In this document: positions 1 to 64,000 of the stretch, one piece after another
Layout: each line of letters begins with the position of its first letter
How positions within the stretch are numbered: position 1 is the stretch's first letter
Assembly: GCF_026340655.1 (NCBI RefSeq)
Contig: NZ_JAPEOZ010000001.1
Location: forward strand, 434,001 to 498,000
Source: Streptomyces sp. NBC_01275
Lineage (GTDB): Bacteria; Actinomycetota; Actinomycetes; Streptomycetales; Streptomycetaceae
Length of the DNA: 64,000 nucleotides
Direction of reading: 5' to 3'
Notes under the pieces: model-generated
What the model saw: only the letters and a program-made list of their open reading frames with translations
Told to the model about the DNA's origin: nothing
The model's database searches: none
Translations under genes and position numbers: made by a program

Positions 1-367
1 CCGGGCCTTCCCACTTGCTGGGCCAGGCGTTGACGAAGTTCCAGCGGGCCACCTCGGTACGGCCCGCCAGGTCGTACACGACGATCGAGCCGTTCTTGCG
101 CAGCAGCGCGCCGTCGACGACCTGCTGCCGCCAGGCCCACAGCTCGGTGGAGTCCGTCAGCCCCCACTTCAGGGTGATGTCGCCGAACGTGGTCCGGCCC
201 GGCAGCTTGCGCACGGTGGTGTTGTCACCGCCCTCCCGGACCTCGATGACCTCGGTGGACGACCCGAGTCCGGTGCACTCGGTGAAACTGGCGCGGGCGA
301 TGCCCTCCAGCTCCACCAGGAAGTTGTAGTCGCGGAACGGATCGACGCGCTGACCGGTCTGCGGCAT
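1..367 (-). CDS. eCIS inner tube protein (phage tail tube family), partial
   Basis: The gene is cut by the left edge, so only the N-terminal ~120 residues are visible. The start is the ATG at 367, preceded on the minus strand by an AAGGAGGAG ribosome site. The protein opens MPQTGQRVDPFRDYNFLVEL and continues with a T-G-L-G-S-S-T-E-V-I-E-V segment and later W-G-L-T-D-S. This is the pattern of the T4 gp19-like tube subunits of contractile tails and extracellular contractile injection systems, whose hexameric rings stack inside the sheath. Its place directly after a sheath gene, in a cluster with DUF4255, AAA+ and DUF4157 genes, supports an eCIS tube rather than a prophage protein. Further baseplate and spike genes should lie beyond the edge. 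Confidence 0.87.
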   Translation of the reverse strand, partial: MPQTGQRVDPFRDYNFLVELEGIARASFTECTGLGSSTEVIEVREGGDNTTVRKLPGRTTFGDITLKWGLTDSTELWAWRQQVVDGALLRKNGSIVVYDLAGRTEVARWNFVNAWPSKWEGP

Positions 368-387
368 GCTGGCTCCTCCTTCTCCTT

Positions 388-455
388 CTTCTCAGTGCCT
401 GGGGCTTCTCAGCGCCTGGGGCTTCTCAATGCCTCGGGCTTCTCAATGCCTCGGG
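388..455. repeat. Four tandem 17-bp repeats between sheath and tube genes
   Basis: Exactly four 17-bp units run from 388 to 455, of the form CTTCTCARYGCCTSGGG. The first two end CTGGGG and the last two end CTCGGG, so they form two pairs of near-identical copies. The array fills the whole gap between the sheath stop codon (456) and the ribosome site of the tube gene. A 17-bp unit is not a multiple of three, so this is not a coding repeat. It may set mRNA spacing or structure between two structural genes needed in different amounts; that role is inference. Confidence 0.85.
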
Positions 456-1607
456 TCAGTTCTCGCTGAGCTGTGCGCCGCCGGCCGACAGCCCCAACCG
501 CACCACCACGTGTTCGGCGGGCCTGGTCGGGGCCACCCCGACCTCGATCACGACCAGCCCCGACTCCCTTACGGCAGGCGGGTTCAGCTCCTCGTCGATC
601 TTGACGTAGAAGGCCTCGCCGGCGGTCCGCCCGAACAGGGCGCCCGACTGCCAGACCCGGGTGAGGAACTCGGTGACCGACCGCTCCAGCCCCTTCCAGA
701 GGGTGGTGTTGTTCGGTTCGAACACGGCCCAGCGCAGTCCCTGGAGCAGGGACGCCTCGATGTACGACACGAGCCGGCGCACGTTGATGTACCGCCAGGC
801 GGTCTCGTCGGACAGGGTGCGTGCGCCCCAGACCAGCGGCGGCCGGCCGGCGAACCGACGGACCGCGTTGACGCCGCCCTCGTTGAGCTTGCCGTGCTCG
901 GTGTCGTTGAGCGCGTACGCCAGGTCCAGCGCGCCGCGCAGCGGTTCGTTGGCGGGCGCCTTGTGCACCCCGCGCCGGTCCTCGCTGCGGGCGATGACCC
1001 CGGCGACGTGCCCGGAGGGCGGGACGGTGAGCAGGCCGGGCTTGTCGGCCGGGGCCAGCGGGTCGCTGACCACGATCCACGGCCAGTACAGGGCGGCGTA
1101 GGCCCCGTCGGACGAGACGAGCCCGCTGCGCTGGGTCTGGAGGACGCCGTCGAGCTTGAGCGGGTTCGAGTCCTGGGCGCCGTCGAGAACGGCGAACCGG
1201 TCGCGCAACCGGGCACAGTGCCCGACCAGCTCCTTCTGCGCCGCCGGCTCCACCACTCCGGGCAGGCATACGATGCCGATCCCGGGCTGCCGTTCGAGCT
1301 GGTCAAGGGCGGTGGCGAGGCCGCCCGCGGTGTCCTTGACGGGGACGATGTGGGCGAGGGCGCCGCCGTTCTCGAAGAAACCGCGCACGGCGTGCGGCAG
1401 GTTGAGGCCCGCCTTGTGGCCGTCGAACGCGTCGGTGTACGCGGTCCAGCTGGTGACGGGCACCGGCTTGCCCAGCTGCGCGTCGGGCGGCGGCTTGGCC
1501 ACGATGCCGATGAACGCCGCCGCGCCGGTCCCCGCGCCGGTGATCGGACCGGCCGCGGTGTCCTCCTCGATGTGGACGCCCGGGGTCTTGTCCGCGTAGT
1601 TCAGCAC
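456..1607 (-). CDS. eCIS tail sheath protein
   Basis: A 383-residue protein starting MLNYADKTPGVHIEEDTAAG, the conserved opening of phage-tail-like sheath proteins (P-G-V-y-i-E-E). A middle segment (WPWIVVSDPLAPADKPGLLTVPPSGHVAGVIARSED) and a C-terminal segment around NVRRLVSYIEASLLQGLRWAVFEPNNTTLWKGL are typical of the family. The sheath polymer contracts to drive the tube forward. Length fits the short, protease-domain-poor sheaths of Streptomyces eCIS. The start ATG at 1607 follows a purine-rich leader. It is co-directional with the tube gene downstream and the DUF4255 gene upstream. In Streptomyces such particles have been reported as intracellular and linked to stress-induced cell death; that is family knowledge and cannot be seen here. 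Confidence 0.93.
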   Translation of the reverse strand: MLNYADKTPGVHIEEDTAAGPITGAGTGAAAFIGIVAKPPPDAQLGKPVPVTSWTAYTDAFDGHKAGLNLPHAVRGFFENGGALAHIVPVKDTAGGLATALDQLERQPGIGIVCLPGVVEPAAQKELVGHCARLRDRFAVLDGAQDSNPLKLDGVLQTQRSGLVSSDGAYAALYWPWIVVSDPLAPADKPGLLTVPPSGHVAGVIARSEDRRGVHKAPANEPLRGALDLAYALNDTEHGKLNEGGVNAVRRFAGRPPLVWGARTLSDETAWRYINVRRLVSYIEASLLQGLRWAVFEPNNTTLWKGLERSVTEFLTRVWQSGALFGRTAGEAFYVKIDEELNPPAVRESGLVVIEVGVAPTRPAEHVVVRLGLSAGGAQLSEN

Positions 1608-1611
1608 CCGC

Positions 1612-1700
1612 TCCTCCTCTTCCTTCTCTTCGTTCTCTTCGTTCTGCTCGTTCTCTTCGTTCTCGGCTTCGTCGCGTTCGGCTTCGTCGCGTTCGGCTTC
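1612..1700. repeat. Purine/pyrimidine-biased low-complexity leader of the sheath gene
   Basis: The 100 bp between the DUF4255 stop (1708) and the sheath start (1607) is built of short repeats. Near the sheath start these are TTCTCTTCG-type units, and further out TCGCGTTCGGCTTCG units. On the coding (minus) strand this reads as a GAA/GAG-rich run ending in an AAGGAAGAGGAGGAG ribosome site. It is noncoding as far as can be judged and forms an unusual 5' leader for an abundant structural protein. Confidence 0.6.
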
Positions 1701-1707
1701 GCACGGG

Positions 1708-2292
1708 TCACCGCAAGCGCGTCTTCACCTGGACCTCCTTGGTCGGCGGATAGACGTCGGGCTCCTCCGCCAGGAGGGCGTCCACGGTGACGACGAGCGT
1801 GAGCGCGGGCCGGGGCGGCACCCCGAGCGCCGTCCAGAACTGGCCCGAGCCCGTTCCGTCCTCCGCCCGGCCCCACTGCGCGGGCACGGCGTGCAGCTGC
1901 GGCGGGTGGGTGAGTCCGCCGCGCAGGTGGCGCTCCTCGATCACCGGGAAGCCGCTGAGCCACAGCAGGGCGAGGCCCAGCAGCCGGTGCTCCTCTTCGG
2001 CCTTCAGACCGCCGGCCAGCGCCGACCAGACGGTGACGAGGTAGGAGCAGTCCACCCGCAGGGGCGGACGCCGGTGGACGAACCCGCCGCCCGTGGTGCG
2101 TTCCACCAGGGGGCTCTGGTCCCGCAGGTCCAGGTTCTCGTGCAGCGCGTGCAGGAACAGGTTCACCGTGGGCTGCGGCGGGCGGAAGTCCTTGTCGGGC
2201 GTGGCGAAGCTGATGTCGGCCGCGCGCAGCGCGGGCGGGGCCGCGGGGTCGTCGAGCAGCGCGGCGAGCGTGGCGTCCAGGTCCTGAAACAT
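1708..2292 (-). CDS. DUF4255 protein, eCIS tail-terminator (Afp16/Pvc16-like)
   Basis: A 194-residue protein beginning MFQDLDATLAALLDD and containing TPDKDFRPPQPTVNLFLHAL and a later YLVTVWSALAGG segment. This matches the DUF4255 family, which in the Afp and PVC injection systems is the terminator that caps tube and sheath at the distal end. The start is the ATG at 2292, with GAGGTGAG upstream. It lies between the AAA+ ATPase gene (56-bp gap) and the sheath gene, the normal neighbourhood for this family. C-terminal residues are basic (KTRLR). Assignment is by motif and context. Confidence 0.83.
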   Translation of the reverse strand: MFQDLDATLAALLDDPAAPPALRAADISFATPDKDFRPPQPTVNLFLHALHENLDLRDQSPLVERTTGGGFVHRRPPLRVDCSYLVTVWSALAGGLKAEEEHRLLGLALLWLSGFPVIEERHLRGGLTHPPQLHAVPAQWGRAEDGTGSGQFWTALGVPPRPALTLVVTVDALLAEEPDVYPPTKEVQVKTRLR

Positions 2293-2348
2293 GTGCGGCT
2301 CACCTCGTTCGGGTCGGCTCGGGCGGCTGCGGCTGCGGGTCCAGGTGC

Positions 2349-4418
2349 TCAGCGCTCATGCGGGCTCCCGGTCGGGGGCGCGAGTCTGCCCAGGGCCCGG
2401 TACTCGCGTCCGACTCCGGCGAGCAGGTGCGCCGAGCCGATGCGGGCGCCCTCGGCGGCGGCGAGGTAGGCGGCGTGCAGGGCCGCGTTGCGGATGGCGC
2501 CGCCGGCCAGCCGATGGTCGGCGGCGAGCGCGTCGAGGTCGACGGCCGGGTCCAGGGGTGCCTCCTCGGGGAGGCTGACGCGCCAGATCCGGCGGCGCTC
2601 GGGCTCCTCGGGAAGCGGGAAGTCGACGACGAAGTGCAGCCGGCGGGTGAAGGCCTCGTCGAGGTGACCGCGCAGGTTCGTGGCCAGCAGCGCGATGCCG
2701 TCGTGGCGCTCCATCCGCTGGAGCAGGTAGGCGACCTCGGTGTTCGCGTAGCGGTCGTGCGCGTCGTGCACCTCGGAGCGCTTGCCGAAGAGGGCGTCGG
2801 CCTCGTCGAAGAAGAGGACGGCGTCGATGTCGTCGGCGGCGGTGAAGACGCGCTCCAGGTTCTTCTCCGTCTCGCCGACGTACTTGCTGACCACCGCGGA
2901 CAGGTCCACGGCGTACAGGTCCAGGCCGAGTTCCGCCGCGATCACCTCGGCGGCCAGCGACTTTCCGGTGCCGGGCGGTCCCGCGAACAGGGCGGTGACG
3001 CCCCGGGCGCCGCCGGTCCGGCGCTCGAAGCACCACTCGTCCAGGACACGCTGCCGGTGCACGACCCGGTCGCCCAACTGCCGTAACTGGGACAGCGGTT
3101 CGTCGGGCAGCACCAGGTCCGACCAGCCACGACGGGGCTCGACACGGCGGGCGAGTCCGTCGAGGACGCCGGCGCCCTGCGCGCGGGCGGCGGCGAACAG
3201 GGCGGAGTGCAGGGCGACTTCGCCGGAAGGACCGGAGGAGTCGGCGGGGTCGGCGGGGTCGTCCGTGGCGGCGAGGGCCGTCACCACGGCGTTCTCGATC
3301 TGGTCGGGACCCAGGCGGAACCGCCCGGCCAGCGCGTTGAGTTCGCCGTCCCCGGTGCGCGTCCCGTGCGCGGCGAGGGCGGCCTCCCATGCGGCGCGCC
3401 GACTCGCCGCGTCGAGCCGTGCGCAGGGCACGGACCGCACCGCGAGCGGCCGCCCCGGCGCGGGCGTCCAGGGCCGGCCGCCGACGAGGACGACGACCCC
3501 GTCGTGGGCGGCGAGCCGCTCGGTCAGCTCCGGCCGTCCGGCGACGGAGTCGACGTCCTCCAGACAGGGCAGCGCGCCGTGCAGCAGGGCTTCGCGCAGC
3601 ACGAGGGCGAGCAGGTCCCCGAGGGCCTCGCGGTCGTCGGGGCCGTCGGAGAGCCGCCCGAGGTCGACGCCCAGGAGAGGAACGTCGAGCGCGGCGGCGA
3701 GCGCGGCGGCGGCCCGTCTCCGGCCGCTTCCCCGGGGACCGTGCAGATGCAGTCGCAAAGGGCGAAGGCCCCAGGCCGCACGGGCCGGTGCGAGCAGCCG
3801 GGGGTCGGCCGCGCCGACGGCCGCGGTGTCGGCGGTCGGCGTCCACAGCCGGCAGTGGGGTGCGAGCCGGCGGTCGAGTCCGCTCTGGCCGAGGAGGACG
3901 TCCACGATCTGCGGATCGGGCACCAGGACGTGGGCGAGCAGCGGCGGCGCAACGGCATGCGGTCCGGCCGGCACGAGCTCCAGCACCCGCGCGGCCGTCA
4001 ACGGCGCGTCCACGGCGAACCGGCCCCGGGCGGCCAGGCGTTCACGCGGCCCGTCGGTCAGCAGATCGAGCGCCAGCCCGACCGTCGGCCGCCGCCGCCC
4101 GACGTCGTCCTGCACATACGCGAACATCCGCTCGTACCGCAGATCCACCTCGGGCGCGAGCGCCAGCAGTACGACGTCCAGCTCGAACTCCGTCAGCCCG
4201 TACGCCCCGCGCAGCCACCCCCACCCGTCGTCCCCGGCACAGATGTCACCCCAGCCCGGCACCTCACCCACAGCCTCACCGTCCGCCGCAGCCTCACCCG
4301 CACCGGTCAGACCGGCCTCGCGGAGGGCGCGGCGGAGGAGGGCGTCGAGGCGGGCCAGGGCGGGGAGGCGGAGCGGGTCGCCGTGCTCCGTAGAGTGTCG
4401 TGCGGGCGCCGTCGTCAT
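2349..4418 (-). CDS. eCIS-associated AAA+ ATPase with degenerate first ATPase module
   Basis: A 689-residue protein with two AAA modules. The N-terminal one (about 220-390) has a broken P-loop, [10 protein letters not shown], lacking the Walker A lysine. The C-terminal one (about 470-650) is intact: GPPGTGKS near 480, VLFFDEAD near 535, then a sensor-type stretch [20 protein letters not shown] with arginine fingers. This layout matches the Afp15/Pvc15-type ATPases of eCIS clusters, thought to help assembly or cargo loading. The start ATG overlaps the stop of the upstream DUF4157 gene as ATGA, so translation is probably coupled. The first module most likely binds or scaffolds rather than hydrolyses ATP. 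Confidence 0.9.
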
Positions 4419-7400
4419 CGTTGCCTCTTGGGCGGCTTGCGGAGGTGGTGCGGCACGGGCTTCGCGGAGTACGGCTTGTCGGGGATCAGGCCATGCTCGA
4501 CGAACATCTCGTCCTGGAGCCGCGCTTTGAGGGTCGCCTTACGGGCGGGTGTCATATGGGGGGCCTGGTCGATGGCGGCGGCCACCGCGTCGTACACCTC
4601 CTGGGGCGTCACGCTTCCGCGTTTCACCCACTCCCTCTGCGCCGACTTCCAGGGGCCGTCGAGGCTGCGGTGCTTGGCCTGGTCCCACGGCTTCGCCCAC
4701 TTCTCCCCGGGCAGCAGCGGATCGTTCCCGAAGAAGGTGAGGGCGTCGTCCGGGTTGTAGTCCGGCACGCTCTTCCACCCCTCCGACTGGGGGTGGAGGT
4801 GCAGTGCCTGCGACTTGCTCAGGTCCACCGTCGCGTGCTCGGTTCCCATCGCGCTGCGATACGCCGCTCGTGCCCGCGTGCCGTTGCGGTACGCGAAGAA
4901 CTCGAGCATCTCGGAGGACTCCGGCAGTGTCGTCGCGCCCTCCCCCTTCAGCCAGGTCACGAAGTCCTCGAACTCGTCGTCGGGAGTGCGGGGGCCGCCG
5001 CCCGGGCGGGCGGCGGGGCCGGATCGGCCCGGCGCCGCCGTGGCCCCCGCCTTCCCGCTCCCGGCTGCCTTCGGACCGGCCGTCCGCCGTGTCCCGGCCG
5101 GAACGGGCTTGTTGGGCACGACCTTGTCGGACACGGTTTTACTGGGCACGGTCTTGTTGGGCACAGCCTTGTTGGTCCCTGCCTTGGGCGGTCGGCCACC
5201 GCCTGCCGCCGACGCCCGGACCTCGCCCGGTCGTGCCGGGGCAGGGCCGGGGCCGTCCGTGCCGGTCGCTGCGAGGACCGCGTCCTCCTCCGCGTGGACC
5301 GCCGCGACGTGCGGGATCTCGTCCGGGAGCCGGGGCTGGTGCGGGGCCGGGAGATGGCTCACCTCGCTCCCGCCCTTGGGGAGGGCGTCCAGCTTGGCCC
5401 GTTGGGTGCGGCTGAGCTCGGACACGGGCGGGGGCGTCGCGCGTTTGAGGGGCAGCACCTTCGCGCCGGGCCGGGCCGCGGGGGCCGGCGCGGGTGTCGC
5501 GGGAGCGGGTTTCAGTGGGGCGGGCGTGGGGGTCGTGGACGCGAGCTCGGGAGCCGCCGGGGCCGGCGAAGGAGTCGCGGGCTTGGGAGCCGCCGGGGCC
5601 GGCGAAGGAGTCGCGGGCTTGGGAGTCGCCGGGGCCGGTGCGGGTGCCGGACCCGGCGGGTGTGCCGTCGGGCCGTGTTCCGCGAGCCGCTCGCCGGCCG
5701 TCGCCGCTCCGTGCGTCGCCGCAGCCTCGACCCCACGCCCGGCGATCCCGAGCACCCGCCGCAGGAACCCGATGAGCCGCTCGCACACCTTCATGAGCGG
5801 CCCGAGCAGCCGCTGCAAGGGCTTCGCCCTGAGTACGACCCCGGCTACCGCCGCGATCGCCTCCTCCACGGCGGTCACGGCCGCGCCCAGCACCGCGACG
5901 CCCTCGCCGACCCGGCCGAGCAGCCCGCCGAAGCGGCCGAGGGTCCCGGCGAGTTTGCTGATGACGTTGCCGACGCCGACGCTGAAGAGGGCCAGCAACA
6001 GGTTGCTCACGATCGCGCCCACCGCGTGACCGACGTCGTATCCGGTCCGTGAGTGGGGGGTGGTGAGCTGGGCGTCGACGGCGCGGCTCGCCTTGCCGAC
6101 GCCGAAGCTGACGGGGCCGCTGAGTTCGGCGGCGGTGTGCGTGCCGAGGATCTGGCCGAGGGTCTCGGGCCCCTTCGGCTGCCCCGGCAGCCCGCCGCCC
6201 GCCTCCTTGTCGCCTGCCTCGCCCTTGTCGCCTGCCTCGCCCTTGCCGCTTTCCTCGGCCGAGCCCTTGCCGGTGACGAGCGCCGCCAGGGTCCGTGCGG
6301 CGTTGCGGCCGATCTCCGCGGCCGCCTGCTCGGTCGCGGGCCCCTGGTCCTCGATCAGCTGGTAGATCTCGCGGGGGCTGGTCAGCCACAGGGTGGTGAG
6401 CATGCCCGGCAGCTCGTCCGCCCTGGCCCGCAGGTCGCGTTCCAGTTGCAGGGCCTCCGCGGCCAGCCCGGCCCCGGCCTGGCCGGCGCGCGTCAGCACA
6501 CCGGCCGCGATCAGGGGGAGTTGCTCAGCCGTCGCGGTCAGCATCAGCAGATCGGTGGCGGGGCTGACGAAGCCGGCCGCCACCCCGAGGCCGTATCCGC
6601 GGCCGAACTCCCTGGCGTTGGCCGGCACCAGGAACTCCGCGACCTTCGCCTTCAGTGCGGCGACGCCCTGCCCGGCTCCCGCCTCGGCCTCCCGGCGCAG
6701 CTGGGCGAGGAAGGAGCGCAGGGCGCCGGCCAGCATGCGGTGCGCGAGCCCGTCGGCGGCGAACCCTCCGGCGACGAGATCGATCATCGCGTCCCCGAAG
6801 AATCCGAGCGAGTCCGGTCCCGGTCCCGGGGCCCGCCGCCCGTCCTGGGGCGCCCCCTCCTTGGCCTGCCCGTCCTTGGGTTCCCCGTCCTTGGGCTGCC
6901 GGGCGATCCCCACCGCGGTGCCCGCCGTACTCCCCGCGCCTCCGGCGAAGGACCCCGCCGTCCTCGCGCCGCCCCCCGCCGTCCTCGCGCCGCCCCCCGC
7001 CGCCATCGCGTCGGCCGCCCGCTCGGCGGAGCGCCCGCCCGCCGGTGCGGGCCCGCCGCGGGCCTGTTGCACGGTGTGCGCCAGTTCGTGGGCGAGCAGC
7101 GCGCGGCCCGACGTGTCGCCGGGGCTGTACTCGCCGGCTCCGAAGACGATGTCCTGGTCCACGGTGAAGGCCTTGGCGTGCTGTCGGTCGGCCGCCGCTG
7201 CCGCGGCGCCGTCGGTGTGCAACCGGACCCGGGACAGGTCGGCGCCCAGCCTGGCCTCCATCGCCAGCCGGACGGCCGGATCGAGTGGACGGCCCGCGGT
7301 CAGGTCGCAGCCCGCCTCGGTCTCGGCCGAGCGTCGGTCCGCCGCAGTCCGGGCGCCGTCGGCGCGGGCCGGTGCGGCACCGTCTCTCATCGCTTTCGCG

Positions 7401-7423
7401 GCTCTCGCGCGCGCGGCGGTCAT
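4415..7423 (-). CDS. DUF4157 (eCIS core domain) protein, putative eCIS effector
   Basis: About 1002 residues from the ATG at 7423 (MTAARARAAK); in-frame starts as far up as 7534 are possible but lack a clear ribosome site. Residues ~43-121 form the DUF4157 eCIS core domain, with a metallopeptidase-like HELAH at about 112-116, a marker of eCIS-associated toxins and cargo. A hydrophobic, Gly/Ala/Val-rich middle (~455-570) could contact membranes. A long Pro/Ala linker with repeated P-A-P-A-A-P units follows. The last ~185 residues are a compact, less biased domain rich in W, Y and H (LHLHPQSEGWKSVPDYNPDD, then FFGNDPLLPGEKW), typical of a polymorphic C-terminal payload. I do not recognise that domain. 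It is translationally coupled to the ATPase gene. Confidence 0.82.
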   Translation of the reverse strand: MTAARARAAKAMRDGAAPARADGARTAADRRSAETEAGCDLTAGRPLDPAVRLAMEARLGADLSRVRLHTDGAAAAAADRQHAKAFTVDQDIVFGAGEYSPGDTSGRALLAHELAHTVQQARGGPAPAGGRSAERAADAMAAGGGARTAGGGARTAGSFAGGAGSTAGTAVGIARQPKDGEPKDGQAKEGAPQDGRRAPGPGPDSLGFFGDAMIDLVAGGFAADGLAHRMLAGALRSFLAQLRREAEAGAGQGVAALKAKVAEFLVPANAREFGRGYGLGVAAGFVSPATDLLMLTATAEQLPLIAAGVLTRAGQAGAGLAAEALQLERDLRARADELPGMLTTLWLTSPREIYQLIEDQGPATEQAAAEIGRNAARTLAALVTGKGSAEESGKGEAGDKGEAGDKEAGGGLPGQPKGPETLGQILGTHTAAELSGPVSFGVGKASRAVDAQLTTPHSRTGYDVGHAVGAIVSNLLLALFSVGVGNVISKLAGTLGRFGGLLGRVGEGVAVLGAAVTAVEEAIAAVAGVVLRAKPLQRLLGPLMKVCERLIGFLRRVLGIAGRGVEAAATHGAATAGERLAEHGPTAHPPGPAPAPAPATPKPATPSPAPAAPKPATPSPAPAAPELASTTPTPAPLKPAPATPAPAPAARPGAKVLPLKRATPPPVSELSRTQRAKLDALPKGGSEVSHLPAPHQPRLPDEIPHVAAVHAEEDAVLAATGTDGPGPAPARPGEVRASAAGGGRPPKAGTNKAVPNKTVPSKTVSDKVVPNKPVPAGTRRTAGPKAAGSGKAGATAAPGRSGPAARPGGGPRTPDDEFEDFVTWLKGEGATTLPESSEMLEFFAYRNGTRARAAYRSAMGTEHATVDLSKSQALHLHPQSEGWKSVPDYNPDDALTFFGNDPLLPGEKWAKPWDQAKHRSLDGPWKSAQREWVKRGSVTPQEVYDAVAAAIDQAPHMTPARKATLKARLQDEMFVEHGLIPDKPYSAKPVPHHLRKPPKRQR

Positions 7424-7717
7424 GGCCGCGCCCCCGCGGTCGCACCGCAGTCCTCGGTCACCGAACCCCCCGTTGCGCGTAGTGACCGTCGTCGCTGTCG
7501 CTAGGAGAGTCCCGGACAGGCCGTACGCAAACAAGTGTCGTACTGAAAATTCGACCTTTCAGATGACCTGCCGAACTCATATCCACCGGGCCTACACCCG
7601 AGCAAGGAGGGGGACATTTCACGATCTATGCGATAAATCACTGATCGCCTTATGCTGTTACCGGGAGAGCTCGGGCAGTCGACAGCCGGCTCTGTGCCGG
7701 CGGGAAAGCGGGCTTCC
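7424..7717. other. Divergent intergenic region between eCIS cluster and glpF
   Basis: About 290 bp lie between the chosen starts of the eCIS core gene (minus) and glpF (plus), so promoters for both should be here. The segment 7540-7660 is clearly more AT-rich than its surroundings. A short inverted pair GCGAT...ATCGC (7630-7634 and 7644-7648) lies about 70 bp ahead of glpF. No strong operator or small gene was recognised. Confidence 0.45.
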
Positions 7718-8563
7718 ATGGCTGAGCGATTCAAAAGATTGGGCTTGATCGGCGAGGTGTCGGCCGAGTTCGCCGGCACCATGATTCTCATCCTCTTCGG
7801 CTGTGGCGTGGTGGCCCAGGTCGTCGCCGGCGGAGCGCTCACCACGCCCCCGGGCGGCCTCGGAAACCACGACAGCATCGCCTGGGCCTGGGGCATCGGC
7901 GTCACCATGGGCGTCTACGTCGCCGCGCGGCTGAGCGGCGCCCACCTCAATCCGGCGGTGACCGTCGCCCTGGCCACGTTCAAGGGGTTCCCCTGGAGCA
8001 AGGTGGCGCCCTACGCGCTGGCGCAGACCGCCGGCGCCTTCGTGGCGGCCCTCATCGTGCGCTGGAACTACACCGAGGCCCTGGCCAAGGCCGACCCGGG
8101 GCACACCATCAAGACCCAGGGCGTCTTCTCCACGCTCCCCGCCAACGGCAATCCGAACCTGCCGGTCCACGAGTGGGGCGCGTTCCGCGACCAGGTCATC
8201 GGCACGGCCATCCTGCTGCTGCTGATCCTGGCGGTCACGGATCTGCTGAACACCCCGCCGGGCGCCAACCTGGCCCCGTTCATCGTCGGCCTGATCGTCG
8301 TGGGCATCGGCATGGCCTGGGGCACCAACGCGGGCTACGCGATCAACCCGGCCCGTGACTTCGGACCCCGGCTGGCGAGCTTCTTCACGGGCTACGGCAC
8401 AGCATGGCGAGATCAGTACGGCAACCTCTACTTCTGGGTGCCGATCATCGGTCCCCTGGTCGGCGGCCTGTTGGGCGCCGGGCTGTACAAGGCCTTCATC
8501 GGTCGGTTCCTGCCGACGGCGGAGCCGGAGCCTGCGGGACGCATCGCGCCCCCCGAGGACTGA
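7718..8563 (+). CDS. glpF: Glycerol uptake facilitator (aquaglyceroporin, MIP family)
   Basis: A 281-residue integral membrane channel. Both MIP half-helix signatures are visible: HLNPAVTVA near 75 and GYAINPARDFGPR near 210. The D after NPAR is typical of glycerol-conducting members rather than strict water channels. Six hydrophobic membrane segments can be followed. The start ATG at 7718 gives the usual short N-terminus (MAERFKRLGLIGEVSAEF), with a purine-rich stretch upstream; an in-frame start at 7652 looks less likely. It is followed after 24 bp by glycerol kinase, so the pair admits glycerol and traps it as glycerol 3-phosphate. Confidence 0.93.
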   Translation: MAERFKRLGLIGEVSAEFAGTMILILFGCGVVAQVVAGGALTTPPGGLGNHDSIAWAWGIGVTMGVYVAARLSGAHLNPAVTVALATFKGFPWSKVAPYALAQTAGAFVAALIVRWNYTEALAKADPGHTIKTQGVFSTLPANGNPNLPVHEWGAFRDQVIGTAILLLLILAVTDLLNTPPGANLAPFIVGLIVVGIGMAWGTNAGYAINPARDFGPRLASFFTGYGTAWRDQYGNLYFWVPIIGPLVGGLLGAGLYKAFIGRFLPTAEPEPAGRIAPPED

Positions 8564-8587
8564 CACCCACTACAGAGGCGGCAACCC

Positions 8588-10105
8588 ATGGCTGACTTCG
8601 TCGGCGCGGTGGACCAAGGCACCACCAGCACCCGATTCATGATCTTCGACCACGCGGGCAACGAGGTGGCGAAGCACCAACTGGAGCACGCGCAGATCCT
8701 CCCGCGCTCCGGGTGGGTCGAGCACGACCCGGTGGAGATCTGGGAGCGCACCAACTCGGTGATGCAGAACGCCCTGCGGCACGGGAACCTGGCGCCGGAG
8801 GACCTGGCGGCGATCGGCATCACGAATCAGCGGGAGACCACCGTCGTATGGGATCCGCGCAACGGACGCCCTTACTACAACGCCATCGTCTGGCAGGACA
8901 CCCGCACCGACTCCATCGCCGCGGCCCTGGAACGCTCAGGCCAGGGCGACGTCATCCGCCGCAAGGCGGGACTGCCGCCGGCGACGTACTTCTCCGGCGG
9001 CAAGATCCAGTGGATCCTGGAGAACGTCGACGGCGTCCGCGAGGCCGCCGAGCAGGGACACGCGGTCTTCGGCAACACGGACTGCTGGGTCCTGTGGAAC
9101 CTCACCGGCGGCCCCGACGGCGGCATCCACGCCACCGACGTGACCAACGCCAGCCGCACCATGCTGATGGACCTGGAGACCCTCGACTGGGACGACGAAC
9201 TGCTGGGCTTCTTCGGCATCCCCCGGCGCATGCTCCCCAAGATCAACCCCTCGTCCCACGCCGAGGCGTACGGGGTCACCCGTACCTCCCGCCCGCTGCG
9301 GGCCGCCATCCCCATCGCCGGGGTGCTCGGCGACCAGCAGGCGGCCACGGTCGGCCAGGTCTGCTACGCGCCGGGCGAGGCCAAGAACACCTACGGCACC
9401 GGCAACTTCCTGGTCCTCAACACCGGTACGGAGCTGGTGCGTTCGCAGAACGGGCTGCTCACCACGGTGGCCTACCAGTTCGGCGACAGCCCGGCGATCT
9501 ACGCCCTGGAGGGCTCCATCGCGGTCACCGGGTCCGCGGTGCAGTGGCTGCGGGACCAGTTGAAGATCATCAGCGACGCGGCCGAGAGCGAGACGCTGGC
9601 CCGTACCGTCGAGGACAACGGCGGGATGTACTTCGTCCCGGCCTTCTCGGGCCTGTTCGCCCCGTACTGGCGTTCCGACGCACGCGGCGCGATCGTCGGT
9701 CTCGCCCGCTACAACGACAACGGGCATCTCGCCCGCGCGACCCTGGAAGCCATCTGCTACCAGAGCCGCGACGTCGTCGAGGCGATGGAGCAGGACTCCG
9801 GCGTCCACCTGGACGTGCTGAAGGTCGACGGCGGCGTGACCGCCAACGACCTGTGCATGCAGATCCAGGCCGATGTGCTCGGCGTGCCGGTGAGCCGCCC
9901 GGTCGTCGCCGAGACCACCGCGCTCGGCGCCGCCTACGCGGCGGGGCTGGCCACCGGCTTCTGGCGCGACACCGACGAACTGCGCACCCACTGGCAGGAG
10001 TCCAAGCGCTGGGAGCCCCAGTGGTCCGAGGAACAGCGGGCCGAGGGGTACGCGGGCTGGAAGAAGGCGGTGGAGCGCACGCTCGACTGGGCCACCGTCG
10101 AGTAA
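8588..10105 (+). CDS. glpK: Glycerol kinase
   Basis: A 505-residue FGGY-family kinase that phosphorylates glycerol to sn-glycerol 3-phosphate in the cytoplasm. The N-terminal phosphate-1 motif [18 protein letters not shown], the segment [13 protein letters not shown], the [16 protein letters not shown] stretch in the middle, and the C-terminal [19 protein letters not shown] are all present. Length is normal for the family. It sits 24 bp downstream of glpF in one operon and is followed by a strong hairpin. Neither a glycerol-3-phosphate dehydrogenase nor a GylR regulator is adjacent, unlike the gyl operon of Streptomyces, so this may be a second glycerol locus. Confidence 0.96.
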
Positions 10106-10175
10106 CAGCCATTCATCGGAGGAATGACGGCAAAGCGGCTTTAGAGACAGTACCGGACAGTACTGACACCTGGCG

Positions 10176-10208
10176 GCCGGGGCGACGGAGAACATCCGTC
10201 GCCCCGGC
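10176..10208. terminator. Strong intrinsic-type hairpin after glpK
   Basis: A perfect 13-bp inverted repeat, GCCGGGGCGACGG and CCGTCGCCCCGGC, flanks a 7-nt AGAACAT loop, 70 bp after the glpK stop. There is no U-tract, which is common for high-GC actinobacterial terminators. It would separate glpFK from the ABC transporter operon downstream. Confidence 0.85.
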
Positions 10209-10215
10209 TGCATGT

Positions 10216-10260
10216 GTGCGCGCAACTCGTCGGTGACGACCTCTTGTCAGTGCGCGCAAC
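10216..10260. promoter_or_regulatory. Directly repeated GTGCGCGCAAC upstream of the sugar ABC operon
   Basis: The 11-mer GTGCGCGCAAC occurs at 10216-10226 and again at 10250-10260, 34 bp apart. Both lie in the promoter region of the binding-protein gene (start 10350). A different 12-mer, CATCGGAGGAAT, also occurs twice, at 10114-10125 and 10291-10302. The core GCGC is self-complementary. These are candidate binding sites for the GntR/FadR regulator encoded at the end of the operon; this is inference from position and repetition. Confidence 0.4.
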
Positions 10261-10349
10261 GCCGCCGTAACGTCCTCAGCATTCGAGATACATCGGAGGA
10301 ATCACCGCCTCGCGCGGCTCACAGCCCTGGCTAAGGAGAGAACCCGGCC

Positions 10350-11402
10350 ATGAAGCTCGCTCGCACCCGTTCCACCGCCGCAGCAGTCGGCGCCGTCGTC
10401 GCGGCCCTCACCCTCCTCACCGCGTGCAACCGGGACAGCTCGGGCTCGGGCGGGTCGGGCGGCGACAGCCCCGCCATCGGGATCGACCTGCCCCGCGCCG
10501 ACTCGGACTTCTGGAACTCCTACGCCGAATACCTGAAGAAGGACATCAAGACCGACGCGGTCAACGCGCTGCCGCTGAGCAACTCGCAGAACGACATCAC
10601 CAAACTGGTCGCCAACGTCCAGGTGTTCGAGAACACGGGCGCCAAGGCCGTCGTCATGGCCCCGCAGGACACCGGCGCCATCGCCTCCACCCTCGACACC
10701 CTCGCCTCGAAGAAGATCCCCGTGGTGAGCGTCGACACCCGCCCCGACAAGGGCGACGTCTACATGGTCGTACGCGCCGACAACCGGGCGTACGGCACCA
10801 AGGCCTGCGAGTTCCTCGGCAAGCAGCTCGGCGGCACGGGCAAGGTCGCCGAGCTGCAGGGGGCGTTGGACTCCATCAACGGGCGCGACCGCTCGGAGGC
10901 CTTCGCACAGTGCATGAAGGAGAAGTTCCCGAAGATCCAGGTGTTCGAGCTGCCCACCGACTGGAAGGGCGACGTGGCCTCCGCCAAGCTCCAGAGCCTG
11001 CTGGCCCAGCATCCCGACCTCAACGGCGTCTACATGCAGGCGGGCGGCGTCTTCCTGCAGCCGACGCTGGCCCTGCTGGAGCAGAAGGGACTGCTCAAGC
11101 CGGCCGGCCAGAAGGGGCACATCTCGATCATCTCCAACGACGGCATCCCGCAGGAGTTCGAAGCGATCCGCAAGGGCCAGATCGACGCCACCGTCTCCCA
11201 GCCCGCCGACCTCTACGCCAAGTACGCGCTGTACTACGCCCAGGCGGCGGCCGACGGCAAGACCTTCGAGCCCGGCAAGACGGACCACGACTCCACGATC
11301 ATCAAGATCCCGAACGGCCTCGAGGACCAGCTGCCGGCGCCGCTGGTGACGAAGGACAACGTGGACGACAAGACCCTGTGGGGCAACAACGTCGGCCAGT
11401 GA
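10350..11402 (+). CDS. Sugar ABC transporter substrate-binding lipoprotein
   Basis: A 350-residue type 1 periplasmic-binding-fold protein (Peripla_BP_4/RbsB-like). The signal peptide ends in a lipobox LLTAC at about residue 29, followed by a Ser/Gly linker, so it is anchored to the outer face of the membrane. The mature part reads AIGIDLPRADSDFWNSYAEY, then VMAPQDTGAIASTLDTLASKKIPVVSVDTRP, a family hallmark around the sugar-binding cleft. AAGGAGAG precedes the ATG. It starts an operon with a double ATPase, a permease and a GntR regulator. The sugar cannot be told from sequence alone. Confidence 0.9.
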   Translation: MKLARTRSTAAAVGAVVAALTLLTACNRDSSGSGGSGGDSPAIGIDLPRADSDFWNSYAEYLKKDIKTDAVNALPLSNSQNDITKLVANVQVFENTGAKAVVMAPQDTGAIASTLDTLASKKIPVVSVDTRPDKGDVYMVVRADNRAYGTKACEFLGKQLGGTGKVAELQGALDSINGRDRSEAFAQCMKEKFPKIQVFELPTDWKGDVASAKLQSLLAQHPDLNGVYMQAGGVFLQPTLALLEQKGLLKPAGQKGHISIISNDGIPQEFEAIRKGQIDATVSQPADLYAKYALYYAQAAADGKTFEPGKTDHDSTIIKIPNGLEDQLPAPLVTKDNVDDKTLWGNNVGQ

Positions 11403-11470
11403 CCGACCTGATCACCCCTCCTCCTCGTCCGCACCCCCTCGTCCCCTCCCCACGAAGGACGGTATCCCGC

Positions 11471-13066
<1,596 letters not shown>

Positions 13067-13068
13067 TC

Positions 13069-14112
13069 ATGTCCGCCACCACAGATGTCACCGACCCGGG
13101 AGCGGGCACGGCGCAGAAGCCCGCCGCCGAGGGCGCCCGGCGGAGGCTCGACCTCGGCCGCTTCCGTGAGCTGTCGCTGATCCCGGCCATCCTGGTCCTG
13201 GGGCTGATCGGGTTCATCGTCTCGCCGGCCTTCCTGACCTCGGACAACCTGATCGGCGTGGCCCAGCAGTCCACCGAGCTGAGCCTGCTGGTCCTCGCCA
13301 CCGCGCTGATCCTGATCTGCGGACGGATGGACCTGTCCCTGGAGTCGACCATCGGCGTGGCTCCGGTCATCGCCGTCTGGCTGGTCCTGCCCACCAGCGG
13401 CGCGCGGTTCACCGGCCTCGGGCTGTTCCCGGAGTGGACGGCCGTGCCGCTCTGTCTGCTGGTCGGCGTGGCGATCGGGGCCGTCAACGGGTTCCTGATC
13501 CTGAAGCTGCGCCTGAACGGCTTCATCGTCACCCTCGGCATGCTCACCATGCTGCGCGGGCTCCAGGTCGCACTCTCCGAGGGCCAGTCCATCGTCGAAC
13601 TGCCGTCCTCCTTCACCTACTTGGGCAAGGCGTCATGGTGGGGCGCGCCCGCCGCGATCTGGATCTGCGTGGTGCTGTTCGCCCTCGGCAGCGCCGCCCT
13701 GGCCTGGCTGCGGCACGGCCGGGCACTGTACGCGATCGGCGGCAACGCGGAGGCGGCGCGCACGGCAGGCATCCGGGTGGACCGGATCGTGTGGGCGGTC
13801 CTGATCATCGGCAGTCTGCTGGCCGCGTTCGCCGGCATCCTCTACAGCGGTCACTACGGCTCGATCTCCGCCACCCAGGGCAGCGGCTGGATCTTCCAGG
13901 TCTTCGCCGCGACCGTGATCGGCGGGGTCAGCCTCAACGGCGGCAAGGGCTCCGTGTTCGGCGCGCTGACCGGTGTGCTGACGCTCCAGCTCGTGGTCAA
14001 CGTGATGACGCTGGCGGGTGTGCCGCCGTTGTGGAACCAGTTCCTCAACGGCGCGATCATCATCGTCGCGCTGATCATCTCCCGCTTCGCGTCCGGCGAG
14101 AAGCAGGAGTAG
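13069..14112 (+). CDS. Sugar ABC transporter permease (RbsC-type)
   Basis: A 347-residue BPD_transp_2 family permease. A hydrophilic, Pro/Ala-rich N-terminus (~35 residues) precedes eight to ten membrane helices. Family motifs are visible: LILICGRMDLSLESTIGVAPV early, NGFIVTLGMLTMLRGLQVALSEG in the middle, YAIGGNAEAARTAGIRVD, and GGVSLNGGKGSVFGALTGVL near the end. The ATG lies 2 bp after the ATPase stop, so expression is coupled. It forms the membrane channel for the sugar delivered by the upstream lipoprotein. Confidence 0.92.
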   Translation: MSATTDVTDPGAGTAQKPAAEGARRRLDLGRFRELSLIPAILVLGLIGFIVSPAFLTSDNLIGVAQQSTELSLLVLATALILICGRMDLSLESTIGVAPVIAVWLVLPTSGARFTGLGLFPEWTAVPLCLLVGVAIGAVNGFLILKLRLNGFIVTLGMLTMLRGLQVALSEGQSIVELPSSFTYLGKASWWGAPAAIWICVVLFALGSAALAWLRHGRALYAIGGNAEAARTAGIRVDRIVWAVLIIGSLLAAFAGILYSGHYGSISATQGSGWIFQVFAATVIGGVSLNGGKGSVFGALTGVLTLQLVVNVMTLAGVPPLWNQFLNGAIIIVALIISRFASGEKQE

Positions 14113-14192
14113 CGCCAGGAGCGGAACCAGGAGCGACCGCAGGAGCGGAACCGGGAGTCGAATCGGCAGCAGTCGGGCAGAGAGGCACGCTC

Positions 14193-14894
14193 GTGGCAGT
14201 GACGGACGAGGCCATGGACAAGATCAAGGCGATGATCGTGGCCGGCGACCTCGCGCCGGGCTCGCGGCTGCCCAAGGAGGAGATCCTCGCCGGACAGCTC
14301 GGACTGTCCCGCAGTTCGCTGCGCGAGGCGGTGCGGGCGCTGACCGCCATGCGGATCCTGGTGACCCGCCAGGGGGACGGCACGTACGTGTCCAGTCTGG
14401 AGCCCCATCTCCTGCTGGAGGCGCTGTCCTTCGCCTCGGACGTCTCGCAGGGGCAGACGGCCCTGCAACTGCTCGAGGTGCGCCGGCTGCTCGAACCCCA
14501 GGCGACGGGGCTGGCCGCCACGCTGCTCGACGCGGAGGACCTCCAGGAGCTGGGCGCCATCCTGGAGCGGTCCCGGTCCGCCGCGACGGTCGAGGAGTTC
14601 GTCGGCCACGACATCGCGTTCCATCTGCGGATCGTCGAGGCGGTCGGCAATCCGGTGCTGTCCATGCTGCTGCGCGTGCTGTCCACCCGCACCCAGCGGG
14701 TCCGCATCGTCCGGGGCACCCGGACCCAGCGGGCCGTGGAGCACGCCCACCGGGAGCACGACGAGATTCTCCGCGCACTGCGGTCCCGCGACGCGCAGTT
14801 GGCGGTCTCCACCGCCACGGTCCACATCGCGGCGGTGGAGCAGTGGCTGGCGGCCGGCCTCGTCGGGGATCCCCTCGGCGCACTCGACGGCTGA
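14193..14894 (+). CDS. GntR/FadR-family transcriptional regulator
   Basis: A 233-residue regulator with an N-terminal winged helix (IVAGDLAPGSRLPKEEILAGQ, then LGLSRSSLREAVRALTAMRI, the helix-turn-helix) and an FCD all-helical effector domain (VRRLLEPQATGLAA, then VGHDIAFHLRIVEAVGNPVL, AHREHDEILRAL). GTG at 14193 is chosen because it begins right at the winged-helix domain. It follows the permease by 80 bp on the same strand and probably senses the imported sugar or a product. Direct repeats ahead of the operon are candidate operators. Confidence 0.87.
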   Translation: MAVTDEAMDKIKAMIVAGDLAPGSRLPKEEILAGQLGLSRSSLREAVRALTAMRILVTRQGDGTYVSSLEPHLLLEALSFASDVSQGQTALQLLEVRRLLEPQATGLAATLLDAEDLQELGAILERSRSAATVEEFVGHDIAFHLRIVEAVGNPVLSMLLRVLSTRTQRVRIVRGTRTQRAVEHAHREHDEILRALRSRDAQLAVSTATVHIAAVEQWLAAGLVGDPLGALDG

Positions 14895-14940
14895 CGGTGA
14901 CGGCTGACGGCTGACGGCTGACGGCTGACGGCTGACGGCT
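14891..14940. repeat. Heptamer tandem repeat (CTGACGG)n after the GntR gene
   Basis: CTGACGG is repeated six times in 50 bp, with one copy shortened to TGACGG. The array begins at the stop codon of the regulator gene. Each unit carries TGA, so readthrough in any frame is quickly stopped. It is probably a replication-slippage microsatellite in a convergent intergenic region. Confidence 0.75.
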
Positions 14941-14962
14941 TCCCGATCGGGTGCCCGGTCCG

Positions 14963-15514
14963 TCAGGACACGCCCTTCTTGGCGGCCGCGAGGATGGCTA
15001 CGAGGGTGTGGAAGAAGCGCGTCGTCGCGTCATGTCCCAGGTGCCGCTGGAAGCCCTTGGCGGCGGGGGGCCGCCCCTTGATCAGGTACCAGACCACGAA
15101 GGCCTCGTAGGGACTGGCGCCGATGATCTCCATGTCCTTCTTCGGGGACAGCAGCGGCAGCTCCAGCGCCGGATCGATCCGCTCGGTCGTGAACACCACG
15201 CAGCAGCGCATGCCCTCGGTGACGGTGACGTCCTTGAACGGGTCGAGCGCGATCAGCGCCTCCACCTCGGGGATCGTGCGCAGGCAGACCGCCACGTCGT
15301 AGCCGAGGGCTTCCCGGAGACCGGCGCCGATCGTGTCGGCGAGCACCTTCCGGTCCTCTTCGTCGGTCTCGAAGAAGACGTTCCCGCTCTGGATGTGGCT
15401 GCGGACGGAGTCGAAGCCCATGTCACGGAACAGCCCTCGCAGATGGTCCATCTTCACCGAGCGGCCGGGGACGTTGATGCCTCGCAGGAATGCGATGTAG
15501 AGCAAGACGATCAC
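14963..15514 (-). CDS. DUF1697 domain-containing protein
   Basis: About 183 residues. Near the N-terminus YIAFLRGINVPGRSVKMDHLRGLF, then SHIQSGNVFFET, match the DUF1697 family (ALLRGINVGG...N-V-x-S-GNV). The end, AKGFQRHLGHDATTRFFHTLVAILA, also matches: the family finishes with a T-x-R-x-W/F-x-T segment. The family has no firm biochemical role. Start is uncertain: GTG at 15514 or TTG at 15505 gives the usual short lead before LRGIN, while an in-frame ATG at 15562 would add residues not typical of the family. It is divergent from the LacI gene across a region with two inverted repeats. Confidence 0.83.
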   Translation of the reverse strand: MIVLLYIAFLRGINVPGRSVKMDHLRGLFRDMGFDSVRSHIQSGNVFFETDEEDRKVLADTIGAGLREALGYDVAVCLRTIPEVEALIALDPFKDVTVTEGMRCCVVFTTERIDPALELPLLSPKKDMEIIGASPYEAFVVWYLIKGRPPAAKGFQRHLGHDATTRFFHTLVAILAAAKKGVS

Positions 15515-15591
15515 CCTATCCGTGGGGAGCCCGGGTCCTGGACCGCGCCAGTCTAGCGACACCCCTGCGCGACTTTGAGTCGATAAGACCC

Positions 15592-15613
15592 ATATATCCC
15601 CAGGGGGATTTAT
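15592..15613. promoter_or_regulatory. AT-flanked inverted repeat in the DUF1697/lacI divergent region
   Basis: ATATATCCCC and GGGGATTTAT are inverted copies (one mismatch) around an AG centre. The site lies about 80 bp from the DUF1697 start, in an unusually AT-rich patch for this genome. It looks like an operator or promoter element; the protein that binds it is unknown. Confidence 0.45.
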
Positions 15614-15648
15614 CGCCGCAGGCGCGTTCCGAACTCTTGACGCCCGCG

Positions 15649-15682
15649 TTATGGCTGCGCAGGCATGACTGCGCAGCCATAA
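15649..15682. promoter_or_regulatory. Perfect 14-bp inverted repeat upstream of the LacI regulator gene
   Basis: TTATGGCTGCGCAG and its exact complement CTGCGCAGCCATAA flank a 6-nt GCATGA spacer, giving a 34-bp palindrome. It lies 86 bp before the LacI-family start and between divergent genes, so it does not terminate either neighbour. It could be an autoregulatory operator, or an RNA hairpin in the lacI leader if transcription starts upstream of it. Confidence 0.6.
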
Positions 15683-15767
15683 GGCGCGCCTGACATCATT
15701 GAGCTAGACGCCGAGCTTGCTGCCGGGCTCGACCCCGGGCTCGATCGAACGGCCACCGGGAGACGCC

Positions 15768-16976
15768 ATGACGCGAGGAACAGGGCGGGGCGGGAGTTCC
15801 GCCGCGCCGCGCAGTATGGACGTGGCCCGGCTGGCCGGGGTCTCCCAGAAGACGGTGTCCCGGGTCTTCAACGACGAGCCGTACGTCTCCGCCGACGTCC
15901 GCCGGCGCGTCCTGGAGGCCGCCGAACAGCTCGGCTACCGGCGCAACAACGCCGCTCGAGCCCTGGCCTCGGGACGGACCCGCTCCATCGGCGTGGTCAC
16001 CCTGGGCACCGCCCTGTACGGGCCCGCCTCGCTGCTCATGGGCGTCGAGCGGGCCGTCCGGGACACGGGCTACGCGCTCCGCGTGGTCAACACCATGGAG
16101 GGCGACCCGGCGGGTCTCGCCGGCGCCGTGGACTCGCTCCTCGACCAGGGCGTGGACGGCATCGTCGTCTCCGAGCCGATCGACGAGGAGGGCACGGGGG
16201 CAGAAGGACAGGCCCCCCTCCGGGTCGACGTACCCGTCCTCGTCCTCGGCGCGCCCTCCCCGGTCTCCGCGCCCCTGGTGCTGACCGCGGGGGTCGGAGC
16301 CGACCTGATGGCCCGCTCGGCGACCGCGCACCTGCTGGATCTGGGTCATCTGACGGTCCATCATCTGGCCGGTCCGCAACGGTGGTACGCCGCCCGGGAC
16401 CGGCTGGAGGGCTGGCGGGCGACGCTGATCGAACGGGGCAGCACCGTGCCCACGGTCGTCGAGGGCGACTGGTCGGCCGCTTCCGGCTACCGCGCGGGAC
16501 GCGTGCTGGCCGAGGACGGTGACGTCACGGCGGTCTTCGCCGCCAACGACGACATGGCGATCGGTCTGATCCGGGCGCTGTCGGAGGCCGGACGGCGGGT
16601 GCCTGAGGACGTCAGCGTCGTCGGCTTCGACGACGTCCCGGTCGCCGCCTATGTGACGCCTCCCCTCACCACGGTGCCCCAGCCGTTCGACGCCGTGGCG
16701 CAGGAGGGACTCAAGCGTCTCGTGCACGCGATCGAGAACCCGGACGCAGATCCCTTGCCGTCCAGCGACCCACCGGTCGACCTCGCCGTTCGCGCCTCCA
16801 CCGCACCACCGCCGGCCCGGACGACCCCGGCCGGCGGACGGCACACCGCCTCCCCCACCCGCGGAGGCACGCACAGTACGTCGTCGAGCCCGTCGTCACG
16901 CCGGTCGTCGAGCCCTTCGTCGCATCCGCCGTCGAGCGCGTCGTCGTCGAACGGAGGCTCCGCCCCTCGCCCCTGA
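15768..16976 (+). CDS. LacI-family transcriptional regulator with Ser-rich C-terminal tail
   Basis: A 402-residue regulator. The N-terminal HTH reads MDVARLAGVSQKTVSRVFNDE, followed by hinge residues NNAARALASGRTRSIGVV. The sugar-binding domain includes VTAVFAANDDMAIGLIRALSE and DVSVVGFDDVPVAAYVTPPLTTV. Family members normally end near VRASTAPP, but here about 60 more residues follow that are mostly Ser, Pro and Arg. This tail may come from a frameshift or repeat expansion. The start ATG at 15768 follows CGGGAGA. No sugar operon is adjacent on the same strand, so its target is unclear; the palindrome upstream may be its own operator. Confidence 0.88.
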   Translation: MTRGTGRGGSSAAPRSMDVARLAGVSQKTVSRVFNDEPYVSADVRRRVLEAAEQLGYRRNNAARALASGRTRSIGVVTLGTALYGPASLLMGVERAVRDTGYALRVVNTMEGDPAGLAGAVDSLLDQGVDGIVVSEPIDEEGTGAEGQAPLRVDVPVLVLGAPSPVSAPLVLTAGVGADLMARSATAHLLDLGHLTVHHLAGPQRWYAARDRLEGWRATLIERGSTVPTVVEGDWSAASGYRAGRVLAEDGDVTAVFAANDDMAIGLIRALSEAGRRVPEDVSVVGFDDVPVAAYVTPPLTTVPQPFDAVAQEGLKRLVHAIENPDADPLPSSDPPVDLAVRASTAPPPARTTPAGGRHTASPTRGGTHSTSSSPSSRRSSSPSSHPPSSASSSNGGSAPRP

Positions 16977-17368
16977 ACCCCACCGATCAGCCCGGACGCA
17001 GCACCCATGAACGGGCGCCTGATCCTCCTTCGAGCCGCTGCACCTATCACGCCCGCGCCCACCGCCCGCTGTGCTCAGGGCAACGCCGGGCCGCCCCTGA
17101 GCACAGGGGCCCTGAGCCAGGTCGTCGCACCTGGCGCCGATCGAGAACCCGTACCTGACCGGCGCGACCGCCGGAGCGCAGCCGACCCTTCGGACCGCAC
17201 TCACAGACGGTCCACAGGACTGAGAGCTCGTCGAGTGGGCGTGCACGGGGCGTGCGGTCGCCGTCCCGTGGTCGTTCAACGCGCCGACTGACCGAAAAAC
17301 AGTGCAACCTTTGGGCTAACCAGAATGTCTCACCTGATATCCGGCACTCCTACTCTTCGGGGGACATC
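16977..17368. other. Intergenic region, lacI to AMIN-like gene
   Basis: About 390 bp without a gene I can support. Short open frames here have no ribosome site and no recognisable protein features. The last 70 bp are AT-richer and hold the promoter candidate listed separately. The GC-rich first part may hold a terminator for lacI, but no clean hairpin was seen. Confidence 0.5.
17304..17330 (+). promoter_or_regulatory. Candidate ECF-sigma-type promoter of the AMIN-like gene
   Basis: GCAACC at 17304-17309 and GTCT at 17327-17330 are spaced by 17 bp, resembling the AAC...GTC pattern of ECF sigma factor promoters in actinobacteria. It lies 39 bp ahead of the start codon of the secreted protein gene. 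ECF control would suit a surface protein. This is a pattern match by eye only. Confidence 0.35.
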
Positions 17369-17950
17369 ATGGTACGAAGCAGCGCCGTCTGGGTGACCGC
17401 AGCCCTCATGACCGCCACGTTGGGCGTGGCCGCGGTTCCGGCCGTGGCCGCGCCGGTCGCCGCCGCGCAGGCCGTCGCCTGCCCCACCGGCTGGGGCAGC
17501 CTCGACAAGACATACCTCTCCAGCACCTCGACGCCCGTGACCAACGTCAGGACCGGCCGCCACGACTGCTACGACCGGCTCGTCATCGACGTGCCCGGCG
17601 CGGCCGGCGACGACCTCGGCTACTCCGTCGGGTACGTCGACACGCTGTACCAGGACGGTTCCGGCCGGGTCATCCCGGTCGGCGGCGGAGCCATCCTGGA
17701 AGTACGGGTGAACGCCCCCTCCTACGACCCGGAGACCGGCGCCTCCACCTACCCCGGCCGGGCCGGACAGCCCCTGCCCGGCGTGAACCTCACCGGGTAT
17801 CTCACCTTCCGCGACACCCGGTTCGCCAGCAGCTTCGAGGGCCAGACACAGCTCGGGCTCGGCGTGCGCGCCCGGCTGCCCTTCCGGGTACTGCGTCTGG
17901 ACGGCCACCTGGTCGTGGACGTCGCCCACAGCTGGACGGCCACCCGCTGA
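17369..17950 (+). CDS. Secreted AMIN-like domain protein
   Basis: A 193-residue exported protein. Residues 1-35 are a Sec signal peptide (VWVTAALMTATLGVAAVPAV, ending AVAAPVAAA). The mature part reads CPTGWGSLDKTYLSSTSTPV, HDCYDRLVIDVPG, YSVGYVDTLYQDGSGRVIPV and LEVRVNAPSYD, the pattern of the AMIN-like domain found in many Streptomyces secreted and lipoproteins. AMIN-type domains bind envelope components in other bacteria; the exact role here is unknown. Two cysteines may form a disulfide. The start ATG follows GGGGGAC. It is convergent with the downstream binding-protein gene. Confidence 0.82.
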   Translation: MVRSSAVWVTAALMTATLGVAAVPAVAAPVAAAQAVACPTGWGSLDKTYLSSTSTPVTNVRTGRHDCYDRLVIDVPGAAGDDLGYSVGYVDTLYQDGSGRVIPVGGGAILEVRVNAPSYDPETGASTYPGRAGQPLPGVNLTGYLTFRDTRFASSFEGQTQLGLGVRARLPFRVLRLDGHLVVDVAHSWTATR

Positions 17951-18007
17951 GGGGGTGCCGCCCGAGCGAGCGCCGGCCGAGCGAGCGCCGGGTCGGTCGT
18001 CGTCGGC

Positions 18008-19243
18008 TCACCCGGCGAGTCCGGCCCGGTCGCAGGCAGCGCGCAGCTCCCGCGCGCAGATCCGGTCGACGGTGAACACGCCGTCCTTCACCAGGGTCGA
18101 TTTGATGGTGTCGAGGGTCACCGCGCTGGGGGTGAGCAGGACGGCCGGGACCCGCCGGGCGGTGGGGCTGTCGATCGTCGTGGTGGCGGTGTCGCGGGCG
18201 TCCCCGCCGCGCCCCACGGCGACCGCCATGGCGGCGACCGCCGCGGCCTCCTGCCGGAAGGACTTGTACACGGTCATGTACTGCTCGCCGTTGACGAGGC
18301 GCCGTACGGCGTCGAGGTCGGCGTCCTGGCCGGTGACGGGCGGAAGGTCCGTGACGCCGGCGGCCTTGAGCGCGGAGACGGCGCCCGCGGCGATGGAGTC
18401 GTTGGCCGCCAGGACGCCGTCGATCCCGTCGGGGCCCAGGGCGGCGATGGCGGCGGACATGGCGACGTGGGCGTTCTGCGTGCTCCAGTCCTGGACGTCG
18501 TACGACCTGCCGATGCGCACCTTGCCCGCGATGACGGACAGGGTGCCGTTGCGGTACCAGGCCGCGTTGGGGCTGGTCGGGTCGCCGTTCAGCATGACGA
18601 CGGTGCCCACGCGCCCGGGGTTCGCCGCGTCCATGGCGCGCAGCAGCCCCTCGCCCTGGAGTCTGCCGACCTGTCGGCCGTCGAAGCCGACGAAGCCGGC
18701 GATCGGGCCTTCGGCGAGCCGGTCGTAGGCGACCACGGGGACGCCCGCCCGGCGCGCCTCCTGGATCGAGGAGCGCAGCGCCCTGGTGTCGGCGGCGTCC
18801 AGGATCAGGACCTCGGCCCCTTTGGTGATCATCGTGACCATCTGCTGCCGCTGTCGCGTCGCGTCGTTCTCGGCGTTGGCGTACTCCAGCGTGCAGGCGG
18901 GACAGCGCTTCTTCAGCTGCTCCTCGATGAGCGGCCGGTCCGCGTGCTCCCAGCGGGGGACCGCGCGGCTCGGGAGCAGCAGGCCGACGGTGAAGCCGTC
19001 CGCGTCCTTCCCGTGGTCCGCCCCGCAGGCGGCCAGGGGCAGCGCCAGGAGCGCCGCGGCGAGCGCGGCGAGGACGCGTCCGCGTCGCCGCATGCGTCCG
19101 AAGGCCGGTCCGGAGGCCGGTCCGGAGGCCGGTCCGGAGGCCGGTCCGGAGGCCGGTCCGGAGGCCGGTCCGGAGGCCGGTCCGGAGGCCGGTCCGGAGG
19201 CCGGTCCGGAGGCCGGTCCGGAGGTCTGCCTGGGCGCTCTCAT
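18008..19243 (-). CDS. Xylose-type substrate-binding lipoprotein with (GPAS)10 N-terminal extension
   Basis: A type 1 binding-fold protein related to XylF. The core (VGLLLPSRAVPRWEHADRPL, MITKGAEVLILDAADTRAL, PVVAYDRLAEGPIAGFVGFD, VLAANDSIAAGAVSALKAAG) is paralogous to the protein at 21889-22977. A lipoprotein signal MRRRGRVLAALAAALLALP with lipobox LAAC begins at the internal ATG at 19093. The ATG at 19243 overlaps the phosphatase stop as ATGA and would add 50 residues, mostly ten GPAS repeats, before the signal. Which start is used is open: coupling favours 19243, the normal signal peptide favours 19093. No ATPase or permease follows it. Confidence 0.83.
   Translation of the reverse strand: MRAPRQTSGPASGPASGPASGPASGPASGPASGPASGPASGPASGPAFGRMRRRGRVLAALAAALLALPLAACGADHGKDADGFTVGLLLPSRAVPRWEHADRPLIEEQLKKRCPACTLEYANAENDATRQRQQMVTMITKGAEVLILDAADTRALRSSIQEARRAGVPVVAYDRLAEGPIAGFVGFDGRQVGRLQGEGLLRAMDAANPGRVGTVVMLNGDPTSPNAAWYRNGTLSVIAGKVRIGRSYDVQDWSTQNAHVAMSAAIAALGPDGIDGVLAANDSIAAGAVSALKAAGVTDLPPVTGQDADLDAVRRLVNGEQYMTVYKSFRQEAAAVAAMAVAVGRGGDARDTATTTIDSPTARRVPAVLLTPSAVTLDTIKSTLVKDGVFTVDRICARELRAACDRAGLAG
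19103..19222. repeat. Ten perfect 12-bp repeats (GGCCGGTCCGGA)10
   Basis: Exactly ten identical 12-bp units cover 120 bp, between the phosphatase stop codon and the signal peptide of the binding protein. On the coding strand each unit reads Gly-Pro-Ala-Ser in frame with the gene. Copy-number change by slippage would keep the frame and alter only the linker length. A unit this perfect points to recent expansion. Confidence 0.93.
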
Positions 19244-21741
19244 GGCAGGCCCTCCCGTTCCGCCGCGGGGCCCGAGGCCTCGGGAGCCGACTCCCCGTCC
19301 GGTACGGCGATCTCGCTCCACACCTGTTTGCCGCCGGCCACCGGCATCGAGCCGACGGAGTCCGACATCGCCTCGACCAGCAGCAGGCCGCGGCCGCCGG
19401 TGGACTCCCAGTCCACGATCACCGGCTTGGCGGGCGCGCGGGGCGAGGAGTCGCTCACGCAGACGCGCACCCGGTTCCCGCGCAGCACCAGGTCGAGGCG
19501 GACCGGGCCCTGGGTGTGGACCAGGGCGTTGGTGACGAGTTCGGACACGACGAGCAGCACCGCGTCGGCCGTCTCCTCGACCTTCCAGCGGCGCAGGATG
19601 CGGGCGGTGAAGCGGCGGGCGTGCATGACGGCGTCGGGCAGCCGCCACACCATCCAGCCGGCCCTGATCGGCCGGACCGCCATGCCGTCGTAGCGCAGGA
19701 GCAGTACCGCCACGTCGTCCTCGCGGCGGCCGACGTCGCCGAGGAGTTCGTCGGCGGTCCTGCCCAGGTCCGCCGGGTCGGCGGCGGCGAGCGCGCCTCG
19801 GGTGCGGCGCATCCCCTCGTCCAGGGGCAGGTCGGCGGCCTCGACCAGGCCGTCGGTGACCAGGGCGAGCACCGTGCCGGGGGTCAGCGCCACCGCGGTC
19901 ATGGGGAAGTCCGCCTCCGCGAGGACGCCCAGCGGGGGCCCTCCCTCGACCTCCACCTCCTCGGCGGTGCCGTCGGGCCGGCGCAGCAGCGGGGCGAGGT
20001 GGCCGGCCCGGACGAACAGGGTGTTGCCCTCCTCCATGTCCAGTTCGGCGTAGCAGCAGGTCGCGAACAGATCGGTCTCCATGGCGACGAGGAGCCGGTT
20101 GGCGTGGGAGACGACCACGTCGGGCGGGTGGCCCTCCATGGCGTAGGCCCGGACCGCGGTGCGCATCTGTCCCATGATCGTCGCGGCTCCGGCGCTGTGT
20201 CCCTGCACGTCCCCGATCACCAGGGCCACCCGGTCCTCGGAGAGGGCGATGACGTCGTACCAGTCGCCGCCCACCTGCAGGCCCCGGCGGGCGGGCAGAT
20301 AGCGGGCGACGGCCGTGCCCCCGGGCAGTTCGGGGAGGCGGCGCGGCAGCAGGCTGCGCTGGAGCATCGTCGCGAGCTCCTGCTCCGCGTCGTGCGCGTG
20401 GGCCCGCCGCAGGGCCTGTCCGACCAGGGCCGCGGTGGCGGTCAGCAGGGACCGCTCCTCGGGGACGAACTCGTGCGGCTGGTCCCAGCCGATCAGGCAC
20501 AGCCCGGCGACCCGGCCCTTGGCGGGCAGTGGCAGCACGGCCAGTCCCCCGGCGCCGATGCCCGCGAGCCCCGGTTCGAGGGCGGCGCCGGCGGGCCACA
20601 GGTCCATCCGTCCGTCCCGCAGGGCGCTCTGCAGGGTGGGCAGCGCGCGGACGGGCGCGTCGGGCCACTCCGTACGCCACTCGGAACGCCAGATCTCCGG
20701 CCAGGCGGCGGGGTACGGCGGGTCGAGCACGCTGACCATGAGCCGGTCGTCCTGCACCTCGGCGAGCGCCACCCGGTCCGCGCCCAGCGGCTCGCGCAGG
20801 GCGGCGATCACGACCCGGCCGACGTCACGGACGGTCGCGGCGTCGTCGAGTGCGGCGGTCAGCCACTGGATCCGGGAGACGTCGTCGGCGCCGCGGCGCA
20901 GGACCGAGGTCGCCGTCACCACGCCCCGCACCTGCTCCAGCCGGTCTCCGGCGCCCGCCTCCACCCGGCAGCTCAGGCTCAGCCAGCGCATCTCGCCGGT
21001 GGGGCCGCGGACCCGGAACTCCAGGTCGCGCCGGCCGGACGTCTGGGTGGACGTCTCCAGGACCGACATCAGCGCGTGCATGTCCTCCGGGAGGGCGTGC
21101 GCGAGGAGGGTGTCGGCCTTGCCGTCGAAGTCGTCCGGTGTGATGCCGACCAGGGCGAGCAGCGTGTCGTCGGCCTCGATCAGGCCGGTGTCCGGGACCA
21201 GCACGAAGGAGCCGACGCCCAGAGCGCGCAGGGCGGGCTCGAGCAGCGCCGACGGCACGGGCGGGCTCGGCCCGGCCCCGAGCCGGTCGGCGACCGCGTC
21301 GGCGTACGACTCCAGGAAGCGGCGTTGCTCGGGCGCGAAGCCGTCCGACGACGCCCCGGTGACGAGGAGGCAGCCGAGCCGTCTGCCCTCCGTGCGCAGG
21401 GGCAGTGCGACGAGCGAGGTCCCGGGAAGGGAGGCGGGTTCGCCGGGGGCCGGCCACAGGGGCCGGTCGGTGCGGTAGGCCCGCGCCGCGGGCGAGTCGC
21501 CGGACAGCGGCAGCAGCTCGGGCGGCCCCGGCCCGGCGCGGGCGGCCCCGGCGCTGTCCAGCAGTCGAAGCTCTTCGCCCCGGGGCGCGTAGACCGCCGC
21601 CAGGTCCACTCCGGCGAATGTCAGGGCCGGAACCCCTGTGGCGGGCTGAGCCGCCAGGGGCGGCGGGCCGGTGTCCGCCGCGGCGGCCTCGGTCGCCCAC
21701 AGCTGCGAGACCCCGGCCCCGGCACGGCCGTCATGAGGCAT
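19240..21741 (-). CDS. SpoIIE-family phosphatase with GAF, PAS and HATPase domains
   Basis: About 833 residues from the ATG at 21741, chosen for the GGGAGGTGG ahead of it; an in-frame ATG at 21816 has no ribosome site. Order: GAF-like (~30-160), PAS (~175-290, with GEMRWLSLSCRVEAG), GAF (~300-425), SpoIIE/PP2C (~450-650, with GGDWYDVIALSEDRVALVIGDVQGH, the metal-binding Asp motif, and VLALVTDGLVEA, REDDVAVLLLR), then an RsbW-type HATPase (~680-790, LVVSELVTNALVHTQGPV). Such proteins dephosphorylate anti-anti-sigma factors and can also act as anti-sigma kinases. No membrane segment is evident. Its stop overlaps the start of a binding-protein gene, an unusual partner. Confidence 0.9.
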   Translation of the reverse strand: MPHDGRAGAGVSQLWATEAAAADTGPPPLAAQPATGVPALTFAGVDLAAVYAPRGEELRLLDSAGAARAGPGPPELLPLSGDSPAARAYRTDRPLWPAPGEPASLPGTSLVALPLRTEGRRLGCLLVTGASSDGFAPEQRRFLESYADAVADRLGAGPSPPVPSALLEPALRALGVGSFVLVPDTGLIEADDTLLALVGITPDDFDGKADTLLAHALPEDMHALMSVLETSTQTSGRRDLEFRVRGPTGEMRWLSLSCRVEAGAGDRLEQVRGVVTATSVLRRGADDVSRIQWLTAALDDAATVRDVGRVVIAALREPLGADRVALAEVQDDRLMVSVLDPPYPAAWPEIWRSEWRTEWPDAPVRALPTLQSALRDGRMDLWPAGAALEPGLAGIGAGGLAVLPLPAKGRVAGLCLIGWDQPHEFVPEERSLLTATAALVGQALRRAHAHDAEQELATMLQRSLLPRRLPELPGGTAVARYLPARRGLQVGGDWYDVIALSEDRVALVIGDVQGHSAGAATIMGQMRTAVRAYAMEGHPPDVVVSHANRLLVAMETDLFATCCYAELDMEEGNTLFVRAGHLAPLLRRPDGTAEEVEVEGGPPLGVLAEADFPMTAVALTPGTVLALVTDGLVEAADLPLDEGMRRTRGALAAADPADLGRTADELLGDVGRREDDVAVLLLRYDGMAVRPIRAGWMVWRLPDAVMHARRFTARILRRWKVEETADAVLLVVSELVTNALVHTQGPVRLDLVLRGNRVRVCVSDSSPRAPAKPVIVDWESTGGRGLLLVEAMSDSVGSMPVAGGKQVWSEIAVPDGESAPEASGPAAEREGLP

Positions 21742-21888
21742 GTCCGCCACCCACCTCCCGTCCAGGTCGACGGTGCGACAGGTTGAGATCAGGGCACCCG
21801 CACACCAGAATCGCATATACGGGCCAACCGAACATATCTACCTTATTGCCATCGACCTCATGGCCCTAGACAGCAGGCGGTGTCGCAC

Positions 21889-22977
21889 ATGAAGGCCTGT
21901 ATACGGGCCACGGCCGTCACCGTGACCGCGTTCTGGACGGCCGTCGCCCTCGCGGCCTGCGGGGCGGGGGCGGAGCACGACTCCGAAGGAGGGAACGGCC
22001 CGCGCATCGGCGTGCTGCTGCCGGACGCCACCACGGCCCGCTGGGAGACCCGGGACCGCCCCCTGCTCGAGAAGAAGATCAAGGAGCTGTGCGACACGTG
22101 CACGGTCGAGCACGCCAACGCCAAGGGCGACGTGGCCCTCCAGCAGGAACAGATGGACTCCATGATCACCAAGGGCGTGGACGCGATCCTGCTCGTGGCC
22201 GTCGACGGCCGGTCCCTCGGCCCCGCCGTCGCCAAGGCCCAGCAGGCGGACATCCCGGTCATCGCCTACGACCGGCTCTCCGCCGGCCCGATCTCGGGAT
22301 ACGTCTCCTTCGACGGGAAGGAGGTCGGCAGGCTCCAGGGCCGCGCGCTGCTGAAGGCCATGGGCGACAAGGTGCCCGGCGGCCAGATCGTCATGATGAA
22401 CGGCGACCCCAGCGACCCGAACGCCGTGGCCTTCAAGGAGGGCGCGCTGTCCGTGCTCGACGGACGGGTGAAGATCGGCAAGGCGTACGACACCCTCCAG
22501 TGGCGGACGGAGACCGCGCACATGAACATGTCCGGCGCCCTCTCGGCCCTCGGCGCCGAAAGCATCGACGGGGTCTACGCGGCCAACGACGGCCTCGCCG
22601 CCGGGAGCATCTCCGCCCTCAAGGCGAACAAGGTCGACCCGCTGCCGCCCGTCACCGGGCAGGACGCCGAACTCGCGGCCCTGCGGCGCATCGTCGCCGG
22701 CGAGCAGTACATGACCGTGTCCAAGCCCTTCGGGCCCGAGGCCGCCGCCGGGGGCGCCATGGCGGTGGCCGCGGCCCGCGGGGAAGGCCTCGACGGGGTG
22801 TCCACCGGCGAGGTGCGGACCGACGACGGGAAGACGGTCCCGGCCGTTCTGCTCACCCCGGTGTCCGTGACCGCCGGCAACCTCAAGGAGACCGTGCTGA
22901 AGGAGGGCCTGTACACGGTCCAGCAGATCTGCATCCCGCAGCTGCGGACCGCCTGCGACCGGGTCGGGCTGACCTGA
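21889..22977 (+). CDS. Xylose-type ABC transporter substrate-binding lipoprotein
   Basis: A 362-residue XylF-like lipoprotein: signal peptide with lipobox ALAAC near residue 25, then IGVLLPDATTARWETRDRPL, MITKGVDAILLVAVDGRSL, PVIAYDRLSAGPISGYVSFDG, VYAANDGLAAGSISAL and PVTGQDAELAALRRI. The cysteines CDTCTVEH and the C-terminal IC...LRTACDR are shared with the paralogue across the phosphatase gene. ATG at 21889 is preferred over GTG at 21880 because AGGCGG is at the right distance. It heads an operon with an ATPase and permease and is divergent from the phosphatase gene. The sugar is unproven; the D-xylose label is by similarity. Confidence 0.88.
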   Translation: MKACIRATAVTVTAFWTAVALAACGAGAEHDSEGGNGPRIGVLLPDATTARWETRDRPLLEKKIKELCDTCTVEHANAKGDVALQQEQMDSMITKGVDAILLVAVDGRSLGPAVAKAQQADIPVIAYDRLSAGPISGYVSFDGKEVGRLQGRALLKAMGDKVPGGQIVMMNGDPSDPNAVAFKEGALSVLDGRVKIGKAYDTLQWRTETAHMNMSGALSALGAESIDGVYAANDGLAAGSISALKANKVDPLPPVTGQDAELAALRRIVAGEQYMTVSKPFGPEAAAGGAMAVAAARGEGLDGVSTGEVRTDDGKTVPAVLLTPVSVTAGNLKETVLKEGLYTVQQICIPQLRTACDRVGLT

Positions 22978-22995
22978 CCGGCCGGTTCCGGCCGG
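22978..22995. promoter_or_regulatory. Intercistronic palindrome after the binding-protein gene
   Basis: CCGGCCGG is repeated on both sides of TT immediately after the stop codon, giving an 18-bp palindrome able to form a short GC hairpin in the mRNA. A hairpin here would stabilise or partly terminate the transcript so that the binding protein is made in excess over ATPase and permease, a known arrangement in ABC operons. Confidence 0.5.
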
Positions 22996-23012
22996 GGAAG
23001 GAGATGGTTGAC

Positions 23013-23786
23013 GTGGCGGATCCCCCGCTGCTGGCGTTGCGCGGCGTGTGCAAGCGCTTCGGCGCCGTCGAGGTCCTCACCGACATCGAGCTGGAGATCC
23101 ACCCCGGTCAGGTCGTCGCTCTCCTCGGGGACAACGGGGCGGGCAAGTCCACCCTGGTCAAAGTGATCTCCGGGGTCGCCCCCGCCGACAGGGGCGTCAT
23201 CGAGTGGCAGGGCCGGGCGGTCCACATCAGACGCCCGCACGACGCCCGGGACCTCGGCATCGCCACCGTCCACCAGGACTTCGCGCTGTGCGGGAACCTC
23301 GACGTCGTCGGGAACCTGTTCCTGGGGCGGGAGATCCGCCGGTACGGGTTCCTCGACGAGATGGAGATGGAGCGCCGTACCCGGCAACTGCTGGAGCGCC
23401 TGACCCGGCGGCTGCCCGAGCTGCGCGGCCCGGTCGTCTCGCTCTCCAGCGGACAGCGGCAGACGGTCGCCATCGCCCGCTCGCTCCTCGGCGACCCCAG
23501 CGTCCTCCTGCTGGACGAGCCGACCGCCGCGCTGGGGTTCGAGCAGACCACCGAGATCCTGGACCTCATCGACCAACTGCGCGACCGCGGCCTCGGGGTC
23601 CTGCTCATCAGCCACAACATGGGCGACGTGAAGGCGCTTGCGGACCGCGCCGCGGTACTGCGGCTCGGCCGCAACAACGGCTTCTTCGACGTGAACACCT
23701 CGTCCCAGGAGCAGATCATCTCCTCCATCACCGGCGCCACGGAGAACGTGCCCCGCCGGCCGGCCTCCCGGGAGGCGGGGTGGTGA
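23013..23786 (+). CDS. Sugar ABC transporter ATP-binding protein (single NBD, XylG-like)
   Basis: A 257-residue ATPase with one nucleotide-binding domain: Walker A GDNGAGKSTL near residue 38, Q-loop TVHQDFALCGNLDVVGNL, signature LSSGQRQTVAIARSLL, Walker B VLLLDEPTAALGFEQT, and H-loop ISHNMGDVKALADRAAVL. Classical XylG proteins have two NBDs (~500 residues), so this half-size form must dimerise, as in FrcA-like systems. GTG at 23013 is chosen because GGGGAAGGAG is 9 nt upstream; the ATG at 23004 is too close. Its stop overlaps the permease start as GTGA. Confidence 0.92.
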   Translation: MADPPLLALRGVCKRFGAVEVLTDIELEIHPGQVVALLGDNGAGKSTLVKVISGVAPADRGVIEWQGRAVHIRRPHDARDLGIATVHQDFALCGNLDVVGNLFLGREIRRYGFLDEMEMERRTRQLLERLTRRLPELRGPVVSLSSGQRQTVAIARSLLGDPSVLLLDEPTAALGFEQTTEILDLIDQLRDRGLGVLLISHNMGDVKALADRAAVLRLGRNNGFFDVNTSSQEQIISSITGATENVPRRPASREAGW

Positions 23787-25063
23787 AAGACATGCGCAGC
23801 ACTGCGGACGACCCACGGACCGAGCGCGCCGCGGCCGACGCCGCGCCCCGCCCACCTCGCCGCGGACAGGCCGTCGCCCGTGCCGCGGAGAGCGGGATCG
23901 CCGCCTTCCGGCGCCGGCTGCGGGCCGGCGACCTGGGATCGCTCCCCGTGGTCCTCGTCCTCGCCGTCGTCTGGATCACCTTCCAGTCCCTCAACGACAA
24001 CTTCCTCTCCCCCCGCAACCTGTCCAACCTCAGCGTGGACATCGTCGGCACCGGCCTGATCGCGGTCGGCATCGTCTTCGTACTGCTGCTCGGCGAGCTC
24101 GACCTGTCGGTGGGCTCGATCAGCGGACTCGCGGCGGCCGTGTTCGCCGTGCTGAACGTGAACCACGGCGTGCCGGAGTGGCTCGCCGTGATCCTCGCCG
24201 TGCTCGCGGGCACCGCAGCGGGCACCGTCCAGGGCTTCTCCATCGCCAGAACCCGGGTCCCTGCGTTCGTGGTCACCCTCGCCGGGCTGCTCACCTGGAA
24301 CGGCATCATGCTGTCCATCCTCGGCAACAGCGGCACCGTCAACCTGGACGAGGACGGCCTCGTCGCCAAACTGACCAGCTACTACTTCAGCCAGGACGCC
24401 GTCGCCTACGGCCTCGCCGCGGTCGCCGCGGGTGTGGTCTTCCTGGTCTCCGACCGAGACCGACGGCGGCGCAGGGCGGTCGGCATGCCGTACCGCTCGC
24501 TCCGGGGCGTCCTCGTGCGCACGGGCATGGTCGCGGTGCTCGCGTTCACCGTCGCGTATCTGCTCAACCGGTTCCAGGGACTGCCGCTGGCCCTCCTGAT
24601 CTTCCTGGTGATCGTGGCGGGCCTCGACATCGTGCTGCGCCGCACCCACTACGGGCGGCAGGTCTACGCCGTCGGCGGCAGCGTCGAGGCGGCCCGGCGC
24701 GCCAGCCTCAGCGTGCTGCGGGTGCAGACCGCGGTGCTCGCGGTGTCGGGCACCATGGCCGCGATCGGCGGCCTGTTCCTGGCCTCCCGCATCACCTCGG
24801 TGAGCCAGAGCTCGGGCTCGGGCGTCCTGCTGGTCAACGCCATCGCGGCGGCCGTCATCGGCGGCACCAGCCTGTTCGGCGGGCGCGGCACGACCTGGTC
24901 CGCGGTGCTGGGCATGCTGGTCATCCAGTCGATCGCCTCCGGCATGGCGATCACGGACACCCCCACCGCCCTCCAGTTCGTGATCACGGGCGGGGTGCTC
25001 TTCGCGGCGGTGGTCATCGACTCCCTGTCCCGCCGCTCGCAGGAGGCACACGGGCGGGCCTGA
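23783..25063 (+). CDS. Sugar ABC transporter permease (XylH-like)
   Basis: A 426-residue permease starting at a GTG that overlaps the ATPase stop. A charged ~50-residue N-terminus precedes about ten membrane segments. Motifs of the family include VLLLGELDLSVGSISGLAAAVF, ARTRVPAFVVTLAGLLTWNGI, GRQVYAVGGSVEAARRASLSV and VIGGTSLFGGRGTTWSAVLGML. The extra loop and helices in the middle (~200-270, with DRDRRRRRAVGMPYRSLRG) are typical of the longer XylH type. It completes the transporter with the upstream lipoprotein and ATPase. Confidence 0.92.
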   Translation: MKDMRSTADDPRTERAAADAAPRPPRRGQAVARAAESGIAAFRRRLRAGDLGSLPVVLVLAVVWITFQSLNDNFLSPRNLSNLSVDIVGTGLIAVGIVFVLLLGELDLSVGSISGLAAAVFAVLNVNHGVPEWLAVILAVLAGTAAGTVQGFSIARTRVPAFVVTLAGLLTWNGIMLSILGNSGTVNLDEDGLVAKLTSYYFSQDAVAYGLAAVAAGVVFLVSDRDRRRRRAVGMPYRSLRGVLVRTGMVAVLAFTVAYLLNRFQGLPLALLIFLVIVAGLDIVLRRTHYGRQVYAVGGSVEAARRASLSVLRVQTAVLAVSGTMAAIGGLFLASRITSVSQSSGSGVLLVNAIAAAVIGGTSLFGGRGTTWSAVLGMLVIQSIASGMAITDTPTALQFVITGGVLFAAVVIDSLSRRSQEAHGRA

Positions 25064-25108
25064 CCCGGATTCCGGGGGGGCGGGAGACGGCTGTGCCGGT
25101 GCGCGGGG

Positions 25109-25576
25109 TCAGGCGTCGGTCCGACGGCCTTCGGCGGCCTTCCGGATCGCCTCGCGGATGCGGGAGTACGTGCCGCAGCGGCAGACGTTCTCGATGCGGT
25201 CGATGTCGTCGTCCGTGGGCCGGGGCGTCTTCTCCAGCAGGGCCGCCGCGGCCATGATCTGGCCCGGCTGGCAGAAGCCGCACTGCGCCACGTCGCAGTC
25301 GAGCCAGGCCTGCTGGACGGGGTGCAGGGTGTCGCCGTCGGCCAGGCCCTCGATGGTGGTGACCGCGCGACCCACGCAGTCGGCGACCGGGACGACGCAG
25401 GGCTGGATCTCCGCGCCGTCGAGATGGCTGGTGCAGGCCCGGCAGACGCCCACGCCACAGCCGTACTTGGGGCCGGTGACGTGCAGCAGATCGCGCAGCA
25501 CCCACAGCAGCGGCATGTCGGCGGGCGCCTCGACGGTGACCGGCTTCCCGTTGAGGACGAAGGAGTAGGACGGCAT
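25109..25576 (-). CDS. iorA: [2Fe-2S] subunit of a molybdenum hydroxylase (isoquinoline 1-oxidoreductase alpha type)
   Basis: A 155-residue small subunit. The plant-ferredoxin-type cluster motif is in GPKYGCGVGVCRACTSHLDG with a later QPC, and the second cluster motif in CGFCQPGQIM plus CRCGTYSRIREAI. This two-cluster layout is that of the xanthine oxidase family small subunits. It passes electrons from the molybdopterin subunit encoded just upstream (25741-27867). The ATG at 25576 gives the usual short N-terminus MPSYSFVLNGKPVTVEA. There is no FAD subunit gene, as in the two-subunit Ior and aldehyde dehydrogenase types, which use a cytochrome or other acceptor. Confidence 0.88.
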   Translation of the reverse strand: MPSYSFVLNGKPVTVEAPADMPLLWVLRDLLHVTGPKYGCGVGVCRACTSHLDGAEIQPCVVPVADCVGRAVTTIEGLADGDTLHPVQQAWLDCDVAQCGFCQPGQIMAAAALLEKTPRPTDDDIDRIENVCRCGTYSRIREAIRKAAEGRRTDA

Positions 25577-25612
25577 CAGCACCTTCTCGGACGGTGATCG
25601 GAGGGTGATCGG

Positions 25613-25732
25613 ACGGTGATCGGCAGTCGGACCCGGACAGTGATCGGCAGTCGGACCCGGACAGTGATCGGCAGTCGGACCCGGACGGTGATCGCAGTCG
25701 GACCCGGACTGCTGATCAGGACTCGGTCCCGG
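25613..25732. repeat. 24-bp tandem repeat between the two molybdenum-hydroxylase genes
   Basis: Three clear 24-bp units (ACRGTGATCGGCAGTCGGACCCGG) start at 25613, 25637 and 25661, followed by 23-bp and 25-bp degenerate copies to 25732. Further GGTGATCGGA fragments lie before the first. The array fills the 165-bp gap between iorB stop and iorA start on the minus strand. The units contain GATC and frames with Asp-His-Cys-Pro, but no gene needs them. Confidence 0.85.
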
Positions 25733-25740
25733 ACACTTGA

Positions 25741-27867
25741 TCAGAAGTCGATCGGGAAACGGCGGGGCTTGGTGCCGGTCGCGCGGGCGTAGGCGTTCGC
25801 CACGGCGCCGGCCGCGGCCGGCACGCCGAGTTCGCCGGCCCCGCCGGGCTCCCGCCGCGACGGCATGATGTGCGCCTCGAAGCGCAGCGGGGCGTGCCGC
25901 TGACGGGCGTAGCGGAAGTCGGCGAAGCTGCCCTCGCGCACCGCGCCCCGGTCGATGTGCAGTCCTGCCTGGAGCACGGTGGAGATGCCGTCGACGCAGG
26001 CGCCCATCAGCTGGGCCTCCAGTCCGCGCGGGTTGACGGCCGTTCCCACGTCGGCCGCCATCACCACCCGGGTCACCCGGGGCTTGTTCGGGTCGGCGGC
26101 GTCGATCTCGACCAGACAGGCCACACAGGAGCCGTACTCCTCGTGGACGGCCACCCCCTGTCCGTGGCCGGGCGGCAGGGACCGGCCCCAGGCCCCGGCG
26201 GTCGCGACCTTGTCGAGCACGGCCTTGACGGTCTTGTTCCTGAGCGTGCCGCGTCGGAAGGCCACCGGGTCCTGGCCCAGGCTCGCGGCGACCTCGTCGA
26301 CGACGATCTCCTCCGCGGTGCGCATCGTGCCGGAGTCCACCGACCGCCAGGCGCCCAGGGGCATCGCCAGCTCCACGGAGCCCGAATCCCCCGACAGGCG
26401 GCCGAAGTCGTAGAGGCCGCTGTCGCTGGGCAGCGGGCCTGCGGCGCGGACGACGGCCGGTTTCACCCCGCCCAGGCCGGACAGCCCCTGCTCGTAGGCC
26501 TCGCTCACCGAGGCCATCGCGTGGCCGAAGGCCACCACCCTGCCCCGGGCGTGGCTGGCCCGGATCCGGTGGTGGGAGGCGCCGCGCATCCTGCCGTGCC
26601 GGAGGTCGTCGGCGCGGCTCCACATCAGCTTCACCGGCCGCCGTGCCGCCTTCGAGATCAGCGCCGCCTCGATCGCGGCGTCGTAGTTCAGCCGCCGTCC
26701 GAACGAGCCGCCGCCCCGCACCACATGGACCCGGACCTTGGACACGGGCAGTCCGATCGTCGAGGCGATGCTCTCCCGCGCGTCCATCGGCGTCTGGGAG
26801 GAGAACCAGATCTCGGCGCGGTCGGCGCGTACGTCCGCCACCGCGGTCAGCACCTCCATCGGGGCGTGGCTGACGAACGCGAACGCGAACTCGCCCTCCA
26901 CCTGGGCCGATCCGCTCGGTGCGGCGCCGAGCGCGGGGACGGCGGCCCGCAGCCGGGACCGGATGGCGGCGTCGGACAACGCCGCCAGCGGTCCCGGCGC
27001 CCACGTGACGCGCAGGGCGTCACGGGCCTTGAAGGCGTGGTGGAAGGTCTCCGCCACCACGGCCACCCCGCCGGGGATCCTGACCACCGCGTGGACCCCG
27101 GGCAGGGCGCGGGCCGCCCGGTCGTCGACCGAGACGAGCTTCCCGCCGAGCGTGGGCGGCCGGGCCACCACCGTCGGCTTGGCCCCGGCGACGGTCAGGT
27201 CCCCGGCGTACTGCGCCTTGCCGGTGACGATGTCCCGTGCGTCGATCCGCCCGGTCGGCCGGCCGATCACCCTGTGCCGGGACGCGGGCTTGGGCTTGCT
27301 CGACACGGCGGTCCTGCGGATCTTGGCGGCGGCCGCCGTCAGCGACCCGAAGGTCGCCGTACGACCGTCGAGGGCGACCACCCTGGTGTCCTGGATCCGC
27401 AGGGTCCAGGCGGGCACGTGCCAGCGCCGGGCCGCCGCGGTCACCAGACGGGCCCGGGCGGTGGCGGCGAGCGCGCGGGCGGGACCGTACAGCGAACTGA
27501 CGGAGTTCGAGCCGCCGGTGTACTGGTTGCCCTGGGTGCGGGCCTGCGCGAGCGGGATGTCGACGTCGGCCAGCCGGGCGTCCAGCTCCTCGGCGATCAT
27601 CATGGCGACCGCGGTCGTGATGCCCTGCCCGACCTCGACGCGCGGCAGCCGTACGACGATCCGGTTGGCCGCGGTGACCTCCAGGACCAGCATCTCCTCG
27701 TCGGCGCCGGTGACCAGGACCCCGCCGGACGCCCCCTGGACGTCCGGCGCGGTGGGCTCGACACCGTGCGCCGACGGCGCGTCGCAGCCGAGGGGCGCGG
27801 CGACGGTCAGGGTGGACGCCGCGAGCGAGTGGACCATGAACTTCCGGCGCGACAGCTGACGGGCCAA
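25741..27867 (-). CDS. iorB: Tat-exported molybdopterin subunit of isoquinoline 1-oxidoreductase-type hydroxylase
   Basis: About 708 residues from TTG at 27867, chosen because GGAGAGGAG lies 7 nt upstream and it gives a normal twin-arginine signal (LSRRKFMVHSLAASTLTVAA). Body motifs fit the xanthine dehydrogenase large-subunit family: LPRVEVGQGITTAVAMMIAE, ARTQGNQYTGGSNSV, VRVHVVRGGGSFGRRLNYDA, PLGAWRSVDSG and the end EPGGAGELGVPAAAGAVANA. The cofactor-binding segment MAADVGTAVNPRGLEAQLMG is also present. The pair hydroxylates aldehydes or N-heterocycles outside the membrane. An upstream in-frame GTG (27927) is less likely. No XdhC-type maturation gene is adjacent. Confidence 0.9.
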   Translation of the reverse strand: MARQLSRRKFMVHSLAASTLTVAAPLGCDAPSAHGVEPTAPDVQGASGGVLVTGADEEMLVLEVTAANRIVVRLPRVEVGQGITTAVAMMIAEELDARLADVDIPLAQARTQGNQYTGGSNSVSSLYGPARALAATARARLVTAAARRWHVPAWTLRIQDTRVVALDGRTATFGSLTAAAAKIRRTAVSSKPKPASRHRVIGRPTGRIDARDIVTGKAQYAGDLTVAGAKPTVVARPPTLGGKLVSVDDRAARALPGVHAVVRIPGGVAVVAETFHHAFKARDALRVTWAPGPLAALSDAAIRSRLRAAVPALGAAPSGSAQVEGEFAFAFVSHAPMEVLTAVADVRADRAEIWFSSQTPMDARESIASTIGLPVSKVRVHVVRGGGSFGRRLNYDAAIEAALISKAARRPVKLMWSRADDLRHGRMRGASHHRIRASHARGRVVAFGHAMASVSEAYEQGLSGLGGVKPAVVRAAGPLPSDSGLYDFGRLSGDSGSVELAMPLGAWRSVDSGTMRTAEEIVVDEVAASLGQDPVAFRRGTLRNKTVKAVLDKVATAGAWGRSLPPGHGQGVAVHEEYGSCVACLVEIDAADPNKPRVTRVVMAADVGTAVNPRGLEAQLMGACVDGISTVLQAGLHIDRGAVREGSFADFRYARQRHAPLRFEAHIMPSRREPGGAGELGVPAAAGAVANAYARATGTKPRRFPIDF

Positions 27868-28015
27868 CGGACGCTCCTCTCCGTGTGTCCGGGCGGGTTC
27901 CCCTGGTATGAGGGTCCGACGGGTCACAAGGTTGCGTGGAACGGCCGAGCCGCCGGGATGTGCGCCCAGCGGCGTCCCGGACCTCGCCGATCCAGAGCGT
28001 CGGCCGCCGGCGGGT

Positions 28016-28843
28016 CTAACCGAGCGTCGGCGCGACCACGCCTCCCAGGCTCTCGGTGATGTCCCTGGTCGCCGCGATGAGCAGGCCGCCGATCTCGGGC
28101 AGGCGGTCGCGGGTCACCCGGGAGGCCGGGCCGGAGATGCTGACGGCCGTGGTGACGGCGCCGCTGTGGTCGTGGATGGGCGCGGCGACGCAGCGGATGT
28201 CCTGCTCGTTCTCCACGTCGTCGACGGCGTAGCCGCGCTCCCGGATGAGCGCGAGCTCCTCGCGCAGCCGCTCGGGGGAGGTGATGGTGGCCGGGGTGCG
28301 GGCGGGCAGGCCCGCCGCGATCACCTGGTCGACGACGTCGACGTCGGCATGGGCGAGGAAGACTTTGCCGGTGGCCGTGCAGTAGGCGGGCAGCCGGCCG
28401 CCGATGCGGGAGTGCATCCGGACCGCCCGGGGGCTCTCGACCTTGTCGATGTAGACGATCTCCGGGAAGTCGAAGGTCACGAGGTGGATGGTCTCCCCGC
28501 TCTGCTCGGCGAGCCGGTGCAGCACCGGGGAGGTGATCTGCCGGGTGTCGCGCCGCTCCAGGTAGGCCTGGCCGAGCAGCGCGTTCTGCGGGCCCAGGCG
28601 GTATCGGCCCGACTCGGGGTCCTGGTCCACCAGCCGTACCTCGCGCAGCGGCGCGACCAGCCGCAGCACGGTGGACTTGCTCAGGTCGAGCCCGGCGGCG
28701 AGGTCGGTCAGCGTGACGCCGTGCGGGTGGCCTCGGTCCTCGGCGAGGTACATGAGGATGCCGAGTGCGCGGCGCAGGGAGGACGAGGCGTTGCGACGGG
28801 CGGCGGGCGCGTCGACCGCCGGGGCGTCGGGGGTGTCAGTCAC
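28016..28843 (-). CDS. IclR-family transcriptional regulator
   Basis: A 275-residue regulator with an N-terminal winged helix (ALGILMYLAEDRGHPHGVTL, then LAAGLDLSKSTVLRLVAPL) and the IclR effector domain (GETIHLVTFDFPEIVYIDKV, GGRLPAYCTATGKVFLAH, ERGYAVDDVENEQDIRCVAA, AVSISGPASRV). The conserved small-molecule pocket residues are in place. It is divergent from a transporter and sugar-acid-kinase operon; IclR proteins of the KdgR branch sense 2-keto-3-deoxygluconate, which would fit. Two palindromic sites in the 264-bp gap are good operator candidates. Confidence 0.92.
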   Translation of the reverse strand: MTDTPDAPAVDAPAARRNASSSLRRALGILMYLAEDRGHPHGVTLTDLAAGLDLSKSTVLRLVAPLREVRLVDQDPESGRYRLGPQNALLGQAYLERRDTRQITSPVLHRLAEQSGETIHLVTFDFPEIVYIDKVESPRAVRMHSRIGGRLPAYCTATGKVFLAHADVDVVDQVIAAGLPARTPATITSPERLREELALIRERGYAVDDVENEQDIRCVAAPIHDHSGAVTTAVSISGPASRVTRDRLPEIGGLLIAATRDITESLGGVVAPTLG

Positions 28844-28858
28844 GCAGGCATCCTAGCG

Positions 28859-28873
28859 TGCTGCATAGCAAAA
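28859..28873. promoter_or_regulatory. Candidate IclR operator, copy 1
   Basis: TGCTGCATAGCAAAA lies 15 bp ahead of the IclR start codon. Read on the other strand it is TTTTGCTATGCAGCA, matching copy 2 (TTTTGCATTGCAGAA) at 12 of 15 positions. The centre TGC-ATA-GCA is palindromic. Its closeness to the start suggests autorepression. Confidence 0.6.
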
Positions 28874-28962
28874 CTGTATGTCACATATTGAAATCGCCCA
28901 TTGACGGCCCCAAATCCCCGGGGCTAACTTCTGCGCAACGTCACGCGGAATTCGGAATGACG

Positions 28963-28977
28963 TTTTGCATTGCAGAA
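28963..28977. promoter_or_regulatory. Candidate IclR operator, copy 2
   Basis: TTTTGCATTGCAGAA is a near-perfect 15-bp palindrome (consensus TTYTGCAWTGCARAA), 131 bp upstream of the transporter operon. It is an inverted copy of the site next to the IclR gene. A weaker TTCTGCGCAA lies between them near 28930. The A/T richness stands out in this genome. Confidence 0.6.
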
Positions 28978-29008
28978 CACCTTTGCGGAACCGTCGTGCG
29001 GACCCCCC

Positions 29009-29060
29009 GCGCGAACCCCTCGCACAGAACCCCCGCACAGAACCCCTCGCGCAGAACCCC
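29009..29060. repeat. GC-rich tandem repeat in the leader of the transporter operon
   Basis: About four imperfect 13-14 bp copies of CGCRCAGAACCCCT run between operator copy 2 and the start codon at 29108. They leave a C-rich leader. No coding role or known regulator is apparent. Confidence 0.6.
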
Positions 29061-29107
29061 TTTGGCGACCGTCGGCGTTCGCCCCCTCCTCCCGGAAGGG
29101 AACCCCC

Positions 29108-29947
29108 GTGAGCAGACTTCGTCACCGTACTCGCCCACTGATGCTGATTTGTGCCGGTGTGACCAGTGCCGCACTCCTCACCGCGTGCAGTTCCGCCGCC
29201 GGTTCCACCGGCGGCGGCGCCCAGTCCTCGACGCTCCAGACCGTCATCAAGCGCGGCACCCTGAACATCGCCAGCTGTCTGACGTTCCCGCCGTTCGGCT
29301 CGCTCAGCAAGGACAACAAGCCGCAGGGCTTCGACGTGGACGTCGCCACCGCCATGGCCACGGCGCTCGGCGTCAAGGTCAAGATCGTGGACACGACCTC
29401 CGCCAACCGCATCCCGAACCTGCAGACCAAGAAGGTCGACGCGGTGGTGTGCAACTTCACCACCACCCCCGAGCGCGCCAAGCAGGTCTCCTTCAGCGAC
29501 CCCTACATCGTCGCGGGCGAGGTGATGCTGGTGAAGAAGTCCAGCGGCATCGCCACCCTCAAGGACCTCACGGGCAAGACGGTCGCCGTCACCAAGGGCT
29601 CCACCAACGGCGACGCCGTCAAGGCCGGCAACCCCCAGGCCAAGATCCAGGAGTACGACACCTCGGCCGCCGCCGTCCTCGCGGTCAAGCAGGGACAGGC
29701 CGACGCCATGGTCGAGGACTCCAACTTCCTCAACTACCAGGCCAAGCAGGACTCCTCCCTCAAGGTCACCAAGGACTCCGTGGTGCCGCTGGAGTACAAC
29801 GGCATCGGCGTGCCGCTGGGCGACGCGACCTGGCTGCAGTGGGTCGACACCTGGCTGCGGGACTTCAACACCTCGGGACAGGCCGACGCCCTCTACAAGA
29901 AGTGGTTCGGCGTCGACCGCGTCTTCCCGCTCAACCCGTCCTACTGA
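29108..29947 (+). CDS. Polar amino acid-type ABC transporter substrate-binding lipoprotein
   Basis: A 279-residue SBP_bac_3 family protein. The signal peptide ends in a lipobox LLTAC, followed by a Ser/Gly linker. The mature part shows GTLNIASCLTFPPFGSLSK, GFDVDVATAMATALGVKVKI, RIPNLQTKKVDAVVCNFTTT, FSDPYIVAGEVMLVKKSSGI and the end LYKKWFGVD, all family hallmarks. GTG at 29108 follows GGAAGGGA. Family members mostly bind amino acids, but the gene sits with a PfkB sugar-acid kinase, so a sugar acid or opine-like ligand is possible. Confidence 0.9.
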   Translation: MSRLRHRTRPLMLICAGVTSAALLTACSSAAGSTGGGAQSSTLQTVIKRGTLNIASCLTFPPFGSLSKDNKPQGFDVDVATAMATALGVKVKIVDTTSANRIPNLQTKKVDAVVCNFTTTPERAKQVSFSDPYIVAGEVMLVKKSSGIATLKDLTGKTVAVTKGSTNGDAVKAGNPQAKIQEYDTSAAAVLAVKQGQADAMVEDSNFLNYQAKQDSSLKVTKDSVVPLEYNGIGVPLGDATWLQWVDTWLRDFNTSGQADALYKKWFGVDRVFPLNPSY

Positions 29948-29965
29948 GTCACCCGAGTCCCGTCG

Positions 29966-29994
29966 GGGGGCGGCCGGCCCCGGTCGCCGCCCCC
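29966..29994. promoter_or_regulatory. Intercistronic hairpin after the binding-protein gene
   Basis: GGGGGCGGC and GCCGCCCCC form a perfect 9-bp stem with an 11-nt loop in the 60-bp gap before the first permease gene. Placement directly after the binding-protein gene suggests transcript stabilisation or partial termination to keep the binding protein in excess. The xylose-type operon at 22978 has a palindrome at the same relative place. Confidence 0.65.
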
Positions 29995-30007
29995 GGGAAG
30001 GAGCCCC

Positions 30008-30763
30008 ATGCTCAGCGACTGGACCTATGCGCTCCAGGACTGGACGACGTACGTCGACGCGGCCTGGCTGTCCCTGAGGCTGTCGCTCGCCGCCTTCGCC
30101 CTCGCCTTCGCCCTCGGTCTGCTCGGCGCCCTCGCCCGCCGGTCCCGGTACGGCGTCCTGCGCGCACCGGCCGCCGTCTACGTCGAGGTCGTCCGCAACA
30201 CCCCCGTCCTGCTGCAGATGTTCGTCGCCTACTTCGCCCTGCCGTCGGCGGGCGTCCGGCTGAGCCCCGTCCAGGCCGGCGTCCTCGCGCTCGGCGTCAA
30301 CGTGGGCGCGTACCTCACCGAGATCTTCCGGGCCGGAATCCAGGCCGTGCCCCGCGGCCAGGTCGAGGCGGCCCGGGTGCTGGCGCTCGGCCCGGTCCGC
30401 ACCTTCGCCCACGTGGTGCTCCCGCAGGCCCTGCGCAACGTCTACCCGGCCGTGGTCAACCAGCTCGTCCAGATCATCCTGGGCTCGTCGCTGCTGTCCG
30501 CCGTCTCCGTGCCCGAACTCACCGGCACGGCCATGGTCGTCAACTCCCGCACCCTGCTGACCGTCCAGGTCTTCGGCATCGCCGCGGCCCTCTATCTGAT
30601 CCTCACCAACCTGGTGGCGCTGGCGGCCGGGCTGATCGGCCGGGCGGTCTTCAAACCGCCGCTGCCCACGACCGTGCGGACGCGGCCGCTCGACGCCGTA
30701 CGCCGGCTGCTCCCCGCCCGACTGCTTCCCGCCCGTCCCCGTCCCGTCCGTAAGGAGGCGTGA
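30008..30763 (+). CDS. Amino acid-type ABC transporter permease 1
   Basis: A 251-residue HisM/GlnP-type permease with five or so membrane segments. Early motif [22 protein letters not shown] and the EAA-type cytoplasmic loop [38 protein letters not shown] that docks on the ATPase are clear. A basic, Pro-rich tail of ~35 residues ends in PRPVRKEA. An AAGGAG ribosome site precedes the ATG. It overlaps the region of the next permease start and forms a heterodimer with it. Confidence 0.93.
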
Positions 30764-30765
30764 GC

Positions 30766-31416
30766 ATGGACTGGTCGGTCATCTGGTCGAACCGTCAGCT
30801 GTTCACCGACGGGCTGTGGGCCACCGTGCTGCTGTCCCTCGCCGCCATCGCCACCGGCACCCTCACCGGGCTCCTCGTCGCCGCCGTGCGCACCAGCCGC
30901 GTCCCGGTGCTGGCCCAGCTCGCCCGCATCTATCTGGAGGTCTTCCGCGGGACTCCGCTGCTGATCCAGATGCTGTTCCTGTACTTCGGCGCGGCCTATC
31001 TGAACCTCGCCGGGATCACCGTCTTCGGCGCGGCGCTGCTCGCGCTGACCCTGTATCAGGGGGCCTACATCGCGGAGATCTTCCGGGCCGGCATCGAGGC
31101 CGTGCCCCGGGGGCAGGGGGAGGCGGCGCGGGTCCTCGGTCTCACCCGGGTGCAGACCTTCACGACCGTGATCCTGCCCCAGACCCGGGCGATCGTCCTT
31201 CCGCCGCTGGTCGGCCAGTACCTCTCACTGATCAAGGACACCTCGATCGCCGTCGTGATCGGCTACGCCGAGCTGCTGCGCCAGGGGCAGGCCGTCATCG
31301 ACCGCGCGGGCGACCCGGCCACCACCTATCTCGCCGTGGCCGTCCTGTACTTCGTCATCTGCTACCCGCTGTCGCTCGTCGTGCGGCGGATGGAACGAAA
31401 GGCTGTCACCGCATGA
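30766..31416 (+). CDS. Amino acid-type ABC transporter permease 2
   Basis: A 216-residue permease of the same family: [21 protein letters not shown] and [41 protein letters not shown] at 30766 is chosen because AAGGAGG sits 7 nt upstream; the overlapping GTG at 30760 is too close to it. The stop overlaps the ATPase start as ATGA. It pairs with permease 1 as the membrane channel. Confidence 0.93.
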
Positions 31417-32177
31417 CGACCACCGAGATGCAGAAGGCGGCCGTCGCCGCCCGGATCTCGCTCTCCGGCGTGCACAAGCGCTTCGGCGCGCTGGACGTTC
31501 TCAAGGGCGTCGACATCGACGTCGAGCCGGGCGAGGTCGTCGTCCTCATCGGGGCCAGCGGCTCCGGCAAGAGCACCCTGCTGCGGATCATGTGCGACCT
31601 GGAGCGGGCCGACAGCGGCGAGGTGTGGGTGAACGGCGTGCCGCTGCACGACCGCAAGCGGGCGCCCGAGATCTTCGGCCATGTCGGCATGGTCTTCCAG
31701 CAGTTCAACCTCTTCCCGCACAAGACCGCGCTCGGCAACGTCACCCTCGCCCTGCTCAAGGTCAGAAAGCTGACCCGGTCCGAGGCGGCGGAGCGCGGGC
31801 GCGCCGCGCTGGACCGGGTCGGGCTCGCCGACAAGGCCGACGCCTACCCCGCGCAGCTCTCCGGCGGCCAGCAGCAGCGGGTCGCGATCGCCCGGGCGCT
31901 CGCCATGGACCCCGCCATCATGTTCTTCGACGAGCCGACCTCCGCCCTCGACCCAGAGCTGGTCGGGGAGGTGACCGGTGTCATGCGCTCCCTCGCCGAG
32001 GACGGCATGACCATGGTCGTCGTCACCCACGAGATGCGCTTCGCGAAGGACACCGCCGACCGGGTCGTCTTCATGGACGGCGGCGTCGTCCTCGAACAGG
32101 GCCCGCCGCAGCAGGTGTTCGGCAGCCCGTCCGAGGCGCGCACCCAGCAGTTCCTGCACCGGGTGCTGGACACGTGA
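31413..32177 (+). CDS. Amino acid-type ABC transporter ATP-binding protein
   Basis: A 254-residue GlnQ/HisP-type ATPase: Walker [13 protein letters not shown] near residue 46, Q-loop [18 protein letters not shown], signature [15 protein letters not shown], Walker [21 protein letters not shown]-loop [20 protein letters not shown]. Fully intact. It starts in the ATGA overlap with permease 2 and its stop overlaps the kinase start as GTGA, so transporter and kinase are translated as one coupled unit. Confidence 0.95.
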
Positions 32178-33142
32178 GCGGCCCCGCCGTGGTGTGCATC
32201 GGCGAGACGATGGCCGTGCTCAGCCCGACGGACACGGCCCCGCTGGCCCGCCAGACGACGCTGGCCCTGACCGTGGGCGGCGCGGAGTCCAACGTGGCCT
32301 GCGGGCTGGCCGCCCTCGGGCACCGAGTGGCGTGGCTGAGCCGGGTCGGCGACGATCCGCTCGGGCGACGCGTCCTGGACGAGCTGACGGCCCACGGCGT
32401 GGACGTGTCGGGGGTGGCGGTCGACCCCGGGCGGCCCACCGGCGTGTACTTCAAGGATCCCGGCCCCGAGCGCACCGGCGCCTACTACTACCGCCGGGAC
32501 TCCGCGGCCACCCTCATGGGCCCGGAGCTGGCGGGCCTGCCGTTCCTGCGGTCGGCCCGGGTGGTGCACCTGTCCGGCATCACCCCGGCCCTGTCGGACA
32601 GGTGCGCCGACCTGGTCGCCGAGATCGTCGCCCGGCGGGCCGTGCCGGGTCCGATGGTCTCCTTCGACGTCAACCACCGCCCCGCCCTGTGGCGCCACCG
32701 CCCCGCCGAGGCCGCGCCCGTGCTGCTGGAACTGGCCCGCGGCGCCGACGTCGTCTTCGTCGGCCGGGACGAGGCCGAGACGCTGTGGGGCGCCGGCAAG
32801 GCCGAGGAGATCCGCGACCTGCTGCGCCCCGCCTCCCTCGTCGTCGTCAAGGACGCGGCGCACGGAGCGACGTCGTACGCGCGGGACGGCGAGGAGACCT
32901 TCGTCCCCACGCCCGCGTCCCGCGTCGTCGAACGGATCGGCGCCGGCGACGCCTTCGCCGCCGGCTACCTGGCCGCCCTGCTCGAAGACCGCGACGCCAT
33001 ACAGCGGCTGCGGCTGGGCCACCTCATGGCCGCCGCGTCGCTGCGCACCCACGGCGACGTCCCCGCCGTCCCACCGCGCCGCGAACTCGACCGTCACCTG
33101 GCCCTCGCCCACGGGGACTGGTCCGCACTCCGCCTGCCCTGA
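32174..33142 (+). CDS. PfkB-family kinase, probable 2-keto-3-deoxygluconate kinase
   Basis: A 322-residue ribokinase-fold sugar kinase. N-terminal [18 protein letters not shown] with [30 protein letters not shown] is typical of KdgK-type kinases, and the C-terminal catalytic motif [18 protein letters not shown] carries the base Asp. [15 protein letters not shown] matches the KDG-binding region of family members. It would phosphorylate the imported or derived keto-sugar acid. Translation is coupled to the ATPase gene by a GTGA overlap. No KDPG aldolase lies nearby. A different ketose substrate is possible. Confidence 0.85.
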
Positions 33143-33174
33143 GATCCGCCCGGCCGTGGTGTCTGGCGGGCAGG

Positions 33175-34260
33175 TCAGCGCCCCGGCACCGATCCCAGTC
33201 CGAGTTCCCGCTCGCCGAGGGGAGCGAAGAAGCGCTCGACGTCGGCGTCGGCGACCTCGGCGAGGGTGGCCGGCGACCAGTGCGGGTCGCGGTCCTTGTC
33301 GATGATCTGGGCGCGGATGCCCTCCACCAGGTCGGGGGCGTCCAGGGCCGCGCACGAGACCCGGTACTCCTGGTCCAGGACCCGTTCCAGCGAGCCCAGT
33401 CGCCGGGCGCGGCGCATGGCGGCCAGGGTGACCTTCAGCGTGGTGGGCGACTTGGCGAACAGGGTCTCCGCCGCCTCCTTCGCGGCCGGGTCGCCGTGGG
33501 CGAGCAGCCGCTGGACGATCTCCTCGACCGTGCCGACGGCGTAGCAGGCGTCGATCCACTCCCGCTGCCCGGCCAACTCCCCCTGGGGCACGGGCTGTAC
33601 ATGCCGGGCGAGCGCCTCCCGGACGGGCAGCTCGGCGAGGTCGTCGAGGAACGGCCGCAGCGCGGCGGAGGGTACGTAGTGGTCGGCGAGCCCGGTCAGC
33701 AGGGCGTCGCCGGCGCCGATCTGCGCGCCCGTCAGCGCGAGGTGGGTGCCCAGTTCGCCCGGGGCGCGGGCGAGGAGGTGGGTGCCGCCGACGTCGGGGA
33801 CGAAGCCGATGCCGGTCTCGGGCATGGCTATCCGCGACCGCTCGGTGACGATCCGGACGCCGCCGTGCGCGGAGAGGCCGACGCCGCCGCCCATGACGAT
33901 CCCGTCCATGACGGCGACGTACGGCTTGGGATAGCGGGCGATGCGGGCGTTGAGCCGGTACTCGTCGCGCCAGAAGGCGGCCGAGGCGGTGCCGTCGCCG
34001 TCGCGGGCGTCGTCGTGGACGGCCCGGATGTCGCCGCCCGCGCACAGTCCGCGCTCCCCCGCGCCGGTGATCACGACGGTCTCCACAGCCGGGTCGTGCT
34101 CCCAGGCGGCGAGGGCCGCGTCGAGGGAGCGCACCATGGCGTGGTTCAGGGCGTTGAGGGCCTTGGGCCGGTTGAGCGTGAGCCGGGCGGCCCGCCCGGT
34201 GATGTGCAGCAGGACGGAGGCTTCGGTGGGCGGCGGGACATGCGGCCCGGCGCCGGTCAT
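33175..34260 (-). CDS. 3-hydroxyisobutyryl-CoA hydrolase (enoyl-CoA hydratase superfamily)
   Basis: A 361-residue crotonase-fold protein. ALNALNHAMVRSLDAAL, GAGERGLCAGGDIRAVHDDA and VMDGIVMGGGVGLSAHGGVRIV (oxyanion-hole region), then RIAMPETGIGFVPDVGGTHLL are the hallmarks of the HIBCH branch, as is the long C-terminal part ending ADVERFFAPLGE. It releases 3-hydroxyisobutyrate from its CoA ester in valine breakdown. ATG at 34260 overlaps the stop of an acyl-CoA dehydrogenase remnant as ATGA, showing that it was once the second gene of a valine-catabolic operon. Confidence 0.9.
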   Translation of the reverse strand: MTGAGPHVPPPTEASVLLHITGRAARLTLNRPKALNALNHAMVRSLDAALAAWEHDPAVETVVITGAGERGLCAGGDIRAVHDDARDGDGTASAAFWRDEYRLNARIARYPKPYVAVMDGIVMGGGVGLSAHGGVRIVTERSRIAMPETGIGFVPDVGGTHLLARAPGELGTHLALTGAQIGAGDALLTGLADHYVPSAALRPFLDDLAELPVREALARHVQPVPQGELAGQREWIDACYAVGTVEEIVQRLLAHGDPAAKEAAETLFAKSPTTLKVTLAAMRRARRLGSLERVLDQEYRVSCAALDAPDLVEGIRAQIIDKDRDPHWSPATLAEVADADVERFFAPLGERELGLGSVPGR

Positions 34261-34340
34261 CCGAGTGCCTCCGTCAGGCCGCGGGCCACGATGACGTGCA
34301 TGATCTCGTCGGTTCCTTCCAGGATCTGGTGGACTCGACG
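34257..34340 (-). pseudogene. C-terminal remnant of an acyl-CoA dehydrogenase
   Basis: About 27 codons ending RVHQILEGTDEIMHVIVARG and LTEALG are the exact C-terminal signature of acyl-CoA dehydrogenases (Q-I-L-E-G-T-x-E-I-M). Nothing of the other ~350 residues is visible upstream. The remnant keeps its ATGA overlap with the hydrolase gene. The lost enzyme was probably isobutyryl-CoA dehydrogenase, the step before HIBCH in valine degradation; that substrate is inference. Confidence 0.82.
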
Positions 34341-34538
34341 GTATCCGGTCAGCCGGGCTCGGACGCGGCCGCGTACTCGGCATGTGCCGGGCGCCCCGAC
34401 TCGCGGCCCGGGAGGCCGCACCCGGTTGCCGGTCAGCCCCGGACGCGCACCGGCTTCCCCCCGGCCACGCGCGTATGCGGTTGTCGTGCTGTACGCGGTG
34501 ACGCACTTCCGTACGCCGTCGCCGGCCGGTCGTCGGCC

Positions 34539-34781
<243 letters not shown>

Positions 34782-34877
34782 AGCAGGATGCACGGCTTGC
34801 TGTGCAGGCGCGGCTGCGACCAGGTCAGGACCCACGAGGCGGAGCCCTGCCTGGGCGACGGCCCGGCCGGGTTCGGT

Positions 34878-35006
34878 CGCGGCTCGCAGATGGGTGATGG
34901 CGTGCGGGTCGTAGCGGCGCTTGGCGGCGGCCGTCGACTCCCACCGGGCGCCGTAGTGGGCCCGCCAGTCCGCGCGCGACATGGGCAGGGCGTTGAGGGG
35001 GTAGGC
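34878..35006 (-). pseudogene. C-terminal remnant of an FAD-linked oxidoreductase
   Basis: YPLNALPMSRADWRAHYG followed by ARWESTAAAKRRYDPHAIT resembles the end of FAD-binding_4/berberine-bridge or cytokinin-dehydrogenase-like oxidases, which finish with H-Y/F-G-x-x-W...A-x-R-R-Y-D-P-x-x-x-L. The rest of the enzyme is absent. It lies in the same degenerate stretch as two other remnants. The assignment is from a short motif only. Confidence 0.5.
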
Positions 35007-35354
35007 GACCGCTCCGCTCGCCCACCGCACGGCTCGGCCGACTGACGCGCCGTCACCCGACCGCCGCCGCCCGGACTCCACCACCGGAGCCCGCCGACCG
35101 CCGCGCACCGCGCACCGGCGGGTTAGCCCATTCGCTGCCGTCAGTGATCATCCGTCTCTGCCCGGCCTCCGCTCCGACGACCTGCGCAAACGCTGCCGCG
35201 CGAGCGGTCCCTGCGGCTGCCCGGGTGACGCGGGCGCCGAGGCGTCGGGTTGCGGAGGTGACGGACTGTCGGTTGCCTCGTCAGTGGAGCACCACAGAGG
35301 CGCCGCAGCGGCGCCTCGCAGCCAGGCCGGGCACTGCTCCGTTGGAGGACTCCC

Positions 35355-35846
35355 TTGCGCATCACACATGTTGGCGTCGGCCTCGGGCTCGCCGTCGGCG
35401 CCCTGGCTCTGCAGATCCCGGTCGCCGTCGCCGCCGGCGACGCGGGACTGACCATCAGCTCGGGGAAGGCGGCCCCGGGCTCCACGGTCACCGTCAGCAC
35501 CAGGGCCTGCGGCCCGGACGTGACCTACGGCAAGGGCGAGTCGGAGGCGGCCGGACAGTTCCACCTCTTCGAAGGCGACCGCAAGGGCGTCCTCACCGGC
35601 GAGTTCCAGGTCCCGGAGGAGTCCGAGCCCGGCACCGACACGGTCACCGTCAAGTGCCCGCCACGCATCAAGATCACGGATTCGTACGAGATCACCGCGC
35701 CCCGCCCGAACGGCGCCGTCGACGCCGGCTTCGGCGACTCCAGGGACACGAACCGTCAGCTCGCCGTGGGCGGAGTGCTGCTCGCCGTAGCCGGGGCCGG
35801 ATGGATGCTGAGGATGCGGCGCCGCTCGCCCGGCGACCCCACCTGA
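35355..35846 (+). CDS. Secreted, C-terminally membrane-anchored protein of unknown function
   Basis: A 163-residue protein starting at TTG (35355), with GGAGGA 6 nt upstream. A Sec signal peptide (VGVGLGLAVGALALQIPVAVAA) leads to an Ig-like or beta-rich domain (GLTISSGKAAPGSTVTVSTRA, two Cys at ACGPD and VKCPP). A C-terminal membrane helix (LAVGGVLLAVAGAGWML) is followed by RMRRRS. No LPXTG sortase motif is present. The same arrangement just before a class F sortase gene is common in Streptomyces. Function unknown. Confidence 0.8.
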   Translation: MRITHVGVGLGLAVGALALQIPVAVAAGDAGLTISSGKAAPGSTVTVSTRACGPDVTYGKGESEAAGQFHLFEGDRKGVLTGEFQVPEESEPGTDTVTVKCPPRIKITDSYEITAPRPNGAVDAGFGDSRDTNRQLAVGGVLLAVAGAGWMLRMRRRSPGDPT

Positions 35847-35895
35847 CCGACCGGGCCATCCCGCCCTCCCCCGGCCGCACCCAAGAGGCCCCGCT

Positions 35896-36654
35896 ATGGA
35901 ACCCAGCCACCGGACCACCCCGTTCACCCCCTCGGCCAAGCAGCTGACCTTCGCTCTGGTGGCAGGCGCCCTCCTGGTGACCAGCGCGCTGCACGACGGG
36001 CGACCGCCCCAGCCTTCGGCCGGCCAGCGCTTCGCTGCATCGACGGTCCCCACCAAGGGATCCTCGACTGTCCCCACCACGGGACCCTCGACGATCCCCA
36101 CCACAGGACCCTCGGCGCGCCCGAAGCCCAGCCGCGGCGCCCCCGCACCGGGCCCCTCCGTCCGGCCGTTGCCCCGCGCGGAGCCGGTCCGGCTGCGGAT
36201 CGCCGCCATCGGCGTCAACGCCCCCATGACCGAACTGGGCCTCGACGCGAAGGGGGCACTGCGCCCTCCGCCCGCCGACGTCCCCGACCTCGTCGGCTGG
36301 TACGGCAAGGGCCCGGTCCCCGGCTCGACGGGCACAGCCGTCGCCGTCGGGCATGTGGACCTGCGCACCGGCAGCCGCGGAGTCTTCTACGACCTCGGCT
36401 CCGTGACCAAGGGCGACGCCGTCGAGATCACGCGGTCGGACGAGCGCACGGCCGTGTTCACCGTCGACGCCGTGGAGGTCTACGCCAAGAAGAGCTTCCC
36501 GAACGAGAAGGTCTACGGCAGCTCCGGCCGGCCCGAACTGCGGCTGATCACCTGCGGCGGCGGCTACGCCAGAAACACCGGTTACCAGGGCAACGTCGTG
36601 GTCTACGCGACCCTCACCGCGGCGAGAGAACCCACCGGCCGCTCGCCCGTCTGA
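35896..36654 (+). CDS. Class F sortase
   Basis: A 252-residue membrane-anchored transpeptidase. An N-terminal helix (~17-32) is followed by a Pro/Ser/Thr linker with repeated T-V-P-T-T-G-P units. The catalytic domain (~95-240) carries His153 in TAVAVGHVDLRTGSRG, Cys220 in LRLITCGGGY and the Arg a few residues later in YARNTGY. Class F sortases are typical of actinobacteria, and their substrates are mostly unknown. It follows the secreted protein gene by 49 bp and may act on that protein or on others. Confidence 0.9.
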   Translation: MEPSHRTTPFTPSAKQLTFALVAGALLVTSALHDGRPPQPSAGQRFAASTVPTKGSSTVPTTGPSTIPTTGPSARPKPSRGAPAPGPSVRPLPRAEPVRLRIAAIGVNAPMTELGLDAKGALRPPPADVPDLVGWYGKGPVPGSTGTAVAVGHVDLRTGSRGVFYDLGSVTKGDAVEITRSDERTAVFTVDAVEVYAKKSFPNEKVYGSSGRPELRLITCGGGYARNTGYQGNVVVYATLTAAREPTGRSPV

Positions 36655-36668
36655 CGGAGCGCGAGAGG

Positions 36669-37664
36669 TCACTCGTCCCTTCTGACGGTCTCGCTCGGCA
36701 GGAACGTCCGGCGTGCCCAGAGGGCCAGCAGTACCGTCGCGCCGACCAGCAGCGGCACCGGGTCGCGGGCCGGAGGGGCCAACGCGCATCCCAGCGCGAC
36801 GACCGTGCAGACGGTCAGGGGGATGAACGCCGCGGCGCCCTCCATCCCCAGGCGCAACTCTCGCTTCCCCGGGCACAGGACGCTCGCCCCGCCGGGCACC
36901 CAGGGGCCGACCGCGACCACCAGCAGCCCCACGGTGTCGCAGGCGTCGACCAGCTTGAAGGACGTCACCTCGGGGCTGTGCGAGCCGGCCGTCCGCAGAC
37001 GCAGGGTCTCCCCGATCAGCATCAGGGACAGCCCGACGATCCCGACCCACAGCGTGGCCCGCTGGTCGCCCCGGACGAGACGGCACAGGGCGAACAGGAA
37101 ACTGAGGAAGACGACTTCCGCGGTCCACAGGAAGCCGACCATGCCCGTCTCCAGCCGCCAGCCGCCGCCTGTCCCCCGCAGCAGCACCCAGCCCGTCATG
37201 AACACGGACCCGGCTATGACGGCCCCGTCCAGCACGCGCCGCAGCAAGACGTGCCGGCCGGCGCCGGCGTCGGCCGCGAGCACCAGGCCGACCATGCCCA
37301 GTCCGACGGCCGTCGCCACTCCGCCGGCCACCAACGCACCGATCAGCGCCCGCGCGTCGCGTTCCCCTGCCGGAGGGCGCGCCGCCAGTACGTTGACCGC
37401 TCCCCGGTACACGCCTCCGGCCGCCGCGGAGCCCGCCATCAGCAGCAGCCGTTTCCGCACCCGGCCGCGCGTCCCCCAGGCACGGACCGCCAGGGAGACC
37501 GTCAGCGCCCAGCATCCGACGGACGGCCCGTAGGCCGCCATCCGCGTCGCCTGGCTCCCGGCCGCCCACCATCCGCCGCCGGTCAGCGCCGTGCCCACGA
37601 GACCGGCCGCACCGACCGCGCCCCACGCCCGCGACACGTCCGGCGACTTCCCCAACCCCACCAT
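36669..37664 (-). CDS. Multi-pass membrane protein of unknown function
   Basis: A 331-residue protein with about nine hydrophobic segments, for example AWGAVGAAGLVGTALTGGGWW, IGALVAGGVATAVGLGMVGLV, TGMVGFLWTAEVVFLSFLFA and LLVGATVLLALWA. Arg-rich short loops (RGRVRKRLLL) fit positive-inside topology. It resembles the sensory membrane parts of some actinobacterial signalling proteins, but no catalytic domain follows. It is convergent with the sortase gene, 14 bp apart. I do not recognise the family. Confidence 0.65.
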   Translation of the reverse strand: MVGLGKSPDVSRAWGAVGAAGLVGTALTGGGWWAAGSQATRMAAYGPSVGCWALTVSLAVRAWGTRGRVRKRLLLMAGSAAAGGVYRGAVNVLAARPPAGERDARALIGALVAGGVATAVGLGMVGLVLAADAGAGRHVLLRRVLDGAVIAGSVFMTGWVLLRGTGGGWRLETGMVGFLWTAEVVFLSFLFALCRLVRGDQRATLWVGIVGLSLMLIGETLRLRTAGSHSPEVTSFKLVDACDTVGLLVVAVGPWVPGGASVLCPGKRELRLGMEGAAAFIPLTVCTVVALGCALAPPARDPVPLLVGATVLLALWARRTFLPSETVRRDE

Positions 37665-37831
37665 CAGGTGCGCCCTTCCACGGATCCCCCGGCCCGCGCG
37701 GCCTCGCCTGCTGCCGCCGGTCCATTCGCAGACCGTAAAAGACGCGCCGCCGGCACCAAAAGGAAAGGTGGCTCATTCACCCGTACTGCGTAAGGGAGGG
37801 GGGAGCACCGCCGTCCTTCACGCCGGTTGTG

Positions 37832-38311
37832 TCACTCCGCGAGCGTGGTCTCGAACCACGTGGGTTCGTCGGCGAGCGCCTGCTTGATGCGGAACAGCTG
37901 CTGATCCCTCATCGGAGGCAGCGCGTCCACCGCGAACCAGCCCACGTCGACGGACTCGTCGTCGTTGACCCGCGCCTCGCCGCCGACGGCCCGGCAGCGG
38001 AAGGTGATGTCCATGAACTGGCACTGGTCGCCGTTGGGGTACTCGACCCGCTTCCCGGAGCGGACGAGGACCACCCGCTCGGGGACGCAGTGCACGCCCG
38101 TCTCCTCGTGCACCTCCCGCACGACGCTGTCGGCGGGCTGCTCACCGGGGTCCGGGATACCGCTGATCACGGTCCACTCACCGTTGTCCGCCCGGCGCCC
38201 CAGCAACACCCGGCCGTCGTCGTCGAGCACGACGGCGCTGACGCCGGGGAGCCAGAGCAACTGCGTCCCCGCGGAGGCCCGGATCTCGGTGATGAAGTCA
38301 GGAGTTGGCAT
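37832..38311 (-). CDS. NUDIX hydrolase
   Basis: A 159-residue protein with a full Nudix box, G-I-P-D-P-G-E-Q then VVREVHEETGV (G-x5-E-x7-REUxEExGU), at about residues 50-72. That box binds the metal that hydrolyses nucleoside diphosphates linked to another group. VSAVVLDDDGRVLLGRRADN before it is typical. Substrate unknown; close relatives are annotated as MutT-like or NADH-pyrophosphatase-like. It is preceded by a 167-bp gap, with promoters or nothing recognisable. Confidence 0.92.
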   Translation of the reverse strand: MPTPDFITEIRASAGTQLLWLPGVSAVVLDDDGRVLLGRRADNGEWTVISGIPDPGEQPADSVVREVHEETGVHCVPERVVLVRSGKRVEYPNGDQCQFMDITFRCRAVGGEARVNDDESVDVGWFAVDALPPMRDQQLFRIKQALADEPTWFETTLAE

Positions 38312-38377
38312 GCGCCGACCCTATCCGGACCACGCCCCCGCTCCCCGGCTCCCACCGGCGCACCAAACGGCGTACGG

Positions 38378-39991
38378 CTAGAGCGTCGCGCCCCTCCGGG
38401 CGCGCACCCGGGTGCCGATCGCCCAGCCCAGACCGCCCGCGGCGACGAGCACCAGGGCGATCTCCGGAAGGATGCCGAGCCGGGTCGCCGGGGTCTCCGA
38501 CGAGCGTAGGGGCACCTTCTGCACCAGGTAGTCGGGGACGAACATGCCGGTCTTCTGAGTGATCTTCCCGTCCGGCATGATGATCGCGCTGACGCCGCTG
38601 GTCACCGGCACCGTGACGGTCCGGCTGTGCTCGACGGCCCGGATGCGCGACATGGCGAGCTGCTGGTAGGTCATCTCGCTGCGGTCGAACGTGGCGTTGT
38701 TGCTGGGGACGGAGATGATCTGCGCGCCGTGGGTGACCGTGTCGCGCACCGCCCAGTCGAAGGCCGCCTCGTAGCAGGTGGCGAGGCCGACCTTGGCGCC
38801 GTCCATGTCGAAGACGCCCGGCTTGCTGCCCCGGCTGAAGTCCTGGCGGACCATCGAGGTCCAGTTCTCGTTGACGGCCCCGATGAACGAGCGCAGCGGA
38901 AGGTACTCGCCGAACGGCTGGACCTGTCGCTTGTCGTACGTCTGCGTCGGTCCCTTCACCGGGTCCCACAGGATCTGCTCGTTGTAGAGCTTGCCGCCGC
39001 GCTCGACGACCCCGCCGACCGAGATGGGGGCGCCGATCGCCTTGGCCGCCTTGTCGATGACGGCGGCCGCGTCGGCGTTGACGTAGGGGTCGATGTCGGA
39101 GGAGTTCTCCGGCCACAGCACGAAGTCGGGCTTGGCCGTCCTGCCCGCCTTGACGTCGGCGGCCAGCCGCTCCGTCTCGCGCGCGTGGTAGTCGAGGACG
39201 GCCCGGCGCTGGGCGTTGAACTCCAGGCCCAGGCGGGGGACGTTGCCCTGGATGACGGCGACCGTCGCGGTGCCGTCCTCCGCCTTGTCGCTGACCAGCG
39301 GGCGGGCGGCAGCGGCGGCCGCGAAGGGGACGGCCACGCTGAGCAGGGCCACGGCGGCCGCCGACCGCCGTACCTCGCCGGTGCGCCGGCGCTCCAGCAC
39401 GAGGCGGACGATCTCGTAGAGGCCGAAGCCGCTGAGGACGACCGCGAAGCCGAGTACGGGGGTGCCGCCGAGCGCGGCGAGCGGCAGGAAGACGCCGTCC
39501 GCCTGGCCGAACGCGATCTTGCCCCAGGGGAAGCCGCGGAAGGGCACACGCGCGCGTGCCGCCTCGCCGGCGATCCACAGCGCGGCCGCCCACACCGGCC
39601 AGGCCGGCAGCTTGGACACCGCGGCGACGCCCGCGCCGACCAGCGCGACGAAGACCGCCTCGATGACCACCAGGGCGATCCAGGGACCGGGGCCTACCTC
39701 GACGCCGGTCCACACCAGGAGCGGGAGCAGAAAGCCCAGTCCGAAGAGGTAGCCGAGGCCGAGGGCCGCCTTCCAGCTGCGCCCGCGCAGCACCCAGCCG
39801 AACACGGCGAAGGCCGGCAGGGCCAGCCACCACAGGGTGCGGGGCGGGAAACTGGCGTAGAGCAGCACTCCGGAGAGCGCCGCTGCGGCGGGCGGGAGGA
39901 GACGGCGCAGGAGCCGCGCGCCGCGCGATGCCGGCGCGGTCGGGGGCTCCAGCCGGTCCGGCTGGCCCACGGAAGTTGCGGTGACGGTCAC
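38378..39991 (-). CDS. lnt: Apolipoprotein N-acyltransferase
   Basis: A 537-residue enzyme that N-acylates the lipid-modified cysteine of lipoproteins at the outer face of the membrane. About seven N-terminal membrane helices are followed by a nitrilase-fold domain (~225-490) and a last helix. The catalytic triad is visible: Glu in VLWPENSSDIDPYV, Lys in YDKRQVQPFGEYLPLR and Cys in VGLATCYEAAFDW. Streptomyces have Lnt homologues, and this window encodes many lipoproteins. The GTG at 39991 is the chosen start. Confidence 0.95.
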   Translation of the reverse strand: MTVTATSVGQPDRLEPPTAPASRGARLLRRLLPPAAAALSGVLLYASFPPRTLWWLALPAFAVFGWVLRGRSWKAALGLGYLFGLGFLLPLLVWTGVEVGPGPWIALVVIEAVFVALVGAGVAAVSKLPAWPVWAAALWIAGEAARARVPFRGFPWGKIAFGQADGVFLPLAALGGTPVLGFAVVLSGFGLYEIVRLVLERRRTGEVRRSAAAVALLSVAVPFAAAAAARPLVSDKAEDGTATVAVIQGNVPRLGLEFNAQRRAVLDYHARETERLAADVKAGRTAKPDFVLWPENSSDIDPYVNADAAAVIDKAAKAIGAPISVGGVVERGGKLYNEQILWDPVKGPTQTYDKRQVQPFGEYLPLRSFIGAVNENWTSMVRQDFSRGSKPGVFDMDGAKVGLATCYEAAFDWAVRDTVTHGAQIISVPSNNATFDRSEMTYQQLAMSRIRAVEHSRTVTVPVTSGVSAIIMPDGKITQKTGMFVPDYLVQKVPLRSSETPATRLGILPEIALVLVAAGGLGWAIGTRVRARRGATL

Positions 39992-40177
39992 TCCGGGAGT
40001 GTACGGCGCGTGACCTTTTGGCCGACAGCGCGGTCCACGGAGCGGCGGCCGCTCCCCGCGGCCCGTCGCGACTCATCCACAAACCGCCCATCAGCCGTTA
40101 CGGTGTGCCAGGGCTCCTGTCGCGCGGCCGCGGCCGGGGTCCGTCACAGGTCGGGGGCGACCGGTTCGGGGGGACGG

Positions 40178-41293
40178 GTGGGTTCCACGGGTTCCGCGGG
40201 TTCCAGGGGGAGGGCGTCGGCGGCCGGCTCGGACGCCGACGGAGAGAGACGAAACGTTTCCGACGCGGCGGGCATGGCCGTGCTCGGGGCCTGCGCCGTC
40301 TGGTCCCTGGTCACCGCGGCCCTGCACGGCGGGCGGCCCGAGGGCGTCCTGCTCGCGCTGCTGGCCGTGGCCGCCGGATACGCGACGGGCCGGATCTTCG
40401 GCGTGCTGCTGCCGGTGGCCGCGCCCTGCGCCGCGGCGCTGGCCGGGCTGGCCCTGACGGTGACCCTGCCGCGCCTCGCTCCGGGACCGGAGACCGCCCC
40501 GCCCCTGGGTCACGCGGGGGCCACCGCCGCGGTGCTGACGCTGGCGGCCGGGGCCGCGTGCTGCGCCGCGTGGGCCGCGTCCTCGCCCGTCCTGCGGCTC
40601 GCCCTGTGGCTGCTGGCCGCGGGCGTCCCGGTGGTCGGGGCGCTGGTGGGCTCGACGATGGCGGTCGTGACGTGCTGCGCCGTCCTGCTGTGCTCCCTGG
40701 CGGGCGGCCGGGTGCGCCGTCGCGGTCCCGCGCTGGCCGCTCTGGCCCTGTCCGCCGCCCTGGTGACGGGCCTGACCTGGGCGGTCGCCGGGAACGCGCT
40801 GCCCGGTGGGGCCGCCGACCGCCTCGAGCGCCTGCTCACTCCCCGCCGCGTCGACCTGTGGCAGGACGCCCTGGATCTGGCGCACCGCGACCCCGGTCTC
40901 GGCGTGGGCCCCGGGCGCTTCGGGGAGCTGAGCGCCACGGCGGCGCAGTCCACCCTGTCCGACGGCAAGCCGCACTCCGCGCCGCTGCAGCTGGCGGCGG
41001 AACAGGGGGTCGTCGGCGTGCTGCTGCTCGCGGCGGCCTACTGCTGGGTGCTCCTCGCGCTGTGGCGCGCACCGCGCCCCACGCCGGTCGTGCTCGGCGC
41101 GGCCGCCGCGCTCACGGCCCTCGCGGCCGTCGCCGCGGTCGGCAACGCGCTCAGCTTCACCGTCGTGCCGGTCGGCGCGGGCCTGCTGGCCGGCCTGGCC
41201 ACGGCCCGGCCGCTGGCCGAGGACGCTCCGGCCCCCGAGGCGTCTTCGGAGCCTGGAAGGCGGCTGCGCCACGGCGGCCGCCCGGCCGCCTGA
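40178..41293 (+). CDS. O-antigen ligase-like (Wzy_C) membrane protein
   Basis: About 371 residues from GTG at 40178, which has GGGGGGA close upstream; an in-frame ATG at 40274 is the alternative. At least nine membrane segments are visible. The Wzy_C-type signature is the segment RRVDLWQDALDLAHRDPGLGVGPGRFG followed by KPHSAPLQLAAEQGVVGVLLL, as in O-antigen ligases and related exopolysaccharide polymerases (R..lW..a......P..G.G...H....q...e.G..G). In Gram-positive bacteria such proteins join polysaccharide or teichoic-like chains. It is divergent from lnt. Substrate unknown. Confidence 0.75.
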   Translation: MGSTGSAGSRGRASAAGSDADGERRNVSDAAGMAVLGACAVWSLVTAALHGGRPEGVLLALLAVAAGYATGRIFGVLLPVAAPCAAALAGLALTVTLPRLAPGPETAPPLGHAGATAAVLTLAAGAACCAAWAASSPVLRLALWLLAAGVPVVGALVGSTMAVVTCCAVLLCSLAGGRVRRRGPALAALALSAALVTGLTWAVAGNALPGGAADRLERLLTPRRVDLWQDALDLAHRDPGLGVGPGRFGELSATAAQSTLSDGKPHSAPLQLAAEQGVVGVLLLAAAYCWVLLALWRAPRPTPVVLGAAAALTALAAVAAVGNALSFTVVPVGAGLLAGLATARPLAEDAPAPEASSEPGRRLRHGGRPAA

Positions 41294-41308
41294 CGTCACC
41301 GCCTGACG

Positions 41309-41851
41309 TCAGCGCGCCGCGCCGGGCGTCCCCGCCCGCAGCCGGTCCTTGATGACCCGTACGGCCGACTCGGCGTCGTCCACGGTGATCGTGAACGTAT
41401 GCCCGTCCCAGAGCCGCAGCACCACGCCCTCGCCCCGGCGTACGACGACGGCTGTGCCCTTCTCCGGCCGCCAGCGGTAGCCCCAGCCGCCCCAGTGGCG
41501 CGGGGTGACGTGCGGTTCGAACTCGGCGCCGGCCACATGGGCCAGCGGGATGCGCCGGCGCGGCACGCCGATGTGGCCGCAGCGCACTTCGAGGGACTCC
41601 CTGTCGAGCTTCAGGTCGACGTGGACGAAGGCGAGGGTGCCGAAGAGGACCAGCAGTCCGGCGGCGATGCAGCCGACCACGGACATGACGAGCGCGGCGC
41701 TGCCGGACGTCCACGCGGAGTCGACGGCGAGTTCGATGCCGAGCGCCATGCAGGCGGCGCCGACCAGCGCGAGCAGCCACTGGAACCGGTTGGTGGCGCG
41801 TCCGGTCCAGACGTCGGGGTGCGGGGTGTCCTCGCCGTGGGGGTCCCTCAT
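41309..41851 (-). CDS. Membrane PH-domain-like protein
   Basis: A 180-residue protein with two N-terminal membrane helices (LLALVGAACMALGIELAV and ALVMSVVGCIAAGLLVLFG). A bacterial PH-like domain follows (DLKLDRESLEVRCG, RIPLAHVAGAEFEP, WGYRWRPEKGTAVVVRRGEG, FTITVDDAESAVRVI). This is a common Streptomyces family of unknown role; some relatives are involved in membrane stress. It is convergent with the Wzy_C-like gene. Confidence 0.75.
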   Translation of the reverse strand: MRDPHGEDTPHPDVWTGRATNRFQWLLALVGAACMALGIELAVDSAWTSGSAALVMSVVGCIAAGLLVLFGTLAFVHVDLKLDRESLEVRCGHIGVPRRRIPLAHVAGAEFEPHVTPRHWGGWGYRWRPEKGTAVVVRRGEGVVLRLWDGHTFTITVDDAESAVRVIKDRLRAGTPGAAR

Positions 41852-41971
41852 GTCTATGAGGTTACTCAGGTTTCGCCGCGCCGGTAGCGCGTCGCGCAGG
41901 GTGACTGCGCCGGGTGGCCGGGGACGGACCCGAGACGTCCGACAGATGACCGTGGGTCACCAGCACAGGTC

Positions 41972-42754
41972 CTAGGCGCGGCTGACGGCCTGGAGCAGGC
42001 GGCCTTCCTCATAGGTGAGCGCCGGCGTCGGGAGGGGGCCCTCGCGGCCGCTGAGCAGGATCGTCACGCTGCCGAGGGTCGTCGCCTCGGGTTCGGGGCG
42101 GGCGCCGATCCGGCGCAGGGCCTGGGCGGCGACGGCGTCGGCCGATCCGTACAGCACGAGCGGGGGGTTGCCGGGGCGCTGTACGGCGGCGCGGATGCGG
42201 TCGGCGAGCAGTTCGTAGTGGGTGCAGCCCAGGACGACGGTCGTCACCTCGTCCGGGGTGAGGGCGGCGGCCGCGGTGACGGCCGCGTCGATCGCCGTCT
42301 CGTCCGCGTGCTCCACGGCCTCGGCCAGTCCCCAGCAGGGCACCTCGGTGACGGCGACGCCGCCGGCGAAGTCCTGGATGAGGCCCCGCTGGTAGGGGCT
42401 GCCGGTGGTGGCGGGCGTGGCCCAGATGGCGACGGGGCCGCCGCCGACCGCGGCCGGCTTGATCGCCGGGACGGTGCCGATCACCGGGATGCCCGGTTCG
42501 AGGAGGGCCCGCAGGGTGGGCAGGGCGTGCACGGTCGCGGTGTTGCAGCCGACGATGAGGACGTCGGGCCGGTGGGCGGCGGCGGCCTCGGCGACGGCCA
42601 CCGCGCGCGCGGTGAGGTCCTGCGGGGTGCGCGGCCCCCAGGGCATGCCGTCGGGGTCCAGGGAGAGCACGATATCGGCGTCGGGTCGCAGGCGCCGTAC
42701 CGCGGCGGTGGCCGCCAGCAGCCCGATTCCGGAGTCCATGAGCGCGATCTTCAC
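41972..42754 (-). CDS. Aspartate/glutamate racemase family protein (MurI-like)
   Basis: A 260-residue protein. Both catalytic-cysteine motifs are present: IVGCNTATVHALPTLR and VVLGCTHYELLADRIR. The first motif, ALMDSGIGLLAATAAVRR, differs from the usual FDSGVGGLTV of housekeeping MurI, lacking the GG pair. So this may be a second racemase or a racemase of another acidic amino acid rather than the cell-wall enzyme. GTG at 42754 follows GGTGG. It is divergent from the glycosyltransferase gene. Confidence 0.85.
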   Translation of the reverse strand: MKIALMDSGIGLLAATAAVRRLRPDADIVLSLDPDGMPWGPRTPQDLTARAVAVAEAAAAHRPDVLIVGCNTATVHALPTLRALLEPGIPVIGTVPAIKPAAVGGGPVAIWATPATTGSPYQRGLIQDFAGGVAVTEVPCWGLAEAVEHADETAIDAAVTAAAALTPDEVTTVVLGCTHYELLADRIRAAVQRPGNPPLVLYGSADAVAAQALRRIGARPEPEATTLGSVTILLSGREGPLPTPALTYEEGRLLQAVSRA

Positions 42755-42811
42755 CCGGCCACCATAGACGATGTGCTCTTGCGGCCGGACCGGGTGGGGC
42801 AGACTGCCCGC

Positions 42812-43987
42812 GTGAGCGTCTTCGTGTGGATCGCCGCCGTGTCTCTCGCCGCCTGGCTGTGGCTGCTGCTCTGTCAGGGCTTCTTCTGGCGCACGGACGT
42901 ACGGCTGCCGCCGCGGAGCGAACCCGAGGCGTGGCCGTCGGTCTGCGTCGTGGTCCCCGCGCGCGACGAGGCGGCGGTGCTGCCCGCGAGCCTGCCCTCG
43001 CTGCTGGCGCAGGACTATCCGGGGCGGGCGGAGGTCTTCCTCGTCGACGACGGCAGCCGCGACGGGACCGGGGCGCTGGCGCGCGAGCTGGCGCGGCACC
43101 ACGGCGGGCTGCCGCTCACCGTGGACTCGCCGGGCGAGCCGCCCGCGGGCTGGACCGGCAAGCTGTGGGCGGTGCGGCACGGCATCGCGCTGGCACGCGT
43201 GCGTGAGCCCGACTATCTCCTCCTGACGGACGCCGACATCGCGCACGCGCCGGGCAGTCTGCGCGAGCTGGTGGCGGCGGCCCGCACCGGCGGGTTCGAC
43301 GTCGTCTCCCTGATGGCGCGGCTGCGCGTGGAGAGCGTCTGGGAGCGGCTGGTCGTCCCGGCCTTCGTCTACTTCTTCGCGCAGCTCTATCCGTTCCGCC
43401 GGATCGGCCGGCGCGGGTCGCGTACGACGGCCGCGGCGGGCGGCTGTGTGCTGCTGAGCGCCGAGACGGCCGAGCGGGCCCGGATCCCGGACGCCATCCG
43501 GCACGCCGTCATCGACGACGTGGCGCTCGCGCGGGCCGTGCAGGGGGCGGGCGGCCGTGTCTGGCTGGGCCTGGCCGACCGGGTGGACAGCGTGCGCCCG
43601 TACCCGGGGCTGCCCGACCTGTGGCGGATGGTCTCGCGCAGCGCCTACGCGCAACTGCGGCACAACCCGCTGGTGCTGGCGGGCACGGTGCTGGGGCTCG
43701 CCCTGGTCTACCTGGCGCCGCCGCTCGCCCTGCTCGCCGGTGTCGCCGTCGGCAGTGGGGTCACGGCGGTGCTGGGCGGCCTGGCGTGGCTGGTGATGAC
43801 GGGGACGTACATCCCGATGCTCCGCTACTACCGGCAGCCGCTGTGGCTCGCTCCGCTGCTGCCGTTCACCGCGTTCCTCTATCTCCTGATGACGGTCGAC
43901 TCCGCGGTGCAGCACTACCGGGGGCGAGGTGCGGCCTGGAAGGGCCGCACCTACGCGCGTCCGGACACGGTCACCGAGGAGAGCTGA
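42812..43987 (+). CDS. Glycosyltransferase family 2, HpnB-like
   Basis: A 391-residue membrane glycosyltransferase. An N-terminal helix is followed by a GT-A domain: SVCVVVPARDEAAVLPASLPS, FLVDDGSRDGTG, WTGKLWAVRHG and LLLTDADIAHAPGSL with the DxD-type motif, then RSAYAQLRH. C-terminal membrane helices follow (LVYLAPPLALLAGVAVGSGV, APLLPFTAFLYLLMTVDSAV) and VQHYRGRGAAWKGRTY at the end. That end is typical of the HpnB family often found with hopanoid genes. No hopanoid genes are visible here. The acceptor is unknown. Confidence 0.85.
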   Translation: MSVFVWIAAVSLAAWLWLLLCQGFFWRTDVRLPPRSEPEAWPSVCVVVPARDEAAVLPASLPSLLAQDYPGRAEVFLVDDGSRDGTGALARELARHHGGLPLTVDSPGEPPAGWTGKLWAVRHGIALARVREPDYLLLTDADIAHAPGSLRELVAAARTGGFDVVSLMARLRVESVWERLVVPAFVYFFAQLYPFRRIGRRGSRTTAAAGGCVLLSAETAERARIPDAIRHAVIDDVALARAVQGAGGRVWLGLADRVDSVRPYPGLPDLWRMVSRSAYAQLRHNPLVLAGTVLGLALVYLAPPLALLAGVAVGSGVTAVLGGLAWLVMTGTYIPMLRYYRQPLWLAPLLPFTAFLYLLMTVDSAVQHYRGRGAAWKGRTYARPDTVTEES

Positions 43988-44008
43988 CCTGGTGAGCACC
44001 GGCCTGCT

Positions 44009-45343
44009 TCACTTGCGGCCCGGGGTCCAGTTCATGCCCCACCCGTAGGCGTGGTCGACGGTACGCTGCGGGCTCACCCCGCGCTCGGGCACCAGATAGC
44101 GGGCCTCGCGCTGGACGACGAGGTCGCCGCCGGTGTTGGTGATCAGCGCGAGCGCGCACACCGTCGAGGGGACCGTGCACTCGTCCAGGGAGAAGTCGAT
44201 CGGGGCGCCGTACTGCGGGTGCAGGGTCACGGTGGCGTGCAGGTCGGCGAAGGAGCGGGCACCCTCGTAGACGGTCACGAAGACGAGGATGCGCCGGAAG
44301 TCTCTGAGGTGGTCGAGGTTGACGGTGAGGTTCTCGCCGCTCGACACGGCCCCGGTGCGGTCGTCGCCGTCGAGGTGGATGTACGGCGGCTGGTGCAGCG
44401 AGCCGAAGGCGTTGCCGAGGGCCTGGACGACGCCCTTGCGTCCGTCGGCGAGCTCGAACAGGGCGCACAGGTCGAGGTCGAGGTCGTTGTGCAGCGCGAC
44501 CGCGCGACCGCGCTTGCTGCCCCACCCCGAGAACTGCTTGCGCACCTCCCAGTTGAGGTTCACGCGCATCGCGCCCGAGGTGCCGCCCTGCTTGGCGAGC
44601 GACACCGACGGGGCGGCCTTGGTGAGCGTCACCTTGGTCAGCCGGACCGGTGCGGTGGGCTGGGCCGGCGGCGGGGGCTGGGGCGGGGCGTGGTGGACGG
44701 GCGGGGGCGCGGTGTACGGCGTCGAGGGCCACGGCTGCGTGGGCGGCGGCGGGGCCTGCGGCATCGGCGGGGGCGGCGGGACCGGGGCCGGCCGTGCGGC
44801 CGGCGGCGCCGTCTGCTGCGGTTCGTCGACGGTGATCCCGAAGTCGGTGGCCAGGCCTTCCAGGCCGCTGCCGTAGCCCTGTCCGACGGCCCGGAACTTC
44901 CAGGCGCCCTGGCGGCGGTAGAACTCGCCCAGCACGAAGGCCGTCTCGACGGTCGCGCCGGTGCTGTCGAACCGGGCCACGGAGGCGCCCTGCGCCGCGT
45001 CCCGCACCTCGATGTAGAGGTCCGGCACCTGGGCGAAGGCGCCCCCGTCGACGGAGGCGGCCAGGACGACGGTCTCGATCGCGGGCTCCACGCGCGCGAG
45101 ATCGACGAGCAGGGTGTCGGTCACCCGGCCGCCGGCGTCCCGTTTGCCCTCGTGGCGGACCGCGCCGGAGGAGTGCGCCGGCTGGTTGTAGAAGACGAAG
45201 TCGGCGTCGGAGCGGACCTTTCCGCCCACGAGCAGCAGCGCCGACGCGTCCGTGTCGGGCACGCCGGGGCCCGAGCGCCATCCGAGCTCGACCCGTAGTG
45301 CCGTCGTCGGCACAGGGACATTGGCCCCTTTCGACATTGACAT
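44009..45343 (-). CDS. TerD-family protein with two Ter domains and a Pro-rich linker
   Basis: A 444-residue protein starting [12 protein letters not shown]. The first TerD domain (~1-185) has [41 protein letters not shown] and [24 protein letters not shown] ~70-residue Pro/Ala linker follows, then a second, CABP-like domain (~255-435, with [69 protein letters not shown]). Ter domains bind calcium and appear in stress and tellurite-resistance clusters. It stands alone here. It is convergent with the glycosyltransferase gene. Confidence 0.9.
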
Positions 45344-45651
45344 GTCCGCCCCCATCAGCTGTCTGTCGGTGCACCAGGCCGCACGTCCCGGTACCTCTCG
45401 GGTTTGTCTACCCCGCCAACCTATTGCGCGGGACGGCGAACGCCCACCGGCGGCACAGGATCGCGCCCGTCCGACCTCGTCCAACCGCTGGTAACCCGCC
45501 CGGAACTCGGCCTTTACACGATTTGAACGATGATTGTCGTCCTTTTTTCCCACGTTCGCTCGCATTGGCGCTCCAAGGCCCCTGCCGACACGGAAATCAA
45601 CCCTCTTATCGGTCTCCCCAACCAGCACATCGTGGGCTTAACTTATGTGCC
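45344..45651. other. Divergent intergenic region, TerD gene to DUF6643-like gene
   Basis: About 308 bp hold the promoters of both genes. The part 45490-45645 is AT-richer than its flanks. GGAACT (45501) and a GTT-poor stretch afterwards do not give a clean SigR match. No small gene or strong hairpin was recognised. Confidence 0.4.
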
Positions 45652-46086
45652 ATGACCTCCCCCCGCTCCACCTATGGCGGCGGCTACTACTCCGCCTCCT
45701 TCCCGGACACTCCGATCTACGACTCGCTCGTGGCCGAGCGGGGCACCCCGCAGATCGCCCCGATCCGGGTCCCCGCCGCGTACGACATGGGCGTCAGCAA
45801 CCTGCCCGCGTTGCCCTCGGCGCTGCCCGCCCTCCCGGCGGCCCCGTCCCAGCCCTTCTACGGCGGCTACCCGCAGGCGCAGCAGCCCGCCCCGCTGCAG
45901 CAGGCCCCCGCGGCGTACATCCCGCCGCAGGCCGCCGCGCCGCGCGGCTACCCCGGTCCCCAGGCGCAGCAGCCGCGCCCGGCGGGTCCCGGCACGGGCT
46001 ACGAGGCGATGCGCCCCGCGGCTCCCCGGCCCGCCGCGCCGCAGCAGTACCAGGACCCGTACAACCAGCAGTACCGCGGCTACTGA
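45652..46086 (+). CDS. Streptomyces conserved hypothetical protein (DUF6643-like), Pro/Gln-rich
   Basis: A 144-residue protein. The ordered N-terminal 45 residues (MTSPRSTYGGGYYSASFPDT, IYDSLVAERGTPQIAPIRVP) resemble a Streptomyces-restricted family that I associate with DUF6643. The rest is low-complexity Pro, Ala, Gln and Tyr ending QDPYNQQYRGY. It is likely a cytoplasmic, intrinsically disordered protein. No signal peptide. Function unknown. Confidence 0.75.
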   Translation: MTSPRSTYGGGYYSASFPDTPIYDSLVAERGTPQIAPIRVPAAYDMGVSNLPALPSALPALPAAPSQPFYGGYPQAQQPAPLQQAPAAYIPPQAAAPRGYPGPQAQQPRPAGPGTGYEAMRPAAPRPAAPQQYQDPYNQQYRGY

Positions 46087-46127
46087 GCCCACCCGGGGTC
46101 GTCCGTGCCGGCTGGCAGGATGACTCC

Positions 46128-46952
46128 ATGGGGAACGCGCAGCTGCTGTCGATTCACGTCCATCCGGTCAAGGCGTTCCGGGGTCTGACGCTCCGGAAGG
46201 CCGTCGTGGAGCCCTGGGGGCTGGCCGGAGACCGACGGTGGGCGTTGATCGACGACGGGGGAAAGGTCGTCACACAACGTCAGCAGCCGCGCCTCGCGCT
46301 GGCCGCCGCCGAGCCTCTGCCCGGCGGCGGCGTCCGGCTGTCCGCGCCCGGTCTGGAGCCGCTGTCCGTGGCGGCGCCCGATCCGGTGGGCACGGTCTCG
46401 GTGGAGATCTTCCGCGACAAGGTGGAGGGGGTTCTCGCGGACTCCGTCGCGCACGCCTGGTGCAGCGCCCACGTCGGCGCCGAGGTGCGTCTGGTGCACA
46501 TGGACGACCCCGCGACACGCCGGCCCGTCGACCCGGACCACGCGCTGCCCGGCGAGACCGTGACCTTCGCCGACGGATATCCGCTGCTGGTCGCCGCGGC
46601 CTCCTCGCTCGACGCCCTCAACTCGCTGATCGCGCAGGGCGAGCACGCCGCGGAGGGCCCGCTGCCGATGGACCGGTTCCGGCCGAACGCGGTCGTGGCG
46701 GGCACCGGCCCCTGGGCCGAGGACGGCTGGTCCCGTCTGGAGATCGGCGAGGTGCCCTTCCGGGTCGCCAAGCCCTGCGGGCGGTGCGTCGTGACCACCA
46801 CCGACCAGACCACCGCGGGGCGCGGCAAGGAGCCTCTGCACACCCTCGGCCGACATCGCCGGATCGGCGGCAAGCTGGTCTTCGGGCAGAATCTGGTGCC
46901 CCTGTCCCGCGGCACGATCCGGGTCGGCGATCCGGTCCGCGTGATCGAGTAG
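46128..46952 (+). CDS. MOSC domain-containing protein
   Basis: A 274-residue protein with an N-terminal MOSC beta-barrel (LLSIHVHPVKAFRGLTLRKA, PWGLAGDRRWALIDDGG, VTQRQQPRLALAAAE) and the MOSC core (~110-270) with RFRPNAVVAGTGPWAEDGW and the conserved cysteine in VAKPCGRCVVTTTDQTT. This is the YcbX/mARC-like type, which binds the molybdenum cofactor and reduces N-hydroxylated compounds. ATG at 46128 follows GGCAGGA. The Cys in PCGRC is the expected Mo ligand. Confidence 0.9.
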   Translation: MGNAQLLSIHVHPVKAFRGLTLRKAVVEPWGLAGDRRWALIDDGGKVVTQRQQPRLALAAAEPLPGGGVRLSAPGLEPLSVAAPDPVGTVSVEIFRDKVEGVLADSVAHAWCSAHVGAEVRLVHMDDPATRRPVDPDHALPGETVTFADGYPLLVAAASSLDALNSLIAQGEHAAEGPLPMDRFRPNAVVAGTGPWAEDGWSRLEIGEVPFRVAKPCGRCVVTTTDQTTAGRGKEPLHTLGRHRRIGGKLVFGQNLVPLSRGTIRVGDPVRVIE

Positions 46953-47121
46953 ATCGTGACCGAGTGGATCCGGTCGCGGGTGCGGTGGATCCGGCCGTGT
47001 TCCGCGGCGACGCGACGCCGCGGGAACCTCCGCCCGGCCCCGAAGCGTTGGGCTGTCGTGAGAAGTTCATGAAAGGTCCCGGCAACAGGTGATTTCGCTC
47101 TCTCTTTGACCGGGCCCGCGC

Positions 47122-47778
47122 GTGAACGACTCCGACGGGGGTTATCACGGAGCGGGAAGGGGGTGCGGGACGGTGCGAGCAATCGGCGGACTCCGACGCT
47201 GGCGGCACAACCCGCTGCGTCGTACGACGGATCTGGTCGAGGCGTGGGTGGCGCTGTCGGCCCTGCTGCTCATCCTGCTCGTCGCGCCCGTCGTGGGCGC
47301 CCTGGTCGGCGAGGTCGCGCAGGACACCCTGCAACGGACGGTCCGCGAACAGCGCCAGTCCCGCCACGAGGTCACGGCCAGCGTCGTCCGCACGCTGGGC
47401 GGTTCACCGCTGGAGGCGGACCCCGAGACACCCTCCGGGCGGGACGAGCGGGCCCGTGTCGTCGCCGACTGGACCGCCCCGGACGGCACCGCGCAGCACG
47501 GCACGGTCCTGGCCGGCCTCAGAGTGCCGCACCGCGGCGACCACTTCGCGATATGGACGGACGAGCACGGCCGGCCGGCCGCCCGGCCGCTGGACTCCGC
47601 CACGGCGACGACGCACGCCGTCCTCGCCGGGTTCGGCGCGGCCCTGCTCACCGCCGGAGCGGTCGAGGGCGCCCGACGGGTGATCGTCTGGCGCATGGTC
47701 CGCCGCCGGTACGCCCGTTGGGACCAGGCATGGGACCGGGCGGGCCCGGACTGGGGCCGCACCGGCGCCGGCAGCTGA
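47122..47778 (+). CDS. Rv1733c-like membrane protein
   Basis: A 218-residue protein with RWRHNPLRRTTDLVEAW at the N-terminus and two membrane helices (VALSALLLILLVAPVVGALVG and AVLAGFGAALLTAGAVEG) flanking an external domain of ~100 residues. This is the layout of the Rv1733c family of mycobacterial and streptomycete membrane proteins of unknown role. GTG at 47122 or 47173 are alternative starts; the second follows a purine-rich stretch. The gap 46953-47121 holds no recognisable gene. Confidence 0.8.
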   Translation: MNDSDGGYHGAGRGCGTVRAIGGLRRWRHNPLRRTTDLVEAWVALSALLLILLVAPVVGALVGEVAQDTLQRTVREQRQSRHEVTASVVRTLGGSPLEADPETPSGRDERARVVADWTAPDGTAQHGTVLAGLRVPHRGDHFAIWTDEHGRPAARPLDSATATTHAVLAGFGAALLTAGAVEGARRVIVWRMVRRRYARWDQAWDRAGPDWGRTGAGS

Positions 47779-47886
47779 CGGCCTTCCCTCTCTGGTCAAC
47801 CCACCACCCGCGCGCACGCTACGGTGGACCGGCCGAAGCATTCGGGCATCAACCCGTGTACGACAAGGTGGGGGCACAGCAACGCC

Positions 47887-50325
47887 ATGGCACAGGGCAC
47901 GGTCCAGGTGACGCACACCGGCACATCGAGGTGGCGGCGCCGCACGGGTGAGTACGCATCGCTCGCCGCCGCCCTGGAGGCCGCGGCCGAGGGCGACGTC
48001 CTCACCATCGCTCCCGGCACCTATCGGGAGAACCTCGTCGTGCAGCGGTCGGTGACCCTGCGCGGCCCGGAGGGCTCCCCCGGTTCCGTGCGCATCGCGC
48101 CCCTGGACGGGGTGCCGTTGACCGTTCGGGCCTCCGCGGTGGTGCAGGACCTGCACGTGGAGGGCCAGGACGCGGCCGCGCCCGCGGTGCTCGTCGAGGA
48201 GGGCACGCCCGAGCTGCTGGACCTGCGGATCGTGACACGGTCCGCGGCCGGCATCGAGGTGCGCGACCGCGCCCGCCCGACGGTCCGGCGGTGCACGGTC
48301 GACAATCCGGCGGGCATCGGCATCGCCGTGGTCGAGGGCGGCGGCGGGGTCTTCGAGGAGTGCGAGGTCGTCGCCGCAGGTCAGGCCGGCGTCGCCGTGC
48401 GCGGCGGCGGGCATCCCCGGCTGGAGCGCTGCCGGATCCACCACGCCTCGGGGCCGGGGCTGAGCGCGACCGGCGACAACTCCGCGCTGGAGGCGGTGGG
48501 CTGCGAGGTCTACGAGGTCCGCGGCAGCGGCGTCCAGATCACGGCCAGGGCCAGCGCGCACCTCACCGACTGCGACGTCCACCGCACCACCGCCGACGGC
48601 GTCACGCTCGACACGGACGCGGTGGTCACGCTGGCCGACTGCCGGATCCACGACATCCCGGAGAACGCGATCGACCTGCGCTCCCGCTCCGTTCTGACGC
48701 TCACGCGCACCACGGTGCGTCAGTTCGGGCGCAACGGGCTGTCGGTGTGGGACCCGGGCACGCGCGTGGACGCCAACCAGTGCGAGATCTTCGACAGCAC
48801 CGGCGACTATCCGGCCGTCTGGGTCAGCGACGGCGCGACCGTGGTGCTGGACTCCTGCCGGGTGCACGACGTGCCGGACGCCCTGTTCGTCCTCGACCGC
48901 GGCTCCCGCGCGGACGTCGTCGACAGCGATCTCTCCCAGGTGCGCAACACGGCCGTGTCGGTGAGCGACGGCGCGACCGCCCAGCTCGACGACTGCCGGA
49001 TCCGGGACGCGGCGACCGGCGCGTGGTTCCGCGACCACGGCAGCGGCGGCACCCTCAACAACTGCACCGTGGACGGCACCCAGACCGGCGTGATCGTCAC
49101 CAAGGGCGCCGACCCCACCGTCGAGCGCTGCACGGTCGACTCCCCCGCCGAGGCCGGCTTCTATGTGTCGGCCGGCGGCCGCGGCAGCTTCCTGAACTGC
49201 CGTGTCACCAACAGCGGCGGCTACGGCTTCCACGTGATAGACGGCAGCCGTACGACGCTGCGCAGATGCCGTACGGAGCGCTGCGCGCGCGGGGGCTACG
49301 AGTTCGCGGACGCCGGCGCCGACGCCACGCCCGGATCGGGGCCCGTGGTCGAGGACTGCACGAGCGACGAGAGCGCGGGCGTACGGACGCCGGCCTCGTC
49401 GACGGCGGCCGTGCTGACGAGCGCCCAGTCGCCGGGGCTGCTCGGCACGCTCCCCGAGCAGCGCGTGCTGCCGGAGCCGCAGCCCGCCTCCGCCTTGGAG
49501 GCGGAGACATCGGTGCGGACGTCGAAGGACGTGCTGGGCGAACTGGACACGCTGGTCGGCCTGGAGAGCGTCAAGCGCGAGGTGCGGGCGCTGATCGACA
49601 TGATCGAGGTGGGCCGCCGCCGGCAGCAGGCGGGCCTCAAGGCCGCCTCCGTCAAGCGGCATCTGGTCTTCACCGGCTCCCCCGGCACCGGCAAGACGAC
49701 GGTCGCCCGGCTCTACGGCGAGATCCTGGCCGCCCTCGACGTCCTGGAGAAGGGCCATCTCGTCGAGGTGTCCCGCGTCGACCTGGTCGGCGAGCACATC
49801 GGCTCCACGGCGATCCGCACCCAGGAGGCCTTCCAGCGGGCTCACGGCGGAGTGCTCTTCATCGACGAGGCGTACGCGCTGTCGCCGGAGGACGCGGGGC
49901 GTGACTTCGGCAAGGAGGCCATCGACACGCTCGTGAAGCTGATGGAGGACCAGCGGGACGCCGTAGTCGTGATCGTCGCGGGCTACACGGCCGAGATGGA
50001 GCGCTTCCTGTCGGTCAACCCCGGTGTGGCGTCCCGTTTCTCACGGACCATCACCTTCGGCGACTACGGTCCCGAGGAGCTGCTGCGGATCGTGGAGCAG
50101 CAGGCCGAGGAGCACGAGTACCGGCTCGCGCCGGGCGTCGCCGAGGCTCTCCTGAAGTACTTCACGGAGTTGCCGAAGGGCCCCGCCTTCGGCAACGGCC
50201 GTACCGCGCGCCAGACGTTCGAGGCGATGGTGGAGCGGCATGCGAGCCGGGTCGCCCAGGTCGTGGAGCCGAGCACGGACGACCTGACCCTGCTGTACGC
50301 GGAGGACCTCCCCGAACTGCCCTGA
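47887..50325 (+). CDS. Right-handed beta-helix protein fused to a CbxX/EccA-type AAA+ ATPase
   Basis: An 812-residue cytoplasmic protein. Residues ~20-480 are a long series of ~22-residue parallel beta-helix rungs with recurring motifs of the type V-x-x-C-x-I/V-H (LERCRIHHASGPGLSATGDN, LADCRIHDIPENAIDL). A linker (~490-540) leads to a CbxX/CfxQ-type AAA+ domain (~545-800): GSPGTGKTTVARLYGEI near 597 is Walker A and GVLFIDEAYAL near 654 is Walker B, then VASRFSRTITFGDY. EccA of type VII secretion has this ATPase type but a TPR N-terminus. No ESX genes are near. No signal peptide. Fusion partner role unknown. Confidence 0.9.
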   Translation: MAQGTVQVTHTGTSRWRRRTGEYASLAAALEAAAEGDVLTIAPGTYRENLVVQRSVTLRGPEGSPGSVRIAPLDGVPLTVRASAVVQDLHVEGQDAAAPAVLVEEGTPELLDLRIVTRSAAGIEVRDRARPTVRRCTVDNPAGIGIAVVEGGGGVFEECEVVAAGQAGVAVRGGGHPRLERCRIHHASGPGLSATGDNSALEAVGCEVYEVRGSGVQITARASAHLTDCDVHRTTADGVTLDTDAVVTLADCRIHDIPENAIDLRSRSVLTLTRTTVRQFGRNGLSVWDPGTRVDANQCEIFDSTGDYPAVWVSDGATVVLDSCRVHDVPDALFVLDRGSRADVVDSDLSQVRNTAVSVSDGATAQLDDCRIRDAATGAWFRDHGSGGTLNNCTVDGTQTGVIVTKGADPTVERCTVDSPAEAGFYVSAGGRGSFLNCRVTNSGGYGFHVIDGSRTTLRRCRTERCARGGYEFADAGADATPGSGPVVEDCTSDESAGVRTPASSTAAVLTSAQSPGLLGTLPEQRVLPEPQPASALEAETSVRTSKDVLGELDTLVGLESVKREVRALIDMIEVGRRRQQAGLKAASVKRHLVFTGSPGTGKTTVARLYGEILAALDVLEKGHLVEVSRVDLVGEHIGSTAIRTQEAFQRAHGGVLFIDEAYALSPEDAGRDFGKEAIDTLVKLMEDQRDAVVVIVAGYTAEMERFLSVNPGVASRFSRTITFGDYGPEELLRIVEQQAEEHEYRLAPGVAEALLKYFTELPKGPAFGNGRTARQTFEAMVERHASRVAQVVEPSTDDLTLLYAEDLPELP

Positions 50326-50354
50326 CCCGCTGGCCCGCTGGCCTCCTGTTCCGC

Positions 50355-52664
50355 TCAGGTGCGCTGGAGGGGTACCTCCGCTCTCAGCCGCGCCAGCAGC
50401 AGCCGTCGTTCCTCCGCGAAGGCCGGGTCCGCCTGGTAGTCGGAGTGGCCCAGGACGGGCGCGGGCAGCGGGTGTTCCTCGGTGCGGCCGTACGCCAGCG
50501 GGTCGGCGAGGGGCGCGCGGTCCACCTCGGGGCCGTGCTCGTCGCCGGGCACCCGTACGGGTCCGCCGATCGGGTCGGTGAGCCGGTACAGGTTGCGCCA
50601 GCAGTCGATGTCCTGGTGGAGGGCGGCGAGTGCGGCCGGGCCGAAGTGGGCGGGGAACCAGCGGCCGTAGAGGCGCTCGATCGGGGAGCCGTAGGTGAGC
50701 AGGGCGACCCGGCTGCGGTCGGAGGGTTTGAGCTGCCAGGCCGCGGCGGCCGCGAGGACGCTGCCCTGGGAGTGGCCGGAGATGATCAGACGGCCGCCGG
50801 TGGCGCGGGTCCAGGTGGCGATGCGCCAGGTCAGGTCGGGCACCGCGCGCTCGGCGTAGCAGGGCGGGGCGAAGGGGTGGGCGGCGCGTGGCCAGAAGGT
50901 GCCGACGTCCCAGAGGATGCCGATGGTGCGCCGGGCGGAGGCGTCCTTGTAGGCGCGCCGTCCCCAGGTGACGAAGAGCAGGAAGCCGAGCCCGATCAGC
51001 CAGGAGCCGAGCGCCTGTGCGGCCTGGGCGACCCCCTGGACCAGTGCCGGGGCGTCCCGTGTGGCTCCGACCGGGGTCTGCCCGTCGGCGAACGCGCCGA
51101 CGAGGGCGCCCGCGCCGAGCAGCAGGGTCGCGGCGGCGGTGACGGCGACGAGGAGCGGGCCCCGGTCGGTGAGCGCGGCCATCGCGCGGGCGCGGGCGAT
51201 CCGGCCGGTCCGGGCCGCATCGCCGGGCTCGGCGTCGTACTCGCGGGCCACCGCCGCGCGCTCGGCCCGGGTCAGTCGCCAGGTGCGGCGGCCGAGCAGC
51301 CCGCACACCACGAGCAGGACGACGAGCAGCACCGGGATCACGGACGCCTGCCAGGTCAGCAGGACCGGCGGGCCGTCGAGGGAGGTCCCGGTGCCGTCCA
51401 GCCAGTCCGAGACCCGCTGGGACACCCCGCCGGACATCACCCCGCCGAGCGCGCAGGCCAGCATCGCGACGGCGGGCCCCCCGAGACCGCGCAGCGCACA
51501 GCGCTCCTCGCCGGCGCCGGCGCATGCCGAAGAGGTGCGGTGCAGGACATGCGCGACCACGGCGAGCGCGATCACCAGCGCGCCCTGGGCCAGGGCGATT
51601 CCACCGAAGGTCGTGTCGCCCGGGAGCCGGCCGGCGGAGCGCCAGCCGGGGCGCTCCCATCCCGCGTACACGAGGGTGAGAGCGAGCAGGACGAGGGCGG
51701 TCAGCGGCAGGCGGTGCACGAGGCGGGCGTCGATACGGCGGTCCAGGCGGCGGTCGCTGCGGCCGCGGCGGCAGACCACCCACACCACGGCGAGCGCACT
51801 GCCGGCCAGCGCGAGTTCCAGGAGCCGGCCGAGGCCGTCGAGGAGGGCGGGGCCGCCGGTCCTGTGGTCCTGGCGGGCTGCCGCGGTGCCGACGGCCGCG
51901 GCCACCGTCAGCAGTCCCGCCGCGGTGTGCGCGGCGCGCAGCCGGGCCACCAGCCGGCGCCCGAACCAGAAGCCGGGTCGGCTCAGCGCGGTCTGGCCGG
52001 GCCGGTTCTCGGGCTCGGGCGCGCGGCGCGGGGGTTCCTGGGACTCGTACGCCCGCCAGGTGCGGTGGGAGAGGTACCAGAGCAGGCCGGTGAGGGCGGT
52101 GGGGACCAGGGCCGCGAGGGCGAGGCGGCGGCCGGGGGCGCTCCACCAGCCGCCGTCCGAGACCGTGGGCGAGAGGAAGCCGAGCCAGGAGTGGCGCTCG
52201 GCGCACGCGGCCGTGCCCGCGCACTGCCAGGCGGTCAGGTCGAGGGCGACCTCGCAGGCCGCGGCGACGAGCAGCACGGTCAGGCTCAGGCCCGCGAGCC
52301 GCACGAGCAGTCCGTACAGGCGGACCCCGCGGGCGCCTTCGCGGGCGGCGGGGCGCATCCAGTGGGCGAGGTTGACCACCATGAACGGCAGGAGCAGCAG
52401 CCACAGGGCGCGGGTGCCGTTGCCGGAGGTGAGGTTGCACCAGACGTAGGCCTCGGGCACCGGTGCGCCGCGGTCGCCGTCGGTCGCGCCGGCGTCGGCC
52501 GCGGTGTCCGCGGTGACGTCGGCGGCGCGCCGGAAGACGGCCGCCGTGTCGTCGCCGGTGATCCGCACGGTGCGCGGATCGTTCAGCATCTTCTCCGGCG
52601 TGGCCCCGCCCACGCCGTGCACCCGGAGTTCCAGGGCCGCTCTGTCCGCAGAGGCAGGTTCCAC
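50355..52664 (-). CDS. Large integral membrane protein with alpha/beta-hydrolase motif
   Basis: About 769 residues from GTG at 52664, which lies 9 nt after GGGGGAA; a GTG at 52673 is too close to it. The N-terminus ELRVHGVGGATPEKMLNDP contains an H-G-V-G-G like the oxyanion region of lipases. At least ten membrane segments follow. Near residue 630 RLIISGHSQGSVLAAAAAW provides the nucleophile elbow G-H-S-Q-G. Later YGSPIERLYGRWFPAHFG and QDIDCWRNLYRLTDPIGGPV are conserved-looking. I infer a membrane-embedded esterase or lipase; substrate unknown. Divergent from the DeoR gene. Confidence 0.75.
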   Translation of the reverse strand: MEPASADRAALELRVHGVGGATPEKMLNDPRTVRITGDDTAAVFRRAADVTADTAADAGATDGDRGAPVPEAYVWCNLTSGNGTRALWLLLLPFMVVNLAHWMRPAAREGARGVRLYGLLVRLAGLSLTVLLVAAACEVALDLTAWQCAGTAACAERHSWLGFLSPTVSDGGWWSAPGRRLALAALVPTALTGLLWYLSHRTWRAYESQEPPRRAPEPENRPGQTALSRPGFWFGRRLVARLRAAHTAAGLLTVAAAVGTAAARQDHRTGGPALLDGLGRLLELALAGSALAVVWVVCRRGRSDRRLDRRIDARLVHRLPLTALVLLALTLVYAGWERPGWRSAGRLPGDTTFGGIALAQGALVIALAVVAHVLHRTSSACAGAGEERCALRGLGGPAVAMLACALGGVMSGGVSQRVSDWLDGTGTSLDGPPVLLTWQASVIPVLLVVLLVVCGLLGRRTWRLTRAERAAVAREYDAEPGDAARTGRIARARAMAALTDRGPLLVAVTAAATLLLGAGALVGAFADGQTPVGATRDAPALVQGVAQAAQALGSWLIGLGFLLFVTWGRRAYKDASARRTIGILWDVGTFWPRAAHPFAPPCYAERAVPDLTWRIATWTRATGGRLIISGHSQGSVLAAAAAWQLKPSDRSRVALLTYGSPIERLYGRWFPAHFGPAALAALHQDIDCWRNLYRLTDPIGGPVRVPGDEHGPEVDRAPLADPLAYGRTEEHPLPAPVLGHSDYQADPAFAEERRLLLARLRAEVPLQRT

Positions 52665-52943
52665 CGTTCGCACTTCCCCCGTGACACGCCGTCGTCATGT
52701 GTCCGCGCGGGCACAGGATCTCCGCTGCGCGGGCGTCCTAACCCTGATGCCGTGAAATCTCCCCGATCCGTGTCACAGCCTCCGCACAGCTCGCTGATGG
52801 CATGCACGCGTCGGGGCGGTGGCACGGTGGTCGGGCCGTCGTGCGAGGATGGGACGCCCGCGCACCGCCGCGCGGTGGGAATATCCTCGTCAGAGCAGGT
52901 GAGCGGGCCTGTCGGACGGTTGAGGGAAAGGACCGGAGCGTAC

Positions 52944-53783
52944 GTGAGTGAGAATCAGAACCTCCTCGCGGAGCAGCGCCGCGCCCTGATCCTGGACGAG
53001 GTACGGCGTCGTGGCGGCGTCCGGGTCAACGAGCTGACCCGCAAGCTCGGCGTGTCGGACATGACGGTCCGCCGCGACCTCGACGCGCTGGCCCGCCAGG
53101 GCGTCCTGGAGAAGGTGCACGGCGGTGCGGTGCCGGTCGTGGAGGCGAGCACCCATGAGCCCGGTTTCGAGGCGAAGTCGGGGCTGGAGCTGACCGCCAA
53201 GGAGGACATCGCGCGGGCGGCGGCCGCGCTGGTGGCCCCGGGCAGCGCGATCGCGCTGTCGGGCGGTACGACGACGTACGCGCTGGCGCATCACCTGGTG
53301 GACGTGGCGGACCTGACCGTGGTGACCAACTCGGTGCGGGTGGCCGACGTCTTCCACGTGGCGCAGCGCACCTCGGGTCAGCGGCAGGGCGCGGCGACGG
53401 TCGTGCTGACCGGCGGGGTGCGCACGCCGTCCGACTCGCTGGTGGGCCCGGTCGCCGACCAGGCGATCGCCGCGCTCCACTTCGACCTGCTGTTTCTCGG
53501 CGTGCACGGGATATCGGCCGAGGCGGGGCTGTCGACGCCCAACCTGGCGGAGGCCGAGACCAACCGGCGGCTCGTGCAGTCGGCGCGCCGGGTCGTGGTG
53601 GTCGCCGACCACACCAAGTGGGGTGTGGTGGGCCTGAGTTCGTTCGCGACGCTGGAGCAGGTCGACACGCTGGTGACGGACGCCGGGCTGCCGGGCGCGG
53701 CGCGCGCGGAGATCTCCGAGCATCTGCGGCGGCTGGTGGTCGCGGGCGAGTCCGACGAGTCCGACCTGGGTGCAGACATCTGA
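52944..53783 (+). CDS. DeoR/GlpR-family transcriptional regulator
   Basis: A 279-residue regulator. The N-terminal HTH (AEQRRALILDEVRRRGGVRV, NELTRKLGVSDMTVRRDLDA, LARQGVLEKVHGGAV) is classic. The C-terminal sugar-phosphate-sensing domain shows IALSGGTTTYALAHHLVD, LTVVTNSVRVADVF, VLTGGVRTPSDSLVGPVAD and LSTPNLAEAETNRRLVQSA. Many such regulators control sugar phosphotransferase or kinase operons; no such genes are adjacent. GTG at 52944 is chosen. The 280-bp region upstream, shared with the hydrolase gene, shows no clear operator. Confidence 0.92.
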   Translation: MSENQNLLAEQRRALILDEVRRRGGVRVNELTRKLGVSDMTVRRDLDALARQGVLEKVHGGAVPVVEASTHEPGFEAKSGLELTAKEDIARAAAALVAPGSAIALSGGTTTYALAHHLVDVADLTVVTNSVRVADVFHVAQRTSGQRQGAATVVLTGGVRTPSDSLVGPVADQAIAALHFDLLFLGVHGISAEAGLSTPNLAEAETNRRLVQSARRVVVVADHTKWGVVGLSSFATLEQVDTLVTDAGLPGAARAEISEHLRRLVVAGESDESDLGADI

Positions 53784-53840
53784 CGGGTCGGCGGCTAGGG
53801 TGGCGCCCCCGTTTTTCCTCGTCCTGAGGAGGTAGCGCGC

Positions 53841-54311
53841 ATGGCTCACCGACTGCGGCCCGAAGAGCTGGACTTCGTCGGGACGGCTCCCGTACGGCTG
53901 GTCTTCGCGCGGGAGGTCTCCGCCTCCCCCGAGCAGGTCTTCCGTGCCCTCGCCGAGGACGTGTCCGGCTGGTCCGAGTGGTTCCCCGCCGTGACCTCCA
54001 TCGAGCCGCTCGACGGCGGCGCGGGGCGCGACGTACGGCTCAAGGGCGGTGGGCGCTTTCGTGAGACGGTCCTCGCGGCGAAGGCGCCGGAGGTGTACGC
54101 CTACCGGGTGGATCTCGCCAACGCGCCGGGCCTGCGGGCCCTGGTCGAGGAGTGGCGGCTGACGCCGGCCGGTACGGGGACGCGGGTGCAGTGGACGTTC
54201 GCCGCGGACGGGTCAGGGGCGGTGCGGGCCGTGCTGCGGCTGGCCCGGTCGGGCCTGGGGCGGGCCTTCCGGGACGCGGTGACGCGCCTGGACCGCCGGC
54301 TGGCTCCCTAG
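53841..54311 (+). CDS. SRPBCC-family (polyketide cyclase-like) protein
   Basis: A 156-residue helix-grip protein: VRLVFAREVSASPEQVFRALAEDVSGWSEWFPAVTSIEPLD is the start of the START-like fold, and GRFRETVLAAKAPEVYAYRV with RVQWTFAADGSG continues it. Such proteins bind hydrophobic ligands or act as cyclases. A GAGGAGG ribosome site precedes the ATG by 7 nt. It is 57 bp after the DeoR gene and may be co-transcribed with it. Ligand unknown. Confidence 0.85.
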   Translation: MAHRLRPEELDFVGTAPVRLVFAREVSASPEQVFRALAEDVSGWSEWFPAVTSIEPLDGGAGRDVRLKGGGRFRETVLAAKAPEVYAYRVDLANAPGLRALVEEWRLTPAGTGTRVQWTFAADGSGAVRAVLRLARSGLGRAFRDAVTRLDRRLAP

Positions 54312-54321
54312 GGTCGGCCGG

Positions 54322-55446
54322 TCAGTCCTGCCACACGCCCGTGGCCAGCAGGGACTCGATGGCCGTGGTGTACGGGGCGATGTCCAGGCCCTGCTCGGCC
54401 AGCCAGGCGTCGGAGTAGTACTTGTCGAGGTAGCGGTCGCCCGGGTCGCACAGCAGGGTGACCACGCTGCCCTGGCGGCCGTCGGCCACCATCTCGGCGA
54501 CGATCTTGAGCGCGCTCCACAGCCCGGTGCCCGTCGAGCCGCCCGCCTTGCGGCCGATGGCCTGTTCCAGCGCGCGTACGGCGGCGATGCTGGCCGCGTC
54601 GGGGACCTTCATCATCCGGTCGACGGCCCCGGGCACGAAGCTGGGCTCCATACGAGGTCGGCCGATGCCCTCGATACGGGAGCCGCAGTCGCAGGTGACG
54701 TCCGGATCGCCGGTGGTCCAGCCCTCGAAGAAGCAGGAGTTCTCGGGGTCGGCGACGCAGACGCGGGTGTCGCGCTGGGTGTAGTGGACATAGCGGGCGA
54801 GGGTCGCGGAGGTGCCGCCGGTGCCGGCCGTGGCGACGATCCACGCGGGCTCCGGGTACCGCTCCAACTCCAGCTGGCGGAAGATGGACTCGGCGATGTT
54901 GTTGTTGCCGCGCCAGTCCGTGGCCCGTTCCGCGTAGGTGAACTGGTCCATGTAGTGGCCCCCGCCGTCCGCCGCGAGGCGGGCCGACTCCTCGTACATC
55001 GTGCGCGAGTCGTCGACGAAGTGACACTGTCCGCCGTGGAACTCGATCAGGCGGATCTTCTCGGGGCTGGTCGTGCGCGGCATGACGGCGATGAAGGGCA
55101 CGCCGATCAGCTTGGCGAAGTACGCCTCGGACACGGCCGTCGAGCCGCTGGACGCCTCGATCACCGGGCGGCCCGGCCGGATCCAGCCGTTGCACAGGCC
55201 GTAGAGGAAGAGGGAGCGGGCGAGTCGGTGCTTGAGGCTGCCGGTGGGGTGGGTCGACTCGTCCTTGAGGTACAGGTCGATGCCCCACTTCTCGGGGAGC
55301 GGGAAACGCAGCAGGTGGGTGTCGGCCGATCGATTGGCGTCCGCCTGAACCTTGCGGACGGCTTCTTTCAGCCAGTCCCGGTAGATGCCGTCGCTGTGGT
55401 CGACGTCGAGGGTGGCGCCGGTCCTGGTCTGCTGGGGGGTGGTCAC
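54322..55446 (-). CDS. PLP-dependent cysteine synthase/desulfhydrase family protein (Cds1-like)
   Basis: A 374-residue fold-type II PLP enzyme. The PLP lysine is in [19 protein letters not shown] and the Asn/Ser loop in [20 protein letters not shown]. The glycine loop is [18 protein letters not shown]. The C-terminal part [21 protein letters not shown] and [21 protein letters not shown] are typical of the Cds1 branch (L-cysteine desulfhydrase in mycobacteria, which makes sulfide and pyruvate). GTG at 55446 follows AAGGAG at the right distance. Direct repeats upstream may be operators. It is convergent with the SRPBCC gene, 10 bp apart. Confidence 0.9.
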
Positions 55447-55501
55447 GGCGGGCTCCTTCAGAGGGGGCGCCGACGGCGTGTCGCGCAGCCGACGCATCGA
55501 T

Positions 55502-55560
55502 CATAAACACCTTCCACACGCTTCTCACCTGCATAAACACACCTTTGGGACCCTCAAAGG
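55502..55560. promoter_or_regulatory. Direct repeats and inverted repeat upstream of the Cds1-like gene
   Basis: CATAAACAC occurs at 55502-55510 and 55532-55540, exactly 30 bp apart (about three helical turns), each followed by ACCTT or CTT. Next to the second copy CCTTTG and CAAAGG form an inverted repeat (55542-55547 and 55555-55560). The region is A-rich for this genome and lies 56-114 bp before the start, as expected for promoter or operator sequences of the minus-strand gene. Confidence 0.45.
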
Positions 55561-55810
55561 CGGGCCTGGGGAGTGAGTGCGGGCACCTGGGGGGCGCATT
55601 CGGGCGAGTGCTCCGGGAGACCGCTGTCGGCGCGTCTCACGCACTGGTGCTCGACGCCGGGCGCGGGCAGACTGCACCGAGTCGGGACGCGGGTCCCGGA
55701 CGGGGGCGCACACTGGATCACCGGAACGGGTGCGAAGACGACGCGGGCTGGATCACGACCCACGCGGGTGCACGGTCCGGCTCGCCCGGCGGGCAAGGGG
55801 GCGGGGCGGC

Positions 55811-56134
55811 ATGGCGGAGCCGGAGTTCACGGCGACGGGCGTGCGGATCGGGCGGAGACTGCGTTCGCTCACCCGGGCCGGACAGGTCCGGATCAGCGAC
55901 GGCAGGCTGGAGCTGCTCACCAGTTATGGCAGCGAGATCGACAGCGCGCCGGTGCAGGCGGTCCGCGCGTCGAAGCCCTGGTTCGCCCCGGAGGGCCGGG
56001 CACTGGCCGACCTCAACGGCAACCGGTATCTGCTGACCCTCGGGGAACACGACCCCGCGCCGGGAGAGCCGGGGCCGCCCACGGCGCACCGGTTCATCGA
56101 GGCCGTGCACAGGGCGGCGCGGCGCGGCGGCTGA
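55811..56134 (+). CDS. Small hypothetical protein
   Basis: A 107-residue protein starting MAEPEFTATGVRIGRRLRSL, with GGGGCGGGGC upstream. A beta-rich part follows: VRISDGRLELLTSYGSEIDS, PVQAVRASKPWFAPEGRALA, LNGNRYLLTLGEH. It resembles a family of short Streptomyces proteins of unknown role. No signal peptide or membrane segment. The preceding 364 bp after the Cds1-like start hold only the repeats listed. It stands 207 bp before the RsbW-like gene. Confidence 0.65.
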   Translation: MAEPEFTATGVRIGRRLRSLTRAGQVRISDGRLELLTSYGSEIDSAPVQAVRASKPWFAPEGRALADLNGNRYLLTLGEHDPAPGEPGPPTAHRFIEAVHRAARRGG

Positions 56135-56341
56135 GCGCGCCGGGTGGGCGACGGGTGTCCGCGCGAGTTGCGGTACCGCGGACCCTGCGCCACTCTGGTC
56201 TCACGTCACTCTGGGTTTACCGGCGATAACGCTGCGAACCAGCCCGCCGGCCACGACAGCAGGCGGCCGCCTCGTGCAGACGCACTGCTGGATCGATCCG
56301 AACTCCGTGTTCTTCCGGACCTCAGTCGGGGAGTCGCAGCC

Positions 56342-56881
56342 GTGATCAGCAACCCAAGCAGGCACTGCACGGTGGAGCTGCAAGCTCTGCCGTCGCGGAT
56401 CGGCCAGGTCCGCAGAATCGTATCGGCGCAGTTGCGCTACTGGCATATGGATCCGCTCATAGACCGGGCCGCGCTCGGCGTGACGGAGCTGTTGACCAAC
56501 GTCCATCTGCATGCGCAGCCCGACAAGACGTGCGTCGTGGAGATGGAGCTGCTGCTCGACCGGCTCACCGTCTCCGTGCGCGACCACGATCCGCGGCTTC
56601 CCGAGGTGGGAGACATCAGGGACACCGCCGCGCTCGCCACCTGCGGGCGCGGGCTGGCCATGGTGGCCGCGGTGAGCGAGAGCTGGGGCGCGCGGCCGGA
56701 CGGCGAGTCCGGCAAGGTCGTGTGGTTCACCCTGCCGGCGCCCGTCTCCGCGCGGGAGAGGGCGGCCCGCCCACCCCGCCGTACCCCGCAGGATCAGGTC
56801 TCGCCCAGGTTCACGGAGGTCGTCTCCGTCGACGCGCGCAGGCCCGTACACGCTCCCGCCCGGTCCGCCGTCCCCGGCTGA
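56342..56881 (+). CDS. ATP-binding protein, RsbW-like anti-sigma/serine kinase
   Basis: A 179-residue GHKL kinase of the Streptomyces HATPase_c_2 type. ALPSRIGQVRRIVSAQLRYW starts the domain. The N-box ALGVTELLTNVHLHAQPDKT carries the Mg-binding Asn. CGRGLAMVAAVSESWGARPD is the G-box and WFTLPA closes the domain. A basic, Pro-rich tail (~130-179) follows. Such proteins bind and inhibit sigma factors or phosphorylate anti-anti-sigma factors. GTG at 56342 has GGGGAG 8 nt upstream. No partner gene is adjacent, as is common for this family. Confidence 0.88.
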   Translation: MISNPSRHCTVELQALPSRIGQVRRIVSAQLRYWHMDPLIDRAALGVTELLTNVHLHAQPDKTCVVEMELLLDRLTVSVRDHDPRLPEVGDIRDTAALATCGRGLAMVAAVSESWGARPDGESGKVVWFTLPAPVSARERAARPPRRTPQDQVSPRFTEVVSVDARRPVHAPARSAVPG

Positions 56882-56922
56882 CCGGGCGGTGACCTGTCCG
56901 CTGGACCCTGTCCCGGGGCACG

Positions 56923-58266
56923 TCACTGCGTCGCGACGGCCCGCAGTACGTCCAGGCGGGCCGCGCGTCGGGCCGGGCGCCGGCCTGCGAGGGCTCCGGC
57001 GGTGACGCCCGCCAGAGCCACCACGGCGAGTCGCGCGAGCGGGACCGCGAAGGCGCTGTCGCTCGCTCCGTCGGAGGCCCGTACCAGCACCCAGCCGAGG
57101 AAGGCGCCGAGGGCCAGTCCGCCCGTCGTGCCGAACGCGGCGACCAGCACCGGCTCCCAGCGGACCATGGCCCGCAGTGGGGACCGGGTCTGGCCGGCGG
57201 CCCGCAGCAGGCCTGGTTCCCGGGTGCGTTCGTGGATCGCCGGCGTCAGCGTGTTGGCGGTGCCGAGGAGCGCGATGAGCACCGCGAGGGCGAGCAGGGC
57301 ATAGCCGAGGGTCAGCATCATGTCGATGCCGGCCGCCGAGGACTGCGCGTACTCGTGGCGGGTCTGCACGTCGGGGTCGCCGTACCGGGCGGCGGCCTGC
57401 TCCACCGCCGCCTTGCCCGCGTCCGGGCCCACGCCGTCCTCGAAGGAGACGGCGAGCAGGGTGTCGGCGTCCCGGGTGCGGTGCGGGGCCCAGGCGGCGC
57501 GGGTGACGAGGTGGTCCCCGAGGAGTTCGGAGCGGCCGTGGACGGCGCGGACGGCGAAGGTCCTCCGGTCGCCGTCGGTGAAGACGAGGCGGACCTGATC
57601 GCCGGTGGCCAGGCGCAGCCGGTCGGCCTCCTGAAGGGCGATCGCGATGCCGTCCGCGCCGAGGTCGCGCAGATCGCCCCGGACCGTGCCGAGGTCGAAG
57701 GTGCGCGCGAGCGCGGCCGGGTCGGCGACGGCCAACGCCCTTCCCCTGCCGTCGACTTCGGCGACGCCCCGGCCCGGGCCGACGACCGTGTCCAGCTCGG
57801 GCAGGGCGGCCACGGCCGAGGCGAGCCGGTCGCGCAGGCCGACGGCGTCGACGAGGGCGTCCAGGGCGTCGAGCGCGTCCCTCCGCTCCGGGTCGCCCCG
57901 GCGGCCCGCCAGGTCCAGCGGCAGCCGGACGTTCTCCTCGACGGTCAGGGTCGGGACCAGGTTGTACGCCTGGAAGACGAAGCCGACCCGGTCGTGCCGC
58001 AGCAGCGTCAGCCGGCGGTCGTCCAGGTCGCCGAGCTCGGTGTCGCCGATGTGGGCGGTCCCCGAGGTGAGGGTGTCCAGGCCGGCCGCGCCGTGCGTCA
58101 GGGTGGACTCGCCGGAGCCCGACGGGCCCGTGATCGCGGTGAACCGTCCGGCCGGGAAGGCCACGTTCACCCCGTCCAGGGCCCGTACGGCGGTGTCGCC
58201 GACGCCCTACACCTTCACGGCGTCGACGACCCGGGCGGCCGTCCGGACGGCGGTCGCGGTCGTCAT
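56923..58266 (-). pseudogene. Broken ABC transporter: truncated ATPase fused to FtsX-type permease
   Basis: The reading frame starts MTTATAVRTAARVVDAVKV (ATG at 58266), hits an amber codon at 58207-58209 (codon 20), then continues in frame as a MacB-type ATPase. The Walker A reads GPSGSGEST, with Glu in place of Lys. The Q-loop FVFQAYNLVPTLTVEENV is present, but signature and Walker B are missing. After about residue 150 the sequence jumps into the periplasmic part and last three helices of an FtsX/MacB permease (MLTLGYALLALAVLIALLGT, ALGAFLGWVLVRA, end LDVLRAVAT). So there are three lesions: nonsense, active-site loss and a fusing deletion. Non-functional. Confidence 0.88.
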
Positions 58267-58553
58267 CACACACCGCCCTTCCGGTCGGACCGGCCGAACT
58301 GCTCGTCCAGGACGGACAGCCGGCGCCAGTACTCGTCCTCGTCGATCTCGCCGGAGGCGAAGCGCCGACCGAGGACGGCGAGCGGCGAGTCGCCGGCGGG
58401 ACGCGGGCCCGCACTCCAGGGGCCGCGACGGCCGCGCCACGCGGTGCGGCGCAGGAGCGTGACGACGCCCACGACGACGGCCGCCCAGATCAGCGGGAAG
58501 AACAGGATCCAGGGGCCGGGGCCGCCGCCGTCCCAGTTCGCCAGGGTGTTCAT
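58266..58553 (-). CDS. SHOCT-domain membrane protein
   Basis: A 95-residue protein with an N-terminal membrane helix (PWILFFPLIWAAVVVGVVTLL), basic residues after it, and a C-terminal SHOCT domain (PLAVLGRRFASGEIDEDEYWRRLSVLDE). SHOCT domains are short oligomerisation motifs. Its stop TGA shares a base with the ATG of the dead ABC gene (TGATG), so it was once the first gene of that operon. It probably regulated or assisted the lost transporter. Confidence 0.88.
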   Translation of the reverse strand: MNTLANWDGGGPGPWILFFPLIWAAVVVGVVTLLRRTAWRGRRGPWSAGPRPAGDSPLAVLGRRFASGEIDEDEYWRRLSVLDEQFGRSDRKGGV

Positions 58554-58705
58554 CTCGGGTCATCTCCTCGGTGGGGTCTTCCTGTGGTGCCTCGAGAGTC
58601 CCGCCGGGAAGGGGTCCGGGTCGTCGTACGGCCAGCGGCAGTGCGCGTACCTCCCGGGGAGTACGCGAGCGCTTCCGAGCTGCTCCCGCACCCGCCCTCG
58701 ATTTC

Positions 58706-58725
58706 TGTAACTACTAGTATGTACA
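58706..58725. promoter_or_regulatory. Palindromic operator candidate of the TetR operon
   Basis: TGTAACTACTAGTATGTACA is a 20-bp palindrome with a perfect central TACTAGTA and perfect TGTA...TACA ends; only two base pairs in each arm are mismatched. It ends 8 bp before the TetR start codon and covers the AT-rich promoter region. This length and symmetry fit a TetR-family dimer site, so autorepression is likely. Confidence 0.75.
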
Positions 58726-58733
58726 GTGCGTGC

Positions 58734-59327
58734 ATGAGCACGTCGGACCGACTGATCGAGTCCACCCGGGAGCTGCTGTGGGAGCGCGGTTACGTGGGCA
58801 CCAGCCCCAAGGCGATCCTGGAGCGCGCGGGCGCCGGGCAGGGCAGCATGTACCACCACTTCACGGGCAAGCCCGAGCTGGCGCTGGCCGCGATCCGGCG
58901 GACCGCCGAGGAGATGCGGGCCGCCGCGGGCGCGGTGCTCGACGGGCCGGGCACGCCGTACGACCGGATCCGGGCGTATCTCACGCGCGAGCGCGAGGTG
59001 CTGCGCGGCTGTCCGATCGGCCGGCTGACGATGGACCCCGAGGTGATCGCGAGCGACGCGCTGCGCGAGCCCGTGGACGAGACGATCGACTGGATCCGCG
59101 AGCGGCTCGCCCGTCTCGTCGAAGAGGGCCGGGAACAGGGGCAGTTCGCGCCCGAACTGGACGGCGAGGACATCGCCGCCACCGTCGTCGCGACCGTGCA
59201 GGGCGGCTATGTCCTCGCCCGCGCCTCCGGCTCCCCGGCCGCGTTCGACGCGGGAGTGCGGGGCCTGCTCGCGCTCCTTGCTCCCCCCTCCCAGGAGACC
59301 TCATGCATGCGATGCAGTACGAGCTGA
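58734..59327 (+). CDS. TetR-family transcriptional regulator
   Basis: A 197-residue regulator. The HTH is in DRLIESTRELLWERGYVGTS, PKAILERAGAGQGSMYHHFT and GKPELALAAIRRTAEEM. The ligand domain includes RGCPIGRLTMDPEVIASDAL, which matches the TetR_C_11/LmrA-like branch, and YVLARASGSPAAFDAGVRGL. It overlaps the DUF4865 gene by 25 bp, and a palindrome is at its promoter. The regulator probably responds to a compound handled by the next two genes. Confidence 0.92.
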   Translation: MSTSDRLIESTRELLWERGYVGTSPKAILERAGAGQGSMYHHFTGKPELALAAIRRTAEEMRAAAGAVLDGPGTPYDRIRAYLTREREVLRGCPIGRLTMDPEVIASDALREPVDETIDWIRERLARLVEEGREQGQFAPELDGEDIAATVVATVQGGYVLARASGSPAAFDAGVRGLLALLAPPSQETSCMRCSTS

Positions 59328-59887
59328 CCCTCCCCGCCGACTACGACATGGACGTCGTCCGCGCGCGCGTGGCCCGCGTCGGACACCTGCTCGACGACTG
59401 GCCCGGCCTCGGCGTCAAGGCCTACCTGCTGCGCGAGCGCGGGGTGCACGGCTCGCCGGTCAACCAGTACGCGCCGTTCTACCTCTGGAACACCGTGGAG
59501 GGCATGAACGCCTTCCTGTGGGGCGGCGGTTTCCAGGTGCTGAGCGACGACTTCGGGCGCCCCACGGCCCGGCAGTGGACCGGGCTGGCGCACGAGGAGG
59601 GCGTGGCCGCCGGGTCCCCGGCCCGCTTCGCCGTACGACGGCGGCAGCCGGTGCCGGACGGAGCGGCGCTCGGCGAGGCCGCCCAGGACGCGGTGGAGGA
59701 GGCCGCGCGGCTGGCCCGGGAGAACGGCGCGGTGCTCGCGGCGGCGGCCGTGGACACGAGCCGCTGGGAGACCGTGCACTTCTCGCTGTGGGAGCACGAC
59801 ACGCCGAAGGCCGAAGGGGAGTTGTTCCAGGTGCTCCACCTGTCGGCGCCGGGGCGGGCCGCGCTGCCCGGGGGACGGCAGTGGTGA
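59303..59887 (+). CDS. DUF4865 family protein
   Basis: A 194-residue protein: MQYELTLPADYDMDVVRARV, HLLDDWPGLGVKAYLLRERG, NQYAPFYLWNTVEGMNAFLWGGGFQVLSDDFGRP and ETVHFSLWEHDTP match DUF4865, a dimeric alpha-beta barrel-like family often linked to TetR or LysR regulators. CAGGAGA lies ahead of the ATG. It overlaps the TetR gene by 25 bp and the phosphotriesterase gene by 4 bp. Role unknown; possibly a small-molecule-modifying enzyme. Confidence 0.87.
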   Translation: MHAMQYELTLPADYDMDVVRARVARVGHLLDDWPGLGVKAYLLRERGVHGSPVNQYAPFYLWNTVEGMNAFLWGGGFQVLSDDFGRPTARQWTGLAHEEGVAAGSPARFAVRRRQPVPDGAALGEAAQDAVEEAARLARENGAVLAAAAVDTSRWETVHFSLWEHDTPKAEGELFQVLHLSAPGRAALPGGRQW

Positions 59888-60792
59888 TCGCGGTGCGGAC
59901 GGTCCTCGGGGACCTGCCGCCCGAGCGGCTCGGGGTGTGCGACGCGCACGACCACCTGTTCTTCTCCAGCCCTCGGCTGCCCGGCCAAGAGCTGCACGAC
60001 GTGTCCGCGGCGCGGGCCGAGCTGGTCGCGTTCCGCGCGCTGGGCGGCGGGGCCGTCGTGCAGTGGACGCCGTACGGGCTCGGGCGGCGCGCCGCCGATC
60101 TGCCGCCGCTGTCGCGGGAGACCGGGGTGCACATGGTGGCCGCGACGGGACTGCACCAGGACGTGCACTACGACGAGGCGACGCTCGCCGAGCTGCGCGG
60201 GCGGCTCGCCGAGGTGTTCGTGGCCGAACTGACCGAGGGCATCGGCGCCTCGGGCGTGCGGGCCGGGTTGATCAAGGTGGCGGGCGGCTTCCACGCCCTC
60301 GACGCGCACGCCCGCAGGACCATGACCGCCGCGGCCGAGGCGCATCACGCGACCGGCGCGCCCATCGCCGTACACCTGGAGCTCGGCACCGGCGCGCTCG
60401 ACGTACTGGACCTGTTGTGCGGGGAGTTGGGCGTGCCGGCGCACCGGGTGATCCTGGGGCACCTCAACCGCTTCCCCGACGGCGCGGTGCACCGCCGGGC
60501 CGCCGAGGCGGGCTGTTGGCTGGCCTTCGACGGCCCGTCCCGCGCCCACCACGCCACCGACTGGCGGATGCCCGACGCCGTACGGGACCTCGCCGAGGCC
60601 GGGTTCGGCGACCGGCTGCTGCTGGGCGGCGACACCACGACCGCCGCGGCCCGTTCGGTCGACGGCGGCCCCGGGATGCCGTATCTGCTGCGGCGGGTCG
60701 GGCCGCGGCTGGCGCTCGCGGTGGGCGAGGGGCTCGTGGAGCGGATCCTCACGGAGAACCCTGGGCGGGCCTTCGGCGTCGAGTGGCGGTGA
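59884..60792 (+). CDS. Phosphotriesterase-family metal-dependent hydrolase
   Basis: A 302-residue TIM-barrel amidohydrolase. Metal ligands of the family are visible: VCDAHDHLFF (H-x-H), LIKVAGGF (bridging Lys), HLELGTG (His), ILGHLNRFPD (His) and LLGGDTTT (Asp). The homologue lengths (~300-330) fit. Substrates in the family include lactones and phosphotriesters. Translation is coupled to the DUF4865 gene by a GTGA overlap. The TetR operon may detoxify or use a lactone or ester; that is inference. Confidence 0.88.
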   Translation: MIAVRTVLGDLPPERLGVCDAHDHLFFSSPRLPGQELHDVSAARAELVAFRALGGGAVVQWTPYGLGRRAADLPPLSRETGVHMVAATGLHQDVHYDEATLAELRGRLAEVFVAELTEGIGASGVRAGLIKVAGGFHALDAHARRTMTAAAEAHHATGAPIAVHLELGTGALDVLDLLCGELGVPAHRVILGHLNRFPDGAVHRRAAEAGCWLAFDGPSRAHHATDWRMPDAVRDLAEAGFGDRLLLGGDTTTAAARSVDGGPGMPYLLRRVGPRLALAVGEGLVERILTENPGRAFGVEWR

Positions 60793-60834
60793 GGCCGACC
60801 GGTCCGGGGCGGGGGGCGGGCGTGGGGTCGGGGT

Positions 60835-61839
60835 TCACCAACGGTGGTGGACCTGCGGGCGGATGAGCTCGTCGTAGATCTCCCGCACGGCGTCGTGCGT
60901 GTCCTGGTCCAGCGGTGGCAGGGCGGCCGCCGAGGCGTTCGCGTGCGCCTGTTCGGCGTTGCGCGCGCCCGGGATGACGACGCTCACCGCCGTCTGGTCG
61001 ACGATCCAGCGCAGTGCGAACTGCGCCGGCGTCACGCCCTCGGGCACCAGCGGACGCAGCCGCTCCACCGCCTCGAGCCCGGTCGCGTAGTCCACGCCGG
61101 AGAAGGTCTCGCCGACGTCGAAGGACGCGCCGCTCCGGTTGTAGGCGCGGTGGTCGTCCGGGCCGAAGACGGTCGCGGCCGTGTACCGGCCCGAGAGCAG
61201 CCCGCTGGCCAGCGGCACGCGCGCGATGACGCCGACCCCCGCCTCGGCCGCGGCCGGCAGCACCCGCTCCAGCGGCTTGGAGCGGAAGGCGTTCAGCACG
61301 AGCTGGACCGTGGCGACGTGCGGGCGGCGGATGGCGGCCAGCGCCTCCTCGCAGCTGCGGACGCTGACTCCGTACGCCGCGACGGTCCCGTCCTCGACCA
61401 GTACGTCGAGGGCGTCGAACACCTCGTCGCTCGCGTACACCGGGCCGGGCGGGCAGTGCAGTTGCACCAGGTCGAGCCGGTCGACGCCGAGGTTCTTGCG
61501 CGAACGGTCGGTCCAGGCACGGAAGTTGGCGGCGTTGTAGTTCTCGGGCTCCTGGGGCAGCCGTCGGCCCATCTTGGTCGCCACGGTGAGCTCTCCCGCT
61601 CCCGGGCCCGCCTGCGAACGCACCTGCGAACGAAGGAGCTTACCGATGACCTGCTCGCTTCGCCCGTCCCCGTACTCGTCGGCCGTGTCGATGAAGTTCA
61701 CGCCCGACTCGAGTGCCGCGTGCAGGGTGCGCAGGGCGTCCTTCTCGTCCACCTGCCCCCAGTCCGAGCCGAGTTGCCAGGCCCCGAGCCCGACCACCCC
61801 GACCTGCCGGCCCGTCCGCCCCAGCTTCCTGATCTCCAT
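60835..61839 (-). CDS. Aldo/keto reductase
   Basis: A 334-residue NADPH-dependent reductase: RKLGRTGRQVGVVGLGAWQLG, the catalytic Asp-Tyr region FIDTADEYGDGRSEQVIGK, the Lys in LTVATKMGRRL, and the His in LDLVQLHCPPGPVY, then VSVRSCEEAL and SVVIPGARNAEQA near the cofactor site. It belongs to the general stress-type AKR branch. The ATG at 61839 lies 2 bp after the stop of the upstream dehydrogenase gene, so the two are co-expressed. It is convergent with the phosphotriesterase gene. Confidence 0.93.
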   Translation of the reverse strand: MEIRKLGRTGRQVGVVGLGAWQLGSDWGQVDEKDALRTLHAALESGVNFIDTADEYGDGRSEQVIGKLLRSQVRSQAGPGAGELTVATKMGRRLPQEPENYNAANFRAWTDRSRKNLGVDRLDLVQLHCPPGPVYASDEVFDALDVLVEDGTVAAYGVSVRSCEEALAAIRRPHVATVQLVLNAFRSKPLERVLPAAAEAGVGVIARVPLASGLLSGRYTAATVFGPDDHRAYNRSGASFDVGETFSGVDYATGLEAVERLRPLVPEGVTPAQFALRWIVDQTAVSVVIPGARNAEQAHANASAAALPPLDQDTHDAVREIYDELIRPQVHHRW

Positions 61840-61841
61840 GA

Positions 61842-62738
61842 TCACGACTCTAGGGGAAGGCCGTCCTCGAAGCTGGCGTAATAGGCGGCGACCATGTCCT
61901 CGTCGCCGTGGCCCTGCGCGGCGGCCCGTTCCAGCCGCTCCGCGCTCGCGGCCGCCACGTCCAGACGCACTCCGTTGCTCCGCCCGGCCTCGACGATCAG
62001 ACGCGCGTCCTTCGCCGCCGTCACCACCGCGAACTGGGCGGGCGACAGCTTGCCGTTCAGCAGCATGTCGGACTTCGACCGCAGATATCCCATGTCCAGC
62101 GGGCCGCCCGCGATCAGCCCGAAGAACGCCTCCGGATCCACGCCCAGGGCCTGGGACAGCGCCAGCACCTCGCCGGTCGCCGCGGTGGCCGCGAGCACCC
62201 AGCTGTTCGCCACCAGCTTCAGCCGGGTCGCGCTTCCCGCGCCGCCGTCCTCGCCCGTCCACACCGTCCGCGCGCCCACCGCCTCCAGCACCGGCGCCAC
62301 CGCCTGCCTGTGCTCGGCCGGACCGGCCGCCAGCACGGTCAGCTGCCCCGCCTCCGCGGGCTGCCGTGTCCCGAGCACCGGCGCGTCGAAGAACACCAGC
62401 CCGTGCGCACCGGCGAACGCGGCCAGGTCGCCGACCGCCTCGATCCCGGCCGTCGTCGACTGCACCCACGCCGCCCCCGGACGCAGGCCTTCGGCGGCCT
62501 GCTCCATCGCCTCCAGGGTGGCGGGACCGTCGTAGAGCATCGTCAGGACCACGTCCGCGCCCTCGACGGCCTCTGCGGGGGTGTCGGCGACCTGCACGCC
62601 GTCGGCGGTCAGCGGCTCGGCCTTCGCCCGGGTCCGGTTCCACACGCGGACGGCATGGCCGGCCCGGGCCAGATTGCGGGCCATCGCGGCGCCCATGATG
62701 CCGGTACCCAGAACACTCACGGTCAGCTTGTCGGTCAT
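61842..62738 (-). CDS. NAD(P)-dependent beta-hydroxyacid dehydrogenase
   Basis: A 298-residue 3-hydroxyisobutyrate dehydrogenase-like protein. Rossmann start VSVLGTGIMGAAMARNLARAGH, FFDAPVLGTRQPAEAGQLTVLAAG (substrate motif D-A-P-V), the Lys in ATRLKLVANSWVLAATAATGE, and KDARLIVEAGR near the end are all in place. ATG at 62738 with GAGAGG upstream. It precedes the aldo/keto reductase by 2 bp. Whether it acts on 3-hydroxyisobutyrate or another small acid (e.g. glyoxylate/succinic semialdehyde reductase activity) is open. Confidence 0.92.
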   Translation of the reverse strand: MTDKLTVSVLGTGIMGAAMARNLARAGHAVRVWNRTRAKAEPLTADGVQVADTPAEAVEGADVVLTMLYDGPATLEAMEQAAEGLRPGAAWVQSTTAGIEAVGDLAAFAGAHGLVFFDAPVLGTRQPAEAGQLTVLAAGPAEHRQAVAPVLEAVGARTVWTGEDGGAGSATRLKLVANSWVLAATAATGEVLALSQALGVDPEAFFGLIAGGPLDMGYLRSKSDMLLNGKLSPAQFAVVTAAKDARLIVEAGRSNGVRLDVAAASAERLERAAAQGHGDEDMVAAYYASFEDGLPLES

Positions 62739-62850
62739 GACGTCATCCTCTCGCTCCACACCCTCGGCCGTCACTTCGACGCAACGGCGACCGCCCCTTG
62801 TCCCGTGTCCCGTGCCGCGCGACGATATGAGCCTCTCAAGGGGGTCGTGC

Positions 62851-63369
62851 ATGCGCATCCGGTACGCCGCCGCGGCCTGCGCAGGCGCCGCGGTGCTGGG
62901 CTCGTTGACCGGCTGCACGGTGCCGGGGGCGGGCGCGATGGGCATCACGGTGACCTCGGACGGACAGCCGGTCGGCGTGCTGATGGTCTGTCACGACCAC
63001 CTCGACGGAGCCACGTTGTACACCGACACCGACACCGGTGACGACACCGAAGACGTGGCGACCTGGAGCCATCCGAAGTCCCTCACCGGCTTCACCGCCT
63101 GGCCGCTGGCCACCGGCGGCGGGGGCTGGACCATCGACAGGCCGATGCCCGCGACCCTCGAACGGCAGCGCACCTACACCCTGTACGGATGGACCGAGGA
63201 CAACTCCTGGTCGGCGAACGAAGTGACCTTCACCCTGGCCCAGTTGGCCGCGCTCACGCCGGGCCGGGTGCGCTACTACCACGCGGGGGACGGGTCGGAC
63301 TCCGATCGCGACGGCTACCGGACGGCGTCGGTCGGGGACTTCCGCGCCGACGCCTGCCGGAACAGCTGA
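62851..63369 (+). CDS. Hypothetical lipoprotein
   Basis: A 172-residue exported protein with a short lipoprotein signal (MRIRYAAAACAGAAVLGSLT then GC, lipobox LTGC). The mature part is beta-rich with GITVTSDGQPVGVLMVCHDH, YTDTDTGDDTEDV and TLERQRTYTLYGWTEDN, and holds acidic D-rich loops. It resembles small Streptomyces lipoproteins of unknown function. ATG at 62851 is chosen because AAGGGGG lies 7 nt upstream; an in-frame ATG at 62827 also exists. Confidence 0.75.
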   Translation: MRIRYAAAACAGAAVLGSLTGCTVPGAGAMGITVTSDGQPVGVLMVCHDHLDGATLYTDTDTGDDTEDVATWSHPKSLTGFTAWPLATGGGGWTIDRPMPATLERQRTYTLYGWTEDNSWSANEVTFTLAQLAALTPGRVRYYHAGDGSDSDRDGYRTASVGDFRADACRNS

Positions 63370-63383
63370 CCCTCACCCCCCGC

Positions 63384-64000
63384 CTACGGCACGAAGATGT
63401 CCACGGACGGCCTCAGGGCGGCTGCCGAGGCCAGCGCCTGGTGGACGGGGTGGGCGTCGAAGGCCTTCAACAGGGCACTGTCCGACGGGAGTTCGGCTGC
63501 GGGGTAGGCGATCTGCTCGTAGGCGGCCTGGAAACGCGGGCCCCAGCGGCGGGCGCCGAGGCGGGCCGTACGGGAGCAGTTGTCGACCATGTGGGCGACG
63601 TCCCGGGCGTGCATGTACGGCAGCAGGGAGTCGACCGCCTCGATGACGGACTCGTTGACGATCTCCGACCAGGGGTGGCCGCGCTCGGCGAACTCGTCGA
63701 TCTGCGCGGTCATCGTGGCGACGAACACCCCGGCGGTGAACGGCTCGACGGGCAGGGCGCGTTCACCGCGGCGGGCGTGCACCCGCGGCGCCACCGCCCA
63801 CATGGGGGAACCGCCGACCCTGCTCATCGGGCGCTCGGCGAGCCGCCGTTCGGCCAGCACGACGCTGCGCAGCTCGGTGCCGTCGGCGACCTCGTCGTAG
63901 ATCTCCGCGACGATCTCCCGGGCGGGTCCGTACGTCGCCGTGTACGCGCGGTCGAAGACGTCCCGGCCGTCCGGGTCGAGGCCCTCGCGCACCGCCCGCA
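63384..64000 (-). CDS. Plant-like ketol-acid reductoisomerase family protein, partial
   Basis: The last ~205 residues of a gene that runs off the right edge. DVFDRAYTATYGPAREIVAE, IYDEVADGTELRSVVLAERR and VIEAVDSLLPYMHARDVAHM, followed by VDNCSRTARLGARRWGPRFQ, match the C-terminal (class II, plant-like) domain of ketol-acid reductoisomerase. That enzyme catalyses the second step of branched-chain amino acid synthesis. Streptomyces IlvC is normally the short class I form, so this would be an extra, long-form homologue. The Rossmann domain is outside the window, so activity cannot be judged. Confidence 0.75.
   Translation of the reverse strand, partial: RAVREGLDPDGRDVFDRAYTATYGPAREIVAEIYDEVADGTELRSVVLAERRLAERPMSRVGGSPMWAVAPRVHARRGERALPVEPFTAGVFVATMTAQIDEFAERGHPWSEIVNESVIEAVDSLLPYMHARDVAHMVDNCSRTARLGARRWGPRFQAAYEQIAYPAAELPSDSALLKAFDAHPVHQALASAAALRPSVDIFVP

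Follow-up and report, generated by a model that had tools for sequence, protein, structure and literature searches.

A recurrent unit of a SpoIIE-type phosphatase gene and predicted CUT2 sugar importer genes in Streptomyces

Streptomycetes possess many SpoIIE phosphatases, and we know of no input for most of them. A paper published in 2009 on OsaC, a modulator of SigB in Streptomyces coelicolor, reportedly draws a link to osmoregulation. In the 10.4-Mb host genome of the window (the whole 64-kb stretch of DNA analysed here), 37 matches to the SpoIIE domain were found. The phosphatase/kinase predicted in the window shares with OsaC its genus and the presence of GAF, PAS and PPM phosphatase domains, the comparison being made only with the description in the accessible part of PMC12143880. 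Rv1364c from Mycobacterium tuberculosis (structure 3ke6), an RsbU-RsbW fusion, likewise possesses a PPM phosphatase followed by an RsbW-like kinase of the same fold, but it carries an N-terminal PAS domain and a C-terminal anti-anti-sigma domain according to the same part of PMC12143880, whereas the window protein has a GAF-PAS-GAF region, contains no match to a STAS domain and adjoins an importer. RsbQ-RsbP from Bacillus subtilis resembles the locus in being a bipartite sensor for a PAS-PPM phosphatase encoded by adjacent genes, although RsbQ is an alpha/beta hydrolase and no transporter is involved, as far as the available text of PMC3183031 goes.

In the XylFII-LytS and CuaDSR systems, a second sugar-binding protein located beside a transporter feeds regulation, as may be the case here, and CuaD has a higher affinity than the transporter's own binding protein (accessible part of PMC10384115). 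The binding protein touches a transmembrane histidine kinase there, whereas the regulator in the window unit is a soluble phosphatase/kinase and the sole membrane-spanning protein is the permease. Since no transmembrane sensor and no sensor gene other than that for the soluble SpoIIE protein occur in the five-gene unit, it was not classified as a member of this type. GlnH-GlnX-PknG from Corynebacterium glutamicum is similar in that an actinobacterial gene for a binding lipoprotein is clustered with that for a cytosolic Ser/Thr regulator, but the system includes a dedicated membrane protein, GlnX, relies on a kinase and not on a phosphatase, and concerns amino acids and not sugar (PMC9769921, in the part available). 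Among importers, the CUT2 types XylFGH and ChvE-GguAB are the closest by profile, although the window set scores under the equivalog cut-offs, has an ATPase match of half length and is linked to SpoIIE. The locus consists of known parts in a combination for which no description was found in the literature searched (titles and the beginnings of abstracts, with few subscription papers covered). Other SpoIIE loci are mentioned in the accessible part of a synteny survey from 2026 (PMC13118837), and PMC10717218, considered as a precedent, was rejected as its accessible part deals with another protein.

Organisation of the locus and its predicted proteins

The unit includes two genes on the minus strand and three on the plus strand. 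SBP-A, a predicted orphan XylF/ChvE-like sugar-binding lipoprotein, is encoded at 18008..19243 (minus strand), and its start overlaps the stop codon of the phosphatase gene (19240..21741, minus strand) by the four bases ATGA at 19240-19243. The genes for SBP-B, a second predicted XylF/ChvE-like sugar-binding lipoprotein (21889..22977, plus strand), a single-domain CUT2-type ABC ATPase of 260 aa with an intact Walker A motif GDNGAGKS (23004..23786, plus strand) and a CUT2-type BPD_transp_2 permease of 426 aa (23783..25063, plus strand) constitute one operon (21889-25063) divergent from the SpoIIE-SBP-A pair. The positions of both lipoprotein genes, the phosphatase gene between them, the overlap and the complete transporter operon running the other way are all as described in the original prediction, which had also taken the lipoproteins for paralogues; 180 of their 346 aligned residues are identical (52%, E 2e-119), and both belong to Peripla_BP_4. 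SBP-A had been described as lacking an ATPase and a permease of its own, and this is true of the locus, where the orphan gene is followed by an opposite-strand gene for an AMIN-like protein (17252-17950) and by neither transporter component, but not of its closest relatives, eight operon-type loci that own both, so that the orphan looks like a derived state.

With a Peripla_BP_4 lipoprotein, an ABC ATPase and a BPD_transp_2 permease in one operon, the transporter has the gene content of a CUT2 importer. The curated families nearest to both lipoproteins are XylF and ChvE, with scores far under the cut-offs, XylF reaching 211 and 196.6 bits against a cut-off of 389.55. The ATPase matches YtfR first and XylG-type profiles next, covering only the first half of these two-domain profiles (XylG 178.8 against 723.65), and the NCBIfam model nearest to the permease is GguB, so that with all transporter matches under their equivalog cut-offs the set was not assigned to the D-xylose importer XylFGH. 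A separate ROK-linked xylFGH-like set is located at 7.34 Mb in the host genome.

SBP-A retains 64 of 75 positions conserved in 55 other binding proteins of this kind and 38 of 44 conserved positions common to XylF, including R, DR, N, W, ND, QD and K, some of which we take to contact the sugar. It is distinct from the transporter's own binding protein and, by residue conservation, likely to retain a ligand site. Median dN/dS values obtained by simple counting for 253 pairs from 23 loci (L063, with its short ATPase, was left out) are 0.47 for SBP-A, 0.42 for SBP-B, 0.30 for both SpoIIE and the permease and 0.17 for the ATPase. Decay of SBP-A was rejected on the basis of the first two values; the lipoprotein is apparently under about the same constraint as its transporter-linked paralogue and looks functional. 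Between its start codon and the signal peptide there is a (GPAS)n run encoded by a 12-bp tandem repeat (19096..19224, minus strand; 10.8 copies, 99% matches).

The phosphatase is a predicted soluble protein of 833 aa with a GAF domain, a PAS_3 domain, a second GAF stretch, a helix, a SpoIIE (PPM) domain (E 4e-49) and HATPase_c_2 (E 4.9e-14). No segment resembles a transmembrane one, the largest 19-residue hydropathy being 1.51. The protein being soluble, a lipoprotein cannot contact it directly, and any signal must travel via the permease, the ATPase or imported sugar. Residues D493, D496, D511, D630, D675 and D676, presumably the PPM metal ligands, and E734, N738, D764, G783 and G785, which we take to be the N and G boxes of an RsbW-like kinase, are invariant among 33 sequences. 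A PPM domain with the likely acidic motif residues is thus combined with an RsbW-like kinase with its likely boxes, as in partner switching of the RsbU/RsbW type. The nearest solved protein by sequence is Rv1364c (phmmer E 3.7e-28 for residues 469-804, phosphatase and kinase together), and its RsbU-RsbW part (3ke6) is also the best PDB match (Foldseek E 5e-21) of the second AlphaFold model, which has a mean pLDDT of 77.8 and was used after the first one (9 sequences, pLDDT 57) had been set aside. In the second model one helix, 427-464, links the second GAF to the phosphatase domain; helical linkers are described for such phosphatases in the accessible part of PMC12143880.

Occurrence and origin of the unit

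Loci with the layout of the window are hereafter called type I, and those with SpoIIE, binding protein, ATPase and permease genes in a single operon are called type II. After a first neighbourhood set of 20 hand-picked regions, an alignment of nine SpoIIE proteins was used to find 551 matches, the best 80 of which were taken as named loci and sorted by layout with tblastn; at the window locus the named relatives come from Streptomyces and near kin. Among these best 80, 17 loci are type I, including L063 with a truncated ATPase, 17 are type II, and 45 have no such binding protein, two of the latter (L086, L090) ending at a contig edge and two (L114, L126) having less than 1.5 kb downstream. The one left, L076, has a phosphatase and a binding protein beside a scaffold gap and was set aside as a possible transporter-less pair, a run of N adjoining it. 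L049 and L087 encode the same proteins, and those of L045 and L082 are almost the same. One of the type II loci, L130, belongs to Actinacidiphila.

Two genome samples gave a similar picture. In 61 genomes of the same genus there are 36 close SpoIIE homologues distributed over 27 genomes, 12 of them within 3 kb of a binding protein gene (matches at E <= 1e-60), namely seven type I loci (the window included) and five type II, and 24 not so placed, some of these lying near contig ends (e.g. G032:C35). A second draw of 60 genomes, which overlaps in part with the sample of named loci, yielded 34 new matches, which all come from the 42 genomes newly sampled from this genus; its 15 genomes of other genera gave no SpoIIE homologue. 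These 34 include four type I loci (one without the ATPase), seven type II loci, 21 without any such genes, L181, which is type I without the orphan, and L185, which is operon-type with an ATPase and a permease but no binding protein; a binding protein occurs together with a permease in 12 of the 34, and 11 of the 12 have an ATPase match. L181 and L185 indicate that the binding protein is dispensable. Most SpoIIE relatives under about 60% identity have no transporter, and neither do some of higher identity (L077 67%, L209 63%, L110 62%). Conservation of the gene order in other Streptomyces, which had been put forward as a check on the original prediction, was therefore found in many species, and adjacency unique to this strain was rejected by the named loci and both genome samples. 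The unit is thus genuine, but its occurrence is patchy (12 of 61 genomes). In the flanks no family foreign to the module is common to more than five of 24 type I loci, genes being predicted with a crude caller.

Candidate start codons would allow a four-base overlap between the SpoIIE and binding protein genes in 21 of the 24 type I loci (ATGA or GTGA) and in 10 of the 22 type II loci; its possibility in 21 loci of the same layout indicates that the overlap in the window is not due to chance.

In the tree of binding proteins (80 rows) the orphans constitute one clade of 25 rows (99/96), whose sister consists of eight type II proteins with their own ATPase and permease, and the divergent binding proteins constitute another clade of 24 rows (100/99) with a different type II operon, L078, as its sister. 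The tree of concatenated ATPase and permease proteins places the type I transporter apart from the sister operons of the orphan, both groups being supported at 100/100, and in the SpoIIE tree, built from 64 of the 92 sequences (the other 28 all belong to the group lacking a binding protein), type I groups with those same sister operons. The trees suggest, as the simplest reading, two operons in a head-to-head arrangement, the losses in one complementing those in the other. Operon A looks like a derived form that kept the phosphatase and its binding protein and lost its ATPase and permease, and operon B looks like a set of binding protein, ATPase and permease without a phosphatase. L078 is less close to the type I transporter in the ATPase-permease tree than in that of binding proteins, which leaves the precise origin of operon B uncertain. 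The phosphatase-SBP-A pair persists in type I loci without operon A's own transporter, and the host genome likewise seems to hold no transporter for SBP-A elsewhere, which would have spoken against the original prediction. With the operon A permease as a query, the window's own gene and the xylFGH-like set give 64% and 52% and the next match 34%; with the operon A ATPase, they give 70% each and the next match 44%. A transporter of the orphan's own at another site was rejected, since only the window genes and the xylFGH-like set match closely.

Losses of the ATPase and the possible role of the importer

The losses of the ATPase, which go beyond the original prediction, seem to us the most interesting part of the analysis. 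Walker A is retained in 26 of 29 type I loci, and in the other three, L063, L177 and L178, the ATPase has no Walker A or is gone, the alignment gaps being of about 302, 546 and 129 bases, respectively, and different in all three. Both binding proteins, the permease and SpoIIE are full length in these loci. Changes on the L178 branch were counted at codons on which L060, L064 and L035 agree. Nonsynonymous and synonymous changes number 50.3 and 10.7 in the ATPase remnant (w 1.63), compared with 13 and 17 for the permease (w 0.29), 7.5 and 18.5 for SBP-B (w 0.13), 12.5 and 21.5 for the orphan (w 0.19) and 9 and 22 for SpoIIE (w 0.14); the ATPase differs from the permease with a Fisher p of 2.6e-4. 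If only L060 and L064 serve as references, w is 1.17 for the ATPase and 0.18-0.26 for the other genes (ATPase vs permease, p = 4.3e-5). By these counts the L178 ATPase is apparently decaying neutrally while the permease, both binding proteins and the phosphatase stay constrained. In L177, w is 0.17 for the permease, 0.15 for SpoIIE and 0.44 for both binding proteins, and in L063 it is 0.41 for the permease, 0.40 for the orphan, 0.24 for SBP-B and 0.25 for SpoIIE, the L063 ATPase piece having only 8 changes and showing no difference. The permease and both binding proteins thus seem to serve something that does not need the local ATPase.

Our preferred reading, to which we give a probability of about one half, is that the locus is an importer-coupled partner-switching module. 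The comparison of sequences supports its gene content, recurrence, history and constraint; we further infer sugar binding, a signal route, a STAS target and a sigma-factor output. Both lipoproteins would bring a pentose- or hexose-like sugar to the one permease, with SBP-A providing a second affinity or specificity. The GAF-PAS-GAF region of the soluble phosphatase would read either the permease, when occupied or transporting, or sugar that has been brought in, and the long helix would relay this so that the balance shifts between the PPM phosphatase and the RsbW-like kinase. These may act on a STAS anti-anti-sigma factor, by which a SigB-type sigma factor would be tied to sugar uptake. The original prediction, a signalling unit in which the orphan and the phosphatase would respond to one sugar and link its uptake to a sigma-factor switch, is supported in part by these results. 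Such a unit couples one clade of the phosphatases to a definite class of importer and thereby offers a testable input.

The orphan might instead merely feed the divergent transporter while the phosphatase senses an unrelated cytosolic cue, the shared locus reflecting joint regulation or inheritance. It is common for an ABC importer to have two binding proteins, ligands of GAF and PAS domains are often cytosolic, and the orphan's distances track those of SBP-B (partial correlation 0.52) more closely than those of SpoIIE (0.20), with relatedness uncorrected; against this, the overlap of the SpoIIE and binding protein genes is possible in many loci of both types, and the pair survived the loss of operon A's transporter, so we regard this account as rather unlikely. 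An adjacency by mere descent, the genes moving together as one cassette with no functional link between them, is suggested by the patchy occurrence and differing flanks, but the five genes are mostly found together despite changing flanks, two lineages have been combined into one phosphatase plus one transporter, and the parts are under purifying selection, which makes it very unlikely.

The ATPase losses fit two further possibilities, a role of the transporter as a receptor or an ATPase lent by another locus. In the former, a liganded lipoprotein would dock on the permease, the permease would signal to the phosphatase, ATP-driven uptake would be dispensable and the orphan would be a dedicated sensor. 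The three different ATPase gaps beside full-length partners and the w values under 0.5 for the binding proteins, permease and SpoIIE in L178 and L177 speak for it, and sensing by binding proteins is known for two-component systems (accessible part of PMC10384115) and for a Ser/Thr kinase in Corynebacterium (accessible part of PMC9769921). Against it, nearly all type I loci retain Walker A, and a further ATPase of 71-74% identity occurs in all three ATPase-less genomes; it could power the permease and, in both genomes inspected, lies within a second set of binding protein, ATPase and permease. Among 10 further type I genomes that were checked and whose local ATPase is intact, three have this extra ATPase and seven lack it, as does the window's genome; every loss therefore falls among its holders. 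Moreover, on the control branch L060, where the ATPase is intact, the permease, binding proteins and SpoIIE have w values of 0.04-0.10, lower than the 0.13-0.44 found on the ATPase-less branches, so constraint may be eased after the loss. We consider the receptor role unlikely on balance, and find it still more doubtful that an ABC importer has become the transmembrane receptor of a sigma-factor partner switch, with two lipoproteins and a signalling permease, some strains shedding the ATPase as uptake is no longer its job. The losses nevertheless hint that the importer may double as a sensor, and a permease that itself signals would enable a soluble phosphatase to sense extracellular sugar. 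The natural losses of operon A's own transporter, the ATPase, the orphan or any binding protein provide existing mutants in which sensing and uptake might be told apart.

A promoter-like element upstream of the phosphatase gene

A promoter-like element, CCGTATATGCGATTCTGG, is located at 21805..21822 (minus strand), upstream of the SpoIIE and SBP-A genes. Its role as a regulon motif was rejected, as the genome contains two sites with up to three mismatches, one of them exact and located here, against three for the reversed control. With up to three mismatches, CCGTATATGCGATTCT is found upstream of the phosphatase gene in 19 of 24 type I loci, four of the eight sister type II loci and none of the 14 other type II loci. 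Being conserved at this position and having its single exact genomic site in the window, the element suggests that the phosphatase and the orphan probably share a conserved promoter of their own.

SpoIIE and ATPase variants among the compared loci

In four of the sister operons, that is, type II loci (SpoIIE, sugar-binding protein (SBP), ATPase and permease in one operon) whose SBPs group nearest to the orphan lipoproteins of loci with the window's layout (type I), namely L041, L043, L072 and L079, the SpoIIE protein has a length of 1013-1038 residues. The ends of two of these proteins, from L041 and L043, were read, and their extra length is a charged, repetitive C-terminal tail. Genome G072 possesses SpoIIE-related stretches with 34-37% identity (L227:11-511 and 3483-4100) located downstream of another SBP-ATPase-permease set, and this region is possibly a second kind of SpoIIE-transporter neighbourhood.

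The ATPase of the divergent operon is truncated or deleted in three loci, L063, L177 and L178, with endpoints that differ among them, and the remnant in L178 evolves neutrally. Atypical nucleotide-binding motifs (GENAAGKS; SGDQ) are present in the ATPases of the Actinacidiphila type II locus L130 (11679-12419) and of locus L059.

Orphan and lone binding proteins

The N-terminus of the window's orphan lipoprotein is encoded by a region harboring an in-frame 12-bp tandem repeat (window 19096-19224; 10.8 copies, 99%). No such repeat was seen at the N-terminal ends of the remaining type I orphan sequences that were compared, two of which (L040 and L058) were represented by sequences beginning downstream of the start. 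Export of the orphan lipoprotein could be tunable by the copy number of this repeat.

The type I locus L181 has no orphan SBP, and the type II locus L185 lacks its SBP, the ATPase and permease genes directly following SpoIIE. A further lone XylF-like lipoprotein is encoded in the window's own genome (L051:9645-10754; G000:C1:5150641), with no match to the window's ATPase or permease near it in the 20-kb stretch L051 and with neighbours resembling dnaK, grpE, dnaJ and hspR, as judged by eye from their first residues.

Genes and repeats surrounding the unit

Upstream of the unit (window about 10359-16976) there is a second sugar-type ABC locus, consisting of matches to an SBP (about 10359), an ATPase (about 11519-13048) and a permease (about 13117-14085), together with a LacI regulator (15762-16976) and a GntR-like gene recognized by eye. 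A 24-bp repeat (window 25610-25750; 5.8 copies) lies upstream of the minus-strand gene coding for a [2Fe-2S] subunit (25109-25576).
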